The notes beneath the pieces were generated by a model that did not search any database, had not been told where the DNA came from, and was given only the letters and a program-made list of their open reading frames with translations. Position numbers and translations under genes: made by a program. DNA of 64,000 nucleotides from Streptomyces puniciscabiei (lineage in GTDB: Bacteria; Actinomycetota; Actinomycetes; Streptomycetales; Streptomycetaceae), in the NCBI RefSeq assembly GCF_006715785.1, contig NZ_VFNX01000003.1, positions 124,001 through 188,000 of the forward strand, in the 5' to 3' direction. How positions within the stretch are numbered: position 1 is the stretch's first letter; the number at the start of each line of letters is the position of its first letter. Positions 1-64,000 of this stretch are shown piece by piece.

Positions 1-244
1 GGTGCGCTTCGCGCCTTCCAGGCAGTGGAGTCCCAGCGGTATGGCAGGGGGCTTCGCGGAGAGCTTTCCAGTTCGCCAGGCGCCGTGGTGGCACGCCTTT
101 CGGGCGGGGGATGGCGGGCGGATTCTGCCCAGATCACTCTGGCGGGTGGATTGATCCCACGAACGGCCCTATCGGTGCTTGCTCCGGACTGATGCCAGCA
201 CCATGTGCATGGTCCGGCCCGCACCACCGCCGAAGGGATCCCCC

Positions 245-595
245 GTGCGTCTGCGCCCCGCACTGCTCGCCCTCGCGAGCGCCTTCACCCTGGCCTTCTC
301 GGTCTCCACATCCGCGCACGCAGCGACCGAGACCGGGGTCGCGTTCTCCTACCACGACAGGGACGGCGACCATAGCGGACATCTCGAAGGGCAAGTGGAT
401 AACTGCATCGACATCCCCGAACTCCAAGCAAGCGAAACCAACTACGCGTTTGCGCCGCAGAACACCAGCGCCAATGCCTATGTCGATGTCTACGAGGATC
501 TCGAGTGCAAGGGCACCAAGACCACCCTCCGCCCCGATCAGTCGAGGGACAAATCGCTGCAGTTCCGGTCGGTGATCTTCCGGCCCATGGGGTGA
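245..595 (+). CDS. small secreted protein, possibly crystallin-fold / inhibitor I36-like
   Basis: A 116-residue exported protein. The GTG at 245 is preferred over the upstream ATG at 179 because an AAGGGA ribosome site precedes it and it opens directly onto a signal peptide: Arg, a hydrophobic stretch of about 15 residues, then a STSAHA cleavage site. The mature part, about 90 residues, has two Cys (NCIDIPE and LECKG) about 50 residues apart that could form a disulfide, and short beta-rich segments with acidic loops (SYHDRDGDH). This pattern is seen in small actinobacterial beta/gamma-crystallin or peptidase-inhibitor I36-like proteins, but the match is loose and function is not established. 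Confidence 0.7.
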   Translation: MRLRPALLALASAFTLAFSVSTSAHAATETGVAFSYHDRDGDHSGHLEGQVDNCIDIPELQASETNYAFAPQNTSANAYVDVYEDLECKGTKTTLRPDQSRDKSLQFRSVIFRPMG

Positions 596-754
596 GGTTT
601 CCTGACCGCGGCTCGGGCCTGGCGGTATTGGGTCCGCGGACCCGACCTCAACCAGATGATCGACCACCTCAAGACCACCGACAAGCCCCGGAAATCTCAC
701 GCCGGCAGTGGGCCGAGCAAGGGTTCCCCCGCCGTGGGATGTCGGGGACGGCTT

Positions 755-856
755 GGGCCAGTCGGCGAACGTGCCGGCATAGGCCAGGTCGGCCCAGACG
801 ATGGGGATCTCGGGGTGCATCAGCCGCTGACGAAATGCCGACTTACCTGACGGCAT
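755..856 (-). mobile_element. IS5-family transposase remnant
   Basis: On the minus strand about 34 codons read MPSGKSAFRQRL followed by HPEIPIVWADLAYAGTFADW. The VWADLAYAG segment matches the region of IS5/IS1182-like DDE transposases around the second catalytic Asp as I know it (HP..LVWADSAYAG..VDWA). The reading frame continues without further transposase similarity and no terminal inverted repeats are visible, so this is a small internal fragment. The rest of the 596-1013 interval holds no gene; it has a 14-nt perfect palindrome GGGTCCGCGGACCC at 630-643 of unknown role. Confidence 0.6.
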
Positions 857-1013
857 GTCAGGGCCCCCGGGTGCATAGGCGAGTCACTTCCCGGGAGCGC
901 CTGACGAGGCACTGCGTGGGAGCCGATCTCAGCCTGCATGAACCTGTCCGCGGCCGCCCCCAGGGTGACCGGATACAGTGCGCGAGACGGCAGCCCGGTC
1001 AGGGAGGGGAAGC

Positions 1014-2234
1014 GTGACCACCACCAGCAACACCCGGCCCGCCGAGGGTGAGGCGCGAGCGCCGCGGCAGAGCCGGCTGCAGCGCCTGATGCGCTACATC
1101 CCCCTGATCGCCCCCATCCTGCTGTGGAGCGTGCCCTGCTGGGTGCTCCTGTACACCGGCCAGCACTGGCCGCTGCCCGTCACGCTGGCCGGCACCGCCC
1201 TGTTCGTCCTCGGCCTCGTCGGTATGCCGCTCGCGATGGTGCGCGGCCACGGCCGGCGCCAGCAGGACCGGGCGGCGATCGTCGGTGACACCCTGCTGGG
1301 CACCAGCTGGGTCCTGTTCACCTGGTCCGTCCTGCTCGGCGCCGTGCTGCGGCTCGCCCTGACCGTGGCCGGCGTCGGCGAGAGCCTGGACCGGGCCCGC
1401 ATCGTCACGTGGGCCGTACTCGGCACAACCGCCGTACTGCTCGCCTGGGGATACGCCGAGGCTCGCCGCGTGCCCCGCATGCGCAGACTCGACGTGCAAC
1501 TCCCGCGGCTGGGCGCGGGGTTGGACGGCCTGCGGGTCGTGCTCATCACCGACACCCACTACGGCCCACTCGACCGCGCCCGCTGGTCGGCACGGGTGTG
1601 CGAGACGGTGAACACCCTGGAGGCCGACCTGGTCTGCCACACCGGCGACATCGCGGACGGCACGGCCGAACGCCGCCGCGCCCAGGCCGCCCCACTCGGT
1701 ACCGTGCGGGCCAGCCGGGCCTGTGTCTACGTCACCGGCAACCACGAGTACTACAGCGAGGCCCAGGGCTGGGTCGACCTGATGGGTGAGCTGGGCTGGG
1801 AGCCGCTGCGCAACCGCCATCTGCTGCTCGAACGCGGAGGTGACACCCTCGTGGTCGCCGGCGTGGACGACGTCACCGCCGAGTCCTCCGGCCTGGCAGG
1901 CCACCGCGCCCACCTCGCCGGAGCCTTGAACGGCGCCGACCCCGACCTGCCCGTCCTGCTCCTGGCACACCAGCCCAAGTTCGTCGACCGGGCGGCAGCC
2001 GCCGGCATCGACCTCCAGCTCTCCGGCCACACCCATGGCGGCCAGATCTGGCCCTTCCACCACCTGGTCCGCATCGACCAGCCCGCCCTCGCCGGCCTCA
2101 GCCACCACGGCACCCGTACCCTCCTCTACACCAGCCGCGGCACCGGCTTCTGGGGCCCGCCGTTCCGCGTCTTCGCCCCCAGCGAGATCACCCTGCTCGT
2201 GCTCCGCTCCCCGCACCCGCCCACCTCGCCGTGA
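1014..2234 (+). CDS. membrane-anchored calcineurin-like metallophosphoesterase
   Basis: 406-residue protein with about four hydrophobic segments in residues 25-145 followed by a cytoplasm- or surface-facing metallophosphoesterase domain. The five blocks of the superfamily are visible in order: ITDTHYG (D-x-H, about 177-183), HTGDIAD (about 208), VTGNHEYY (about 241), LLAHQPK (about 317) and SGHTHGGQIW (about 335), so a two-metal active site is intact. Architecture matches YkuE/YaeI-type phosphodiesterases; some relatives act on lipid precursors, but the substrate here is unknown. Start chosen at GTG 1014 because GGGAGGGG sits just upstream; the frame is open to 978. It stands alone, followed by a gene-free interval. 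Confidence 0.88.
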   Translation: MTTTSNTRPAEGEARAPRQSRLQRLMRYIPLIAPILLWSVPCWVLLYTGQHWPLPVTLAGTALFVLGLVGMPLAMVRGHGRRQQDRAAIVGDTLLGTSWVLFTWSVLLGAVLRLALTVAGVGESLDRARIVTWAVLGTTAVLLAWGYAEARRVPRMRRLDVQLPRLGAGLDGLRVVLITDTHYGPLDRARWSARVCETVNTLEADLVCHTGDIADGTAERRRAQAAPLGTVRASRACVYVTGNHEYYSEAQGWVDLMGELGWEPLRNRHLLLERGGDTLVVAGVDDVTAESSGLAGHRAHLAGALNGADPDLPVLLLAHQPKFVDRAAAAGIDLQLSGHTHGGQIWPFHHLVRIDQPALAGLSHHGTRTLLYTSRGTGFWGPPFRVFAPSEITLLVLRSPHPPTSP

Positions 2235-2821
2235 CATTCCCGGGCCGAAGGCGCCAACGAGCCCGATGTGGCCATGTTTTACGCAGGTCAGCGATGCATG
2301 GCGCCGGTCCCTGGAGCAACGGGCCAGGGCTTCCGCACCCGCCAGGCTGCCTGGGCCCGCCCTGACGAGGATCCGACTGACGCCCTGTCCGGCGAGGGCA
2401 GGGCAGCGCGGAGAACTGCCGTGCAGGAGCGGAGAACTGCCGTGCAGGAGAAGAGCCGACCGTTTCGAGGGGAACGGCCGTCACGGGTCCCAGGGCGGCT
2501 GGGGAGCCTTCGGCGGCGGGAGAAGGAACCCGTACGAGCCGGCACCCGACGCGGCTCGCAGACGCGGACAGTAACAGTCCGCCAGAACCGCAGCTACAGG
2601 CGAATGACACAGGAGGGGTTGGCAGATGCCGCACATGACGGCCGTCCGGCCTTGAACGTGCGGCCCCTGCCTCCACGCTCGCCTGTGGTGACTGCCCGTC
2701 GGGGCCGGCCGCCGGGCGAGGCTTCTCCACAAGGTTGTTGCCCGAGCCGTCGACCGTGCATGATCGGTTCCGACCGATGGTGTTCGACCGAAGGCGTAGA
2801 GCCGTACAACGGGGGATTCAT
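2235..2821. other. 587-bp interval without a recognised gene
   Basis: No reading frame here has recognisable protein similarity or a convincing start. It contains a perfect 21-bp tandem duplication at 2409-2450. The last 60 bases should include the promoter of the LmeA-like gene, but no hexamers stand out. Confidence 0.5.
2409..2450. repeat. 21-bp tandem duplication (2 copies)
   Basis: CGGAGAACTGCCGTGCAGGA plus G occurs twice back to back (2409-2429 and 2430-2450) with no mismatch. It lies outside any gene I can support. Like other repeats in this window the unit is a multiple of three. Confidence 0.9.
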
Positions 2822-3535
2822 ATGAGGCGTCGCTGGGTCAAGGTGCTCGCGATCACGGTGGTAGTGCTGGCCGTCCTCTTCACTGTCGCGGACCGAGTCG
2901 CCGTGCACTACGCCGACAAGGAGGTCTCCCGTCTCGCCGCGGAGAAGTACGGCTACCGGAACAGCACCGACGGGCACCTGGACGTGTCCATCGAGGGTTT
3001 TCCCTTTCTGACCCAGGCGTTCAGCCAGAACTTCGACCATGTCAGCCTGGACGCGGGGCAGTTCACCATCGACACCACGAACAATGCCGAGGGTGGCTAC
3101 CTGCCCGTCAAGCAACTGCGTCTCGACCTGCACGGCGTGCAGGTGACCTCGCTGACCGCACGCAGTGCCGAGGCGAACCTCGCCACCGGCACTTTGACGC
3201 TCTCGTACGAGGCGCTGTCCGGCGTCGTCACGCGGGTGGCGGGCACCGGCGGCCCCGTCCACATCTCGCAGGCCGCGGGGTCGGCGGGGCAGGCCGCCCG
3301 GATCAAGGTCACGGGCACCGCCGGCGGGAGCGAGCTCAACAGCACGGGCACGCTGCTCGCCCAGGGAAACGAGATCTCCTTCAGCCTGCCCGGGGCGGAG
3401 CAGCCGACGGCCACCTGGCGGGTCCAGCTCCCTGAGAACGTCGGCTTCACCGCGGCACGCAGCACCTCGGACGGTGTGGAGATCAGCATGGTCGGTCACC
3501 TGGTGAACCTCGGCGCCTCGCGCTTCACCAGGTGA
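2822..3535 (+). CDS. LmeA-family phospholipid-binding lipoprotein-like protein (DUF2993)
   Basis: 237-residue exported or membrane-tethered protein. ATG 2822 opens onto RRR then a strongly hydrophobic segment (about residues 7-22), consistent with a signal anchor. The following sequence (ADKEVSRLAAEK, DVSIEGFPFLTQ, FDHVSLDAG, YEALSGVV) follows the DUF2993 pattern of actinobacterial LmeA proteins, which bind phospholipid at the outer face of the membrane; in mycobacteria LmeA assists mannan maturation. That role is inferred from family only. No Cys lipobox is seen. The gene is monocistronic and runs towards the convergent MFS gene. Confidence 0.85.
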   Translation: MRRRWVKVLAITVVVLAVLFTVADRVAVHYADKEVSRLAAEKYGYRNSTDGHLDVSIEGFPFLTQAFSQNFDHVSLDAGQFTIDTTNNAEGGYLPVKQLRLDLHGVQVTSLTARSAEANLATGTLTLSYEALSGVVTRVAGTGGPVHISQAAGSAGQAARIKVTGTAGGSELNSTGTLLAQGNEISFSLPGAEQPTATWRVQLPENVGFTAARSTSDGVEISMVGHLVNLGASRFTR

Positions 3536-3608
3536 GCCGACCCCGCCCCTGGGGGGAGGACCGCGGCGGCCTGGCACCCGACGTGTGGTGACGGCAGCCG
3601 CGACGGCG

Positions 3609-4904
3609 TCACAACAGGTCGGGTGCAGTCTCCTGGGCGGGATCCCGGGGTGCCGGGTGATCCGGACCGCCGGCCGGGGCGGCGGCACGCAGCGCCGCTT
3701 CGACCCGGCGGTTGCTGGTCATGGATGCCGTGATGGCGGTCATGGTCAGGAGGAGGACGGCGGCGGCGTAGAGCGGGGTGCGGATGTCGTAGGTGGTGGC
3801 CAGCCAGCCGCCCAGGAAGGCCCCGATGGGGGCGGCGCACATGGCCAGCATGCGGGAGGTGGAGGCGACCCGGCCCATGAGGTGGGCCGGGACGATCGCC
3901 TGCCGGAGGGAGGGCCCGAGCACCATCGTGGCGCCCATGCCGGCCCCGCAGACGGCGAGCGCCAGCCCGGCCACGTACGGGTTCGGGGCAGCGGCCAGGC
4001 CCAGGATGGCAAGCCCCTCGACAGCGGCCGTGCAGGTCAGTGCGGTGCCGGTGCCGAGTCGCCGGCCGAGGGAGGAGGCGATGCCTGAACCGAGCAGGCC
4101 GCCGGTGGCCTCCGCCGTGAGAAGCAGGCCGAAGCCGTAGGTGTCGATGCCGAGGCGGTCGTGCGCGAACAGGGCGAGGACTGTCTCCACGGCGAGGAAG
4201 GCGACGTTCCCGACCGCCGGGCGGAGCGCCAGCCCGAGCAGAACCCGGTCCCGGAAGACGTACGAGGCCCCGGCCCGCGCCTGCCGAAGCAGCGATTCGC
4301 GGGCCTCCGGCACGGGCCGGGGCCTGGCGGGCAGCGTACGAACGAACAGCGCGGAGAGCATGAACGACACCGCGTCGGCGAGCAGCGGAACCGCCCGCCC
4401 GAGTGCGAGCAGCGCACTGCCCGCAGGCGGCCCCGCGAAGCCGGACATGGCGGTCTGGGCGCCGCGCAGGCGGGAGTTGGCGCGCTCCAGGAGTGCGGGG
4501 TCGCGGCGGAGCAGATCCGGCAGATAGGCCGTGGCGGCCGTGTCGAAGAAGAGTCCGCCGAGGCCGAGCAGGAAGGCGACGGCCGCGAGCAGCGGAATGC
4601 TCAGCACGTCGAGCACGGCCGCCGCCGCGGGTATCCCGAGCAGCACCGCACGTGCCGTGTCCGTGACCCACATCGTGCGCCGGCGGTCCCAACGGTCCAC
4701 CAGCGCACCGCCGAGCACCCCGAAGAGCAGCCACGGCAGCGTCCCCGCGGCCGAGACGACGGCGAGCGCCATCGGATCCCGCGTCAACGTCAACGCGAGC
4801 AGCGGCAGCGCGGCCTGCGTCACCCCGTCACCGAGCGAGGAGATCGTCTGCGCGGTCCACAGCCGTCCGAATCCGGTCGGCAGCTTCCTGGCCCCCTGGA
4901 TCAC
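3609..4904 (-). CDS. MFS exporter, DHA3/EntS-like
   Basis: 431-residue major facilitator with about 12 predicted membrane segments. It begins GFGRLWTAQTISSLGDG and has the loop-2/3 signature GGALVDRWDRRRTM (G-x-x-x-D-R-x-x-R-R), typical of the EntS/DHA3 group that exports siderophores, macrolides and other small molecules. The GTG start at 4904 overlaps the stop of the upstream ArsR-type gene (GTGA), so the two are translationally coupled and the regulator very likely controls the exporter. Substrate cannot be deduced from the sequence. Confidence 0.88.
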   Translation of the reverse strand: MIQGARKLPTGFGRLWTAQTISSLGDGVTQAALPLLALTLTRDPMALAVVSAAGTLPWLLFGVLGGALVDRWDRRRTMWVTDTARAVLLGIPAAAAVLDVLSIPLLAAVAFLLGLGGLFFDTAATAYLPDLLRRDPALLERANSRLRGAQTAMSGFAGPPAGSALLALGRAVPLLADAVSFMLSALFVRTLPARPRPVPEARESLLRQARAGASYVFRDRVLLGLALRPAVGNVAFLAVETVLALFAHDRLGIDTYGFGLLLTAEATGGLLGSGIASSLGRRLGTGTALTCTAAVEGLAILGLAAAPNPYVAGLALAVCGAGMGATMVLGPSLRQAIVPAHLMGRVASTSRMLAMCAAPIGAFLGGWLATTYDIRTPLYAAAVLLLTMTAITASMTSNRRVEAALRAAAPAGGPDHPAPRDPAQETAPDLL

Positions 4905-5440
4905 TTGGCGTCACCTTCCGCCTGCTCACGCGGCGCCGGCCGGAACAGCGCGAAGACGAGGGACGCGTCCGGCAGCGACGGATCGGACAGCTCCCGGTAC
5001 TCGTCCGCCAGCGCCTCCAACCGCGCCCCCAGCTGCGCGAACTGCTGCTCGGTGAGTCGCAGATGCGCCATCCGTACGTGCCGCCCGCCATCCACCGGCG
5101 ACGCCTCCAGATCCGCCACCGCATGCCGCATCAGCAGATCCGGCCCGCCCTCGGCCGGATCCGGCAGCACGATCGCCCGCGCGGCCATCGCGTAGTACCG
5201 CTCGGTGACCCCCCGCACCTTCCGCGTCCGCACCACCTTCACCAGGCCGGCCCGCTCCAGCAACCGCACGTGATAGCTGGAACTCCCCTTCGCGAGGCCC
5301 ACTCGCTCGGCGATCTGCGTGATCGTCGCCGGCTCGAAGCGGAGCACGGCCATGATCCGGTGACGCGTGAGATTGGAGACGGCGCGCAGCTGTTCGTCAG
5401 TCGTGACGTGAAACGTCTCGGGAAGATCATCGGTAGGCAT
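4901..5440 (-). CDS. ArsR-type winged-helix transcriptional regulator
   Basis: 179-residue regulator. Residues about 14-75 form an ArsR/HTH_20 winged helix: LTRHRIMAVL, then the recognition region ITQIAERVGLAKGSSSYHVR, then wing residues RTRKVRGVTERYYA. The C-terminal half is a helical domain found in actinobacterial ArsR-like repressors of efflux genes. ATG 5440 (MPTDDLPETF) is preferred to an upstream start at 5554, because a perfect dyad sits 5 bp before this ATG and the extension has no family similarity. First gene of a two-gene operon with the MFS exporter. Confidence 0.87.
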   Translation of the reverse strand: MPTDDLPETFHVTTDEQLRAVSNLTRHRIMAVLRFEPATITQIAERVGLAKGSSSYHVRLLERAGLVKVVRTRKVRGVTERYYAMAARAIVLPDPAEGGPDLLMRHAVADLEASPVDGGRHVRMAHLRLTEQQFAQLGARLEALADEYRELSDPSLPDASLVFALFRPAPREQAEGDAK

Positions 5441-5445
5441 GCCGA

Positions 5446-5471
5446 CAATGGTCAACGATTCTTGACCATTG
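5446..5471. promoter_or_regulatory. candidate autoregulatory operator of the ArsR-type gene
   Basis: Perfect inverted repeat with 10-bp arms, CAATGGTCAA and TTGACCATTG, separated by CGATTC. It ends five bases before the regulator ATG, so occupation would block either the promoter or initiation. Arm length and spacing fit a dimeric winged-helix repressor. The binding partner is inferred from position. Confidence 0.7.
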
Positions 5472-5581
5472 AGCAAGGGGTTTACGCGCACAGGTCCGGC
5501 CGGGGTGGACCAAGAGCGGGCCGGCTTGGTGATGACGGCCGCCGTCGAGGCCACCCGCCGGGGGCCCGACAGCGAGTGACG

Positions 5582-6010
5582 TCAGACGGACCGGCTGGCG
5601 TCGTCGAAGTCGGTGGAGGCCGACAGCTCGGCCCATGCCAGCATGTCGCGCTCGAAGGCGTCGCGTCCGGCCCGCACGAGCCGAAGCGCGTCGGTGCCGA
5701 GCAGCAGGCGCGTCGGCGGCCGGTCGGCCGCCACGATGCGCAGCACTGCGGCCGCGGCCTTGTCCGGGTCGCCCGGCTGGCGCCCGCTGCCCTGGATCCG
5801 CCGGGCGCGCAGCGGCTCGAACAGCTCGTCGTAGTCGGCGATCGCACGGGGTGCGCGGATCATCGAGCGGCCGGCCCAGTCGGTCCGGAAACTGCCCGGC
5901 TCGACGGCGGTGACATGGATGCCGAAATCGGCGACCTCCTTGCCGAGCGTCTCGAGGATGCCCTCCACCGCGAACTTGCTGCCGTGGTAAAAGCACGGCA
6001 GCAAACACTT
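5582..6010 (-). pseudogene. 3' half of a short-chain dehydrogenase/reductase
   Basis: The minus strand encodes the C-terminal half of a classical SDR: catalytic YHGSK (Tyr at 5987-5989), then FAVEGILETLGKEV, GIHVTAVEPGSFRTDW and the usual tail to ASRSV. The N-terminal Rossmann fold with TGxxxGIG, the NAG motif and the catalytic Ser strand are absent; similarity stops around 6000-6010, where sequence passes into the oppositely oriented MmyB remnant. The remaining frame is intact to its stop, so the truncation appears to be a deletion rather than gradual decay. It cannot be an active oxidoreductase. Confidence 0.8.
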
Positions 6011-6040
6011 CCACCACCCGGTCGTCGGCCCGCTCACCCT

Positions 6041-6193
6041 CATTACGAGTCCCTCACCCTGCCCGCCGGCCCGGACCAGCGGCTGAGTGTGTACACCGCC
6101 GAGGCAGGCTCCAGCTCCGAAGAGGCGCTTCGGCTACTGGCCGCGTGGACACGGCAGCCCGAGACCTCGCCCGGGCGGCACGCGGATCATTAG
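6041..6193 (+). pseudogene. 3' end of an MmyB-type XRE regulator
   Basis: About 50 codons reading HYESLTLPAGPDQRLSVYTA then EAGSSSEEALRLLAAW before a TAG stop. This matches the end of the MmyB-like ligand-binding domain of actinobacterial helix-turn-helix regulators, whose C-terminus characteristically reads LTLP.DPDQ.LVVYTAEPGSPS..AL.LLASW. The DNA-binding domain and most of the sensor domain are missing. In Streptomyces such regulators are often divergent to an SDR gene, which is the arrangement whose 3' ends survive here. Confidence 0.72.
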
Positions 6194-8687
<2,494 letters not shown>

Positions 8688-8693
8688 ACCCGA

Positions 8694-8727
8694 CGTCCCG
8701 GTCGGCCCTCATCGGCCGGCCGGGACG
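8694..8727 (+). terminator. katG terminator hairpin
   Basis: Arms CGTCCCGGTCGGCC (8694-8707) and GGCCGGCCGGGACG (8714-8727) pair over 14 positions with one G-T wobble around a six-base loop. It starts seven bases after the katG stop. No U tract follows, which is normal for Streptomyces. Confidence 0.8.
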
Positions 8728-8840
8728 CGGCACGTGGCGCTCCGCGGTCCTGAGCCGGGAACACCTTCACCGGCGCCGGTTGGCTCGACGCCTCTCGAGC
8801 CTGCGCGACACCGGCCGCTCGGCACGGTGTACTGCCTGAT

Positions 8841-9677
8841 GTGCACAGTTGGAGGAGATCGCCCGGTAAAGGTCGCGGCACGACCCTGTGCTGGACTCGG
8901 CTGGACCACGCGTGGCAGGCGGCGGGCAGGCGCTTCGAGGCAAGTGCGGCGGGTCGTCTGTGGGGACGCCTCAGCGCAGCGGACTTCTTCGGCCATTCGT
9001 TCCAGCTGGCATCGCTCGCCTTCCTTTGCTTCTTCCCTTTCCTGATCCTGGTCACCGCCGCGTTCGGCCAGGACGCCGCGCACGTCATGGCGGGATGGCT
9101 CGGACTGAACGAGCAGGCGGCCCAGGCCGTGGCCGGTCTTTTCAAACCCAATCCCGGTTCGGTCACCCTCACGCTGATGAGCGCGCTGTTGTTGATCGCG
9201 GGGGCGGTCGCCGTGGCAGGCACCTTGCAAGGCTGGTATCAGTTCCTCTTCGGCGTGCCCCCACGTTGGTGGCGGGACCTGGGGGCTCAGCTCGCGTGGC
9301 TGGCGGTGCTGGTCGCCTACGGCGCGGCCCGGGCCGGGGCCGGCGCAGCACTCGGATCGCAGCTGAGCAGCCTGGCCGGTTTCGTCCTGGCGCTGTTCTT
9401 CTGGTGGGGGACCATGCGGCTGCTGCTCACCGGAGCGATCGCCTGGCGCTTCCTGCTGCCTGCGGCGCTGGCCACCGGTGTCGCCTGGACCGGCCTCGGA
9501 TGGTTCTCCTCCCGCTTCTTCTCCGACACCATCGTGGCCAACAACCACAAGTACGGCCCTGTGGGCGTCGTCATGGTCATCCTTTCCTGGCTGGTGGCCG
9601 TGGGCGTGGTCATCCACCTCGGTGCCGTCGTCGGCCACGAGTTCGCCAGGCACCGCGCCATGCGTTCACACCGCTGA
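8841..9677 (+). CDS. YihY/BrkB-family inner membrane protein
   Basis: About 278 residues with six predicted membrane segments. Family features are visible: an amphipathic N-terminus, DFFGHSFQLASLAFLCFFP at the first helix, the loop around GTLQGWYQFLFGVPPRWW, and a C-terminal SSRFFSDTIVANNHKYGPVG motif before the last helix. Once annotated as RNase BN, the family is now regarded as a membrane protein of unclear function. The start is uncertain: GTG 8841 is the first in frame, yet a GGAGGAG lies just after it, so translation may begin at a later non-ATG codon. A paralogue lies at 56374-57258. Confidence 0.82.
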   Translation: MHSWRRSPGKGRGTTLCWTRLDHAWQAAGRRFEASAAGRLWGRLSAADFFGHSFQLASLAFLCFFPFLILVTAAFGQDAAHVMAGWLGLNEQAAQAVAGLFKPNPGSVTLTLMSALLLIAGAVAVAGTLQGWYQFLFGVPPRWWRDLGAQLAWLAVLVAYGAARAGAGAALGSQLSSLAGFVLALFFWWGTMRLLLTGAIAWRFLLPAALATGVAWTGLGWFSSRFFSDTIVANNHKYGPVGVVMVILSWLVAVGVVIHLGAVVGHEFARHRAMRSHR

Positions 9678-9692
9678 CGGACCCGGGACACC

Positions 9693-9728
9693 TGAACGGG
9701 GCTGGGCGAGTGAACGGGGCTGGGCGAG
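9693..9728. repeat. 18-bp tandem duplication (2 copies)
   Basis: TGAACGGGGCTGGGCGAG occurs twice in perfect tandem between the BrkB-like gene and the amidotransferase gene. It is not within a coding region. Confidence 0.9.
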
Positions 9729-9789
9729 CCACAACCGCCCGGGCAGCCCATACTTGTGGTGACCGGAACCGAGCGAGGTGGGTTCGGAC

Positions 9790-10620
9790 ATGTGCCGCTG
9801 GATCGTCTACTCGGGCACGCCTGTTCTCCTCAGCCAGGTCTTGTTCCAGCCGGAACACAGCCTGATCGATCAGAGCCTGCACTCCCGCCTGGGGGTGGAG
9901 ACCACCAACGGTGACGGCTTCGGGGTCGGCTGGTACGGCCAGGGCCTGGCCACGCCGGCGGTTCTGCGGGATGTCGGCCCGGCGTGGAACAACCGGAACC
10001 TCCAGGAGGTCGCCCACCACGTCCGCTCGGGTCTGTTCCTCGCCCACATCCGGGCCACGACCGGAACCGCCGTGCAGCAAACCAACTGCCATCCCTTCCG
10101 CAAGGACCGCTGGCTGTGGATGCACAACGGCGTGATCAACGAGTTCCACCGGCTCAGACGTGACCTCGCGCTGGCCGTCGCCCCCGCCCTGTACCCCGAC
10201 ATCGAAGGGTCGACGGACTCCGAGCTCATGTTCTTCCTCGCGCTGACGTTCGGCCTCGTGGATGACCCGCCGGGTGCCGTCGCGCGCATGGCCGGTCTGG
10301 TCGAGAGCACGGGTCACCGGCACGGCGTGGAACACCCCCTGCAGATGACGGTCGCCGTGGCCGACGGTGAGAGTCTGTGGGCCTTCCGGCACTCCAGCGA
10401 GGGCGCATCACGGTCGTTGTACTTCAGCACCCAGGTGGATGCCCTGCGCGCGCTGCACCCGGACACCTCGTTCCTGCGGGAGATCTCGGAGGAGACACGT
10501 CTCGTCGTCTCCGAGCCGCTGGGTGACCTCCCAGGAGCCTGGAACGAGGTTCCGGAGAGCAGCTACGGCATCGTCCGCCCGGGCCAGGACACCCTCCACA
10601 CGTTCGAGCCACGGTACTGA
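9790..10620 (+). CDS. class II glutamine amidotransferase (YafJ-like)
   Basis: 276-residue N-terminal-nucleophile amidotransferase. ATG 9790 is chosen over GTG 9778 because removal of Met then exposes Cys2 (MCRWIVYSG), the catalytic nucleophile of class II domains. Further blocks: NGDGFGVGWYG, LAHIRATTGTAVQQTNCHPF (glutamine-binding), WMHNGVIN and the STDSE segment. It lacks an attached synthetase domain, as in YafJ/EgtC-like stand-alone enzymes; the amide acceptor is unknown and no ergothioneine genes are adjacent. GAGGTGG lies upstream as ribosome site. Convergent with the lipid-kinase gene, 33 bp apart. Confidence 0.9.
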   Translation: MCRWIVYSGTPVLLSQVLFQPEHSLIDQSLHSRLGVETTNGDGFGVGWYGQGLATPAVLRDVGPAWNNRNLQEVAHHVRSGLFLAHIRATTGTAVQQTNCHPFRKDRWLWMHNGVINEFHRLRRDLALAVAPALYPDIEGSTDSELMFFLALTFGLVDDPPGAVARMAGLVESTGHRHGVEHPLQMTVAVADGESLWAFRHSSEGASRSLYFSTQVDALRALHPDTSFLREISEETRLVVSEPLGDLPGAWNEVPESSYGIVRPGQDTLHTFEPRY

Positions 10621-10653
10621 TCCGGCGGTACGGCGCTTGGCCCCGACGGCCGG

Positions 10654-12045
10654 TCAAGCGGCCGCCGAGCCGCGGTGCCGGGTCGGACGGGCCAGGGCCA
10701 GGCGGAGCACTCGTCTCCAGTCGGGCGGGGGCCGGTTCGGCGGCGTTCCCGGACGGTGCCGCGGGACACGCACCCGCAGGGCCCCGGGAGCTACCCGGCA
10801 GACCACCGGAGCGGGCAGCACGACGGACTCACCGTCGATGCCGGCCGGGACGGTGTCCGTGTCGGCCTCGACGACCACTTCGGAGGCCGTCAGCCGGGTC
10901 ACGCCCGGGGACCGCCGGCCACCCAGCAGCCGGGTCGACAGCCGGGCCGCCCGGCCCGGGGTGTCGACGCGCACGCACAGCACCCCCAGTCGTCCGGAAT
11001 CCAGGCTTTCCCGGAGTACGGGACGCACCGAGTCGACGGCGGCGGGCCGGTAGGGATTGTTGCTGACGAGCAGGGCCTGCAGTCCCTCGATCCGCGTGTG
11101 TCCGGCACGCATGCGCAGCCGTGGCGCCTCCGGGCCGGTGAGCAGAACGGGCAGCGCCTGAAGTGCCGTGCGCAGTTTGGCGTCCCGGTAGGAGGGTTCG
11201 CGCACCACGGCGGCGTAGGTTCCGAAGGACGCGTTGTTGACGAACACCCGGTCGGCGGCGAATCCGAGGTCGACGCGGAACTCGACGGGATCGGTGAACG
11301 CGGCCAGGGCGGCCGCCGGGTCGTCACGGTCGAGACCGAGATCCAGGGCGAAGTGGTTGCGCGTTCCGGCCGGGATCACCATGAAGGGCACATCATGCCG
11401 GGCCGCCACCTCGGCGACCAGAGCCTGGGTGCCGTCCCCGCCGGCCACGGCCAGCAGGTCGGCCCCCTCGGCCACCGCACGCCGGGCCAGGTCCGCCACG
11501 TCCTGGTGTCGTACCGGATCCAGTACGACGACGCGCGCACCCGCCGCCCTCGCCTTCTCCTCCAGGTGGAAGCGCTCCACCTTGCCCCCACCGGAACGCG
11601 GGTTCATCACGACCCACGGATGCAGCGCCGCCGGCACCGGCCCGGGCTCGTGTCCGCGCCCGGCGGAGGGCCCCGTCGGGGTGATCGCGATCCGGGCGGC
11701 TGCGAGTGCCAGGATCCACAGGCCGAAGGACAGACAGGCCGGCCACAGCATGCCGTGCGTGGCGACCAGGACGAGCGTCGCGGCGGGAACCAGCACGGCA
11801 ACGACGGCTCCTGCGGCCCGGACGATGCCGGAGTGGGCGAGGACCCACCACAGTCCGACGGCCGTGAGGGCCACACCCGCCACGGCGATGAGCACCCACA
11901 GCAGGCCTCTCAGCCCGGCGGTGACGAGCAGCACGAGCACGCTGCCCAGGAGGGCGAGGAGGGCCAGCCGGGCCCACGCCACGGGTGGCCCGCGGTCGGC
12001 TGACGAATCGGCGGCACGCGCGTCCGGGCGCCGTATCTGTCGCAC
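10654..12045 (-). CDS. diacylglycerol kinase-family lipid kinase with N-terminal membrane domain
   Basis: 463 residues. Residues about 20-130 hold four hydrophobic segments; from about 145 the diacylglycerol/sphingosine kinase catalytic domain follows: VVMNPRSGGGKVERF (nucleotide entry), AVAGGDGTQALVAEV (the GGDGT signature) and VIPAGTRNHFALDLGLD. The C-terminal beta-sandwich with DLGFAADRVFVNNASFG and a GIDGE segment is also present. Enzymes of this kind phosphorylate a membrane lipid with ATP; the substrate is not evident. GTG start with GGGGAG nine bases upstream. First gene of nothing obvious: it stands downstream of the DUF7144 gene by 33 bp and may be cotranscribed with it. Confidence 0.9.
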   Translation of the reverse strand: MRQIRRPDARAADSSADRGPPVAWARLALLALLGSVLVLLVTAGLRGLLWVLIAVAGVALTAVGLWWVLAHSGIVRAAGAVVAVLVPAATLVLVATHGMLWPACLSFGLWILALAAARIAITPTGPSAGRGHEPGPVPAALHPWVVMNPRSGGGKVERFHLEEKARAAGARVVVLDPVRHQDVADLARRAVAEGADLLAVAGGDGTQALVAEVAARHDVPFMVIPAGTRNHFALDLGLDRDDPAAALAAFTDPVEFRVDLGFAADRVFVNNASFGTYAAVVREPSYRDAKLRTALQALPVLLTGPEAPRLRMRAGHTRIEGLQALLVSNNPYRPAAVDSVRPVLRESLDSGRLGVLCVRVDTPGRAARLSTRLLGGRRSPGVTRLTASEVVVEADTDTVPAGIDGESVVLPAPVVCRVAPGALRVRVPRHRPGTPPNRPPPDWRRVLRLALARPTRHRGSAAA

Positions 12046-12078
12046 GCCGAGCGTCTCCCCTTGGACGGGCGCGTTGCC

Positions 12079-12507
12079 CTATCGGAAACCGGCCGAGGGC
12101 TTCTCGGTCCGTACGACGCACAGCGCCCAGATCACGAATCCGGAGATCGCGATCGCCACGATCGACCACAACGGGTAGTACGGCAGGGAGAGGAAGTTGG
12201 CGAGAATGAGGAATCCGGCGATGACCACGCCGGCGACCCGAGCCCACGTCGCCGCCCGGAACAGGCCCAGACTGACCACGACGGCGACCGCCCCCAGCAC
12301 GACGTGTATCCAGCCCCAGCCGGTCAGGTCGTACTGGAAGACGTATCCGTTCGTGGTGACGAACACGTTGTCCTGGGCGATGCCCATGATGCCGCGGAAG
12401 ATGTCGAGCACTCCGCAGATCGTCAGCATGACGGCGCCGAACACCATCAGACCGCCGGCCCACTGCTGTTTCGCCGATTCCGGGTGGGCCGCATGTGTCG
12501 CAGTCAT
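12079..12507 (-). CDS. DUF7144 family four-helix membrane protein
   Basis: 142-residue integral membrane protein with four hydrophobic segments. Conserved stretches: FRGIMGIAQDNVFVTTNGYV, YDLTGWGWIHVVLGAV and LSLPYYPLWSIVAIAISGFV. This family is widespread in actinobacteria, usually in stress-associated neighbourhoods, without known function. Strong AAGGAGG six bases before ATG. A second member with the same blocks is encoded at 45236-45667, so the two are paralogues within this window. Confidence 0.85.
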   Translation of the reverse strand: MTATHAAHPESAKQQWAGGLMVFGAVMLTICGVLDIFRGIMGIAQDNVFVTTNGYVFQYDLTGWGWIHVVLGAVAVVVSLGLFRAATWARVAGVVIAGFLILANFLSLPYYPLWSIVAIAISGFVIWALCVVRTEKPSAGFR

Positions 12508-12561
12508 GGCCTGCCTCCTTGTGTGCTTGTCGGTCGACGGGCGGACGGCACACCTGCTGCA

Positions 12562-13293
12562 TCAGGACAGCCAGTCCGTGTAGTGGGTGGGGGCGATCCG
12601 GGCGCCGCTCGGGGCGGTGAGGGCGTCTCCGGGTACGGCGGCGAACATGCCGGCGCTGTCGTCGGTGACGACGGAGCGCGCGTCGCCCTTGGCGGTCAGG
12701 GTGAGGCGCCCGAGCTCGTCCAGGGCGTAGACGTCGGGACCGGCGATGTTGATGACGCCGTTCAGAGGACTGCCTGCGGCGACCTCGGCGACGATGCCGG
12801 CGACATCCGCGGCGGCGATCGGCTGGATCGGCGTACGCGGCAGGCGGACGGTGTCGCCCTCGGCGGTCATGGCCAGGGTCGCGTCCATGAACTCCATGAA
12901 CTGCGTGGCGCGGACGATGGAATAGGGGATCGGGCCGGCCTTGAGGATGTCTTCCTGCAGCACCTTCGCCCGGTAGTAGTCCAGATCGGGCACTTGATCC
13001 ACGCCGACGATCGACAGGATGACGAAGTGCCCGACCCCGGCCTTCTCGCTCACGGCCACGAGGTTGTCCGTCGACGTCCGGAAGAAGGCGAGCGAGGCGT
13101 CGTCGAAGGTGGGGGAATTCGTGAGGTTGATGACGACGTCGGTGCCCGCCACCGCCGTCTCCAGGCCCTCGCCGGTGATGATGTTCACGCCCGTGGACAG
13201 GGAGTGCGGTACGGCTTGGTGCCCGGCCGCCTTCAGGTTCTCCACGACCCGCGACCCGATCAGACCGGTACCGCCGATGACTGCGAACTTCAT
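12562..13293 (-). CDS. NAD(P)H-binding atypical SDR (NmrA-like)
   Basis: 243-residue protein of the extended/atypical SDR class. MKFAVIGGTGLIGSRVVENL is the dinucleotide-binding strand-loop-helix (GGTGLIG). DVVINLTNSP, VGHFVILSIVGVDQ and YYRAKVLQEDIL follow the order of NmrA/SDR5-type proteins; YYRAK substitutes for the YxxxK of classical SDRs. The C-terminus (IAPTHYTDWLS) resembles reductases that act on small carbonyls or sense NADP. AAGGAAA precedes the ATG. Gap of 54 bp to the downstream DUF7144 gene. Substrate unknown. Confidence 0.88.
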   Translation of the reverse strand: MKFAVIGGTGLIGSRVVENLKAAGHQAVPHSLSTGVNIITGEGLETAVAGTDVVINLTNSPTFDDASLAFFRTSTDNLVAVSEKAGVGHFVILSIVGVDQVPDLDYYRAKVLQEDILKAGPIPYSIVRATQFMEFMDATLAMTAEGDTVRLPRTPIQPIAAADVAGIVAEVAAGSPLNGVINIAGPDVYALDELGRLTLTAKGDARSVVTDDSAGMFAAVPGDALTAPSGARIAPTHYTDWLS

Positions 13294-13412
13294 GAGAGGT
13301 TTCCTTGTCCTCTGCAGCTCCCGATACGGCCTTCGCTCCGGCGGGTCCAGGCCTGTCCCGGTGACGGAACGGCACCTGATCCCTCTTCACCGGGCATGTC
13401 GAACAGACAGGG

Positions 13413-13748
13413 TCAGTCGGGGGCGAAGGAGAAGCTGCGCCAGAGGCCGGTGGTCAGGACCGCACGGTCCGACGCCCCGATGTCCAGGAAGGTGCTCTGC
13501 CCGCCCGGCGGCACGGTGCAGTCCGGTGTCGTGTACAGGAGCAGGCTGCTCTGCGTCTGATTGTTGATGTGGGTCACACCCTCGGAGAAACGGTGACATC
13601 CGTGGGTCGACGGGTTGGAGACGGTCTCCACGATCCTGACACCGTTGCGCGCCACGATCTGACCGGACGCCTGGTCCTGGCAGGCGGTGAGCGCGATGCC
13701 GAGCAGCGTGATGCCGGTCAGCGCGGCCAACAACCGTGAAGGGGGCAT
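13413..13748 (-). CDS. small lipoprotein
   Basis: 111-residue lipoprotein. ATG 13748 follows AGGAGG; the longer frame to 13853 is ignored because it lacks a ribosome site. The signal sequence ends in a lipobox (GIALTAC, Cys at about 23), giving a mature protein of about 89 residues anchored to the outer face of the membrane. Conserved-looking parts: GVRIVETVSNPSTHGCHRF, VTHINNQTQSSLLLY and DCTVPPG, with two further Cys likely bonded. I do not recognise the family. It is divergent to the GH15 pseudogene. Confidence 0.75.
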   Translation of the reverse strand: MPPSRLLAALTGITLLGIALTACQDQASGQIVARNGVRIVETVSNPSTHGCHRFSEGVTHINNQTQSSLLLYTTPDCTVPPGGQSTFLDIGASDRAVLTTGLWRSFSFAPD

Positions 13749-13960
13749 CGCGCCTCCTGAGGTACGGGGGAGCTGCCGGGAATCTCGTCCTCTCTTCACT
13801 ATCCGCCAGATGGGGCGGAGCCGCACGATGAGGACGGACGAACGTGGCGGCACCCTGAGCCCGGGAAGCGGTAGCGGCCCCGTGGCCGGAGCAGGCCCCC
13901 CGGCCTACGCTGATCGAGGGGGCGCGTCCGGGTGAATCGCACACCGAGAGGGGCGCCCCG

Positions 13961-15046
13961 ATGGACGACTACCCACTGATCGAGAACCACGGTCTCATCG
14001 GCGATCTGCAGACGGCCGCGCTGGTGACCACCGAGGGCGAGATCGACTGGTTCGTCGCTGCGGGCCGGGCAGCACCGCGGGCTGCATCGCCCCGCGGTTC
14101 GACTACGGGTGCGCCGGCCGGACCGTGCAGTGCCCGCTCAAGGAGCGGGCCGGCAGCGGCGGGGACACGGGCCCGCTCAACATCATGTACAAGGTCGACG
14201 GCTCCTCCGAACTGGAGGAGCGGATCCTCGGCCACTGGGAGGGCTATGCGGGCTCCGCGCCGGTGCGGATCGGCAACGGTGCTACGACGCAGCTCCAACT
14301 GGACATCTGCGGCGAGGCGTTGGACAGCATCTGCTTCGCGCACCGGCACGGCTTCCAGGTCGGGCACGGTGGATGGACCTCGATGCGGGCGGACCTGGAC
14401 TGGCTCGCCGACCACTGGGACCAGGCGGAGGAGGGCATCGTGGAGACCCGCGGCGGTCGCCAGGACTTCACCTACGGGCGTGTCATGTCGTGGGTCGCGT
14501 TCGACCGCGCTGTGCGCCTGGCCGAGTCGAAGGGGTGGCCGTCGGCGGCCGGCCGCTGGCACGCCGAGCGGGACGCCGTCTACGAGCAGGTGACGGCCGA
14601 GGGGTGGAGCGAACAGCGGCGGGCCTTCGTCCAGCACTACGGCAGTGAGGTACTGGACTCCTCGCTGCTGCGCATGGCGACGGTCGGGTTTCTCAGCCCC
14701 GAGGATCCGCTGTGGGCATCGACCCTGGACGCCATGGAGGAGGAACCGGTCAGCGACAGCCTGGTCTACCGTTACAACCCCGACGCCTCGCCGGACGGCC
14801 TGCGCGGCTCGGAGGGGACCTTCTCGCTGTGCACGTTCATGTACGTCGACGCCCTGGCGCGCGGGCCGGATCAACCGGGCGAGGCTGGTGTTCGAGAAGA
14901 TGATGGGGTACGCCAACCATCTGGGCCTGTACTCCGAGGAGATCGACCCGACCGGCCGTCAACTGGGCAATTTTCCCCAGGCGTTCACGCATCTCGCCCT
15001 CATCGACTCGGCCCTCATCCTGAACGAGGCCCTCGAGCGGCGGTAG
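13961..15046 (+). pseudogene. GH15-type glucoamylase/trehalase-like gene, deleted and frameshifted
   Basis: Three blocks of one GH15-family protein are joined with errors. Block A (13961 to about 14055) is the N-terminus, IENHGLIGDLQTAALVTTEG then EIDWF. Block B (about 14070-14115, +1 frame) reads CIAPRFDYG, normally located more than 100 residues later. Block C (14125 to about 14860) resumes the catalytic domain, with LNIMYKVDG, GIVETRGGRQDFTY and [10 protein letters not shown] final frame change near 14856-14864 is consistent with loss of two bases in a GCGC run, restoring [20 protein letters not shown] to the end. A full-length enzyme has about 600 residues; roughly 250 are missing. Not functional. 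Confidence 0.85.
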
Positions 15047-15219
15047 TCCGGTCAGGGGTCGTGCTCACCACGGGGTCAGCCCGCGTCACCGAACTCGAAG
15101 GACAGCCCAGGGTGAAGGTCATCATCGATCTGGCCGGCAGCGTCTGCGCCGGCACGTCCGCGAGCAGCGGGACCATGTGCATGTGGGGCATCTCCGGAAG
15201 CCGACGCGGTGGAGACCGG

Positions 15220-16059
15220 TCAACCGCCGGTGGCGAAGCCCGGGAAGAGAGTCATCCCGCCGTCGACGTACAGGGTGGTGCCCACGACGTAGTCCATGCG
15301 GTCGGAGGCGAGGCCGACGACGGCATGGGCGATGTCGTCGGGGTCTCCGATCCGCTTGTAGGGGATCAGCCGCATGAGGTCCTGCTGTGCCTCCGGCGTC
15401 TCCCAGGCACTGCGGTTGATGGGGGTCTTGATTGCTCCGGGGGCGACGGCGTTCACCCGGATGCGCTTCGGGGCGAGTTCCTGGGCGAGGGTCGCCATCA
15501 TCATCTGTACGCCGCCCTTGGACGAGGCGTAGTTGACGTGGCCGGCCCAGGGGATGATCTGGTGGACCGAACTCATGCAGATGATCTTCCCGGCCGCGCG
15601 TGACACCTCCGGGACGACCCCGCGGCGCAGGAACTCCTTGGCCGCCTCACGGGCGCAGAGGAACTGTCCGGTGAGGTTGACGTCCAGGACCTTCTGCCAC
15701 TGGGCGAGGGTCATGTCCGTGACCGCCGCGTCCCGCTGGAGCCCCGCGTTGGCGACCAGGATGTCGATGGTGCCGAACTCCCCCACCATCCGGTCCGTCA
15801 TGGCGACGACCTGCTGCTCGTCGGACACGTCCGCCTCGTAGGCGGCTGCCCGGACCCCGAAGCCGGTGATCTCCTCGACCACCGCCTCGGCCTCGTCGCG
15901 ACCGGCCACGTAGTTCACCACGACATCGGCGCCCGCCCGGCCCAGGGCGACGGCGGTCGCCCTGCCGATGCCGGAGTTGGCGCCGGTCACGAGCGCCTTC
16001 TGCCCCCTCAGCAGCCGGCTGGGGACGACGCCCTGGGGTGCCCCCTCGGTGGAAGTCAC
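15220..16059 (-). CDS. SDR family oxidoreductase (glucose 1-dehydrogenase-like)
   Basis: 279-residue classical short-chain dehydrogenase. LVTGANSGIGRATA is the cofactor loop, NYVAGRDEAEA suggests the acidic/neutral region that sets NAD versus NADP, VANAG is the structural motif, ICMSSVHQ carries the catalytic Ser, and YASSKGG the YxxxK pair. The C-terminus (VDGGMTLFPGF) is typical of glucose 1-dehydrogenase-like enzymes, which function as tetramers on sugars or polyols; true substrate unknown. GTG 16059 is chosen because GGAGGAG lies nine bases upstream; the open frame extends to 16122. Confidence 0.9.
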   Translation of the reverse strand: MTSTEGAPQGVVPSRLLRGQKALVTGANSGIGRATAVALGRAGADVVVNYVAGRDEAEAVVEEITGFGVRAAAYEADVSDEQQVVAMTDRMVGEFGTIDILVANAGLQRDAAVTDMTLAQWQKVLDVNLTGQFLCAREAAKEFLRRGVVPEVSRAAGKIICMSSVHQIIPWAGHVNYASSKGGVQMMMATLAQELAPKRIRVNAVAPGAIKTPINRSAWETPEAQQDLMRLIPYKRIGDPDDIAHAVVGLASDRMDYVVGTTLYVDGGMTLFPGFATGG

Positions 16060-16225
16060 GATGGCCTGCTCCTCCACTGCGTACCCGGTTCTGCCGGGCC
16101 CGTCGCCCGGAGGTCCAGGCATCAGACAAGCACCGGCCGGATCCGGCGGCAGTCCGGGGCGGACGGCGTTGCGCTGCCCGGCTGAGGATCTTCGCCCGGT
16201 CGGAGTCCGGGGGCCGACGCGGGGG

Positions 16226-16435
16226 TCAGCCCAGCCGCTCCAGCAGGTGGTCGCCCACCCGGAGAGCGTTCGCGATGGCCGTCAGGGACGGATTGACCGC
16301 GCCGATGCTCGGGAAGAAGCTCGTGTCGACGACGTAGAGGTTGTCCAGGTCGTGGGCCTTGCAGTTGACGAGCAGGGCCGAGGAGGCCGGGTCGGTGCCG
16401 AAGCACACCGTGCCCGCCTGGCCGGCTCCCGGATG
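16226..16435 (-). pseudogene. 3' end of a GMC-type oxidoreductase
   Basis: Sixty-nine codons encode only the C-terminal segment of a GMC flavoenzyme: QAGTVCFGTDPASSA, CKAHDLDNLYVVDTSFFPS and IGAVNPSLTAIANALRVGDH. The conserved active-site Asn (VNP) is retained but the His expected before QAGT is lost, and the FAD-binding and substrate domains are absent. Similarity stops at about 16435, next to a plus-strand gene end. Confidence 0.82.
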
Positions 16436-16459
16436 CTGGTCGCGTTCAGTCCGCGCCGG

Positions 16460-16597
16460 CTGATCATGTCGGCGGCACCGACCAGGATGCGCCCGCGCGA
16501 CGGCGCGCCGGGCTTGGTCACGGCCGACTGGGAGCAGCTCCCCGAAGCCCTGCCCGAGAAACACCTCAAGCCCGTCTTCGTCCGCGCCGACGGCTGA
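16460..16597 (+). pseudogene. unidentified 3' gene fragment
   Basis: A plus-strand frame ending at a TGA (16595-16597) reads RPRDGAPGLVTADWEQLPEA and KHLKPVFVRADG. It has protein-like composition and high third-position GC but no start, ribosome site or recognised family. Its upstream limit coincides with the upstream limit of the GMC remnant, so it may be the end of the gene that was once divergent to it. Speculative. Confidence 0.3.
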
Positions 16598-16620
16598 GCG
16601 GCGAGGAATGACACCGGGGC

Positions 16621-17817
16621 CTAGGGCTGGGCCGGGCCGGCCTGGATGCCGGGGCGGAACTTCGGGACGCGGAGGGTGATCTTCGTGCCCGCTCCGACTC
16701 CGGTCTCGATGACGAGGCCGTGGTCGTCGCCGTAGACGCGGCGCAGCCGGCGGTCGACGTTGCTCAGGCCGATGCCGGTGGCGGCTCCGGCCGTGCCGCG
16801 CAGAATCGCGCGCAGGCGTTCCGGTTCCATGCCGATGCCGTCGTCCTCGATGACGACCCGGGCCTCGGTGCCCTCGTCCTCGGCGACGATCGTGACGCCG
16901 ATGCGCTCCACGGCTCCCCCCAGACCGTGTTTGAGGGCGTTCTCCACGAGGGGCTGCAGACAGAGGAAGGGCAGCGTCACCGGCAGCACCTCGGGGGCGA
17001 TGCGCAGGGTGACCTTCAGGCGGCGGCCGAAGCGGGCGCGGGCGAGTTCCAGGTACTGCTCGATGGAGCGCAACTCCTCGGCGAGGGTGGTGAACTCGCC
17101 GCCCCGGCGGAAGGAGTAGCGGGTGAAGTCGGCGAATTCCTGGAGGAGTTCGCGGGCGCGTTCGGGATCCGTGCGGACGAAGGAGGCGATGCTCGCGAGG
17201 GAGTTGTAGATGAAGTGCGGGGAGATCTGGGCGCGCAGGGCCCGGACCTCGGCCTCGTGGGCGCTGGTGCGCGCCCGGTCGAGGCCGGCCAGCTCGAGCT
17301 CCAGGGAGAGCCGGCGGGCCGCTTCCTCGGCGGCCCGGACGAGGGCGGTGGATTCGGCGGTGGCGAACACGGCGAGGGCACCGGGGGTGCAGCCGTCGTC
17401 GGTGAGCGGCACCAGCGCGCCCCAGCGGACGGGGCAGCCGGCGTCCTGGCAGGACAGCGGGAAGGCCCGGGCGCGGGTTGGACGGGCGAGCCGTGCCGTC
17501 ACCTCCGCGCGGTGGTGTTCGCCGGCACCGTCCCAGGCGAGCACGGCGGTGTCGTCGGTGAGGGCGAGCGCGGGGGTGCCGAGCAGAGGGCGCAGCCTGC
17601 GGACCGCCTTGCGGGCGGTGTCCGGGGCGAGCCCGGCGCGCAGGGGTGCCGCGGCGAGCCCGGCGGTGTGCAGGTCATGGGCGAGGGCGTGCCAAGCCCC
17701 GTCGGCGTCGGCCGCGTGCTCCTGCTGCCGGCGCGCCGCCGCGTGCCCGAGGGCGGCACCGAGCACGAACAGCGCGAACCCGGCGAGAGCGAGCGCCGCG
17801 GTACCGAGGACGGTCAT
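16621..17817 (-). CDS. LytS-type sensor histidine kinase
   Basis: 398-residue sensor kinase. One N-terminal membrane segment (about residues 5-25), a GAF-like region with two Cys (LSCQDAGCPVRWG), then the His_kinase domain (PF06580-type) with ALRAQISPHFIYNSLASI, where His at about 202 is the phosphoacceptor, and an HATPase domain with N box LVENALKHGLG, DDGIGM and GIGLSNVDRRL. This kinase type pairs with LytTR response regulators, and one is encoded at 21061-21876 in the same leftward unit. ATG 17817 is chosen since it overlaps the stop of the preceding repeat ORF as ATGA; GTG 17859 is the alternative. Probably senses substrate or flux of the neighbouring symporter. Confidence 0.9.
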   Translation of the reverse strand: MTVLGTAALALAGFALFVLGAALGHAAARRQQEHAADADGAWHALAHDLHTAGLAAAPLRAGLAPDTARKAVRRLRPLLGTPALALTDDTAVLAWDGAGEHHRAEVTARLARPTRARAFPLSCQDAGCPVRWGALVPLTDDGCTPGALAVFATAESTALVRAAEEAARRLSLELELAGLDRARTSAHEAEVRALRAQISPHFIYNSLASIASFVRTDPERARELLQEFADFTRYSFRRGGEFTTLAEELRSIEQYLELARARFGRRLKVTLRIAPEVLPVTLPFLCLQPLVENALKHGLGGAVERIGVTIVAEDEGTEARVVIEDDGIGMEPERLRAILRGTAGAATGIGLSNVDRRLRRVYGDDHGLVIETGVGAGTKITLRVPKFRPGIQAGPAQP

Positions 17818-18794
17818 GGGCGACGCGGGTTCGGGCCGAGGGGGTGGGTGGTGGAGCACCGAGGGGCGCCGCCGAGCGCGTGCCCGGTCCTCCGCCCGGC
17901 GTCTCCTCGGTGCCGTCGGACGTCGGGAGTCGGGCGGTGCCGGGGGACGCCGCGGGCTCGCCGGCGCGGGCGAGCGCCGGAACCGTACCGGTGACGCCCG
18001 GCACCAAGACCCTGCCCGAACCGGCGAGCGCCGGAACCATACGGACGACGCCCGAAGTCAAGACCCTGCCCACGCGGGCAAGCGCCGGAACCCTGCCGGT
18101 GACGCCCGGCACCAAGACCCTCCCCGAACCGGCGAGCGCCGGAACCGTGCCGGTGGCACCCGGCACTGAGATCCTGCCCGAACCGGCGAGCGCCGGAACC
18201 GTACTGACGACGCCCGGCGTCAAGACCCTGCCCACGCGGGCGAGCGCCGGAACCCTGCCGGTGACGCCCGGCACCAAGACCCTCCCCGAACCGGCGAGCG
18301 CCGGAACCATACGGACGACGCCCGGCGTCAAGACCCTGCCCACGCGGGCGAGCGCCGGAACCCTGCCGGTGACGCCCGGCACCAAGACCCTCCCCGAACC
18401 GGCGAGCGCCGGAACCGTACTCACGACGCCCGGTGTCGAGACCCTGCCGGTGTCGACCGTCATCGGGGCCGCTCCAGTGACACCGAGCATCGGATCCTTC
18501 CCGGCGCCGCCCGGCGCCGGGGCCCTGCCGGAGCCGTCCTACATCGGGACCGCTCTCATCCCACCCCGCATCGAGACCTTGCCGGTGCCGTCCAGCGCCG
18601 GAACCTGGGCGATACCGGCCGGCGTCGGGCTGCTGTCCGTGTCGTCCCGCCGCGGGTTCCTTCCGGTGGCGTGGAGCGTCGTCCTCCGGCCGGTCCGGGA
18701 GGCTCTCGTGCTCGCCTGTCCCCCGCCGGCCGGCAGGCGCCTCGGCACCGCCGCCGGGCACTCCGGCTCGGCTGTCCGTGTCGTCGGTCTGCAC
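17814..18794 (-). CDS. Arg/Gly-rich repeat ORF coupled to symporter and kinase genes
   Basis: 326-codon frame lying exactly between symporter and kinase. GTG 18794 is five bases after a GAGGAG that itself starts two bases after the symporter stop, and the TGA stop overlaps the kinase ATG as ATGA, so both ends carry coupling signals. The product would be hydrophilic and very basic, without membrane segments or Cys pairs, and consists mostly of alternating 18-residue units of the types GSGARRFGEGLGAGRHRQ and GSGARPRGQGLDAGRRPY. Against it: third-position GC of the repeat codons is only about 55-67%, lower than in the other two frames of the array, while the first 45 codons are about 83%. No family recognised; existence as protein is unproven. 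Confidence 0.42.
   Translation of the reverse strand: MQTDDTDSRAGVPGGGAEAPAGRRGTGEHESLPDRPEDDAPRHRKEPAAGRHGQQPDAGRYRPGSGAGRHRQGLDAGWDESGPDVGRLRQGPGAGRRREGSDARCHWSGPDDGRHRQGLDTGRREYGSGARRFGEGLGAGRHRQGSGARPRGQGLDAGRRPYGSGARRFGEGLGAGRHRQGSGARPRGQGLDAGRRQYGSGARRFGQDLSAGCHRHGSGARRFGEGLGAGRHRQGSGACPRGQGLDFGRRPYGSGARRFGQGLGAGRHRYGSGARPRRRARGVPRHRPTPDVRRHRGDAGRRTGHALGGAPRCSTTHPLGPNPRRP
17970..18455. repeat. 54-bp tandem array, nine units of two alternating types
   Basis: Units begin at 17970, 18024, 18078, 18132, 18186, 18240, 18294, 18348 and 18402, each starting GCGAGCGCCGGAACC (one unit GCAAGC). Type A continues GTGACGCCCGGCACCAAG and ends GAACCG; type B has ACGACGCCCGGCGTCAAG and ends ACGCGG. 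They mostly alternate A-B-A-A-B-A-B-A-B-like. Degenerate 54-bp units and a 27-bp half unit continue to about 18644. No spacer variability as in CRISPR: units are contiguous and near-identical. Confidence 0.95.
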
Positions 18795-18807
18795 AACGGC
18801 TCCTCGG

Positions 18808-20532
18808 TCAGGTCGTCGCCGGAGAGGCTGGGGGTTCGGGGAGGTGGAGGCGGGCCATGGTGGCGGCGGTGCCGGGTGGGACGCGGCTGCGGGTGGCCAG
18901 CGAGGTGAGGATCATCGCCGCGAAGCCGACGGGGACGGACCACACCGCGGGCCAGGCCAGCAGGGTGTGCAGCCAGCCGGAGCGGGCGCCGCCGGCGATG
19001 GTGGCCGTCACCGCGGTGAGCGCCGAGCCGCCGCCGAGGACGAGTCCGGCGATCGCGCCCGGCGAAGTCAGGCCGCGCCACCAGATGCCGAGGACGAGCA
19101 GCGGGCAGAAGGAGGAGGCCGAGACGGCGAAGGCCAGGCCGACCGCGTCGGCCACCGGCAGGTCGCTGACCACGGCTGCGGCGGCGGTCGGCACCGCGAT
19201 CGCGGGCAGCGTGGCGAGCCGGAAGTGGCGCACGCCGAGCGTGGGCAGCACGTCCTGGGCGAGGACGCCCGCGACGGACATGGTGAGCCCGGACGCCGTG
19301 GACAGGAACGCCGCGCAGGCGCCGCCGGCGACGAGGGCGCCGAGCAGGTCCCCGGCGGCTCCGCCGATCAGCCGCTGCGGCAGGACGAGGACCGCGGCGT
19401 CGGTGTCGCCCGTCAGGAGCAGGTCGGGGGCGTACAGGCGGCCGAGCATGCCGTACAGGGGGATGAGGAGATAGAACACGCCGAGCAGGGCGAGCACGCT
19501 GACGGTGGTGCGGCGGGCGGCGCGGCCGTCGGGGTTGGTGTAGAAGCGGACGACCACGTGCGGCAGGCCCATGGTGCCGAGGAAGGTGGCGAGGATCAGC
19601 CCGTAGGTGGCGTACAGGCCGTGCTGTGCGCGGTCCGAGGACAGCGGCCTGGCCCAGCTGGAGGGCGCGGCGCGGCCGGCCGCCGGGTCCGGCAGGGGGA
19701 CGCGGGCGCCGGCCGGGAAGCGCAGGGCGGTCCGCGGGGCGATCCGGTGCCGGCCCTCGACGAGCCGCAGTGAAGTGCCGTGCAGCGTACGGCCGTCGAC
19801 GGTGCCGGAGGCGGTCACCCGGACCGGCTCGCGCACGGTGAGGGTGAGCGGTGCGTCGACGCGCACCTCGGTGGAGCGGTGGAAGACGGGCCGCTCGTCC
19901 CAGGCGGGCGCCGGGGCGTCGTCGCCACGCCAGGCGAGCAGCAGGAACACCACCGGCACCAGCAGGGCGGTGAGTTTCAGCCAGTACTGGAAGGCCTGGA
20001 CGAAGGTGATGCTGCGCATCCCGCCGGCGGCGACGGCCGCGGTCACCACGGCGGCGACGACCAGCCCGCCGAGCCAGCCGGGTGCGCCGGTGAGCAGCCG
20101 CAGGGTGAGGCCGGCGCCGCGCAGCTGGGGCAGCAGGTACAGCCAGCCGATGCCGACGACCAGCACTCCGGCGATCCGCCGCACCGCCCGGGACTCCAGC
20201 CGGGCCTCGGCGAAGTCGGGCAGGGTGTAGGCGCCGGAGCGGCGCAGCGGGGCGGCGACGAAGGCCAGCAGGACCAGGAACCCGGCGGTGTAGCCGATGG
20301 GGAACCAGAGCATGTCGACGCCCTGGGCGAGGACGAGTCCGGCGACGCCGAGGAAGGAGGCGGCGGACAGGTACTCGCCGCTGACCGCGCAGGCGTTGAG
20401 GCGGGGGGCGACCGTGCGCGAGGCGACGTAGAAGTCGGAGGTGGTGCGGGAGACGCGCAGGCCGAGCGCGCCGACGAGGACCGTGGCGAGGATCACGGCC
20501 GTCACGCCCACGATGCCGTACGTCTGGTTCAC
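18808..20532 (-). CDS. sodium/solute symporter (SSS family, acetate-permease-like)
   Basis: 574-residue transporter with about 13 membrane helices. It begins VNQTYGIVGVTAV and has SSS family blocks: RTTSDFYVASRTV, AVSGEYLSAASFLGVAG (Na+ site helix 1), GAYTLPDFAEARL and FLGTMGLPHVVVRFYTNPDG. ActP-type cation/acetate symporters share these. A 100-residue insertion (about 255-350) between helices 6 and 7 is predicted extracellular and beta-rich, starting DERPVFHRSTEVRVD. GTG 20532 selected; the frame is open upstream but that part reads as a shadow of the DUF485-like gene. It is followed within two bases by the ribosome site of the repeat ORF. Likely controlled by the LytS/LytTR pair. Confidence 0.9.
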   Translation of the reverse strand: MNQTYGIVGVTAVILATVLVGALGLRVSRTTSDFYVASRTVAPRLNACAVSGEYLSAASFLGVAGLVLAQGVDMLWFPIGYTAGFLVLLAFVAAPLRRSGAYTLPDFAEARLESRAVRRIAGVLVVGIGWLYLLPQLRGAGLTLRLLTGAPGWLGGLVVAAVVTAAVAAGGMRSITFVQAFQYWLKLTALLVPVVFLLLAWRGDDAPAPAWDERPVFHRSTEVRVDAPLTLTVREPVRVTASGTVDGRTLHGTSLRLVEGRHRIAPRTALRFPAGARVPLPDPAAGRAAPSSWARPLSSDRAQHGLYATYGLILATFLGTMGLPHVVVRFYTNPDGRAARRTTVSVLALLGVFYLLIPLYGMLGRLYAPDLLLTGDTDAAVLVLPQRLIGGAAGDLLGALVAGGACAAFLSTASGLTMSVAGVLAQDVLPTLGVRHFRLATLPAIAVPTAAAAVVSDLPVADAVGLAFAVSASSFCPLLVLGIWWRGLTSPGAIAGLVLGGGSALTAVTATIAGGARSGWLHTLLAWPAVWSVPVGFAAMILTSLATRSRVPPGTAATMARLHLPEPPASPATT

Positions 20533-20563
20533 CGGCCGGCCCCGGCGGGAAGTCGGCGCATGG

Positions 20564-20935
20564 TCAGGGGCGTTCCGCGGGGGTGCCGGCGGCCGTGTCG
20601 GTCTCGTTGTGCTCGGCGCGGCGGACGTACCATGCGCCGATGGCCAGCAGGGCGGGGTACGGCGCCAGGCCCAGGACGACCCATACGGCCAGGGGGACAT
20701 GGGGTGCGGTGTCGGCGAGCGGCAGGATCCGCAGCAGCACGGGGAGCAGGCCGAGCAGGACGGCGAGGAGGGCCGTGGTGACGAGCGCGGCCCGGAGCTG
20801 ACGTCGCATCAACTGACCTACCTGGGCCTCGGATCGGGACTGCGGTAAGGGCGCGGGGCGGGGTGGGGCCGTACGGCCGGAGGGGCGCGGGCGTCCGGTG
20901 ACCACCTCTCTGCGAGGGACGGATTCCGCACCCAT
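20564..20935 (-). CDS. small membrane protein, DUF485-like partner of the symporter
   Basis: 123 residues with an unstructured N-terminal 45 residues, then MRRQLRAALVTTALLAVLLG and a second hydrophobic segment (PLAVWVVLGLAPYPALLAIG) ending AWYVRRAEHNETD. Two-helix proteins ending in YVRRAN/E are habitual partners of SSS acetate-type symporters (DUF485, YjcH). ATG 20935 follows GGGGAG. Only 31 bp separate it from the symporter start. Confidence 0.75.
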   Translation of the reverse strand: MGAESVPRREVVTGRPRPSGRTAPPRPAPLPQSRSEAQVGQLMRRQLRAALVTTALLAVLLGLLPVLLRILPLADTAPHVPLAVWVVLGLAPYPALLAIGAWYVRRAEHNETDTAAGTPAERP

Positions 20936-21060
20936 GACGCACTCCCCGGCGCAGCGGTGATCACCTTGTGCTGCCGCGAGTGTACGCAGCGGTCCGGCGC
21001 CGAGACAGCGGGTGGACGAGAATCGCCACAGGTCCGTCACCCGGCGACCGCTCGCGTGGC

Positions 21061-21876
21061 TCAACGGGCCCGGCCCGCCGCGTGTCCGGCCAGCAGGTCC
21101 CGCAGTTCCCGGGCGTTGCGCCGGCTCACGGCGAGGACGCGGTCGCCGATCCGTACGGTCATGTTGCCGCCGTCCAGGCGCAGTTCCTCGATGCGGCCGA
21201 GTGCGACGAGCCGGCTGCGGTGGATGCGTACGAAGCCCCGGGCGCGCCACTGTTCCTCAAGGGTGGACAGCGGGACGCGCACCAGGTGGCTGCCGTGCGG
21301 GGTGTGCAGGCGCGCGTAGTCGCCCTGGGCCTCGACGTGGGTGATGTCGGCGATGGGCACGAACCGGGTCACCCCGCCCAGTTCGACGGGGACCTGATCG
21401 CCGAAGGCGGACGTCTCCTCGGGCGCGGTCCCGGCGTGGGCGGCGGCCGGCCGGGGGCCCTGCCCGGCCCGGACCAGTTCGGCGACCCGGCGTACGGCCT
21501 CGGCGAAGCGTTCCTCGCGGAGGGGCTTGAGCAGGTAGTCGACGGCCTTGAGGTCGAAGGCGCGGACCGCGAAGTCGTCGTGCGCGGTGACGAAGACGAT
21601 CAGCGGCGGGGCGGCGAACCCGCCGAGCAGACGGGCCAGTTCGAGGCCGTCGAGGCCCGGCATGTTGATGTCGAGGAAGACGACGTCGACCGCTGTCTCG
21701 CCGTCCGGCCCGTCCGCCACGGCCCGGCCGAGCCGGCGCAGTGCCTCGGTGGGTCCGGCCGCGGGCACCACGGTGCCGACCCGGGGATCCCGCCGCAGGA
21801 GGTACAGCAGCTCCTCGAGCGCGGGTTCCTCGTCGTCCACCGCCAGCACACGCAGGGGCGCGTCGCTCGCGCTCAT
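21061..21876 (-). CDS. LytTR-type response regulator
   Basis: 271 residues. Receiver domain 8-130: LAVDDEEPALEEL supplies the acidic pocket, VVFLDINMPG the phosphoacceptor Asp (about 67), VTAHDDFAVRAF the switch Thr, and YLLKPL the Lys. A Pro/Ala linker leads to a LytTR DNA-binding domain from about 165: VPIADITHVEAQGDYARLHT, GFVRIHRSRLVAL and VSRRNARELRDLL. Such factors bind pairs of short direct repeats. AAGGAGA lies upstream of ATG. First gene of the leftward symporter/kinase unit, though 125 bp separate it from the next gene, so a second promoter is possible. Confidence 0.92.
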   Translation of the reverse strand: MSASDAPLRVLAVDDEEPALEELLYLLRRDPRVGTVVPAAGPTEALRRLGRAVADGPDGETAVDVVFLDINMPGLDGLELARLLGGFAAPPLIVFVTAHDDFAVRAFDLKAVDYLLKPLREERFAEAVRRVAELVRAGQGPRPAAAHAGTAPEETSAFGDQVPVELGGVTRFVPIADITHVEAQGDYARLHTPHGSHLVRVPLSTLEEQWRARGFVRIHRSRLVALGRIEELRLDGGNMTVRIGDRVLAVSRRNARELRDLLAGHAAGRAR

Positions 21877-21998
21877 CTCCGCTGTCTCCTTCCTGCTTCA
21901 ACCACTTACCGGTGCATGGTGGTCTTCCCCGGCCTCCGCGTCGAGATCGCGGCCCGCGGTGGGGTGAACCGGGGGACACGGTGACCGAGGGCTGAGCG

Positions 21999-24374
21999 TC
22001 AGTCCGGGACCACCAGCCGTGCCGCCTCTCCCGGGCCGACCGGGACCACCCGGTCGCGCAGGCAGACGTCGATGGGGGCGCGGTCGGAGTCCGGTACGGC
22101 GACCTCCAGGAGGCCGCTGCGCAGGCGGAGGTGGACGCCCCAGTGGCCGTGGTAGCGGATGGCGAATCCGTAGGAGGAGAGTTCGGGCAGCGGCACCGGG
22201 TCGAGGCACAGGGCGCCGTCGCGGGTCTCCAGGCCGGTCAGTCCGCGCTGGACGAGGTCGAGGGTGCCGGCCATGGCGCCGAGGTGGATGCCCTCGCCGG
22301 TGGTGCCGCCCTGCAGGTCGGCGATGTCACCGCGCAGCGCCTCCTGGACGAAGGCCCAGGCGTCGCCGCGGCGGCAGCGGGCCAGGACCCAGCCGTGGAC
22401 CAGGCCGCTGAGGGTGGAGCCGTGGCTGGTGCGGTGCAGGTAGTGGTCGACGGTGGCCGTCCAGGTCCGTTCGTCGAGATGATGGCCCAACCGGTGGAAG
22501 AGGGCGCGGAGTTCGGCCGTCGAGAAGAGGTAGCCGAGCATGAGGACGTCGGCCTGCTTGGACGCCTTGTAGCGGTTGACGGTGTCGCCCTCGGCCTCCA
22601 GGATCCGGTCGAGGCGGCGGATGTCGTCGTACCGCTTGCGGTAGTCGTCCCAGTCCAGCTCGGCGAGGTCGCCGTAGCCCTCGAACTGGCTGATCACCCC
22701 GTCGTGGAAGGGGATGTGGAGGGAGCGGGAGATCTCCTCCCAGCGGGCGGGTTCGTCCTCGTCCAGGGCGATGCTCTCGGCGAGTTCCCGGCGGCGCGGC
22801 TCGGGCATGGTGCTCAGCAGGTCCAGGGTGCGGGCGAGCACCCACGCGGCGGTGACGTTGGTGTACGCGTTGTCGTCCAGGCCGGGTTCGGCCGCGCCGG
22901 GGTAGGCGTCGTGGTACTCGTCGGGGCCCATCACGCCCCGGATGCGGTACCGGCCGAGACGGTCGTCGTAACCGGCCGAGTCGGCCCAGAAGCGGGCGAT
23001 GTGCAGCAGCATCTCGGCACCTTCGCCGTGCAGGAAGTCGATGTCCCCGGTGGCCTCGCAGTACTGCCAGATGTTGTACGCCACCGCCGAGCCGACGTGG
23101 TGCTGGAGCCGGGAGTGGTCCGGCACCCAGCGGCCGGAGCGGGGGTTGAGATGGACTTCCTGGGCCTCCTCGCGGCCGTCGCTGCCGCTCTGCCACGGGT
23201 AGAGCGCGCCGCGCCGGCCGAGTTCGCGGGCCGCGTGGCAGGCGGCGTCGAGACGCCGGTGCCGGTAGTGCAGCAGGGCGCGGGAGACCTCGGGGAGGTG
23301 CAGGTTGAGGTAGGGCAGGACGAACAGTTCGTCCCAGAAGACATGGCCGCGGTAGGCCTCCCCGTGCAGTCCGCGTGCGGGGACGCCGACGTCGAGGTCG
23401 GCCGTGTGCGGCGACAGCGTCTGCAGCACGTGGAACAGGTGCAGGCGCAGGATGCTGCCCGCCTCGCCGGGCACCTCGAGCGCGGTGCGCCGCCACAGCT
23501 GCTCCCAGGCCGCGGCGTGCGTCTGAAGCAGTGCGTCGAAGCCGGGGGCGGCGCCGACGCGGTCGACGGCCGCGTCCAGCGGGTCCCCGATGGCGGGGTC
23601 GTGCGAGGTGTGCAGCGCCACCGTCTTGTCGACGGTGACGGTGCGGTCGGGTGCCAGGCGCAGCCTCACGTGCTGGACGGCGCGCAGGGCCTCGTGTGCC
23701 GTCGCCACCGGCGCGTCGACGGCCAGCCGGGCCGCGAGGACGCACTCGATGCGGGAGGTGCGCGTGTGGCAGCGCAGCCACATCGCGCCGTGTGCGGCGA
23801 GGCCGGTCCGGATCTGGGTGAGGTGCCGGCCGTCCAGGTCCCGGTAGCGGGCCACGCCGGAGTTGGTGACGCGTCCGTCGAGCGCGGCCTCGACCTCCAG
23901 CTCGACCCCTCCGCCCTCGACGGTGAACTCCGTGCGCAGCGCGGCGAGATGACGGTCGGCCAGGTCGACCAGGCGCAGCTGGCGCACATGGAGAAGGGCG
24001 CCGCCGTCGAGGGCGTAGCTGGTGCGGCGTTCCAGCAGGCCGGGGTCGAGGTGGACGATCAGCAGGTGTTCGGTGACGGGGGCGGAGTCCGGGGTGAGCC
24101 AGGCGCTCCCCACCTGGCGGAACCGCAGCGGCAGCCAGTTGGGCAGGTTGACCATGTCCTCGTTCTCGACGCGGCGGCCGGCGATCTCGGAGGTGAGCCG
24201 GTCGTAGCAGCCGGCCACGTAGGTGCCCGGGTAGTGGACCTCGTCGGCGATGCACTCGGGCAGCGCCCCGCGGGTGGCGAAGTACCCGTTGCCCAGGGTG
24301 CACAGCGACTCCCGCAGGCGCTCCTCCTCCGGCCGGTAGCCCTCGTACTCCCAGGTCGGTCCCGTCACGGTCAC
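21999..24374 (-). CDS. glycoside hydrolase family 65 protein (disaccharide phosphorylase/hydrolase)
   Basis: 791-residue GH65 enzyme with the family architecture: N-terminal beta-sandwich (WEYEGYRPEEERLRESLCTL, NGYFATRG), helical linker, (alpha/alpha)6 barrel and C-terminal beta domain. The general-acid Glu is in GVMGPDEYHD at about 486, near-identical in position to characterised maltose phosphorylases; FWDELFVLPYLNL and RYKASKQADVLMLGYLF line the barrel. HGSTLSG corresponds to the phosphate-binding loop of phosphorylases, so phosphorolysis of an alpha-glucoside (trehalose, maltose, kojibiose type) is plausible; specificity cannot be read. GTG 24374 overlaps the stop of the molybdoenzyme large-subunit gene (GTGA); GTG 24368 is possible. 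Confidence 0.9.
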   Translation of the reverse strand: MTVTGPTWEYEGYRPEEERLRESLCTLGNGYFATRGALPECIADEVHYPGTYVAGCYDRLTSEIAGRRVENEDMVNLPNWLPLRFRQVGSAWLTPDSAPVTEHLLIVHLDPGLLERRTSYALDGGALLHVRQLRLVDLADRHLAALRTEFTVEGGGVELEVEAALDGRVTNSGVARYRDLDGRHLTQIRTGLAAHGAMWLRCHTRTSRIECVLAARLAVDAPVATAHEALRAVQHVRLRLAPDRTVTVDKTVALHTSHDPAIGDPLDAAVDRVGAAPGFDALLQTHAAAWEQLWRRTALEVPGEAGSILRLHLFHVLQTLSPHTADLDVGVPARGLHGEAYRGHVFWDELFVLPYLNLHLPEVSRALLHYRHRRLDAACHAARELGRRGALYPWQSGSDGREEAQEVHLNPRSGRWVPDHSRLQHHVGSAVAYNIWQYCEATGDIDFLHGEGAEMLLHIARFWADSAGYDDRLGRYRIRGVMGPDEYHDAYPGAAEPGLDDNAYTNVTAAWVLARTLDLLSTMPEPRRRELAESIALDEDEPARWEEISRSLHIPFHDGVISQFEGYGDLAELDWDDYRKRYDDIRRLDRILEAEGDTVNRYKASKQADVLMLGYLFSTAELRALFHRLGHHLDERTWTATVDHYLHRTSHGSTLSGLVHGWVLARCRRGDAWAFVQEALRGDIADLQGGTTGEGIHLGAMAGTLDLVQRGLTGLETRDGALCLDPVPLPELSSYGFAIRYHGHWGVHLRLRSGLLEVAVPDSDRAPIDVCLRDRVVPVGPGEAARLVVPD

Positions 24375-26881
24375 CCCTCGGACAGCAGGCCCGTGAGGAT
24401 CCGGTCGGGGGTCAGGGGCAGTTCGCGGAAGCGGATGCCGGTGGCGTGGTGGACGGCGTTGCCGATGGCGGCCGCGGTGCCGACGATGCCGATCTCGCCG
24501 ATGCCCTTGCTGCCCATGGGGTTGAGGTGCGGGTCGTCCTCGTCGATCCAGTCGGCCTCGACGGCGGGGACGTCGGCGTGCGCGGGCACGTGGTAGGAGG
24601 CGAGGTCGGCCTCGGTGAAGTCGCCGAATGCGCCGTCCAGTGTGCTGTGCTCGGTCAGGGCCATGCCCAGACCCATGATCATGCCGCCGGTGAACTGGGA
24701 GCGCGCGGTCCGGGCGTTGAGGATCCGCCCGGCCGCGAAGATCCCGAGCAGCCGCCGTACCCGGGTCTCGCCGGTGACGGTGTCGACGGCGGCCTCGGCG
24801 AAGTGGGCGCCGAAGGCGTGCCGGGCGTAGGGGCTGTCCGCGTCGGCCCGCCCGGCGGTGTCGGCGTGGGTCTCGATGCCGTCGGCGGGCAGCGGTCCGG
24901 TGTGCGCGGCGAGCCGGGAAGCCAGCTCGGTACACGCCTCGTGCACGGCCCAGCCCCAGGAGGCGGTGCCCGTGGAGCCGCCGGCCAGCCACGCCGACGG
25001 CAGGTCGCTGTGCCCGATCTCGGTGCGGACCCGGTCGAGGGGCACGCCTAGGGCGTCGGCGGCGATCTGGGCGAGGACGGTACGCGCCCCGGTGCCGATG
25101 TCGGTCGCGTTGATCCTGACCACGCAGCTGCCGTCGGGCAGGGCGCGGGCGGTCGCGGTTGCCGGGACGGCCGCGGCCGGGTAGGTGGCCGCGGCCACGC
25201 CGGTGCCGATGAGCAGCGGGCCCTCGCGGCGCACGCCTGGACGTGGGTCGCGCCCGTCCCAGCCGAAGCGGCGGGCGCCCTCGCGCAGGCACTCCACCAG
25301 GTGCCGGCTGCTGAACGGCTTGCCGCCGTCCGGCTCCCGTTCGGGTTCGTTGCGGACGCGCAGCTCCACCGGGTCCATGCCGAGGGCGTGGGCGAGTTCG
25401 TCCACGGCCGACTCCAGGGCGTACATGCCGGGCGCCTCGCCGGGGGCGCGCATCCAGGACGGGGTGGGCACGTCGAGGGGGACCACCCGGTGGGAGCTGA
25501 GCAGGGCCGGGGTGGCGTACATGACGCGTGAGGGCACCGCGGCCTGCTCCACGAACTCCTTCACCCGGGAGGTGTGGGTGGTCACCTCGTGCAGTACGGC
25601 GGTGAGCCGGCCGTCCGCGCTCGCGCCGAGGCGCAGCCGTTGCACGGTGGGGGCGCGGTGGCCGACGGTGGTGGGCAGGTACCGGCGGGGGTAGGCGAGG
25701 GTGACGGGCCGGCCGGTGCGCCGGGCGGCCATCGCGGCGAGCACGACGTCCGGGCGTGGGGTGCCCTTGGAGCCGAAGCCGCCGCCGACGTGCTCGGTGA
25801 CGACGGTGACGCGGTCCTCGGGCAGCTCGAACATGTGGGCGAGCACCTCCCGCACGGTCGTGCCGCCCTGGCTGGAGGTGTACACGGTGAGCCGGTCCCC
25901 GTCCCAGTGGGCCGTGCTGGCGTGCGGCTCCATGGGGTGATTGTGCAGCGGCGGCACCCGGTAGGTGACGTCGACGCGGACCTCGGCGGCGGCGAAGGCG
26001 GCCTCCGGGTCGCCGTGCTCGACCCGGCCCGGGAAGCCGGCGTTGGCCTCCTGAGGCTCATAGGCGTCCGGGCTCCCAGGATCGAGATCGGCGTGATGGG
26101 GTTCGGTCGTGTAGGTGACCCGTACCGCCCGGGCGGCCGCGCGGGCCGTCTCCAGGGTGTCGGCGACGGCCAGGGCGACGCACCACCCCCGGTGCGGCAC
26201 CTGCGGGCCCTGCAGGACGGCGAGCGTGGCGTCCTCGGGTGCGGCCAGGCGCGGGGCGTCGTCGGGGGTGAGGACGGCGAGGACACCGGGCAGCGCGAGG
26301 GCGGCCGAGGCGTCGACGGCGGCGACCCGTCCACGGGCGATGCCCGCGGGCACGGGCCAGGCGTGGACCCGGCCCGGCAGGGCGTACTCGGCGGCGTAAC
26401 GGGCGACCCCGGTGACCTTCTGCCGCCCTTCCCGCCGCTCGGCGGGGGCGCCCAGGGCGGTGCCGGGGGCCGGGCGACGCTCGCCAGGAGCCCCGGTGGG
26501 GGTGTCACCGGCGGCGCCCCGCGTCTCCGGGCGCTCGGCCCGGGCGCCCAGGGCACTGTCACGGGCCGACGGCCCTGAGGCACGGCGCCCCCCGGCAACC
26601 GTGCCGAGGCCAGCGGACCGTACGTCCTGGGGCTCGACGGACGCGTCCACGGCACCGCCGGGCGCCGGACGCCCCGCTGGTGGCCGCTCACCGAAGCCCC
26701 CGGGTGAGGCACCGGGCACCGGGGGCCGTGCCTCCCGACCTTCCGCGGACGCGGCCGGGGCACTGCCGCGGGCCGACGGCCCTCGTGCCCGGTGCTGGTC
26801 CGAAGCCCGGGCCGGGGTGCCGGGGGCCGGGGGCCGTGCGGGCCGGGGCTCTGCGGGAGTGGCCGGGGAGTTGCCGGTCAT
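24371..26881 (-). CDS. xanthine dehydrogenase-family molybdopterin-binding subunit with expanded N-terminus
   Basis: 836-residue large subunit of an aldehyde oxidase/xanthine dehydrogenase-type enzyme. From about residue 153 (RREGRQKVTGVARYAAEY) the normal YagR-like protein follows, with EHVGGGFGSKG, a pterin-binding GTASWGWAV block, and the C-terminal MGSKGIGEIGIVGTAAAI whose Glu is the expected catalytic base. Residues 1-150 are a low-complexity Ala/Gly/Pro/Arg segment with a diverged internal duplication (GPSARGSAPAAS and GPSARDSALGAR; GERPPAGRPAPGG and GERRPAPGTALGA); relatives start close to the KVTG motif. AGGAGGA precedes ATG. Last molybdoenzyme gene before GH65. Confidence 0.92.
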   Translation of the reverse strand: MTGNSPATPAEPRPARPPAPGTPARASDQHRARGPSARGSAPAASAEGREARPPVPGASPGGFGERPPAGRPAPGGAVDASVEPQDVRSAGLGTVAGGRRASGPSARDSALGARAERPETRGAAGDTPTGAPGERRPAPGTALGAPAERREGRQKVTGVARYAAEYALPGRVHAWPVPAGIARGRVAAVDASAALALPGVLAVLTPDDAPRLAAPEDATLAVLQGPQVPHRGWCVALAVADTLETARAAARAVRVTYTTEPHHADLDPGSPDAYEPQEANAGFPGRVEHGDPEAAFAAAEVRVDVTYRVPPLHNHPMEPHASTAHWDGDRLTVYTSSQGGTTVREVLAHMFELPEDRVTVVTEHVGGGFGSKGTPRPDVVLAAMAARRTGRPVTLAYPRRYLPTTVGHRAPTVQRLRLGASADGRLTAVLHEVTTHTSRVKEFVEQAAVPSRVMYATPALLSSHRVVPLDVPTPSWMRAPGEAPGMYALESAVDELAHALGMDPVELRVRNEPEREPDGGKPFSSRHLVECLREGARRFGWDGRDPRPGVRREGPLLIGTGVAAATYPAAAVPATATARALPDGSCVVRINATDIGTGARTVLAQIAADALGVPLDRVRTEIGHSDLPSAWLAGGSTGTASWGWAVHEACTELASRLAAHTGPLPADGIETHADTAGRADADSPYARHAFGAHFAEAAVDTVTGETRVRRLLGIFAAGRILNARTARSQFTGGMIMGLGMALTEHSTLDGAFGDFTEADLASYHVPAHADVPAVEADWIDEDDPHLNPMGSKGIGEIGIVGTAAAIGNAVHHATGIRFRELPLTPDRILTGLLSEG

Positions 26882-26917
26882 GGGTTCCTCCTGGTCTGGT
26901 CGGTCCTCCCGCGCGGC

Positions 26918-28449
<1,532 letters not shown>

Positions 28450-28543
28450 GGCAGGCGTTGCCTTCCGGACGGGCCCTGGTGTCCGTCCAGACCGCGTATC
28501 CACGCGGCGGTGCCTCACACGTCCGGGAGGCCACGCCCTTCGC

Positions 28544-29839
28544 TCACGGGTAGCGGACGAGGTCCGCGACGTTGGCCGAGGAGTTCGAGGGTCCTCCGGT
28601 GTTGTCGATGACGTGACCGATGGTGCCGGTGCCGGCGAGGGAGACGGTGACCATGCTGGTGAAGCGGACGTTCGGGTTGTCCGGCACCTCGAAGGCACGG
28701 TCGGCGGTCACGCTCGGGTCGGCGTTGAAGTAGCAGTAGCTGCCGAGGCCGTACGCCTGGTGGCTGGTGACCGAGTCGGCGACCTCGTAGGCGGCGTAGC
28801 CCTTGGTGGAGCCGTTCATCCAGGCGGACTGGTTCGGCGGGTCGTACGGCATCTCGTTCTGGAAGAAGTAGGTGCGGCCGCCGTTGCCGTTCCAGATCAC
28901 CTGGTACTTCTGGAAGTGCTCCACGAACAGGCCGTACATCGTCACGTCGTCGCCGTTGACGACGAGTCCGGTGTCGGCGGTGTTGCTGGTCCAGCCGACG
29001 CCGCTGCCGTGGTCGGCGCGCCAGATCCACATGTGGTCGCCGATCACGTTCCTGCTGTTCACGACGAGGCTGGTGACCGCCTTGCCGACACCCGCGCCGC
29101 CGTCCGCGCTGTAGGCGCCGGGCTTGAACAGGACGGCGTAGCGCTGGGAGCCGAACTGGTTGGTCTCCTGCTGCTTGAAGATCGTGTCCAGCCTGCTCTG
29201 GATGGTGGACGACGACATCGACGGGTCGAAGACGACGACGTTCGGGCCGAGATCCGGATCGCTGCTCGACGGGGTCACCGGAACCACCTGGAAGCGCTGG
29301 GCGGCGGTGCCGTTGCAGGTGTACTGCACGAACTGCACGCTCTCGGCGGTGGATGCGCTGGGGTCGTCCAGGCACTTGCCGCTGTTCTTGTTGACGAAGT
29401 GGAAGGCGCCGCCGCCGTCGTGCACGGCCTGCCACTGCTGGTTGGCGCCGCCGCCGTAACTCCACAGATGCACCGGCGCGTTGTCGGCCGTGGACACGTC
29501 GCTGACGTCGACGACCTGGTTGGTGTCGTTGCGGCTGTCGATGTGGACGTAGCCGCTGCCGGCGTCGGTGAAGCTCCATTGCTGGGCCGTGGTGCCGTTG
29601 CAGGCGTACTGCTGGACGGCGGTGCCGTTCGCGGTGGCGGCGGCCTTGGCGTCGAGGCACTTGCCGCTCGCGGCGTTGACGACCGTCGCGAAGCCGGTGG
29701 GCAGCGCGGCGGCCTGGGCGGTGGCGGCGTGCGCGGGCCCGGCGCCGAGCAGGGGCGTCGGCGCGGTGGTGAGCAGGGCGGCGGCCGCTGCCGCGACGAG
29801 CGCGACGGCGGTTGGTCCGCGACGTGAGAGGGGAAGCAC
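28544..29839 (-). CDS. secreted ricin-lectin plus shortened beta-helix protein
   Basis: 431 residues, exported (GTG 29839 behind GCAGGAGA; signal peptide ending GPAHA). Residues about 45-185 form a ricin-type beta-trefoil lectin with GKCLDAKAA, QQWSFTD, NQQWQAVHD and GKCLDDPSA repeats. The rest resembles a family of secreted actinobacterial parallel beta-helix proteins (GH55-like, often mislabelled adenylyl cyclase). In those as I know them, the N-terminal AVLFKPGAYS segment and the C-terminal VVNSRNVIGDHMWIWRADHG segment are some 300 residues apart; here only about a dozen residues lie between. The C-terminal block is well preserved (GLFVEHFQKY, FFQNEMPYDPPNQ). Cotranscribed with the GH18 gene 19 bp upstream. 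Confidence 0.8.
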   Translation of the reverse strand: MLPLSRRGPTAVALVAAAAAALLTTAPTPLLGAGPAHAATAQAAALPTGFATVVNAASGKCLDAKAAATANGTAVQQYACNGTTAQQWSFTDAGSGYVHIDSRNDTNQVVDVSDVSTADNAPVHLWSYGGGANQQWQAVHDGGGAFHFVNKNSGKCLDDPSASTAESVQFVQYTCNGTAAQRFQVVPVTPSSSDPDLGPNVVVFDPSMSSSTIQSRLDTIFKQQETNQFGSQRYAVLFKPGAYSADGGAGVGKAVTSLVVNSRNVIGDHMWIWRADHGSGVGWTSNTADTGLVVNGDDVTMYGLFVEHFQKYQVIWNGNGGRTYFFQNEMPYDPPNQSAWMNGSTKGYAAYEVADSVTSHQAYGLGSYCYFNADPSVTADRAFEVPDNPNVRFTSMVTVSLAGTGTIGHVIDNTGGPSNSSANVADLVRYP

Positions 29840-29858
29840 GGGTTCTCCTGCGGGGGGA

Positions 29859-31217
29859 TCAGCCGGTGTATGCGGCGAAGACGCGGGTGTAGTCCCAGTC
29901 GGACTGGCTCACGCCGGAGCAGCTGTCGGCGGGACCGCCGGTGCACGGCCGGTCGCGGTTGGCGGACCAGAAGGTCAGCCTGGCGAGGTGGTGGGCCTGT
30001 GCGTAGGCGAGGATGGTGCGGAAGTCGTTCACCGTGACGGTCTCGTTGTTGTCGGTGATCCCGTTCATGGACGAGATGCCCATGTCCCGGTACGCCTGGT
30101 CGTCGCTGTAGTGGTAGGCGTTCTTCAGCGCGTTCTTCAGGCCCTCGGCGGCCTGCGTGGTGAGGTTGCCCATGTTCTGTCCGGCGCCGCCGAAGTCGAA
30201 CGGCATGATGGCCCAGGCGTCCACGGTCAGCCCGGAGGAGGCGGCCCGGTTGATGAGGCTGGTGTCGGGGCCGGACTGTCCCGTGCCCTGGGTGATGTAC
30301 ACCTTCAGGCCGGGGTTGTCGGCCTTGACGGTCTTCAGCGCGTCCACGGTGCGCTGCTGCACGGTGGCGCTGCTGTAGGCGTCGGCCTCGATGTCGATGT
30401 CGATCGCCTTGAGGCCGTAGGCGTTGATGACCTTCTGGTAGGCAGCGGCCAGTTCGCCGGCGCTGGAGCAGGAGCTCTCCAGCTTGTTGCCGCTGTAGCC
30501 GCCGAAGGACGGGATGATGTCACCGCCGTTCGCCCGCACGGTGTTGACGGTCTGCTGGTCGACCCCGCCGGTCAGCGGGCGGCTGCCGTCCCACTGCGGG
30601 TTGCAGTAGCCGTTGCTGAGCACGAAGGCGAGGGTGAACCACTTCACGCCGGTGGCCTGGGTGATGGTGGACGGGTTGGGCGGGCTGCCCCAGCCGTTGT
30701 AGAGGTACGGCGCGACGGCCATCGGCGCGGACGGGGTGCCGTCGCCGCCGCTCGCGGGTGCGTTCCACTTCTGGTTGGCGCCGCCGCTGCAGCTCCAGAT
30801 CTGCGTCCGGGTGCCGTTGGCGGAGTTGTTGTCGGTGACGTCCAGGCACTTGTTCGCCTGGGGGTTGACGATGTCGTGGGCGGCGGTGACGGTCCACTTC
30901 TGGTTCGCGCCGCCGGTACAGGACCACAGCTGCACCTTGGCGCCGTCGGCGGTCGAATTGCCGGTCACGTCGAGGCACTTGCCGAGGGCGCGGATCGTGC
31001 CGTCGCTGCCGACCGTCCACTGCTGGGCGTTCGTGCCGTTGCAGTCGTAGAGCTGGACGGGCGTGCCGTCGGCCGAGTTGGCCCCGGCGACGTCGAGACA
31101 CTTGCCGGCGAGCCCGGTGATGGCTCCGGTCGCGGCCTGGGCGGGGGAAGCGGTGAGCAGTCCGGCGGAGAGTGCCAGGACGCCGAGGGAGACTGCTGCC
31201 GGGAGAGGTCTGGCCAT
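29859..31217 (-). CDS. secreted GH18 chitinase-like protein with ricin-type lectin domain
   Basis: 452 residues. Signal peptide ends SPAQA. Residues about 30-150 are a complete beta-trefoil lectin with three repeats (GKCLDVAGANSADGTPVQLY, GKCLDVTGNSTADG, NKCLDVTDNNSANG, each ending QxW-like QQW/QKW). From about 165, APYLYNGWG starts a GH18 barrel: FTLAFVLSNGYCNPQWDG, IPSFGGYSG, and LKAIDIDIEAD with the DxDxE catalytic line (Glu near 277), then MPFDFGG. Expected to hydrolyse chitin or related beta-1,4-GlcNAc polymer outside the cell. GAAAGG precedes ATG. An inverted repeat in the divergent promoter region may regulate it. Confidence 0.92.
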   Translation of the reverse strand: MARPLPAAVSLGVLALSAGLLTASPAQAATGAITGLAGKCLDVAGANSADGTPVQLYDCNGTNAQQWTVGSDGTIRALGKCLDVTGNSTADGAKVQLWSCTGGANQKWTVTAAHDIVNPQANKCLDVTDNNSANGTRTQIWSCSGGANQKWNAPASGGDGTPSAPMAVAPYLYNGWGSPPNPSTITQATGVKWFTLAFVLSNGYCNPQWDGSRPLTGGVDQQTVNTVRANGGDIIPSFGGYSGNKLESSCSSAGELAAAYQKVINAYGLKAIDIDIEADAYSSATVQQRTVDALKTVKADNPGLKVYITQGTGQSGPDTSLINRAASSGLTVDAWAIMPFDFGGAGQNMGNLTTQAAEGLKNALKNAYHYSDDQAYRDMGISSMNGITDNNETVTVNDFRTILAYAQAHHLARLTFWSANRDRPCTGGPADSCSGVSQSDWDYTRVFAAYTG

Positions 31218-31280
31218 GTTCGGGCGGCCTTTCGCGTGGGGGGTTGCGGGCCAACGCCCATGAGCGAACCGGGCGTTGAA

Positions 31281-31324
31281 GGTCCGTAGACTTTATTTAA
31301 GGCGTGAAACTAAAGGTACGGACC
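31281..31324. promoter_or_regulatory. inverted repeat in the chitinase/unknown divergent promoter region
   Basis: GGTCCGTA (31281-31288) and its complement TACGGACC (31317-31324) flank an A/T-rich 28-bp core containing TTTATTTAA. In the chitinase direction the second element reads TGGTCCGTACCT, which matches 10 of 12 bases of the TGGTCCAGACCT direct-repeat element I recall from Streptomyces chitinase promoters. Candidate operator or activator site. Confidence 0.4.
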
Positions 31325-31355
31325 AGCTGCGTCAAGTGGTGTGACAGGTCTTCAC

Positions 31356-31361
31356 TAGCGT
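31356..31361 (+). promoter_or_regulatory. candidate -10 of a leaderless transcript
   Basis: TAGCGT lies seven bases before ATG 31369, no ribosome site is present, and the spacing would put the transcript start at the ATG. No clear -35 element is visible. Confidence 0.4.
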
Positions 31362-31368
31362 GGGTCCC

Positions 31369-32307
31369 ATGGGTTATGACACGAGCTTCCACCCCGTCGA
31401 CCTGCCGCTGATCGAGCGACGGCTGCTGCCGTACCTCGCCGGACACGGGGACGACGACGCCATCGACGATCTGATCGCCCGCGCCGTCGCGCTACGAAAG
31501 AACCGCTTCCGCGCCAAGGCCTGGGCGCTGGGCGTGCTGGAGCACGCCCTCGACGACGAGAGCCTCGGGTTCGAGACACGACTGCACCTGTGGGGCCGCC
31601 CCTTCCTCATCGTCGGGGCCGGCCCGGAGCGGATCAGCGAGGACATGCAGCGGTATCTCGCCGCCTCCCCGGAGGAGGTGGACACGATCGCGCTCGAGAT
31701 GATCGGCAGGCTCGACCCCGCCCTGCCCGCAAAGGTCCGGCCCGACACGGACGGGCGGTTGCCCGGCGATGCCGTGATCGCGCAGGGCCTCGCAGGCCCC
31801 TTGCGCATCCTGCGCGGTGCGGCGCTGGCCCTGCGCGCGGGAACGCCGGTCGTGCGGCACCCCTCCGACGGCAGGGAGCTGGACGCGGCCCGGCTGCTGA
31901 CCCGCGAGGTTCCGTTCACGGTGCTGGAGTTCGCCTCCGCCCTGCTGCCGGGCTGGATGTCACGTGGCTACACCTGGCCCACTCGGCTGTGCGCGGAAGC
32001 CGGCCTGGCCGTCGAGGGCTTCACCGCGCCCACGGCGCTGGACGGTCTGCTGCGCGCGGAGTTCCCCCGTCTGGAGTGGCCCGAACCGCCCGCCACGATC
32101 GTCGCGAACTACTCGGTCGGCGGCCTGGTCCCGGCAACGGCGACCGGCGCGGCGCGCGCCCATCTCGCCGGGCACCAGGGGAAGTTGGCAGGTGACCCCG
32201 TCGATCTGCGGAAGATCGACGAGGCCCTCGGCGTGGCCGGCCGTCTCGGTGTCGCCTTCTGCGAGGCCACCGAGGTCTACAGCGGCCTGGAAGGCAACCT
32301 CAACTGA
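31369..32307 (+). CDS. conserved hypothetical protein
   Basis: 312-residue soluble protein, not recognised. It starts MGYDTSFHPVDLPLIERRLL; helical in character, without signal peptide or membrane segments. Noteworthy segments: HLWGRPFLIVGAGPERIS, ILRGAALALRAGTPVVRH and TVLEFASALLPGWMSRGYTW. Codon use is normal for the neighbourhood, so it is a real gene. ATG 31369 preferred; GTG 31360 is in frame but overlaps the likely -10. Its last 30 codons have a diverged second copy downstream (32471-32575). Confidence 0.75.
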   Translation: MGYDTSFHPVDLPLIERRLLPYLAGHGDDDAIDDLIARAVALRKNRFRAKAWALGVLEHALDDESLGFETRLHLWGRPFLIVGAGPERISEDMQRYLAASPEEVDTIALEMIGRLDPALPAKVRPDTDGRLPGDAVIAQGLAGPLRILRGAALALRAGTPVVRHPSDGRELDAARLLTREVPFTVLEFASALLPGWMSRGYTWPTRLCAEAGLAVEGFTAPTALDGLLRAEFPRLEWPEPPATIVANYSVGGLVPATATGAARAHLAGHQGKLAGDPVDLRKIDEALGVAGRLGVAFCEATEVYSGLEGNLN

Positions 32308-32470
32308 CCCCGCCCCCCGCCTCCGACCTCCCGCACCACAGCAGCCTGGAAGGCGACCTCAACTGCCTCCCAACCCCGGCCTCCGCCCTCCCCCACCCCG
32401 CGAACCGCCGCCGGCACAGCTCCGCGTACCACCCAGCACCCGGGCCGGTCGGCGCGCACTCCCCCGAACC

Positions 32471-32575
32471 GCGGAAGACCGACAACGCCCTGAGCGCGGC
32501 CACCGCCGTCCCGGTGTCGCCCTTTGCGGAAACCACCGAGGTCCGCAGAAGCCTGGAAGGCAGCCTCAGCTGACC
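32471..32575. repeat. diverged duplicate of the 3' end of the preceding gene
   Basis: About 105 bp starting GCGGAAGACCGACAACGCCC repeats, with scattered substitutions and a 3-base indel, the last 100 bp of the hypothetical gene (32208-32309), including GGTGTCGCC, CACCGAGGT and GCCTGGAAGGC followed by AGCTGACC. A shorter third copy of the GCCTGGAAGGC-ACCTCAACTG tail is at 32344-32368. The duplicate's end supplies the final codon and stop of the convergent ABC transporter gene. Confidence 0.8.
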
Positions 32576-34458
32576 GCCACTTCGGCGTCCGGCTCCGCTC
32601 GCCCCGCGAACTGCGTCCGGTGCAGCTCGGCATAGCGTCCGTCCGCCGCCAGCAACTCCTCGTGCGTGCCCCGTTCCACGATCCGCCCGGACTCCACGAC
32701 GAGGATCTGGTCGGCGGCCCGGACCGTGGACAGGCGGTGGGCGATGACCACGGCGGTGCGGCCCTCCAGGGCCTCGGTGAGGGCCTCCTGGACGGCCGCC
32801 TCGGAGGTGTTGTCCAGGTGGGCGGTGGCCTCGTCCAGGATGACCACACGCTGCCGGGCCAGCAGCAGCCGGGCGATGGTCATGCGCTGGCGTTCGCCGC
32901 CGGACAGACGGTAGCCGCGCTCGCCGACCACCGTGTCCAGGCCGTCGGGCAGGGACCGTACGACGTCGGCCAGGCGGGCGCGGCCGAGGGCGTCCCAGAG
33001 CTCCTCGTCCGTGGCGTCGGGCCGGGCCAGCAGCAGGTTGGCGCGGACGCTGTCGTGGAACAGGTGGCCGTCCTGGGTGACCATGCCGAGCGTGCCGCGC
33101 AGGGACGCGGCCGTGAGGTCGCGGACGTCGACCCCGCCCAGCCGCACCGCGCCCGCGTCGACGTCGTACAGGCGCGGCAGCAGCTGGGCGATGGTGGACT
33201 TGCCGGCACCGGAGGAGCCGACGAGGGCGACGGTCTGTCCGGGTTCGGCGCGGAAGGAGACGCCGTGCAGGACCTCGGAGCCGCCGCGGCTGTCGAGGGC
33301 GGCGACCTCCTCCAGGGAGGCGAGGGAGACCTGGTCGGCCGAGGGGTACGAGAAGCGGACGTCGTCGAACTCGACGGCGACCGGACCCTCGGGGACCTCG
33401 CGGGCGTCCGGCTTCTCCTCGATCAGCGGCTTGAGGTCCAGCACCTCGAAGACCCGCTCGAAGCTGACGAGCGCGCTCATGACCTCGACCCGGGCTCCGG
33501 CGAGCGCGGTCAGCGGGGCGTACAGACGGGTCAGCAGCAGGGCGAGGGAGACGACCGCGCCGGCCTGCAGAGTGCCGTGCAGCGCGAACCAGCCGCCGAG
33601 GCCGTAGACGAGGGCCAGCGCGAGGGCGGAGACCAGGGTGAGGGAGGTGATGAACACCGACTGGGCCGTGGCCGTGCGGACGCCGATGTCCCGGACTCGC
33701 GCGGCGCGGGCCGTGAACTCCGCCGACTCCTCCTCGGGGCGGCCGAACAGCTTGACCAGGGTGGCGCCGGGCGCGGAGAAGCGCTCGGTCATCCGGGTTC
33801 CCATGGCCGCGTTGAGCGCCGCCGCCTCGCGCTGCATGCGCGCCATCCGGGTGCCCATGCGGCGTGCGGGCAGCACGAACACAGGCAGCAGCACCAGCGC
33901 GAGCAGGGTGATCTGCCAGGACAGGGTGAGCATCACCGCGAGGGTGAGCAGCAGCGTGACCAGGTTGCTGACCACGCCGGAGAGAGTGTTGGCGAACGCC
34001 CGCTGGGCGCCGATCACGTCGTTGTTGAGTCGGCTGACCAGCGCTCCCGTACGAGTCCGTGTGAAGAACGCGACGGGCATGCGCTGCACATGATCGAACA
34101 CAGCCGTTCTGAGGTCGAGGATGAGTCCCTCCCCGAGCGTCGCCGACAGGCGCCGGCCGAGGATGCCGAGCCCCGCCTCCGCGAGGGCGACGAGCGCGAT
34201 GAGCAGGGAGAGCCGGACCACCGTGCCGGAGTCGTGCCCCGCCACGATCGCGTCCACGACACGGCCGGCGAGCACCGGGGTGGCCACGGCGAGCAGGGCC
34301 GTGGCCACCCCGAGCAGTACGAACCGGACGATGCCCGCGCGGTGCGGGCGGGCGAAGGCGGCGATACGGCGCAGCGTGGCCCGGGCGAAGGGTCTGCGCT
34401 CGGACTGTGCGTTCATCACGCTGTGCAGCTGCATCCATGCGGTGGTCTCCATGCTCAT
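32566..34458 (-). CDS. ABC exporter, fused membrane and ATPase domains
   Basis: 630-residue half transporter (ABCB/MsbA-like) that would work as a dimer. Six membrane helices span about 35-310, with intracellular-loop motif RTRTGALVSRLNND. The nucleotide-binding domain has VALVGSSGAGKST (Walker A, about 413), Q-loop VTQDGHLFHDS, signature LSGGERQR (about 516), Walker B VVILDEAT and IAHRL. Substrate is not evident; multidrug or lipid is typical. Starts MSMETTAWMQLHS at ATG 34458 with no ribosome site; a MerR-type promoter ends seven bases upstream, so the mRNA is probably leaderless. Its stop codon lies in a duplicated fragment. Confidence 0.93.
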   Translation of the reverse strand: MSMETTAWMQLHSVMNAQSERRPFARATLRRIAAFARPHRAGIVRFVLLGVATALLAVATPVLAGRVVDAIVAGHDSGTVVRLSLLIALVALAEAGLGILGRRLSATLGEGLILDLRTAVFDHVQRMPVAFFTRTRTGALVSRLNNDVIGAQRAFANTLSGVVSNLVTLLLTLAVMLTLSWQITLLALVLLPVFVLPARRMGTRMARMQREAAALNAAMGTRMTERFSAPGATLVKLFGRPEEESAEFTARAARVRDIGVRTATAQSVFITSLTLVSALALALVYGLGGWFALHGTLQAGAVVSLALLLTRLYAPLTALAGARVEVMSALVSFERVFEVLDLKPLIEEKPDAREVPEGPVAVEFDDVRFSYPSADQVSLASLEEVAALDSRGGSEVLHGVSFRAEPGQTVALVGSSGAGKSTIAQLLPRLYDVDAGAVRLGGVDVRDLTAASLRGTLGMVTQDGHLFHDSVRANLLLARPDATDEELWDALGRARLADVVRSLPDGLDTVVGERGYRLSGGERQRMTIARLLLARQRVVILDEATAHLDNTSEAAVQEALTEALEGRTAVVIAHRLSTVRAADQILVVESGRIVERGTHEELLAADGRYAELHRTQFAGRAEPDAEVAVS

Positions 34459-34465
34459 AAGAGAG

Positions 34466-34496
34466 AACGTAGAACCTCAACCTTCGTTGAGGTCAA
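34466..34496 (-). promoter_or_regulatory. MerR-type promoter of the ABC exporter
   Basis: On the minus strand TTGACC (34496-34491) and TACGTT (34471-34466) are separated by 19 bp, two more than optimal, and the spacer is filled by a perfect dyad, ACCTCAAC and GTTGAGGT around four bases (34474-34493). Overlong spacer with a central dyad is the hallmark of promoters activated by MerR-family proteins through DNA underwinding. No MerR gene lies nearby. Confidence 0.75.
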
Positions 34497-34548
34497 TGTT
34501 CCCGTCTTTTCACCCCCCGTTGGGACGGCAGGGAGAACCTCTGCGGAT

Positions 34549-35523
34549 GTGACTGCCGTCCCGCTCTCCCCACCTCCCCGGGGACGACTCCCCCGTCGCG
34601 TCCCCGTCCGCCACGTGCTGTGCCTGGTGCCGCTCGTCCTCGTCGCCGTGGTCGCCCTGCGGAACCGCTCGCTGCTCGCCGAGGGCTTCGGCCAGCTGCG
34701 CACCGCCTCCTGGCCGTGGCTGCTCGCGGCGGCCGGTGCCACGTGTCTGACCTGGGTGGCCGCCGCGTTCACCCGGCAGGGCGCGGTGGTGCAGCCGCTG
34801 CCGAAGGGGCGGCTGCTGGCCACCCAGTTCGCGGCGGCCTCGGCCAACCATCTGCTGCCCACCGGGCTGGGCGCGGGCGCGGTGAACCTGCGCTTCATGA
34901 CCGTGTGCGGGGTGCCGCTCGCCCGCTCCTCGGCCGCGCTCGCCCTGTATCTGCTGGCCGAGTCGGTGGGCCGGGTCGGTCTGCTGTCCGTGCTGCTGCT
35001 GGCCTTCCCCGACGCACTGGACCTCGGCCCCCTGCTGCCGGACGGCTCGGCCCTGCCGCTGCTGCTGGGCGCGGCCGGCCTGCTGGTGACGGCGGCGGCC
35101 GTCGTGGCCCTCGTACGACCGCTGCGCGCACGCGTGTGCGCGTTCGTCCGGGACGCCCTCGGCGAGGCACGGTCGGTGCACACCCGGCCGGCCCGGGCGC
35201 TGGCTCTGTGGGGCGGCTCGCTGGCCTTCCCCGCGCTGCAGGCGGCCGGTCTGGCCGCGGTCGGCCAGGCGCTCAGGCTGCCGGTGCCGGTGGCGCACAT
35301 GGTGCTCGCCTACCTCGCGGCGACGGTGGCGGTGGCGCTGGTGCCCACTCCGGGCGGGCTGGGCTCGGTCGAGGCGGCGCTGATCGTGGCCCTGGTCGCG
35401 GTCGGCGGCCCGGCCGCGGTGGCCACGGCGGTGGTCCTCGCCTACCGGATCATCACCGTGTGGGTGCCGCTGCTGCCGGGCGCGCTGACCCTGGGGGCGC
35501 TGGTACGGCTCAAGGTCATCTGA
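34549..35523 (+). CDS. lysylphosphatidylglycerol synthase-type transmembrane (flippase-like) protein
   Basis: 324 residues with about eight membrane helices and no catalytic domain, matching the stand-alone LPG_synthase_TM/AglD-like family. Typical blocks: LAAAGATCLTWVAAAFTRQG, FAAASANHLLPTGLGAGAVN, YLLAESVGR, and the C-terminal VALVPTPGGLGSVEAALI with AYRIITVWVPLLPG. Members are thought to flip lipids or glycolipids. GTG 34549 is the first start in frame after GGGAGAA, at a long 13-base spacing. Followed 41 bp later by the enoyl-CoA hydratase gene. Confidence 0.85.
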   Translation: MTAVPLSPPPRGRLPRRVPVRHVLCLVPLVLVAVVALRNRSLLAEGFGQLRTASWPWLLAAAGATCLTWVAAAFTRQGAVVQPLPKGRLLATQFAAASANHLLPTGLGAGAVNLRFMTVCGVPLARSSAALALYLLAESVGRVGLLSVLLLAFPDALDLGPLLPDGSALPLLLGAAGLLVTAAAVVALVRPLRARVCAFVRDALGEARSVHTRPARALALWGGSLAFPALQAAGLAAVGQALRLPVPVAHMVLAYLAATVAVALVPTPGGLGSVEAALIVALVAVGGPAAVATAVVLAYRIITVWVPLLPGALTLGALVRLKVI

Positions 35524-35564
35524 GGCACAGTGGCCTTGCCGAACCAGAACCAGGAGGGCTTCCC

Positions 35565-36329
35565 ATGCCGGTCCGCGTGGAGCGCACGGAGTACGTCACC
35601 ACGGTCGTCCTGTCCCGGCCGGCGGCCCGCAACGCGGTGGACGGCCCCACGGCCGCCGAACTCGCCTCCGCCTTCCGCGAGTTCGAGGCCGACGACACCG
35701 CCCGGGTGGCGGTGCTGTGGGGTGAGGGCGGCACGTTCTGCGCGGGGGCGGACCTGAAGGCGATCGGTACCGGGCGCGGCAACCGGGTGGCCGAGGACGG
35801 TGACGGGCCGATGGGGCCGACCCGGATGCGGCTGTCGAAACCGGTGATCGCTGCCGTCGCCGGGCACGCGGTCGCGGGCGGCCTCGAACTCGCCCTGTGG
35901 TGCGATCTGCGGGTCGCTGAGGAGGACGCCGTGTTCGGGGTGTTCTGCCGCCGCTGGGGCGTGCCGCTGATCGACGGCGGCACGGTACGGCTGCCCCGGC
36001 TGATCGGCACCGGCCGGGCCATGGACATGATCCTCACCGGCCGCCCGGTACAGGCCCGGGAGGCCCACGAGATGGGCCTCGTGAACCGTGTGGTGCCCAC
36101 GGGGCGCGCCCGCGCCGAGGCCGAGGCGCTGGCCGCTGCCATCGCCCGCTTCCCGCAGGCCTGCCTGCGCAGCGACCGCGCGTCGGTCCTCGACCAGGAG
36201 GGCCTGGACGAGGAGACGGCCCTGCGCGGGGAACTCCGGCACGGCCTGGGCGTGCTGGCGGAGAGCGCGGAGGGCGCCGCCCGGTTCGCCGCCGGGTCGG
36301 GGCGGCACGGGTCGTTCACGGACCTGTGA
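35565..36329 (+). CDS. enoyl-CoA hydratase/isomerase family protein
   Basis: 254-residue crotonase-fold protein. Oxyanion-hole segments GGTFCAGADLKAI and AAVAGHAVAGGLELALWCDL are intact; FGVFCRRWGVPLIDGGTVRL and LTGRPVQAREAHEMGLVN follow. At the two usual hydratase Glu positions, one lies in the GGLELA/EEDAVFG region and the second (GVPLIDGG) is replaced, so the reaction may be isomerisation, hydrolysis or hydration of a non-standard acyl-CoA. AGGAGG precedes ATG. Confidence 0.92.
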   Translation: MPVRVERTEYVTTVVLSRPAARNAVDGPTAAELASAFREFEADDTARVAVLWGEGGTFCAGADLKAIGTGRGNRVAEDGDGPMGPTRMRLSKPVIAAVAGHAVAGGLELALWCDLRVAEEDAVFGVFCRRWGVPLIDGGTVRLPRLIGTGRAMDMILTGRPVQAREAHEMGLVNRVVPTGRARAEAEALAAAIARFPQACLRSDRASVLDQEGLDEETALRGELRHGLGVLAESAEGAARFAAGSGRHGSFTDL

Positions 36330-36372
36330 GCGCCCCCTGTCGGCCCTCGGACGCTTCCGGCGGCCGGCCCGC

Positions 36373-37902
36373 TCAGCCCGCGCTCACCCGTACCTCGCCG
36401 CCCTTCGGGTCGACCCGGCCCGTCCAGCCTGCGGTCAGGGTCAGGGTGCGGTTGGGCAGTGCGGTCCCGAGCGTCGGCCGCTCGCGGTGCAGGAGGCGGC
36501 CGTCCTGGTGGACCCGGAGGACGGGGCGGGTCAGCGGGGTGCTGGTGCGCAGGACGTAACGGGTGGGCGGGTCGGCGGGGACGACACGGTTGGGGGCGAT
36601 CCAGCGCAGCGGAGCCTCGACGGCGAGCGGGACTGCCGGGTCCGGCCAGGGGGCGCCCGCCAGGAAGTCCAGGACGGTGCCGGCCACCCCGTTCCCCTCG
36701 GCGGCCGCGGTGCCGGCGCGCTCGACGGCGTGCAGGACGTTCCCGGCGGCGAAGACCCCGGGGCGCGAGGTGCGCAGGGCGCCGTCGACGGCGGGACCGC
36801 GGGTGCCGGGGTCCAGGGCGAGGGCGCCACGGCGGGCGAGTTCGTGGTCGGGGAGGAAGTCGCCGGTGAACACGACGGTGTCGCAGGCCAGTACGGCCGT
36901 ACGGCCGTCGCGGTGACGGACGCGGACGCCGGACAGGCGGCCGTGCCCGAGGAGTTCGGTGACCGTGGTGTACGTCAGCAGCGGGACGCGGTCGAGCAGC
37001 CGGGCCGACCGGGCGCGGACCCGGCCGGTCTGGGCGCACGGGTGTTCCGTGACCAGAGCCACGACCTCGGCGCCGGCCGCGCGCACGGTGTCGGCGGCCG
37101 CGTACGAGACGTCCTCGGAGCCGACGACGACCGCACGGGTGCCGACGCGCTGCCCGAACAGGTGGACCGCCTGTTGGAGTTCGCCGGTGGTGTAGACACC
37201 GGCGGGCCGGGTTCCGGGCACCAGCCGGGCGGTGCGCGGCCGTTCGCGGGCCCCGGTGGCCAGTACGACGGCCCGCGCCTCGATGACCTCGGGCCCGCCG
37301 GGTCCGACGGCGGTGAGCAGCGTGCCGATCCTCGGTCCGACAGTGGTGAGAGGCGTGCCGATGCTCGGTCCCACGGTGGTGAGCGGCGTGCCGATGCTCG
37401 GTCCCACGGCACCGGACACCGGCCCGCGGCCGGCGCCGGCACGGTCGGCCGGGCTCGCCGGTCCGACCGGCCCGGTTCCGGCAGCGCTCGCCCCCACGGT
37501 CCGGCCGGTCGCGGCGGGTGCCGCCGGGAACTCCTCGGCCCGGCCCCGGTCCGTGAAACTCCCCCCTGCCCCGGGGCCCCGGTCCGCCGCCGCATCCTGG
37601 TCGTTCCCGGCCTCCGGAGCCGCAGCCCACGCCCAGTCCAGTACGGTCACCCCGGTGCGGATCACCGCTCCCGCGCGGTCGGCGGCCTCGGTCAGCAGGC
37701 GGGCGTAGGCGGGTCCGGTCAGCGGGCGGGTCCATGCGCCGAAGCCGCCGTGCGCACAGTGCCGCGGCACTCCGCCCGCCTCCGCCTCCCGCTCCAGCAC
37801 CTCCACCCGTCCCACGCCGGAGACTGCCAGCCGTGCCGCGGCGGCGAGTCCGGCTGGCCCGGCACCGACGACGAGAACGTCGACGCGGCGAGGTGTCGTC
37901 AT
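36373..37902 (-). CDS. FAD/NAD(P)-dependent oxidoreductase with repeat insertion
   Basis: 509 residues. VDVLVVGAGPAGLAAAARLA is the FAD Rossmann loop; ARAVVLATGARERPR and VVVGSEDVSYAAADTVRAAG (NAD loop region) and RPGVFAAGNVLHAVE complete a two-dinucleotide flavoenzyme like the HcnB/GlpB-type partner subunits. Between VTVLDWAW (about 84) and EVIEARAVVLATG (about 190) lies an Ala/Gly-rich insertion of roughly 80-90 residues absent from relatives, ending in three 11-residue repeats (VGPSIGTPLTT type). ATG 37902 overlaps the glycerol-3-phosphate dehydrogenase stop (ATGA). Third gene of the glycerol operon, maybe an electron-transfer partner of the dehydrogenase. Confidence 0.88.
   Translation of the reverse strand: MTTPRRVDVLVVGAGPAGLAAAARLAVSGVGRVEVLEREAEAGGVPRHCAHGGFGAWTRPLTGPAYARLLTEAADRAGAVIRTGVTVLDWAWAAAPEAGNDQDAAADRGPGAGGSFTDRGRAEEFPAAPAATGRTVGASAAGTGPVGPASPADRAGAGRGPVSGAVGPSIGTPLTTVGPSIGTPLTTVGPRIGTLLTAVGPGGPEVIEARAVVLATGARERPRTARLVPGTRPAGVYTTGELQQAVHLFGQRVGTRAVVVGSEDVSYAAADTVRAAGAEVVALVTEHPCAQTGRVRARSARLLDRVPLLTYTTVTELLGHGRLSGVRVRHRDGRTAVLACDTVVFTGDFLPDHELARRGALALDPGTRGPAVDGALRTSRPGVFAAGNVLHAVERAGTAAAEGNGVAGTVLDFLAGAPWPDPAVPLAVEAPLRWIAPNRVVPADPPTRYVLRTSTPLTRPVLRVHQDGRLLHRERPTLGTALPNRTLTLTAGWTGRVDPKGGEVRVSAG
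37310..37408. repeat. 33-bp tandem repeat (3 copies) inside an oxidoreductase gene
   Basis: Units at 37310-37342, 37343-37375 and 37376-37408; copies two and three differ by one base (GAGAGGCGTGCCGATGCTCG against GAGCGGCGTGCCGATGCTCG). In frame it encodes an 11-residue repeat. Confidence 0.92.
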
Positions 37903-39616
37903 GCCCGCCCCTTCCCGAACGGCTTCCGCCGCCGCACCGTCTCCCCGGCGCACGGCTCCTGCCGCACCGGCTCTCGGGCCGACGACTCCCGTCCCAAGCG
38001 CTCCCCGTCGGCCGACTGCCGTCGCACCGCCTCCCCCGTGCACCAACCCTGCCCCACCGGCCCGCCGCCGGCCGGCTCTCGCCCTACCGCCTCCCCGTCG
38101 GGCAGCTCTCGCCTCATCGCCTCCCCGTCGGGCAGCTCTCGCCGCGGCGCCTCCCCGTCCGCGGGATCTCGCCGCACCGCTGCACCAACGGCTGGCTCCC
38201 GCGGCGCCGACCCGCCCTCGGGAAAGCCCCGTTCGAACAGCTCGCGCACCGCCGCCCCGCAGGAGAACCCCTGGCACCGGCCCGCCCGGGCCCGGGTCCG
38301 GCGGCGCAGGCCCTCCAGGGTGCGGGGTGGGATCGTGCTCGCGAGGGCGTCGCGGATCTCGCCGCGGGAGACGCGCTCGCAGTGGCAGACGAGGCGGCCG
38401 TACTCGGGATCGGCGGCGATGAGTCCGGGCCGCTGGTAGGGGCGCGGGAAGGCCTCGCCGAGGTTGGGCATGGTCAGCGGGTCCGGCTCACGCACCGGGC
38501 CGAGGTCGAGCCCGGTGCCGGCCAGCAGGCCGGTGACGTGGGCGGCGATGGCCATCGACGCGGTCAGGCCGGTGGAGCGGATGCCGCCGACGGTGACGTA
38601 CGCCTGCTCGGGGTGGGCGGCGATGCGGTAGTCCTCCTGGCCGGTGGCCGCGCGCAGGCCGGCGTAGACGGCGGTGACCTCCTCGTCGAGGAGCGCGGGC
38701 AGGACACGGCGGCCCTTGTCCCGCAACCCGGCCAGGCCCTCGGCGGTCAAGCCGGTGGCCCGCTTGTCGTCCAGGTCCTCGGCGGTGGGGCCGAGCAGCA
38801 CGTTGCCGTAGACGGTCGGCGCGACCAGCACACCCTTGCCGAGCGCGGTCGGGACGGGCAGCAGGATGTGCCTCACGAGCGGGCGGGCGAACTTGTCGTA
38901 CACCAGCAGCTGGCCGCGGCGCGGGGTGACGGTGAAGTCCTCGTGGCCGAGCAGCCGGTCGACGGTGTCGGCGTGGAGTCCGGCCGCGTTGACCAGGTGG
39001 CGGGCGTGCAGGGTGCCGCGGGAGGTGGTCAGGCGGTGGCCGCGCTGTGAGTGACTCGCCCGCTGGACCGCCGTGTTCAGGTGCAGGTCCGCTCCGGCGC
39101 GCACCGCCTGGGTGGCGTACGCCAGGGTCGTCGTCCAGGGGCAGATGATGCTCTCGCCGGGCACGTGCAGGGCGCCGAGCGCTCCGGGGCCGAGGTGGGG
39201 CTCGCGGGCGTACAGTTCGCCGGGGCCCAGCAGGCGCGTCTCGTGGTAGCCGTTGCGCTCGGCCTTCCCGGCCAGCCGGGGCAGCGCGGCCAGCTGCTCC
39301 TCGTCCCAGGCGACCAGCAGGGCGCCGACCCGTTCGACGGGGATGCCGGACTCGGCCGCGTAGGCGCCGAGCCGCTCGTACCCCTCGCGGACCAGCCGGG
39401 CCTCCAGGGTTCCCGGGGCCGCGTCGAAACCGGTGTGCAGGATCGCCGTGTTGGCCTTGGAGGTGCCCTGCCCGACGTCGTCCTGGGCCTCGACCAGCGC
39501 CACGTCCAGGCGGGGGTGGCGGGCGAGTTCGCGGGCGATGGCGCAGCCGACCACCCCGGCGCCGACGATCGCGACGTCGTACGTCCGTGGGGGCAGCGGG
39601 CCTTCCGCGGTGACGG

Positions 39617-39620
<4 letters not shown>
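37899..39620 (-). CDS. FAD-dependent glycerol-3-phosphate dehydrogenase (GlpA/D-like) with BFD domain and repeat tail
   Basis: 573 residues. DVAIVGAGVVGCAIARELA binds FAD; the DAO fold continues through GTSKANTAILHTGFDA, HLVNAAGLHAD and TVGGIRSTGLTASMAIA. A bacterioferredoxin-like [2Fe-2S] domain follows near 430-480 with CHCERVSRGEI and CQGFSC, as in GlpA of the anaerobic GlpABC complex. The last about 95 residues, after ELFERGFPEGG, are a 10-residue repeat of the type DGEAVRREL not found in relatives. ATG 39620 overlaps the glycerol kinase stop (ATGA). Expected to oxidise glycerol 3-phosphate to dihydroxyacetone phosphate, passing electrons to quinone or the adjacent flavoenzyme. Confidence 0.9.
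37905..38215. repeat. 30-bp coding repeats forming the C-terminal tail of the dehydrogenase
   Basis: Roughly ten diverged 30-bp units; the best pair around 38091-38150 shares CCTCCCCGTCGGGCAGCTCT then CGCC. On the minus strand they give decapeptides such as DGEAPRRELP, DGEAMRRELP, DGEAVGREPA and TGEAVRRQSA. Boundaries are approximate because outer units are degenerate. Confidence 0.75.
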
Positions 39621-41047
<1,427 letters not shown>

Positions 41048-41187
41048 CGCGCCCTACCCCGTTCCGCACCGAAGATCACCGCGCCAGCCTGCCGCCGCGG
41101 CGGGACGGCGTCAAGCACCCCTGGGCGGTCAACTGGCCCGAGCGGATGGTTGAGTTGGCAACAATGGCATGGTGAAACCCGCGCCTC

Positions 41188-41193
41188 TATAGT
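41188..41193 (+). promoter_or_regulatory. candidate -10 element
   Basis: TATAGT, five of six matches to TATAAT in G+C-rich surroundings, 49 bases before the leader ORF start. The -35 region is weak (TGGCAT at 17-18 bp). Would drive the unknown gene at 41298. Confidence 0.4.
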
Positions 41194-41241
41194 GACCGCC
41201 GACCAGCACCCCACACCTCCGTACCGCCCACAGGAGGGCTG

Positions 41242-41298
41242 TTGCCACGCCACCCCGCCAGCTCGCCCGCGCGCCAGTGGCCGGGGGCGGACGGCTGA
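41242..41298 (+). CDS. possible 18-residue leader ORF
   Basis: TTG 41242 sits five bases after AGGAGGG, the strongest ribosome site in this leader, and begins an 18-codon frame (LPRHPASSPARQWPGADG) whose TGA overlaps the ATG of the next gene as TGATG. It may be a leader peptide that couples translation, or the true start could be obscured by a frameshift. Confidence 0.3.
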   Translation: MPRHPASSPARQWPGADG

Positions 41299-42284
41299 TG
41301 GCCAGAGAAGGACCCCGTCCCTCCTACGACCCCGCCGGCCCCGACCACGCCCTGCGCGCCGCCCTGCAGGACCTGCGCACCGGCCGCTGGATGGCCATGC
41401 GCACGCTGCTCGCGGACACCCCGCCCGGATGGCAGTGGACCCAGCGCACCCAGGTCCTCGGGGCGGCCGCCGCCGGCACCGATGTGGTGCGCGCCTGGCT
41501 CACGGAGGAGCCGGGCAGCTTGTACGCCGCGGTGATGCAGGCGCGGGTCGGGGTGGAGCGGGCCCTGCGCGCCCGGCGTGAACGGCACCGCCGTACCCAC
41601 GAGTTGTGGATCGAAGCCTGGGACGCCGCCCAGTCCGCCACCGTCCTCGCCCCGCGGGACCCGGTGCCCTGGGTGTGTCTGCTGGCGCTGGCCCAGCTGG
41701 ATCCGGAGCAGCGCTGGGAGGAGCACCGGGTGCCCGCGCCCGAGCCGATGCTGCCGCCGGGACCCTGGGGGCTGCTGGCCGAGGCCGGCCGGCGCGACCC
41801 GTACAACCGGGAGGCCCACCACCGGATGCTGCAGTTCCTGTACGTGCGCGGCGGCTCGGGCCGGATCGCGGAGGCCGCCGGCTACGCCCAGTGGGCCGCC
41901 GGGCAGGCGCCGCCCGGCTCGGCGCTGCACCTGCTGCCGCTGTACGTCCGCGTCGAGCGCTACCGGCGCGACAGCGGGCACGACGCGGCGCTCGACCTGC
42001 ACTGGGTGGCGGAGGACGCGGCCCGCGAGGCCCGGCGCGCCCTGCGATCCTGGTTCGAGCGCACTCACGAGGCCGAGCGCGCGCTGCCGGACCTCAACCA
42101 CCTGGCCCACGCCCTGTGGGGCTCGCTCCAATTCCCCGACGCGGCCCGGGTGTTCGACGCCATCGGACCGTACTTCACGCCCCCGCCCTGGATGTACCGC
42201 ACGCCCGACCGCGACCGTGCCGTGGAGGTCTTCACCCAGGCCCGGGACCGCTGCCGCGCGGCCGCGGACGGCTCCCGCACCTGA
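41298..42284 (+). CDS. conserved hypothetical protein, TPR-like
   Basis: 328-residue soluble, largely helical protein. DHALRAALQDLRTGRWMAMR, PVPWVCLLALAQLDPEQRW and DPYNREAHHRMLQFLY have the spacing of tetratricopeptide-like helix pairs. Similar proteins are frequent in Streptomyces without assigned role. ATG 41298 overlaps the stop of an upstream short frame; GTG 41277 is an alternative without ribosome site. Followed 41 bp later by the permease gene, so possibly cotranscribed. Confidence 0.75.
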   Translation: MAREGPRPSYDPAGPDHALRAALQDLRTGRWMAMRTLLADTPPGWQWTQRTQVLGAAAAGTDVVRAWLTEEPGSLYAAVMQARVGVERALRARRERHRRTHELWIEAWDAAQSATVLAPRDPVPWVCLLALAQLDPEQRWEEHRVPAPEPMLPPGPWGLLAEAGRRDPYNREAHHRMLQFLYVRGGSGRIAEAAGYAQWAAGQAPPGSALHLLPLYVRVERYRRDSGHDAALDLHWVAEDAAREARRALRSWFERTHEAERALPDLNHLAHALWGSLQFPDAARVFDAIGPYFTPPPWMYRTPDRDRAVEVFTQARDRCRAAADGSRT

Positions 42285-42325
42285 ACGGCACCTGTCTCCG
42301 CCCCTCTTGACCCGGAGGTCCCCGC

Positions 42326-43858
42326 ATGTCCCCCACCCCCGAACCCGCGCCCTCCTCGGGCCTGCCCCAGCAGGACGAGGAGAAGCGGCTGCGCGAACTC
42401 GGCTACCGGCCGGTGCTGGCGCGCCGCATGGGCGGCTTCGGCAACTTCGCGATCAGCTTCTCGGTGATCTCGATCCTGTCCGGCTGCATGACCCTGTACG
42501 GCTTCGGCCTGAACACCGGCGGCCCGGCCGTGATGCTGTGGGGCTGGGCGGGCGTCGGCCTGTTCGTGCTGTGCGTCGGCCTCGCGCTCGCCGAGGTCAC
42601 CAGCGCCTACCCGACCTCCGGCGCCCTGTACTACATGGCCGACCGGCTCGGCGGCCGGCGCTGGGGCTGGTACACCGGCTGGCTGAATCTGCTCGGTCTG
42701 CTGGGCGCGATCGCCGGCATCGACTACGGCGCCGCCCTGTTCACCGGCGCGTTCGCCAACCTCCAGTGGGGCTTCACGCCCACGCCCGGCAGGACCATGC
42801 TGATCTTCTGCGCCATCCTGCTGCTGCACGCGGTGCTGAACCTGTTCGGCGTCCGCCTGGTCAGCCTGCTCAACTCGGTCAGCGTGTGGTGGCATCTGGC
42901 GGGTGTCGCGCTCATCGTCGGCGCGCTCGCGATCGTCCCCGACCACCACCGGTCGGCGTCCTTCGTGTTCACGAAGTTCGTCAACGAGACCGGCTGGCAC
43001 AACCCGCTCTACGTGGCGGCGATCGGCCTGCTGCTCGCGCAGTACACGTTCTCCGGTTACGACGCCTCCGCGCACCTGTCCGAGGAGACCTCGCAGGCCT
43101 CGGTGTCCGCGGCGCGCGGCATCGTACGGTCCATCTGGGCGTCCTGGATCGCGGGCTTCGTCCTGCTCGCCGGGCTGACCTTCGCCATCCAGGACTACGA
43201 CGCCACGCGCAACACCGCCACCGGTGTGCCGCCCGCGCAGATCCTGCTCGACGGCCTGGGCACCGGCGGCGCGAGCGCGCTGCTGCTGGTGGTGATCGTC
43301 GCCCAGCTGTTCTGCGGCAACGCCGAGGTCGCGGCGGCCAGCCGGATGGTGTTCGCGTTCAGCCGCGACGGCGCGCTGCCCGGCTCCCACCTGTGGCGCA
43401 CGGTGAGCAGCCGCACCCAGACCCCGGTCGCCGCCGTCTGGCTGTCCGTCGTCGTGGCCGGCGTGCTCGCCCTGCCGTCGCTGTACTCGGCGACGGCGTA
43501 CAACGCGGTGACGGCCATCAACGTCATCGGCATCACCCCCGCCTACGCCATTCCCGTGCTGCTGCGGCTGCGCGCGGGCGACCGTTTCCGGCCAGGGCCC
43601 TGGCATCTGGGCCGCTGGAGCAGGCCGGTCGGCTGGATCGCGGTGGTCTGGGTGGCCTGTGTGACGGTGCTGTTCTGCCTGCCGCAGGCCTCGCCGGTCA
43701 CCGTCGACACGATGAACTACGCGTCGGTGGCGCTCGCCGTCGTCCTGGTCCTGGCGACCGTCTGGTGGTACGTCGCCCGCCGTTCGTACGGCACGCCCAC
43801 CGCCGCCGCGTACGGCGACGACCGCGACCAGGCCGAACTCGCGGAGGGCATCGTCTGA
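42326..43858 (+). CDS. APC-family amino acid permease
   Basis: 510 residues, 12 predicted membrane helices. KRLRELGYRPVLARRMGGFG and NFAISFSVISILSGCMTLYG identify the amino acid/choline/GABA permease branch (GabP/BAT1-like); ALAEVTSAYPTSGALYYMAD and YDASAHLSEET (helix 6 substrate region) are conserved. It imports an amino acid or amine by proton or ion coupling; substrate not determinable. CGGAGG precedes ATG. Confidence 0.92.
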   Translation: MSPTPEPAPSSGLPQQDEEKRLRELGYRPVLARRMGGFGNFAISFSVISILSGCMTLYGFGLNTGGPAVMLWGWAGVGLFVLCVGLALAEVTSAYPTSGALYYMADRLGGRRWGWYTGWLNLLGLLGAIAGIDYGAALFTGAFANLQWGFTPTPGRTMLIFCAILLLHAVLNLFGVRLVSLLNSVSVWWHLAGVALIVGALAIVPDHHRSASFVFTKFVNETGWHNPLYVAAIGLLLAQYTFSGYDASAHLSEETSQASVSAARGIVRSIWASWIAGFVLLAGLTFAIQDYDATRNTATGVPPAQILLDGLGTGGASALLLVVIVAQLFCGNAEVAAASRMVFAFSRDGALPGSHLWRTVSSRTQTPVAAVWLSVVVAGVLALPSLYSATAYNAVTAINVIGITPAYAIPVLLRLRAGDRFRPGPWHLGRWSRPVGWIAVVWVACVTVLFCLPQASPVTVDTMNYASVALAVVLVLATVWWYVARRSYGTPTAAAYGDDRDQAELAEGIV

Positions 43859-43917
43859 GCGGTGGCGCGGTGCGGCCGGTCCGGGTGCGAACTGGCGTTC
43901 CGGATACGGCAGGATGA

Positions 43918-43963
43918 GCGATCGCGCCGGTCACCGGGGTTCACGGGCAGCCGGCGCGATCGC
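43918..43963. terminator. long hairpin after the permease gene
   Basis: Perfect 13-bp arms GCGATCGCGCCGG and CCGGCGCGATCGC around a 20-base loop. It lies 60 bp after the permease stop and 77 bp before the MscS start. Terminator is the simplest reading; the large loop and the GCGATCGC octamer in each arm leave an operator role open. Confidence 0.55.
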
Positions 43964-44040
43964 ACATCCGCACATCGAGCAGGTGACAACGTGACGAGAC
44001 CTCACAACTTGGCAGCAGGCGCGCACCCCGGAGGTGACCG

Positions 44041-45132
44041 GTGAACCGCGCGCTGACCCTGGACGACCTCGTCCTCGCCGGAATCGCGGTGGCGGCGGGC
44101 CTGTTGCTCGCCTTCCTGTCCCGCACCCTGCTGCGCTGGCTCGCGAAGCACGCCAAGCGGACCCGCTGGAGCGGCGACGACGTCATCGTGGACGCCCTGC
44201 GCTCGGTCGTGCCGTGGGCGGCGATCGCGGGCGGTGCGGCGGCGGCCGCGGTGGTGCTCCCGCTGACCCGGACCGTCCAGCAACACGTCAACCAGGTCCT
44301 GGAGGTCTGGCTGATCTTCGTGGTGACCCTGTCCGCGGCCCGGGTGATCGCGGGTCTGGTCCGCACGGTCACCCAGTCCCGCTCGGGCGTGGCGGGCTCG
44401 GCGACCATCTTCGTCAACATCACCCGGGTCCTGGTCCTGGCCATCGGCTTCCTGGTGGTCCTGCAGACCCTCGGCATCTCCATCGCGCCCCTGCTGACCG
44501 CCCTGGGCGTCGGCGGTCTGGCGGTCGCCCTCGCCCTGCAGGACACCCTCGCCAACCTCTTCGCCGGCATCCACATCCTGGCCTCCAAGACGGTCCAGCC
44601 GGGCGACTACATCCGGCTGGGCAGCGGCGAGGAGGGGTACGTCGTCGACATCAACTGGCGCCAGACGACGGTCCGCCAGCTCTCCAACAACCTGGTGGTC
44701 ATCCCCAACGGCCAGCTCGCCAAGGCCAACATGACCAACTACACGCATCCCGAGCAGCGGCTGACGGTGCTGGTGCAGGTCGGCGTCGGCTACGACTCCG
44801 ACCTGGAGCACGTGGAGCGGGTCACCGCGGAGGTCGTCGCCGAGACCATGCGCGAGGTCGAGGGTGCCGTACCGGAACACGAACCCGCCATCCGCTTCCA
44901 CACCTTCGGCGACTCCCGCATCGGCTTCACCGTGGTCCTCGGCGTCGGCGAGTTCAGCGACCAGTACCGCATCAAGCACGAGTTCATCAAGCGCCTGCAC
45001 CGCCGCTACCGCGCGGAGGGCATCTCCATCCCCGCCCCCACCCGGACGGTGGCGCTGCAGCAGGGTGCGGTGGTGATCCCGCAGCAGCGCAGCCCGGAGG
45101 ACGTGGCGGCGGGGCCCGTCCGGGGCGACTAG
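44041..45132 (+). CDS. MscS-type mechanosensitive ion channel
   Basis: 363 residues. Four hydrophobic helices, the last (about 150-178) being the pore helix LLTALGVGGLAVALALQDTL, followed by the conserved ANLFAGIHILASKTVQPGDY and the beta domain QTTVRQLSNNLVVIPNGQLA, then an alpha/beta vestibule ending at RYRAEGISIPAPTRTV. Opens under membrane tension to release solutes during hypo-osmotic shock. GTG start with perfect GGAGG seven bases upstream. First gene of the stress island. Confidence 0.93.
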   Translation: MNRALTLDDLVLAGIAVAAGLLLAFLSRTLLRWLAKHAKRTRWSGDDVIVDALRSVVPWAAIAGGAAAAAVVLPLTRTVQQHVNQVLEVWLIFVVTLSAARVIAGLVRTVTQSRSGVAGSATIFVNITRVLVLAIGFLVVLQTLGISIAPLLTALGVGGLAVALALQDTLANLFAGIHILASKTVQPGDYIRLGSGEEGYVVDINWRQTTVRQLSNNLVVIPNGQLAKANMTNYTHPEQRLTVLVQVGVGYDSDLEHVERVTAEVVAETMREVEGAVPEHEPAIRFHTFGDSRIGFTVVLGVGEFSDQYRIKHEFIKRLHRRYRAEGISIPAPTRTVALQQGAVVIPQQRSPEDVAAGPVRGD

Positions 45133-45162
45133 GCCCTGTCGTCGAACGCCAGGGCCCGGGCC

Positions 45163-45191
45163 GGGTCCGCGCGGGCCGGCCCGCGCGACCC
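45163..45191. terminator. bidirectional terminator between convergent genes
   Basis: Perfect palindrome with arms CGCGCGGGCC and GGCCCGCGCG (45168-45187), extended by GGGT/ACCC with one bulged C. It lies between the MscS stop and the DUF7144 stop. Confidence 0.65.
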
Positions 45192-45235
45192 CGAGAGGAG
45201 TCGTGCGAGCCGGCCGGTGCGGTGCGGGTCCCCGG

Positions 45236-45667
45236 CTACGGGCTCTCCATGGACTCCCTCCCCTGGACCACGCACAGGGCCCAGATGATGAAGCCGGACA
45301 GGGCGATCATCACGACGGACCACACCGGGTAGTACGGCAGGGACAGGAAGTTGGCGATGATCACCAGCCCGGCGATGCCCACGCCGGCGACGCGCGCCCA
45401 CATCGAGGGTGTGAACAGGCCGAAGCTGACGATCACGGCGATCGCGCCCAGGACCAGATGGATCCAGCCCCAGCTGGTGAGGTCGAACTTGAAGACGTAG
45501 TTCGGCGTCGTCACGAAGACGTTGTCCTGGGCGATCGCCATGATGCCCCGGAATATCCCGAGCAGCCCGGCAAGCAGCAGCATGACACCCGCGAAGGCCG
45601 TCAGGCCGCCCGCCCAGGCCTGCCGGGTGGTGCGGGTGTGGGCGCGAGCGGAGGGGGTCGTGGTCAT
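45236..45667 (-). CDS. DUF7144 family four-helix membrane protein (second copy)
   Basis: 143 residues, four membrane segments, sharing FRGIMAIAQDNVFVTTPNYV, FDLTSWGWIHLVLGAI and LSLPYYPVWSVVMIALSGF with the protein at 12079-12507. ATG 45667 (MTTTPSARAH) is chosen; the open frame extends upstream without similarity. Placed 34 bp downstream of the SHOCT gene and probably cotranscribed with it. Confidence 0.85.
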   Translation of the reverse strand: MTTTPSARAHTRTTRQAWAGGLTAFAGVMLLLAGLLGIFRGIMAIAQDNVFVTTPNYVFKFDLTSWGWIHLVLGAIAVIVSFGLFTPSMWARVAGVGIAGLVIIANFLSLPYYPVWSVVMIALSGFIIWALCVVQGRESMESP

Positions 45668-45701
45668 AGGGGGGCCTCGATTCGAATCTCGTGGGCGCGC
45701 C

Positions 45702-46169
45702 TCAGCGCCCGGAGGGGGCGTGGAAGGTGTCGGAAGGCCGGGCCGACCCGGCACCGCTGAGGACCAGCTCCTTGGCCCTGCGGAACTCGTCGTCGGTGAT
45801 CTCACCGCGGGAGCGCATGGCGGAGAGCTTGGCGAGCTCGTCGGCGCTGCTGGCCGGGGTCGCGCCCTGTGCGGCCTGCCGGACATAGGAGTCGAAGGCC
45901 TCCTGCTGGGCGCGCGCCTGCGCCACCTCCCGCTCCCCCATGCCCTTGCCCCGGGCGATCAGGTAGACCAGGACGCCCAGGAAGGGGACCACGATCACGA
46001 AGAGTGTCCAGGCGGCCTTGGCCCAGCCGTTCATGCCGTCGTCGCGGAAGACGTCGACGATGACCCGGAACAGCAGGACGAACCACATGATCCACAGGAA
46101 GAACACCAGCATGGACCAGAAGACACCCAGTACCGGGTAGTCGTACGCGAGATAGGTCTGCGCACTCAT
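45702..46169 (-). CDS. PLDc_N plus SHOCT domain membrane protein
   Basis: 155 residues. Two membrane helices in the PLDc_N arrangement (FWSMLVFFLWIMWFVLLFRV, then AAWTLFVIVVPFLGVLVYLI) and a C-terminal SHOCT motif LAKLSAMRSRGEITDDEFRR. The SHOCT motif is a short helical hairpin common in stress-linked membrane proteins. ATG 46169 follows GGAGG; the dyad TCACCCG-AGG-CGGGTGA lies 91 bp upstream. Confidence 0.88.
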   Translation of the reverse strand: MSAQTYLAYDYPVLGVFWSMLVFFLWIMWFVLLFRVIVDVFRDDGMNGWAKAAWTLFVIVVPFLGVLVYLIARGKGMGEREVAQARAQQEAFDSYVRQAAQGATPASSADELAKLSAMRSRGEITDDEFRRAKELVLSGAGSARPSDTFHAPSGR

Positions 46170-46220
46170 GTCTTTCCTCCATCCGGGGCAGCGGCTCACG
46201 GGGTTCGCCGAGCCGGTCTC

Positions 46221-46254
46221 TGCCGTTCTCACCATGCACACGGTGAGAACGGCA
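46221..46254. other. 13-bp inverted repeat upstream of the SHOCT gene
   Basis: TGCCGTTCTCACC and GGTGAGAACGGCA pair perfectly around an eight-base loop. Less G+C-rich than nearby hairpins. It lies between the TCACCCG dyad and the SHOCT start, so in the untranslated leader or promoter; it could also end the HdeD transcript. Confidence 0.55.
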
Positions 46255-46259
46255 CGTCC

Positions 46260-46276
46260 TCACCCGAGGCGGGTGA
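46260..46276. promoter_or_regulatory. TCACCCG-N3-CGGGTGA dyad, site 1
   Basis: Perfect 7+3+7 dyad (spacer AGG) 91 bp before the SHOCT ATG. One of five related sites in the island. Confidence 0.6.
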
Positions 46277-46289
46277 TCGTGCGCCCGGG

Positions 46290-46937
46290 TCACTCCACGG
46301 GACCGGGTGCGCCCGGCAGCACCCCGCCCCTGCGCAGCGCGGCCCGCCAGGCGAAGGCGGCCACCAGCTCCACCAGGCCCAGCAGTACGAGCCACAGCCC
46401 CAGCAGCCGGGTCAGCGCCCGCGCCGATTCGGCGGGCAGGGCCAGCACGACGATCCCGGCGACGATGCCGAGCAGTGCGGCTCCCAGGACGACACCGCGG
46501 TGCGGCAGGTCCCTGGCGGCGATCGCCGGGTAGAGCGTGAGGAGGCCGGACACCAGCCACACCAGTCCGACGATCAGTGACAGCGCGGTGATGGTCTGCA
46601 GCGGATTGCGCAGGCACAGCACGCCGGCCAGGACGTACAGCACGGCGGCCAGCAGGCCGGGAAGCCGGTCCGCGTGGTCCTCCCGCGCGAACGCCGTCAC
46701 GAACCGGATCGCGCCGCCGAGCAGCAGGTAGAGGCCGAGGACGACGGCGAGGACGTGCAGCGTCTCGTCCGGCCAGACGAGGATCAGCACGCCCGGTACC
46801 AGCGTCATGACCGCCGACACCAGGATCCAGGTCCAGGAGCGGGCGATCACCGTCACGGCCTGTGCGGGACCGTTGCCCGCCTCGCCGGGCGGATATGGCA
46901 TCCCGGCCCGCGGCTGCTGTCCACGCGGTGCGGTCAT
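46290..46937 (-). CDS. HdeD-family membrane protein
   Basis: 215 residues with six membrane segments in the DUF308/HdeD repeat arrangement: ILVSAVMTLVPGVLILVWPD, VLGLYLLLGGAIRFVTAF, VLYVLAGVLCLRNPLQTI, LIVGLVWLVSGLLTL. E. coli HdeD contributes to acid resistance; function here is inferred only at the level of envelope stress. ATG 46937 has GGAGGA four bases upstream. Divergent to the DUF2252 gene across a perfect dyad. Confidence 0.88.
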   Translation of the reverse strand: MTAPRGQQPRAGMPYPPGEAGNGPAQAVTVIARSWTWILVSAVMTLVPGVLILVWPDETLHVLAVVLGLYLLLGGAIRFVTAFAREDHADRLPGLLAAVLYVLAGVLCLRNPLQTITALSLIVGLVWLVSGLLTLYPAIAARDLPHRGVVLGAALLGIVAGIVVLALPAESARALTRLLGLWLVLLGLVELVAAFAWRAALRRGGVLPGAPGPVE

Positions 46938-47033
46938 GGCTCCTCCTCGCGATCGGCACGGGCCTCGCACGCACTGCCGGCGGGCGGCCCGCGGCCCTGG
47001 AGCGGACAGCATTCCCGGGGCCGCAGGTGCGCC

Positions 47034-47056
47034 GGATCACCCGCCGCGGGTGATCC
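47034..47056. promoter_or_regulatory. TCACCCG-N3-CGGGTGA dyad, site 2 (divergent promoter)
   Basis: Best site of the set: arms GGATCACCCG and CGGGTGATCC around CCG, perfect over 10 bp each side. It is 97 bp from the HdeD ATG and 72 bp from the DUF2252 ATG, so it can serve both genes. Confidence 0.7.
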
Positions 47057-47127
47057 CTCCCGCCGGAGGGGGCGGTGGGGTGGAGCGCACCGGCCCACGG
47101 CCGGCCGAAGGACCAGGAGGGTGGATC

Positions 47128-48531
47128 ATGAGCACACCGAGTGCCGTCGCTGTGTCGCCGGCCGACCGTGCCGCCCGGGGCAGGAGGGCGCGTCGGCGCG
47201 CGCCGCGCTCGGTCCACGGCGTGTTCGAGGCCGCGCCGGACCGACCGGACGCGGTCGACGTGCTGGAGCGGCAGTCGGCCAGCCGCGTCCCGGAGCTGGT
47301 GCCGATCCGCTACGGCCGCATGCTCGCGTCCCCCTTCCGCTTCTACCGGGGCGCGGCGGCGGTCATGGCGGCGGACCTGGCCCCGCTGCCGCGGACCGGC
47401 CTCGAGGTGCAGTTGTGCGGGGACGCCCATCTGCTCAACTTCGGGCTGCTGGCCTCGCCGGAACGGCATCTGGTGTTCGACATCAACGACTTCGACGAGA
47501 CGTTCCCGGGCCCGTTCGAGTGGGACGTCAAGCGGCTGGCGGCCAGTATCGCCGTCGCGGGGCGGGACAACGGCTTCACCCAGCAGGAGCAGGACGACGC
47601 GGTGCGCACCGGCGTGCGGGCCTACCGGCAACGGATGCGGGAGTTCGCGGGCATGCGCACCCTGGACGTCTGGTACGCCCGGGACGACGCCGACCGGCTG
47701 CGCGGGCTGCTGGCCGCCTCGATGGACGAGGAGAGCAGGCGTCGTACGGCCGGGGCGGCCGCCCGCGCCCGTTCCCGGACCCATCTGCGGGCCTTCGCCA
47801 AACTCACCCGGCGTACGCCGGAGGGCCGCCGGATCGCCGCGGACCCACCGCTGCTCACCCCCCTGCGGGAACTGCGCGGCGAGACCTCCCCCGACGAGGA
47901 GGACAAGGCGCTGCAGGCGCTGCTGGAGTCGTACGCGCGCAGCCTGCCCCCGGACCGGCGGCACCTGCTGCGGCACTACCGACTGGTGGACATGGCGCGG
48001 AAGGTGGTGGGGGTCGGCAGCGTCGGCACCCGGTGCTGGATCCTGCTGCTGCTCGGCCGGGACGACGACGATCCGCTGCTGTTGCAGGCCAAGGAGGCCG
48101 GGGAGTCGGTGCTCGCGGCGCACACGGGCGGCGAGCGGTACGACAACCAGGGCCGCAGGGTGGTGGCCGGGCAGCGGCTCCTGCAGGCGGCCAGTGACAT
48201 CTTCCTGGGCTGGACGCGTGTGGCCGGCCTCGACGGGCGCGACCGGGACTTCTACGTACGGCAGTTGTGGGACTGGAAGGGCGGCCTCCGGCCGGAGGGC
48301 TGGGATCCCGGCCTGCTGAGCCTGTCCGGCCGGGTGTGCGGGGCGGCCCTGGCACGGGCCCATGCGCGCTCCGGTGATCCGGTCGCCATCGCCGCCTATC
48401 TCGGCGGCGGGGACCGCTTCGACCGTGCGCTGTGCGGGTTCGCGCAGGCCTACGCGGACCGCACCGAGCGGGACTTCGAGGCGCTGGGCGGGGCGGTCCG
48501 CGCGGGCCGGATCGTCGCGGCCGAGCTGTGA
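47128..48531 (+). CDS. DUF2252 family protein (kinase-like fold)
   Basis: 467 residues. VPELVPIRYGRMLASPFRFY, QLCGDAHLLNFGLLASPERH and FDINDFDETFPGPFEWDVKR are the defining DUF2252 blocks; CGDAHLLNFG and DINDFD resemble the catalytic HxDxxxxN and metal-binding Asp of aminoglycoside phosphotransferase-fold kinases. Substrate unknown. GGAGG precedes ATG 47128. Confidence 0.9.
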   Translation: MSTPSAVAVSPADRAARGRRARRRAPRSVHGVFEAAPDRPDAVDVLERQSASRVPELVPIRYGRMLASPFRFYRGAAAVMAADLAPLPRTGLEVQLCGDAHLLNFGLLASPERHLVFDINDFDETFPGPFEWDVKRLAASIAVAGRDNGFTQQEQDDAVRTGVRAYRQRMREFAGMRTLDVWYARDDADRLRGLLAASMDEESRRRTAGAAARARSRTHLRAFAKLTRRTPEGRRIAADPPLLTPLRELRGETSPDEEDKALQALLESYARSLPPDRRHLLRHYRLVDMARKVVGVGSVGTRCWILLLLGRDDDDPLLLQAKEAGESVLAAHTGGERYDNQGRRVVAGQRLLQAASDIFLGWTRVAGLDGRDRDFYVRQLWDWKGGLRPEGWDPGLLSLSGRVCGAALARAHARSGDPVAIAAYLGGGDRFDRALCGFAQAYADRTERDFEALGGAVRAGRIVAAEL

Positions 48532-48564
48532 GGGACGGCCACCGGGCCTGTCCGCGGGCGGCGC

Positions 48565-48762
48565 TCACTCCGGCATCTGCCGCATCTCCACGACCCGGAG
48601 TCCCAGCGACTGGCAGCGGTTCAGCAGCCCGTAGAGGTGGGCCTCGTCGATGATGGGACCGAACAGCACCGTCTGACCGGACATCATCACGTGATCCAGC
48701 TCCGGGAAGGCCTTGGTGAGGGTCTCCGACATCTGTCCATCGACGCGGATCTCGTAGCGCAT
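48565..48762 (-). CDS. small conserved protein, 65 residues
   Basis: MRYEIRVDGQMSETLTKAFP then ELDHVMMSGQTVLFGPIIDE and HLYGLLNRCQSLGLRVVEMR. Alternating beta-alpha-beta pattern, no membrane segment. Similar short proteins occur widely in Streptomyces stress clusters; no name known. GGGAGA precedes ATG. A one-mismatch TCACCCG dyad is 71 bp upstream. Confidence 0.75.
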   Translation of the reverse strand: MRYEIRVDGQMSETLTKAFPELDHVMMSGQTVLFGPIIDEAHLYGLLNRCQSLGLRVVEMRQMPE

Positions 48763-48832
48763 GGGCCGTTCTCCCGCCGCGGGCCTGCTGCCGTCTTGCC
48801 CCCGATCCTGCTCCGCCCGGCCGCACCGGGCC

Positions 48833-48849
48833 TCACCCGGCACAGGTGA
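48833..48849. promoter_or_regulatory. TCACCCG-N3-CGGGTGA dyad, site 3
   Basis: TCACCCG-GCA-CAGGTGA: one mismatch in the right arm. 71 bp upstream of the 65-residue protein's ATG. Confidence 0.5.
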
Positions 48850-48864
48850 TCCGGGGTCCGGGCC

Positions 48865-49398
48865 TCAGTGCGACAGAGCGATCTTGAACGTGATGATCGC
48901 CAGGCCGAGCAGCAGATTGACCGCGGCGGTGCCCGCCACCAGGCACCAGGACGCGCCCGCCTGCCGTGCGCCGGCCGCGGACCAGCCCACCTGGCCGGTC
49001 ACGGCGACGGCGACCGCCAGCCAGATCGTGCCGTCGACGTCCAGGCCGAGCAGCGGGCTGACGGCGACGGCGAGGGCGGGCGGCACTGCCGCCTTGACGA
49101 TCGGCCATTCTTCGGCGCACACCCGCAGGACGGTCGGCCGGTCCAGGGCCCGTTGCGCGAGACGGGCGCCGAACAACTGGGCGTGGACATGCCCCACCCA
49201 GAAGACGAGGCCGGTCAGCAACAGCAGAATGACCAGTTGCACCCGGGGGAACTGCCCCAGCGCACCAGCGCCGATCACCACCGACGCCGCGAGCATCGAT
49301 CCGTAGACGGCACCCGTGTAGTCGGCGTGGGCACGGCGCTCGGCACGACGTTCCCGGGCCGTGGTGCGGCCGGTCGAGGGCGTCCCCGTGACCTTCAT
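48865..49398 (-). CDS. four-helix membrane protein of unknown function
   Basis: 177 residues. A basic N-terminus (RTTARERRAERRAHAD) precedes four hydrophobic segments: YGSMLAASVVIGAGALG, LVILLLLTGLVFWVGHVHAQ, PPALAVAVSPLLGL and a C-terminal AGTAAVNLLLGLAIITF. Resembles a family of actinobacterial integral membrane proteins. GGGAG lies just before ATG; five bases separate it from the MFS stop, so both belong to one operon. Confidence 0.72.
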   Translation of the reverse strand: MKVTGTPSTGRTTARERRAERRAHADYTGAVYGSMLAASVVIGAGALGQFPRVQLVILLLLTGLVFWVGHVHAQLFGARLAQRALDRPTVLRVCAEEWPIVKAAVPPALAVAVSPLLGLDVDGTIWLAVAVAVTGQVGWSAAGARQAGASWCLVAGTAAVNLLLGLAIITFKIALSH

Positions 49399-49403
49399 GC
49401 TCC

Positions 49404-51032
49404 CTACTCCACGGCGTTCGCGAGGCCGGCCGGTGCGCCGCCCTGCGAGGTCCGCCCACGGCGGGGCGGCGCGGTCGGCAGGTGCGGGGTGACGAGGAGG
49501 CTCGCGAGAGTGATGCCTCCGGTGGCGAGGATCGCCGCCTTCAGGCCGTCGAGCTGTGCCGAGGCGTATGCGGAGGTGAGGGCGTCGACCTCGGACGGTG
49601 GCAGTCCGGCGCGCTGGGCCCCCGCGCGGACCTGGTCGGTGGGCACGAAGCTGATCCCGGCCTGCAGGCGGACGCTGGTCTGCTGCTTGGTCTGGGCCGA
49701 CAGCTGGGGATGGCTCTCCACCCCGGCGGTGAACGCGTGCGCCAGCGCGCCGATGAGCATCGACCCGATGAGCGCGGTACCCAGCGCCGAACCCAGGTTC
49801 TGGGCCGTGAACTGCAGGCCGCCGACCTCGCTGCGCTCGGCCTCCCCGGCACTCGACTGGACGACGTTGCCCAGCTGGGAGGCGAGCAGCCCCATGCCGA
49901 TGCCGAGTACCGCCATGGCACCGGCGAACTGCGCGTCGTCGATCTTCGGCTGGATGGTGGCGAGCAGCCACACGATGGCCACGGCCAGCGTCAGCAGGCC
50001 CAGCCGGACGACCAGGCGGGGCCCCAAGGTGCGGCCGAGCCGCGCGGCGCCCAGGGAGGTGACGAGCATCGTGGCGGACACCGGCAGCAGTCTGAGCCCC
50101 GTCTGGAAGGCATCGAACCCCTGCACCACCTGCAGGTACAGCGGGATGGTGAAGAACAGTCCGAGCAGGATCAGGTTCTGGCTGAGCAGGGTGAGCAGAC
50201 CCGAGCGCAGAGGCGGCCGGCCGAACAGGGACAGGTGCACCAGGGGGTCGGCGCCCGCGGCCTCCCGCCTGCGGTCCCAGCGCACGAACAGCGCCAGTAC
50301 GGCAGCCCCGGCGGCGACGACGAAGAGGGTGGGCGCGAAGCCCAGAACGGTGAAGGGCGGGTTGCGCGGGTGCACCCAGCCCCAGGTGCTGCTCTGCAGC
50401 ACACCGAGCACGCCCAGCCCCAGTCCGCCCGCGGAGAGCGCCGCGCCGACCACGTCCAGCCGGGGCGGCGGTCCGGTGCGCGCGGCCTCCTTGACGACCC
50501 GGTGGCACAGCAGGACGACGAGGACGACGACGACCTCGCCCGCGAAGACCAGCCGCCAGGTCAGATACGTCGTCACCCAGCCGCCCAGCAGCGGGCCCAC
50601 CGCGATACCGGCACCGGCCAGCCCGCCGATCACGCCGTAGGCGACGGCCCGGTCCCTGCCGCGGTAGGCCTCGGCGACCAGGGCCGCCATCGCGGGCAGC
50701 ACCATCGCGGCGCCGAGTCCCTCGATCACCGACCAGCCCAGGGCGAGCACCCACAGGGTGGGCGCCAGGGCGGTGAGCGCCGAGCCGACGCCGTAGACCA
50801 TCAGGCCGAGCAGGAACAGACGGCGGCGGCCGTGGATGTCGCCGAGCCTGCCTCCGACGATCATGAACGCGGCCATGACCAGCGCGTACAGGGTGATGAC
50901 GGCCTGGATGGCGGTGACCTCGGTGTGGAAGTCCTCGACCAGTTGGCTGATGGAGACGTTCATGACGGACGTGTCCAGGACCATCAGGAACTGGGCCGTG
51001 CCCAGCACCATCAGAGTGCGCCAGTGTCCCAT
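49404..51032 (-). CDS. MFS drug exporter, DHA2 (EmrB/QacA) type
   Basis: 542 residues, 14 predicted helices. FLMVLDTSVMNVSISQLVED is the helix-1 motif D1 of 14-TMS antiporters; GGRLGDIHGRRRLFLLG the loop motif; AGIAVGPLLGGWVTTYLTWR motif C of proton/drug antiporters. GGTGG overlaps upstream of ATG 51032; GTG 51041 is possible. Coupled with the membrane protein downstream. A near-perfect TCACCCG dyad lies 63 bp upstream and a LAL regulator gene is immediately upstream. Confidence 0.92.
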   Translation of the reverse strand: MGHWRTLMVLGTAQFLMVLDTSVMNVSISQLVEDFHTEVTAIQAVITLYALVMAAFMIVGGRLGDIHGRRRLFLLGLMVYGVGSALTALAPTLWVLALGWSVIEGLGAAMVLPAMAALVAEAYRGRDRAVAYGVIGGLAGAGIAVGPLLGGWVTTYLTWRLVFAGEVVVVLVVLLCHRVVKEAARTGPPPRLDVVGAALSAGGLGLGVLGVLQSSTWGWVHPRNPPFTVLGFAPTLFVVAAGAAVLALFVRWDRRREAAGADPLVHLSLFGRPPLRSGLLTLLSQNLILLGLFFTIPLYLQVVQGFDAFQTGLRLLPVSATMLVTSLGAARLGRTLGPRLVVRLGLLTLAVAIVWLLATIQPKIDDAQFAGAMAVLGIGMGLLASQLGNVVQSSAGEAERSEVGGLQFTAQNLGSALGTALIGSMLIGALAHAFTAGVESHPQLSAQTKQQTSVRLQAGISFVPTDQVRAGAQRAGLPPSEVDALTSAYASAQLDGLKAAILATGGITLASLLVTPHLPTAPPRRGRTSQGGAPAGLANAVE

Positions 51033-51094
51033 GGTGTCCACCACCTCGCCGAGTGCTCCCGCCCCCAGGGGAGCGGCAGGTGCCGCCGCGCGCC

Positions 51095-51111
51095 TCACCC
51101 GCCGCGGGCGA
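51095..51111. promoter_or_regulatory. TCACCCG-N3-CGGGTGA dyad, site 4
   Basis: TCACCCG-CCG-CGGGCGA: one mismatch in the right arm. 63 bp before the MFS exporter ATG, in the gap after the LAL regulator gene. Confidence 0.5.
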
Positions 51112-51136
51112 GATGCCCGGCCACGGTCGGCCCCCG

Positions 51137-53788
51137 TCAGATCAGCCCGTGGTCGCGCGCCCGGCGCACCGCCTCGGCGCGGCCGTTCACGCCGAGTTTC
51201 CGGTAGGCGCTCTTGAGGTGGGTCTTGACCGTGTTGACCGACACGTACAGGTCGGCGGCGATCTCCTCCGTGGACATCAGGTCGGCCAGCCTGCCCACGA
51301 CCTCGCGTTCGCGTCCGCTCAGCTCCTCGACGACCGGGGACGAGGTCTCCTCGGCCGCGCCCCCACTGCCGCACGGGGTGAGCCAGCCGGCGGCCAGGCC
51401 CTGCAGCGGCGGCGTGTCCAGCAAGTGCCGGATCCCCGGTCCAGCTTCGAGGAACGGGCGCCGCAGCCGTTCCCGCCGGGCCTCCCGCAGTGCCCGGGCG
51501 AGCAGTCCGCGCGCGGTGTCGGCGTCGGACTCCTGAGCGGCCTCGGCGCGCACCAGCGCGGCCCGGACGCTCGCCCTCGGGCCGGTACGGCCCTGCGTCC
51601 GCATGTGGTCGAGCAGGTCCACCGCTGCTGCCCGGTCGCCCGCGGCGAAACGGGCCCACGCCATCTCCGCCGCGCACGTGGGCTCACCGGCGCAGGAGAT
51701 GTCGTCGAGCACCTTCAAGGCGCTGTCCCGGCGGCCCTCGGCCAGCTGCGCCGCGGCGGCGACCAGCGCCGTCTGCGCCCGCGCCCAGGGGGAGGTCACC
51801 AGGGCCGGCACGGCGGGGTCGGCCGCCGCCGCGGCGGCCCGTGGCTCGCCCTGCGACAGCAGCAGCCGTGCCGTCGCCAGGGACCGGCCGACGGCCGTCA
51901 CCGGGTCGCGCGGGGCTCCCGCGTCCGCCGCCTCGTCCAACAGGGCCTGGGCCTGAGCCAGTTCGCCGCGATCGACGGCCACGGCCGCCAGCACCAGCTG
52001 CCCGAGGCCCGAGCCGCAGGAGTGGGGGCGGCCGAGGCCGTACCTCTCCGCTTCCCGCCGGGCCGCCTGTGCCGTGCGCTCCGCCCGGCACAGCCGGCCG
52101 TCGAGGTAGTCGATCAGCGCCAGCTGTCCGAGGGCGTCCTCGCGCGGCAGCGCCGTGGAGACATCACTGGGGCATGCGGCCACCTCGGACAGCGCGGCGC
52201 GCGCGTCGTCGAAGCGCCCGGCCCACAGCCGGGCCGAGCCCAGGTGGGTCAGCAGCAGCGCGGTGAACTCGGGGTGGTTCTCCAGCAGTTGGGCGGGGAC
52301 CGCGCCCCGCAGTTCCCCGGCCGCCGCCACGGCCTGCTCGGCCATGCCGGGCGAGCCGGTGAGCCGGGCCGCCAGGGACTGCAGCAGCACGCAGCTCAGC
52401 CGGCCCGCCGCGTCCGGCTCCGCGGCGAGGCGCTTCTCGGCGCGGCGCAGATGGACCAGGCCGTGTTCCACGTCGTACGCGGACAGGTCGCGCGCGGCGC
52501 GCACGAGGTCCGCCGCCGCGGTCGTCGCCTCGGGTCCCATCCGGGAGAACAGCTCGGCGAGGTCGCTCGAGCGCAGCCCGGTGAAGAGCCGGCCGATCGA
52601 CAGGTCGTCGACGAGGGCCTGTGCGGTGAAGTTCCAGTCGCCCGCGGCGGCACCGTGCGCCAGTGCCTCGGGCAGGGCGCCGGAGCCGCGCAGCCACCGC
52701 GCGGCGCGCCGGTGGAGTTCGGTCTCGAGCCCGGGCGAGCGGACCCTCAGATGGACCCGGAGGATCTCGCCGAACAGCGGGTGCAGGCGGTACCACGAGT
52801 GTCCGAGGTCCTCCACGAACGCGTTCTGGCGGTGCAGTGCGGCGAGGGCCTGTTCGGCACCGCCGCGCCCGGTCAGTTCGGCCACCAGTGCGGGGGTGAA
52901 CCGCTCCACGACACTGACGCGCAGCAGCAGGTCCTGGGTGCGGGCCGGCTGCCGTTTCAGCACCTCGGCCAGCAGGAAGTCGGCGATCGGGCTCCGGCCC
53001 GCCTCGAAGTCCTTCAGATACGTCTCGGGGTCCGGGCTCTGCCGGGCGGCCAGGGCGCACAGGCGCAGCCCGGCGGCCCAGCCCCTGGTGCGCTCCACCA
53101 GGGCGCGGGTGGCGTCCTCGGGAAGCCGCAGCCCGTGCCGGTCCAGGAGCGCGGCGGCCTCGTCCACGGTGAAGGCCAGCTCGGCGTCCCGGATCTCGGT
53201 CATGGCCCCGGCCGCCCGGTAGCGGTGCAGCGGCAGCAGCGGCTCGGTGCGGGTGACGAGGACCAGGCGCAGCCCCTGCCCGGCGTGGTGCAGGACGAAC
53301 TCCAGCTGTTCCGCGATCCGTGCGGAGGTCACCCGGTCGAACTCGTCCAGCACGAGGACGACGGGCCGCTCCCGCCCGCTCAGTTCGTCGGCGAGACGGG
53401 CCAGCAGCTTGTGGTCCACGCGATGCGCCTCGCCGGGGAAGCCGAGATCGGCCGGGAGCGGCACCTCGGCGGTCCGAAGGGCCTGGAGCACATAGGCCCA
53501 GAAGACTCCGCAGCCTTGGTTTCCTTCCTCGTCGGTGAGCCAGGCGACCGGTTGTCCGAGCCGGGCGGCCCAGTCCGCGACCAGCAGCGTCTTGCCCGCG
53601 CCGGCCGAACCGTTGACCATCGTCAGGGGGGTGTCGAAGCCCTGGTCGAGATGTTCGGCGAGCCGCGGGCGCCGCAGGAACGTGGCCGGCGTGGCCGGGA
53701 GGGCGAACCGGGTCTGCAGAAACGGCTCTCCCAGGGGATCGACGCGGGGACCGGCCGATCGCCTCGTGATCTCGTGCCGCGTGGTCAC
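51137..53788 (-). CDS. LuxR-family regulator of the LAL/MalT class
   Basis: 883 residues. An AAA+/STAND ATPase begins near residue 30 (LQTRFALPATPATFLRRPRL), Walker A VNGSAGAGKT about 58, Walker B RPVVLVLDEFDRV about 135, then winged-helix RYRAAG/LLDRHGLRLPED, a long TPR-like helical region (about 420-800) and a C-terminal LuxR HTH from about 815 (LSGREREVVGRLADLMSTEE then NTVKTHLKSAYRKLGV). Such ATP-driven activators respond to a ligand bound to the TPR region. GTG 53788 follows GGGGGT. Probably controls neighbours including the exporter; its own upstream region has tandem repeats and a long dyad. Confidence 0.92.
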   Translation of the reverse strand: MTTRHEITRRSAGPRVDPLGEPFLQTRFALPATPATFLRRPRLAEHLDQGFDTPLTMVNGSAGAGKTLLVADWAARLGQPVAWLTDEEGNQGCGVFWAYVLQALRTAEVPLPADLGFPGEAHRVDHKLLARLADELSGRERPVVLVLDEFDRVTSARIAEQLEFVLHHAGQGLRLVLVTRTEPLLPLHRYRAAGAMTEIRDAELAFTVDEAAALLDRHGLRLPEDATRALVERTRGWAAGLRLCALAARQSPDPETYLKDFEAGRSPIADFLLAEVLKRQPARTQDLLLRVSVVERFTPALVAELTGRGGAEQALAALHRQNAFVEDLGHSWYRLHPLFGEILRVHLRVRSPGLETELHRRAARWLRGSGALPEALAHGAAAGDWNFTAQALVDDLSIGRLFTGLRSSDLAELFSRMGPEATTAAADLVRAARDLSAYDVEHGLVHLRRAEKRLAAEPDAAGRLSCVLLQSLAARLTGSPGMAEQAVAAAGELRGAVPAQLLENHPEFTALLLTHLGSARLWAGRFDDARAALSEVAACPSDVSTALPREDALGQLALIDYLDGRLCRAERTAQAARREAERYGLGRPHSCGSGLGQLVLAAVAVDRGELAQAQALLDEAADAGAPRDPVTAVGRSLATARLLLSQGEPRAAAAAADPAVPALVTSPWARAQTALVAAAAQLAEGRRDSALKVLDDISCAGEPTCAAEMAWARFAAGDRAAAVDLLDHMRTQGRTGPRASVRAALVRAEAAQESDADTARGLLARALREARRERLRRPFLEAGPGIRHLLDTPPLQGLAAGWLTPCGSGGAAEETSSPVVEELSGREREVVGRLADLMSTEEIAADLYVSVNTVKTHLKSAYRKLGVNGRAEAVRRARDHGLI

Positions 53789-53900
53789 AGGGTCACCCCC
53801 TGTCGTCGGCGTGCGGAGCGGGCTCCACTCGATCAGGATCCCAGCTTTCCGGCCCGCACGCAGATCGCAGCGGGCCGGGCGTCCCCTCCCGCTTCCCGCA

Positions 53901-53940
53901 TCGCACCCGTAGGTCCCTGTTCGCACCTGTAGGCCCCTGT
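53901..53940. repeat. 20-bp direct repeats upstream of the LAL regulator
   Basis: TCGCACCCGTAGGTCCCTGT and TCGCACCTGTAGGCCCCTGT are adjacent, 18 of 20 bases identical, 113-152 bp upstream of the regulator start. Two helical turns per unit would place two protein monomers on one face of the DNA. Confidence 0.7.
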
Positions 53941-53950
53941 GACGGGCCGC

Positions 53951-53982
53951 GGTCGTCGGTCGTCGACCGACGACCGACGACC
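53951..53982. other. 15-bp perfect inverted repeat upstream of the LAL regulator
   Basis: Arms GGTCGTCGGTCGTCG and CGACGACCGACGACC with only AC between. Each arm is itself two copies of a 7-bp word (GTCGTCG). It is 98 bp after the stop of the upstream membrane-protein gene, so terminator or operator are both possible. Confidence 0.7.
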
Positions 53983-54080
53983 GGCGGGGGCGGCGCCCGA
54001 ACCCTGCGACGCCTGCCGGGTGGCCGCCGGCGAGCGGGGCCGGCTGCACGGCCTGCCCGGGATCCGGCAGGGTCCTGCCG

Positions 54081-56261
54081 TCAGCGCGCGTTGCCCGCCC
54101 GGCCCGGTTTGCCGCGTGCCGCCTCGAGCTGGACGCGGCCCGCGGCCGCCAGCAGGGTGAGCACGGCCAGGACGCCGAGCAGGACGAGGACCAGCAACAG
54201 GACGGTGAGCACCGTCGGGTGGTTCCAGAGCGCGAAGACGAGCGCGATGATCAGCAGGGCGAGGAGCGTGACGGCCCGCCGGTAGGCCAGCGCGTACGCG
54301 CCGACGCGCCCGACGCCGATGTGGTGGCCGGCCGCCCAGCGTGCCGCGGAGTCCGCCGTGTGGTCGGAGTAGCCGCGGAGGGCCACGGGCAGCCGTCCTG
54401 GTCCGACGAGATACGCGCCCAGGGCGATGACCACGCCCAGCACGATGACCGTACGCAGACTGACCCGCAGAAAGCGCAGCAGGGTGTCGAAGACGGCCCC
54501 CGCCGCGGCCCTCGACTGCACCTGGGGCGGGAGGTGGTCGAGGTAGTAGTCGCGCGCCACGACCAGGCCGATGGCCACGACCAGGCAGGCGAAGGCGGCG
54601 CCGAGCGCGGTACGGGCCAGGGCCCGGCGCCGGTGGTGGGCCAGGAACACGCCGGCGGCACCGAGCAGCACGACGAGCACCGGGAACCAGTTCCCGACGG
54701 CGTCGAGGAGGCGGGCGCCCTTGCGGAGCTTGGCGAGCTGGTCGGACTGGAACAGCACCAGTTGCTTGTTCACCTGCGGGATCTTGGCGGCTGGTTTCAG
54801 GCCGGCGGCGACGAGCTCGTCCTTCACCCGGTCGACGGCCTTGCCCACGTCCAGGGTGACGGTGCCGTCGCTGACCCCGAACGCTCCGCGCCCCTTGCCG
54901 GTCAGGGCGTGCACGACGGCGTTGTGGGCAGCGCGGTTGGCGTCCCGCCACACCGTCGCGAAGACGCCGCTGTGGACGACACGGGTGGCGATCCTGGTCA
55001 CGGCCGAGTCCACGGCGGAGTCGATCTGCGGTCCGAGCCGGCTGATCGCGTCGGCGGCGAGCGGCGGCAGGCCCTGGGACTGCAGCCAGGAGGCGATGTC
55101 CCCGGCGACCTTCTTGCCGTCGACGTGCGCCCCCACCGCCTCGGTGATCCGGTGGACCGCCGCGTCCTGGACGGCCGGCTCGGTGGCCAGCGGGGCGACC
55201 GTGGACACATAGCGATCGGTGTCGAGCGCGATGTCGTGCACCCAGGTGGCGAGCAGCGCGACCGGTACGAGGACGCAGGTCAGCACGATGAGCACGGCCG
55301 AGGCGACGGTGCGCCCGACCCGCCCCGGGCCGGAGCCCCCGGCACGGCCCCGGGGCGGCCGCGCGCTCCCCCCACCGCCCGCGCCCCTGCGCTCCGGCGG
55401 AGGCGGAACCAGGTCGGGCCGGTGCGGCTCCCGGTCCGGCGGATCCACCGCGCCCCCCACCCGACCCGGCTCCGGCTCCGGCTCCGGCTCCGGCTGGTGC
55501 GAACCCTGCTCCGGCTGGTACGAGCCCCGATCCACCCGGTACGAGTCCCGGCCCGACAAGTCCACCTCCCCGCCCACCCGGCCCGGACCCGGATCCGGCC
55601 GGCGCGAACCCCGCTCCGGCCAGTGCGAGTCCCCGCCCGCCAACTCCGAACCCCGAGCCACCCCAACTGAAGCCCGATCCACCCCGCCGAAGCCCCGATC
55701 CACCTGGTTCGAGTCCCGGCCCGGCGGGTCCACCTCCCCGCCCACCCGGCCCGGACCCGGATCCGGCCGGCGCGAACCCCGCTCCGGCCAGTGCGAGTCC
55801 CCGCCCGCCAACTCCGAACCCCGAGCCACCCCAACTGAAGCCCGATCCACCCCGCCGAAGCCCCGATCCACCTGGTTCGAGTCCCGGCCCGGGGTGTCCA
55901 CAGTGCCACTCGCCCGGTCGGAGCCCCGATCCTCCCGGTACGAGTCCCGGACCCACGGGTCCACTGCGACCACCTGGGCCGGAGCCGGACCCGGTTGCAG
56001 TGAACCCCGCTCCGGCCGGTGCGCGTCCTGAGCGCCCACCCGGACCGGACCCGGATCCGGGTACGGCGAACCCCGCTCCAGCTGGTACGACCCCCCATCC
56101 GGCCGGTCCATCTCCCCGCCCGCCACCTCCAAACCCCCAGCCGGCCGGTGCGTGGCCCCGGGTCTTCCTGGTGCGTCGTCCGGCGCCTGTGCCTGCCGCG
56201 TCCCGTGCGCCTCCCGCGGTGCATGCGGTTCGGGTCGCTGCGGGGCGGGTGGCTTGGTCAC
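54081..56261 (-). CDS. integral membrane protein with long repeat-bearing disordered N-terminus
   Basis: 726 residues. The first about 300 are Pro/Gly/Arg/Asp-rich and disordered, including a 56-residue direct duplication and a run of Glu-Pro pairs. A membrane helix (VASAVLIVLTCVLVPVALLA) is followed by an extracytoplasmic domain of about 220 residues (TWVHDIALDTDRYVSTVAPL, IDSAVDSAVTRIATRVVHSG) and a C-terminal group of about five helices. This arrangement is known from actinobacterial stress-associated membrane proteins of unknown function. GTG 56261 (VTKPPAPQRP) with GGAGA is preferred; the frame is open to 56393. The repeat may be a flexible cytoplasmic tether. Confidence 0.82.
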   Translation of the reverse strand: MTKPPAPQRPEPHAPREAHGTRQAQAPDDAPGRPGATHRPAGGLEVAGGEMDRPDGGSYQLERGSPYPDPGPVRVGAQDAHRPERGSLQPGPAPAQVVAVDPWVRDSYREDRGSDRASGTVDTPGRDSNQVDRGFGGVDRASVGVARGSELAGGDSHWPERGSRRPDPGPGRVGGEVDPPGRDSNQVDRGFGGVDRASVGVARGSELAGGDSHWPERGSRRPDPGPGRVGGEVDLSGRDSYRVDRGSYQPEQGSHQPEPEPEPEPGRVGGAVDPPDREPHRPDLVPPPPERRGAGGGGSARPPRGRAGGSGPGRVGRTVASAVLIVLTCVLVPVALLATWVHDIALDTDRYVSTVAPLATEPAVQDAAVHRITEAVGAHVDGKKVAGDIASWLQSQGLPPLAADAISRLGPQIDSAVDSAVTRIATRVVHSGVFATVWRDANRAAHNAVVHALTGKGRGAFGVSDGTVTLDVGKAVDRVKDELVAAGLKPAAKIPQVNKQLVLFQSDQLAKLRKGARLLDAVGNWFPVLVVLLGAAGVFLAHHRRRALARTALGAAFACLVVAIGLVVARDYYLDHLPPQVQSRAAAGAVFDTLLRFLRVSLRTVIVLGVVIALGAYLVGPGRLPVALRGYSDHTADSAARWAAGHHIGVGRVGAYALAYRRAVTLLALLIIALVFALWNHPTVLTVLLLVLVLLGVLAVLTLLAAAGRVQLEAARGKPGRAGNAR
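55561..55896. repeat. 168-bp tandem duplication inside a membrane-protein gene
   Basis: Copy 1 starts at 55561 and copy 2 at 55729, both beginning TCCACCTCCCCGCCCACCCG; they are near identical to the end of copy 2, where CCCGGCGGGTCCA becomes CCCGGGGTGTCCA. Encodes a 56-residue repeat. Confidence 0.95.
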
Positions 56262-56373
56262 GGGGTCTCCGGCTGGGTGGGGGAACGAACACCCCCATTG
56301 CGTCAGCCCCGTGGACGTTCCGCGCGGCGGGTGGACCGGACGGGCGAGGGCGCACCCCCACACAGGCGAGGAC

Positions 56374-57258
56374 TCACGAACCCCGCGCCGCACGGTCCCG
56401 CCGCGCAGGCGGGCTGCCGAGGCGGTCCGCCAGGAAGGGCTCCTGCGCGAGGACGGCGCCGACGCTGACGGCGACCGCCGCGGCGACGCACACCACGATC
56501 AGCCAGGACAGGAGCACGAACACCGACCCCACGGAGCCGTAGTCGGTGAGGGCCCGCTCGAGGGCCCGCGGCATGTACAGACGCGCGGTCACCGCCACCG
56601 CGGTCAGAACGGTCGCCGTGATCAAGGCGCCCGGCAGCAGCGGCTTCCAGCCGACCAGGCCGCCGAGCAGGAGATGCTGGGTCCACCACCACAGACCCAC
56701 CTGACTGACCCAGGTGAGGGGGATGCCGAGCCAGGCGCCGGCTCCGAAGCCGTCGCGCAGCGGGCCCTGGAGCACCAGGACGCCGACCCACAGGCCCAGC
56801 CAGGCCAGCCACCGCCAGGGGGCGATCCTGGTGCCGGTGCGCGGGATCTCCCAGGCTCGCTTGCACAGGCGTTGCATCGACCGGCTGACCGCGGTCGCCG
56901 ACAGCAGCACCATCAGCACGCCCACCACGCCGGTGGTCTGCTTCAGGTCGCCGGACGTGGGCTGGAGCGCCTGCTCCAGTTCGGCACGCGCCGCACCCGT
57001 CAGCCCGAGGACCGCTGTCACGGAGGCGATCAGCTGGTGGCGCACCCTCTCCGGAGCGTAGGCCGCGACGACGAACAGCAGGGGGACCGCGGTCAGAAAG
57101 CACTGCGCCGCGAGGCGCGTGGCGGAATCGAAGATGTTCACGGACACCATGCGGTCCGCGAGATGGGTGACCACGGGGAACCGGCTCTCCGCCCGCCGGT
57201 GCACCGATTTCGCCCAGGCGGCCAGCTTCCGGGCACGCTCCGCGGCCGCCATCAGCAT
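56374..57258 (-). CDS. YihY/BrkB-family membrane protein (second copy)
   Basis: About 294 residues, six helices. SVNIFDSATRLAAQCFLTAV opens the first helix, AVSRSMQRLCKRAWEIPRTG matches the loop with conserved aromatic/basic residues and the C-terminus carries ALTDYGSVGSVFVLLSWLIV. Unlike the 8841-9677 paralogue it lacks NNHKYG. ATG 57258 is taken; the frame is open to 57534, ribosome site weak, so the start is uncertain. Divergent to the DUF6325 gene. Confidence 0.82.
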   Translation of the reverse strand: MLMAAAERARKLAAWAKSVHRRAESRFPVVTHLADRMVSVNIFDSATRLAAQCFLTAVPLLFVVAAYAPERVRHQLIASVTAVLGLTGAARAELEQALQPTSGDLKQTTGVVGVLMVLLSATAVSRSMQRLCKRAWEIPRTGTRIAPWRWLAWLGLWVGVLVLQGPLRDGFGAGAWLGIPLTWVSQVGLWWWTQHLLLGGLVGWKPLLPGALITATVLTAVAVTARLYMPRALERALTDYGSVGSVFVLLSWLIVVCVAAAVAVSVGAVLAQEPFLADRLGSPPARRDRAARGS

Positions 57259-57335
57259 CCCGGCGGAAAGCTCTGCGGGCACGACAACCGGCCCGCGCCT
57301 GCGGACGACGCTCCGACGGTCGGCATCACATCGCC

Positions 57336-57370
57336 CCTTTCCGGCCTTTCCGACTTCCGACCTTTCCGAC
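57336..57370. repeat. three copies of CCTTTCCGRC upstream of the BrkB gene
   Basis: CCTTTCCGGC at 57336 and CCTTTCCGAC at 57345 and 57361. They lie 78-112 bp upstream of the BrkB start. Spacing (9 and 16 bp) is irregular. Function unknown. Confidence 0.5.
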
Positions 57371-57545
57371 TGGGACCAGCGTGGCGGGCCGGGCGCCCCG
57401 TGGCACTCCGGAGCCGAATGTGCGGGCCCCCGCCCCGCGTGGTGGACTGGAATGGCAACGGGGGCGGCGAGCGTCGGCCGCGGGCCGCTGTCGCGGGGCG
57501 ACGGCCCGAGCGGTACCGGCTCCCTGCGCCTCACGAGGAGAAGTC

Positions 57546-58004
57546 ATGGACAGCGTCGAAGAGATGGGGCCCGTCGACTACCTGGTCATCGAGTTCCCCG
57601 GCAACCGTATGACGGGAGAGGCGTTCCCACTGCTGGTCGACCTCGTCGACCGCGGGATCGTCCGGATCATCGACCTCGCGTTCGTGCGGAAGGAGACCGA
57701 CGGCTCGGTCGTCGCACTGGAGTTGCGGGACGTCGGCGGCGAGACCGATCTGACGGTCTTCGAGGGGGCCTCGGCCCGGGTGCTCGACCAGAGCGACCTC
57801 GAGGAGGCGGCCAACGCGCTGGAGGCCGGGAATTCGGCTGCGGTGCTGATCTACGAGAACCTGTGGGCCGCTCCCCTGGCCGGCGCGCTCCGGCGCAGCG
57901 GGGCGCAGCTCGTCGCGAGCGGCCGTATCCCGGTGCAGGCTCTGCTGGCGGCGTTGGACGCCACGGAGGAGACGGTGCCGCCGGGCGGCTCCGCGGCTGC
58001 CTGA
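57546..58004 (+). CDS. DUF6325/DUF1269-like soluble protein
   Basis: 152 residues. MGPVDYLVIEFPGNRMTGEA then IVRIIDLAFVRKETDGSVVA, VLDQSDLEEAANALEAGNSA and AVLIYENLWAAPLAGALRRS follow the DUF1269/DUF6325 plan often linked with SHOCT proteins. GAGGAG precedes ATG. Followed 69 bp later by a SHOCT gene, with which it commonly pairs. Confidence 0.85.
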   Translation: MDSVEEMGPVDYLVIEFPGNRMTGEAFPLLVDLVDRGIVRIIDLAFVRKETDGSVVALELRDVGGETDLTVFEGASARVLDQSDLEEAANALEAGNSAAVLIYENLWAAPLAGALRRSGAQLVASGRIPVQALLAALDATEETVPPGGSAAA

Positions 58005-58073
58005 GAGCGGCCACCGGAGTGTCCCCCAGGCTGTCCCCCGCCCCTCCGCATCGATCATGGGAGATGACCGAAC

Positions 58074-58400
58074 ATGCCCGGACTGCTTCGCGGTGTCGCC
58101 CGCACGGCCGTCGTCGCCGGTACCGCCACCGCCGTGTCCAACCGCGTCTCTCGGCGCCAGGCCGGCCGCTGGGCCCAGCAGGACTACGAACGGCGGCAAC
58201 AGTACGAGCAGCAGTACGCACAACCGGAGTACGCGCAGCCGCAACAGCCACCGCCGCCCCCTCCCGCCGCACCGCCGCCCGCGGCCGCCGACGACATGAC
58301 CCAGAAGATCGACCAGCTCAAACAGCTGGCGGATCTGAGGGCCCAGGGAGTCCTGACGGACGAGGAGTTCGCCGCCCAGAAGCGGCTGCTCCTGGGCTGA
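58074..58400 (+). CDS. SHOCT domain protein
   Basis: 108 residues: a short N-terminal amphipathic region (MPGLLRGVARTAVVAGTATA), a Gln/Tyr/Pro-rich linker and a C-terminal SHOCT motif (LKQLADLRAQGVLTDEEFAA). Forms a probable unit with the DUF6325 gene. GGGAGATGACC upstream may supply the ribosome site. Confidence 0.85.
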   Translation: MPGLLRGVARTAVVAGTATAVSNRVSRRQAGRWAQQDYERRQQYEQQYAQPEYAQPQQPPPPPPAAPPPAAADDMTQKIDQLKQLADLRAQGVLTDEEFAAQKRLLLG

Positions 58401-58432
58401 GCCACGTCCGCACGGCGTACGCTCGGCACAGC

Positions 58433-58852
58433 ATGACCACCTCGCCCGACCCGCGTCCGCCCGACGCCCGCGCCCTGGACCAGCGCCTCGACGCCCTCGC
58501 CCGGCAGCCGTTCCGGGCCCGGTTCCATCTGCGCGGCCGGGACCGGGCGACCGCCGGGCTGAAGGGGCCGGCGACGATCCGGTGGCATGCCTATGACCTG
58601 ATCGCCAAGCGGCTCGCGCCCGCCGAGCCGTACAAGGACGGCAAGCAGACGCCGTACCGCGGTCACCCGGTCTTCGTCGCCCAGCACGCGACGGCCACCT
58701 GCTGCCGGGGCTGTCTGGAGCGCTGGCACGGGATTCCCAAGGGGCGGGAGCTGACCCGTGCCGAGCATGTGTACGTGGTGGACGTGATCTGCCGGTGGAT
58801 CGAGCGGGAGATGGCGGGCGGGACCGGTCCCGGCCCCGCCCGTCGGCGCTGA
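58433..58852 (+). CDS. DUF4186 family protein
   Basis: 139 residues. RFHLRGRDRATAGLKGPATI, PVFVAQHATATCCRGCLERW and HVYVVDVICRWIEREM fit DUF4186, a small family with conserved His and a Cys pair (CCRGC) that could bind metal. No ribosome site; a TACGCT at 58418-58423 could be the -10 of a leaderless message. Its stop abuts the stop of the convergent peptidase gene (TGATCA). Confidence 0.8.
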   Translation: MTTSPDPRPPDARALDQRLDALARQPFRARFHLRGRDRATAGLKGPATIRWHAYDLIAKRLAPAEPYKDGKQTPYRGHPVFVAQHATATCCRGCLERWHGIPKGRELTRAEHVYVVDVICRWIEREMAGGTGPGPARRR

Positions 58853-60400
58853 TCAGAGCGTCGCGGAGTTCTCGTGCCAGTGCCCGCCGCGCCTGCTGTG
58901 CGGGGCCATGAGCGACGAGGTGACCGGGGTCACCGTCCAGTCGGGGTGGCCCGGCATGCGCGGGGTCTTCGTGCCGTACAGCCAGTCATGCAGGAAGCCG
59001 GACTGGTCCTGGCCGGAGACCTCCGAGGCGACGGCGATGTAGTCGGCCGTCGACGCCGACGTGTTGCGGAACCGGTCCAGGAAGGCACGCTCGACGGCGT
59101 GGAACACGTCCTCGCCGACCAGCTGGCGGAAGGCGTACAGGACGAGGACGCCGCCCAGGTAGCGCTGGCTGTCGAAGAGGTTGGTGGCGTTGGGCGCGGC
59201 CACCGGGCCGGAGTCGTGGCGCCACTGGTCGCCGCGGGCGTAGGTGTCCTTCATCCGGGCCTCCATCGTGGTGAGCCCGAGGGAGTCGGTCCAGCCGCGC
59301 TCGTAGCGGTAGAGCAGCCCGTAGAAGTCGGCGTGTCCCTCGTTCAGCCATAGGTCGGCCCAGGTGGCGGGGCTGACGAGATTGCCGAACCAGGAGTGGA
59401 CCAGCTCGTGCATCATGTGCGAGCCGATCTTCTTCTCCTCCTGGAGCAGGAAGTTCGGCTTGTACAGGGTGAGGGTCTGGGTCTCCAGGCCGGTGAAGTC
59501 GAAGGCGTTCGGGTCGTCGGAGTTGCACGGCAGCAGGCCGTACGTCTCGAAGGGGAAGGCGCCGAGGCGGTCCTCCAGCCAGGTCACGAGGCCGGGGGTG
59601 AGCGCGAGGGCCGGTTCCAGGGCGGCGGCGCGGGCCGCGGGGACCACGTCGCGCAGGGGCAGACCGTGCGGACCCTGCCGTTCCTTGATCACATAGTCGC
59701 CGACGGTGATCTGGACGAGTTCCGTGGCGATCGGCGAGAGCGAGCGGTAGGAGAAGGCCGTACGGCCGTCTTCGAGTGTCTCGCTGCCGGTGAGCACGCC
59801 GTTCGCGACCGCCCGCAGGCCGGCCGGGACGGTGAGGCGGAAACTGAAGGCCGCCTTGTCGGACGGGTGGTCGTTGCACGGGAAGACGGTGTGCGCGGAG
59901 TTCGGCTGCGGGCAGACCGCGAAGCCGTCCGGGGTGGGCACCCAGGCCGTGTGCGCCAGGGTGCGGTGCGGGTCGGCGGAGTAGGTGACGCGGACGGTCG
60001 CGGCCGCGTCCTCCGGGAGCGGCTCGGCCGGTGTGATGCGCAGCTTCTCGTCCGCCTGTTCCCAGCCGGCACTCCGGCCGCAGACGGACACGGAGGCTAT
60101 GTCCAGGCCGAGCGCGTCCAGCGAGAGCCGGGTCAGCGCCCGGGTGGTGCGGATCCGCAGGGCGGCGGTGGCCTGCACCAGCTTGGTCGTGGGGTCGTAG
60201 GCGAGGTCGAGGTGGTACGACGACACGCCGTAGCCGTCGTTGCCGAGGGCCGGGAAGACCGGGTCGCCGAGGGTCTCCGCACCGGGCTCCCCCGTGCGCG
60301 CCGCGGTGCCGGCCGCGTGGGCCGGGGAGCCCGCGGTCAGCGCCGTGGCCGTACCGATGAGGGCGGCCGCGGGGGCCGTCACTCTGCTGCGATATCTCAT
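58853..60400 (-). CDS. secreted M1-family metallopeptidase
   Basis: 515-residue exported zinc peptidase; ATG 60400 opens onto a signal peptide ending SPAHA. Catalytic core: HELVHSWFG (about 327) with the third zinc ligand Glu in NEGHADF exactly 18 residues later. The N-terminal beta domain (SSYHLDLAYDPTTKLVQATA, CNDHPSDKAAFSFRLTVPAG) is present. Where aminopeptidases have GAMEN for binding the free N-terminus, this protein has FTGLETQTLTLY, suggesting altered specificity. Short relative to typical 800-plus M1 enzymes because the C-terminal ARM domain is absent. A 7-bp-spaced CACCCG dyad is 59 bp upstream. Confidence 0.9.
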   Translation of the reverse strand: MRYRSRVTAPAAALIGTATALTAGSPAHAAGTAARTGEPGAETLGDPVFPALGNDGYGVSSYHLDLAYDPTTKLVQATAALRIRTTRALTRLSLDALGLDIASVSVCGRSAGWEQADEKLRITPAEPLPEDAAATVRVTYSADPHRTLAHTAWVPTPDGFAVCPQPNSAHTVFPCNDHPSDKAAFSFRLTVPAGLRAVANGVLTGSETLEDGRTAFSYRSLSPIATELVQITVGDYVIKERQGPHGLPLRDVVPAARAAALEPALALTPGLVTWLEDRLGAFPFETYGLLPCNSDDPNAFDFTGLETQTLTLYKPNFLLQEEKKIGSHMMHELVHSWFGNLVSPATWADLWLNEGHADFYGLLYRYERGWTDSLGLTTMEARMKDTYARGDQWRHDSGPVAAPNATNLFDSQRYLGGVLVLYAFRQLVGEDVFHAVERAFLDRFRNTSASTADYIAVASEVSGQDQSGFLHDWLYGTKTPRMPGHPDWTVTPVTSSLMAPHSRRGGHWHENSATL

Positions 60401-60454
60401 GGTCCGCCTTCGCTCGGGCGGCCGGGTGGTCGGGTCCGGCCGCCGGGTCAGTGG

Positions 60455-60483
60455 GCGATCACCCGTGGTCGGCGGGTGATCGC
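60455..60483. promoter_or_regulatory. CACCCG/CGGGTG dyad, site 5 (7-bp spacer)
   Basis: Arms GCGATCACCCG and CGGGTGATCGC, perfect over 11 bp, spacer TGGTCGG. Related to sites 1-4 but with a four-base longer spacer. Located 59 bp upstream of the peptidase ATG and 136 bp before the isocitrate dehydrogenase start. Confidence 0.5.
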
Positions 60484-60492
60484 TTGTCATGA

Positions 60493-62838
<2,346 letters not shown>

Positions 62839-62887
62839 CGCCTGCGGCACGAGCGCCCGCGGCGCCCGAGCCGCCCTCGTGAGTGCC

Positions 62888-62924
62888 CCTCCGCCCCGGC
62901 CGGCAACCCCGGCCGGGGCGGAGG
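62888..62924. terminator. bidirectional terminator after icd
   Basis: Perfect 16-bp arms CCTCCGCCCCGGCCGG and CCGGCCGGGGCGGAGG around CAACC, between the icd stop and the convergent DUF5713-like stop. Confidence 0.88.
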
Positions 62925-62932
62925 CCGTCGTG

Positions 62933-63274
62933 TCACCACTCCCGGGTGGCGATCAGCTCTTCCACGTCCGCGTCCTCGAAGCCGTAGGCCTGCGCGACGA
63001 ACCAGAAGTCACCGCCTATCTCCTCGCGGGCCACCGTCTCGAACTCGCTGTCCGCCGCCTCGAACTCGGCCTCCAGGGCGTTGAACTCCTCGGTGGCGGC
63101 ATGCGTGAGCCGGTACAGACCGGCGAGGTCGGCGGGCCGCTCGGCCTCGATGCGCTCGCACAGACCGAGCAGGATCGCCCTGCCCTTGTCCACGAGGTGA
63201 TCGGGGAAGTACCCGTCTTCGTACAGCACTTCAAGAAACCGGTGCCCGGCCACCCGGGTGTTGCCGATCGGCAT
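62933..63274 (-). CDS. DUF5713-like small protein
   Basis: 113-residue acidic helical protein: FLEVLYEDGYFPDHLVDKGR, ILLGLCERIEAERP, LTHAATEEFNALEAEFEAAD and DFWFVAQAYGFEDADVEELI. The pattern is that of DUF5713, as far as I recall the family. ATG 63274 follows GGAGGG; the longer frame to 63337 lacks a ribosome site. Confidence 0.75.
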   Translation of the reverse strand: MPIGNTRVAGHRFLEVLYEDGYFPDHLVDKGRAILLGLCERIEAERPADLAGLYRLTHAATEEFNALEAEFEAADSEFETVAREEIGGDFWFVAQAYGFEDADVEELIATREW

Positions 63275-63354
63275 GCGCCCGCCCTCCCTCGCGCTCTGCG
63301 ACTGCGACACCTTGATCCTGCACCATGCCACTGACAACGCCCCTGGAGCAGCCC

Positions 63355-64000
63355 GTGACCTGGTCCGGTCCCTCGTACGAACTCCTCCCCGGTGACCCCG
63401 CCTCTCCCGTGCTGCTGCACGTGCCGCACTCCGCGCGGGTGATCCCCGAGGACGTGCGCCGCGGGATCATGCTGGACGACGCCGAACTGGCAAGGGAGCT
63501 GGACCACATCACGGACGCGCACACGGCCGAGCTCACCGAACGGGCCGCGCCTCTGGCCGCCGTCACACCCTGGCGGTTCGTCAACCGGCTGTCCCGGCTG
63601 GTCGTGGACCCCGAGCGATTCCCGGACGAGCGGGAGGAGATGGCGGCCGTCGGCATGGGTGCCGTGTACACGCGGACCACGCACCGGGGCGAGCTGCGGT
63701 GCGCGGACACCGATCCGGAGCCGCTGCTGGCGCGGTACTTCCGGCCGTACGCGCGGGCCATGACCGAGGCGGTCGCCGGCCGGCTGGCCGCCACCGGGCG
63801 GGCCGTGGTCATCGACGTGCACTCCTATCCGACCGAGCCGCTGCCCTACGAGCTGCACGGCGCCGGGCCGCGTCCCCCGGTCTGCCTGGGCACGGATGCC
63901 TTCCACACCCCGCCGGACCTGGTCCGGGCGGCCCGGAAGGCGTTCGCGGGCTGCGGGGAGATCGGCCTGGACAGCCCGTTCGCGGGGACGTACGTACCGC
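63355..64000 (+). CDS. N-formylglutamate amidohydrolase (3' end outside window)
   Basis: At least 215 residues, still open at the window edge. SYELLPGDPASPVLLHVPHS contains the metal-binding His pair region, DHITDAHTAELTERA the following Asp/His motif, PWRFVNRLSRLVVDPERFPD the substrate Arg region and VVIDVHSYPTEPLPYE a second metal ligand set. Hydrolyses N-formylglutamate to glutamate and formate in histidine degradation (HutG-like) or acts on a related formyl compound; no hut genes are visible. GTG 63355 behind GGAG is preferred; ATG 63325 is in frame but lacks a ribosome site. Confidence 0.88.
   Translation, partial: MTWSGPSYELLPGDPASPVLLHVPHSARVIPEDVRRGIMLDDAELARELDHITDAHTAELTERAAPLAAVTPWRFVNRLSRLVVDPERFPDEREEMAAVGMGAVYTRTTHRGELRCADTDPEPLLARYFRPYARAMTEAVAGRLAATGRAVVIDVHSYPTEPLPYELHGAGPRPPVCLGTDAFHTPPDLVRAARKAFAGCGEIGLDSPFAGTYVP

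Follow-up and report, generated by a model that had tools for sequence, protein, structure and literature searches.

A conserved dyad at the promoters of a Streptomyces puniciscabiei gene island: a putative operator, most probably read by the resident LuxR-type LAL regulator

The window analysed here, a stretch of 64,000 nucleotides from Streptomyces puniciscabiei, contains an island of genes encoding a SHOCT/PLDc_N protein, a DUF7144 protein, an HdeD/DUF308 protein, a DUF2252 protein, small proteins of 65 (p65) and 177 residues, an MFS exporter and a LAL regulator, with the dyad TCACCCG-N3-CGGGTGA or a one-mismatch version of it in four of the intergenic regions (Table 1). Relatives of the DUF7144 protein are found in 72 of the 80 related loci described below. 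In 5 of 54 loci (L053, L082, L092, L094 and L103), where no MFS ortholog is shown, a dyad belongs to the gene for the 177-residue protein itself. S. avermitilis may carry the system as well, judging by proteins under that name at 67-68% identity. The LAL regulator has 883 residues, with an N-terminal ATP-binding part (AAA_22 above and AAA_16 below the cut-off) and a C-terminal GerE (LuxR-type) helix-turn-helix at residues 822-877 (E 1.1e-13); its open frame extends to position 54049, so that alternative starts are possible. The NCBIfam MalT model covers residues 24-394, and in its MalT-like N-terminal part and C-terminal GerE domain the protein resembles MalT and other LAL regulators, although its score of 262.6 bits falls short of the curated MalT equivalog cut-off of 537.

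Table 1. Features of the island and its surroundings (window coordinates).
Feature	Position	Strand	Remarks
Operator 1 (putative), exact dyad	46260..46276		Upstream of SHOCT/PLDc_N-DUF7144 pair; at SHOCT promoters of 76/80 loci
-10-like hexamer CATGGT, SHOCT promoter	46231..46236	-	23 nt after dyad
Operator 2 (putative), exact dyad	47037..47053		Common to divergent HdeD and DUF2252 promoters
-10-like hexamer AATGCT, HdeD promoter	47008..47013	-	
-10-like hexamer TGGGGT, DUF2252 promoter	47076..47081	+	
Operator 3 (putative), one mismatch in gene-distal half	48833..48849		Upstream of p65
-10-like hexamer CAGGAT, p65 promoter	48805..48810	-	
Operator 4 (putative), one mismatch in gene-distal half	51095..51111		Upstream of MFS exporter and 177-residue protein
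-10-like hexamer TCCCCT (weak), MFS promoter	51067..51072	-	
LAL regulator, 883 aa	51137..53788	-	Proposed activator at the four operators (domains, linkage, co-occurrence)
SHOCT/PLDc_N protein	45702..46169	-	Proposed target
DUF7144 protein	45236..45667	-	Downstream of SHOCT gene, same direction; probable operon with it
HdeD/DUF308 protein	46290..46937	-	Proposed target
DUF2252 protein	47128..48531	+	Proposed target
65-residue protein (p65)	48565..48762	-	Proposed target; no family match
177-residue protein	48865..49398	-	Probable second gene of MFS unit; no family match
MFS exporter resembling DHA2 type	49404..51032	-	Proposed target; NCBIfam scores below cut-offs
N7 dyad, M1 peptidase/isocitrate dehydrogenase intergenic region	60459..60479		Considered, not counted as a member

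The four dyads at one mismatch or fewer compare with an expectation of 0.07 for the window, and none of 100 dinucleotide shuffles reached four. In the 9.15-Mb genome as a whole there are six such N3 dyads, four of which lie within this 4.9-kb part of the window (a clustering with a chance of about 9e-9), whereas a control pattern gave no match in the same scan. The remaining two are found at C1:438078 and at C3:8613, the latter inside open frames, one of them with coding-like GC3. Measured from coordinates, the dyads precede the start codons of the SHOCT, HdeD, DUF2252, p65 and MFS genes by 90, 99, 74, 70 and 62 bp, respectively. Five sites had been listed in the first-pass annotation, at distances of 59-97 bp; four of them stand, with the second moved by three bases from 47034 to 47037 and the range corrected to 62-99 bp for the supported promoters.

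The fifth site, at 60459, has perfect arms and a seven-base spacer, and its assignment as a regulon member upstream of the M1 peptidase gene was not borne out. A match of this kind arises in 5 of 100 shuffles, the N7 arrangement occurs once in the 80 loci (with one mismatch in an altered arm, in the same M1 peptidase-isocitrate dehydrogenase intergenic region of L048), and the -10-like element of the other sites is absent by eye at the 60459 site.

The dyad is also retained at orthologous promoters. Within 80 related loci, fetched by similarity of the SHOCT protein alone and with the dyad not used as a criterion, it precedes the SHOCT gene in 76 at one mismatch or fewer and in all 80 at two mismatches, and is found at 49 of 56 HdeD, 23 of 39 DUF2252, 44 of 70 p65 (60 at up to two mismatches) and 27 of 48 MFS promoters (33 at up to two). 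These loci hold 222 N3 dyads, as against at most nine sites for any other spacer between 0 and 15, and for 205 of the 222 the start of a target gene follows within 260 bp. The claim that no copies lie inside genes holds for the four window dyads and the genes assigned there, but less clearly for the related loci: 14 of the 222 fall where a known homolog extends by extrapolation, and of the 17 with no such target start, several overlap called frames. Across 199 genomes of the genus, the exact dyad is present in 73 and a reversed control in 7. Taken together, the shuffles, the genome-wide count, the control pattern and the conserved promoters reject a chance origin. The identical base is changed in all 44 one-mismatch p65 sites, and the mismatch lies in the distal rather than the proximal half at 44 versus 0 p65 and 27 versus 0 MFS sites. 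The corresponding counts for HdeD (4 distal, 34 proximal) and SHOCT (3 and 7) led us to drop the rule that the promoter-proximal half always stays intact.

A -10-like TAnnnT element lies 22-23 nt downstream of the dyad in five unrelated promoter families, with the score summed over the five families peaking at offset 23 (6.98 of 15, compared with 3.90 and 3.66 at the next offsets); SHOCT promoters alone score higher at offset 24. From this nearly constant distance across unrelated promoters, as expected for class II promoters, we infer that the dyad occupies the class II activator position near -43, as placed by the -10-like element. In this respect it would resemble the lux box of Vibrio fischeri, a dimer site centred near -42.5 beside a class II activator promoter, with the difference that the position in the present case derives from the -10-like element alone. 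No two-hexamer sigma-70 promoter was found in 45000-54200, a result of little weight given that shuffles gave 0.2.

Several lines of evidence point to the resident LAL regulator, already put forward as a candidate in the first-pass annotation, as the protein that reads the dyad. Among the 11 commonest neighbour families (those found in at least 21 of the 80 loci), LAL, present in 53 loci, is the sole family with a recognised DNA-binding domain, in a frame calling that is crude and could miss small regulators. For the 24 loci whose fetched stretch lacks LAL, a search of 20 genomes found a LAL at E<=1e-40 in 18, in some of them just outside that stretch. In the 199 genomes, exact dyad and LAL occur together in 53, the dyad only in 20, LAL only in 11 and neither in 115 (p 8e-21), and an exact dyad with no LAL found was recorded in 15. 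The dyad at one mismatch or fewer is present in the SHOCT regions of 15 of the 19 genomes with LAL but of 2 of the 19 without it (p 5e-5); a genome counts as LAL-less here if none of its 73-81 scored candidates, out of 73-220, gave a match at E<=1e-20. The two exceptions, G139 and G008, are drafts in many contigs. Conversely, LAL-bearing genomes include 7 SHOCT promoters, out of 45, that are without the dyad even at two mismatches. On the SHOCT tree, dyad and LAL go together in an average of 3.7 of the only four well-supported independent pairs (p 0.125). LALs of only 41-54% identity often have dyads nearby, and seven of nine LAL regions fetched on purpose contain one at one mismatch or fewer, the others being L193, with one two-mismatch site only, and L198 (LAL 66% identical), with none. 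Dyads before the LAL genes themselves were seen in few loci (L105, L171 and L191); of three entries in the corresponding 80-locus count, L105 is valid and two are slicing artefacts (distances 9348 and 10425).

A response regulator of the LuxR/NarL type, encoded elsewhere and co-inherited with LAL, is an unlikely alternative reader of the dyad. The genome offers candidates, with 40 matches to a BldM query (BldM itself included), and the helix type of this class suits the dyad; against it, the dyad tracks LAL in rearranged loci too, and within the crude frame calling LAL stands alone among the 11 commonest neighbour families in having a recognised DNA-binding domain. The recognition helix proved uninformative in choosing among regulators: the pattern VNTVKTHLK-x-x-[YF]RKL is nearly constant across 45 aligned LAL rows, but TVKTH recurs widely among the genome's other NarL/LuxR-type proteins, and a search pattern for helices of this type matched 6 of 12 loci, including BldM, with TVKTH in 5 of these 6. 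A search of solved structures with the helix-turn-helix domain returned GerE, VraR and NarL types among the matches and no chain named BldM.

The half-site also raises the question of BldM itself, which is encoded in the S. puniciscabiei genome and whose group I palindrome, TCACcCgN2cGgGTGA, is known from footprints on two promoters (PMC4125116). The half-sites TCACCCG/CGGGTGA are identical to those of this operator, so that the motif, which the first-pass annotation did not recognise as a named operator, is known in part. Shared as well are the inverted arrangement of the seven-base half-sites, a LuxR/NarL-type helix-turn-helix regulator and, as proposed here, activation. The published spacer, however, is two bases (a 16-bp palindrome; PMC4125116), whereas the sites described here have three and are clustered in one island: the 80 loci contain 5 N2 versus 222 N3 sites, and the S. 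puniciscabiei genome has, at one mismatch or fewer, 27 N2 sites with none in the window, as against 6 N3 sites with 4 in the window. Furthermore, N3 dyad presence follows the LAL gene and not BldM, which is identical wherever looked for. Because BldM is 100% identical in all 19 LAL-less genomes, 17 of which showed no dyad in the examined SHOCT regions, BldM alone fails to explain the dyad pattern. With these counts, BldM is rejected as the sole regulator, and it is quite improbable that a BldM homodimer binds these promoters by tolerating a three-base spacer.

That the dyad forms an RNA hairpin, as a terminator or 5' leader structure, is very improbable despite the position of three of the four window dyads 13-25 bp, by their coordinates, past the preceding gene's stop codon: its constant distance to the -10-like element places it upstream of the inferred transcription start, the 47037 dyad sits between divergent genes, 19 of 27 MFS promoter sites contain a C-T opposition unpaired in either strand, 2 of the 40 two-mismatch sites in the 80 loci have a compensated pair (one-mismatch sites being zero by construction), and no terminator-like site was found in 45000-54200.

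The N3 dyad thus probably serves as operator to a dimeric activator of the LuxR type, for which the resident MalT-like LAL is the most likely candidate, and this mirror-image element most likely switches on a small group of genes together. MalT binds its ligand together with ATP, and LAL, in the same state, would present paired C-terminal helix-turn-helix domains to the two half-sites, which lie about 10 bp from each other in the interval from about -51 to -35; the suggestion that half-site centres at this distance suit a dimer of the LuxR/NarL type appears to have been well made. Contact between LAL and RNA polymerase would turn on the SHOCT-DUF7144, HdeD, DUF2252, p65 and MFS genes together, with the single symmetric dyad in the HdeD/DUF2252 gap serving both promoters. 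The shared operator and compact regulon of the first-pass annotation are likewise favoured by the clustering of the genomic dyads and by the conserved promoters, and the genes themselves (membrane proteins, an HdeD-like protein, an exporter) make an envelope-stress role plausible.

Few LAL regulators, to our knowledge, have a known operator, and the boxes of MalT are asymmetric, in contrast to the short palindrome proposed here. The present analysis gives a LAL a candidate palindromic operator and delimits a small candidate regulon of poorly understood genes. Streptomyces genomes are rich in LAL regulators, S. coelicolor having 14 putative ones (PMC3282765), and the LALs described in the relevant part of that paper are phosphate and antibiotic regulators, for which that part gives no operator palindrome.

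The chances are about even that BldM and a MalT-like ATPase of the LAL type, two unrelated kinds of regulator in one cell, recognise a common half-site, with nothing but one spacer base (N2 versus N3) to distinguish their targets. The extra base would then keep the LAL and BldM regulons apart, a clean case of spacer length possibly separating two regulons with a common half-site, and one inserted or deleted base could be enough to transfer a promoter from the developmental to the stress-type regulon or back.

As a separate observation on the N2 sites of the S. puniciscabiei genome, 10 of the 27 correspond to one repeated sequence, which is probably mobile because the three copies examined (L126, L127 and L128) have near-identical flanks.

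The dyad TCACCCG-N3-CGGGTGA (the N3 dyad) occurs four times in the window at up to one mismatch, where 0.07 occurrences are expected and none of 100 shuffles reached four, and raising the tolerance to two mismatches adds no further site. In a scan with a weight matrix derived from related promoters these four sites score 18.7-25.4 bits of a maximum of 27.0, the next best place in the window reaching 6.5 bits. The entire genome (9.15 Mb in nine contigs) has six such sites, these four included, and no match to a reversed control pattern. Among 199 genomes drawn evenly from the genus, the exact dyad is found in 73 and the control pattern in seven. The N3 dyad is almost certainly a real, conserved operator positioned at promoters, a LuxR-type palindrome one spacer base apart from that of BldM; it would mark a compact regulon whose genes are of membrane and stress type.

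Positions of the dyads and of two genes in the window
Feature	Position	Strand
N3 dyad	46260	
N3 dyad	47037	
N3 dyad	48833	
N3 dyad	51095	
LAL regulator gene	51137-53788	-
MscS-type mechanosensitive channel gene	44041-45132	
Dyad with 7-bp spacer (N7)	60459-60479	

In the exact-dyad survey, a SHOCT ortholog lies downstream of the dyad in 18 of 30 loci from other genomes (L007-L036). Similarity to the SHOCT/PLDc_N protein was the sole basis for assembling a set of 80 loci, the best-matching 80 among 570 confirmed relatives; by title, 78 come from Streptomyces, one from an 'Actinobacteria bacterium' and one from a Catenulispora MAG, with some species present twice. Within it, the dyad precedes the SHOCT start by a median of 80 bp, and a target start lies within 260 bp downstream of 205 of the 222 N3 sites, the other 17 having none. 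Each alternative spacer (0-2 and 4-15) accounts for at most nine sites. Gene order is variable and the dyads are re-used: a single dyad is common to SHOCT and DUF2252 in two loci (L087 and L095). No MFS ortholog was seen in the five loci where a dyad with no more than one mismatch precedes the 177-residue protein.

Neighbour families, starts preceded by an N3 dyad, and dyad-anchored promoter elements in the 80 loci (best 80 of 570)
Family	Loci of 80	Dyad, up to one mismatch	Dyad, two mismatches	Promoter element
DUF7144	72			
SHOCT	67	76/80	80/80	CACGCTGA
65-residue protein	57	44/70	60/70	ACGATCG
LAL	53			
MFS exporter	50	27/48	33/48	TGCGATGG
HdeD	49	49/56	51/56	GA..CTTG-like string
177-residue protein	46	5/54	7/54	
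DUF2252	36	23/39	24/39	TGGGGTGG
Three further families	31, 23, 21			
Isocitrate dehydrogenase		0/3		
M1 peptidase		0/1		

When the promoters are anchored on the dyad, five unrelated families share a conserved element containing A/T at a constant position relative to it. Scoring T1, A2 and T6 of TAnnnT at each offset after the dyad gave a single clear peak at 23 nt (6.98 of 15). The next highest scores lie at offsets 28 (3.90) and 24 (3.66), and the SHOCT family scores higher at 24 than at 23. If this is a -10 element, the dyad would span about -51 to -35, centred near -43 relative to the putative transcript start. The likely regulator, LAL, would act as a class II activator.

The N3 dyad is most likely the operator of LAL, the resident MalT-like regulator with a C-terminal LuxR-type HTH. 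By crude frame calling, LAL alone carries a recognised DNA-binding domain among the 11 neighbour families found in at least 21 of the 80 loci; of the three further families, two match BrkB and a diacylglycerol kinase domain and one is without a match. A direct search locates part of a LAL, 55% or more identical, in 56 loci. For 20 of the remaining 24 the complete genome was searched, and 18 of these genomes encode a LAL at E ≤1e-40, 44-65% identical and in some cases just outside the fetched stretch. In the 199 genomes (LAL called at E ≤1e-40, the best 11 candidates scored per genome), exact dyad and LAL occur together in 53, dyad only in 20, LAL only in 11 and neither in 115; deeper searching of all 20 dyad-only genomes revealed no LAL in 15, whereas the other five (G042, G054, G058, G060 and G188) have a more distant one.

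Near SHOCT, a dyad at up to one mismatch is present in 15 of 19 LAL-bearing versus 2 of 19 LAL-less genomes (40 regions of 5-16 kb from 38 genomes, picked partly by LAL status). The two exceptions, G139 and G008, are draft assemblies in about 1010 and 740 contigs. In a tree built from 66 SHOCT proteins, with up to two mismatches allowed in the dyad, 38 have LAL and dyad, 7 LAL only, 2 dyad only and 19 neither, the dyad-positive class being inflated because some loci were chosen for an exact dyad. LAL and dyad differ together in sister cases such as G190/G136 and G018/G051, and the tree offers four supported pairs (p 0.125). Seven of nine fetched LAL regions contain the dyad with no more than one mismatch; the assignment to LAL is slightly less sure because a good site is absent from the other two, L193 having one site at two mismatches only and L198 none. 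Five loci (L158-L162) represent a second lineage of the system, with LAL 52-54% identical and two same-orientation SHOCT genes, each having a dyad with one or two mismatches.

The first-pass annotation's remark that the motif was not recognised as a named operator needs amending, since the half-sites are those of the published BldM group I palindrome, TCACcCgN2cGgGTGA, reported with footprints (PMC4125116) and resembled by a motif in S. griseus (PMC8914203); the spacer differs, being two bases in the BldM operator and three here. BldM alone does not explain the occurrence of the N3 dyad, because of this spacer, because the 27 N2 sites of the source genome all fall outside the window, and because BldM is present, identical at 203 of 203 residues, in each of the 19 LAL-less genomes, of which 17 have no dyad in the SHOCT regions examined. 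Open-licence papers were searched for these genes together, for operators of LAL proteins, for BldM and for the motif; the matches listed, including passages of PMC4125116, PMC8914203, PMC13118837, PMC3466318 and PMC3282765 (the last on the S. coelicolor LALs SCO0877 and SCO7173), gave no description of the N3 operator or regulon. Ten of the 27 N2 sites are TCACCCGCGAGGGTGA (contigs C1, C2 and C5 of the source genome G000; e.g. L126, L127 and L128), which probably belongs to a repeated mobile gene, given the near-identical flanks of the three copies read.

The MscS-type gene adjoins the SHOCT-DUF7144 pair and has no N3 dyad at up to one mismatch nearby. The N7 dyad between the M1 peptidase and isocitrate dehydrogenase genes recurs in locus L048 (around 5078) with identical spacer letters and one arm changed. 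At the centre of loci L012 and L028, from two other genomes, an exact N3 dyad is embedded in a longer palindrome, GGGGCGG...CCGCCCC, which differs from the regulon sites and is perhaps a terminator-like element.
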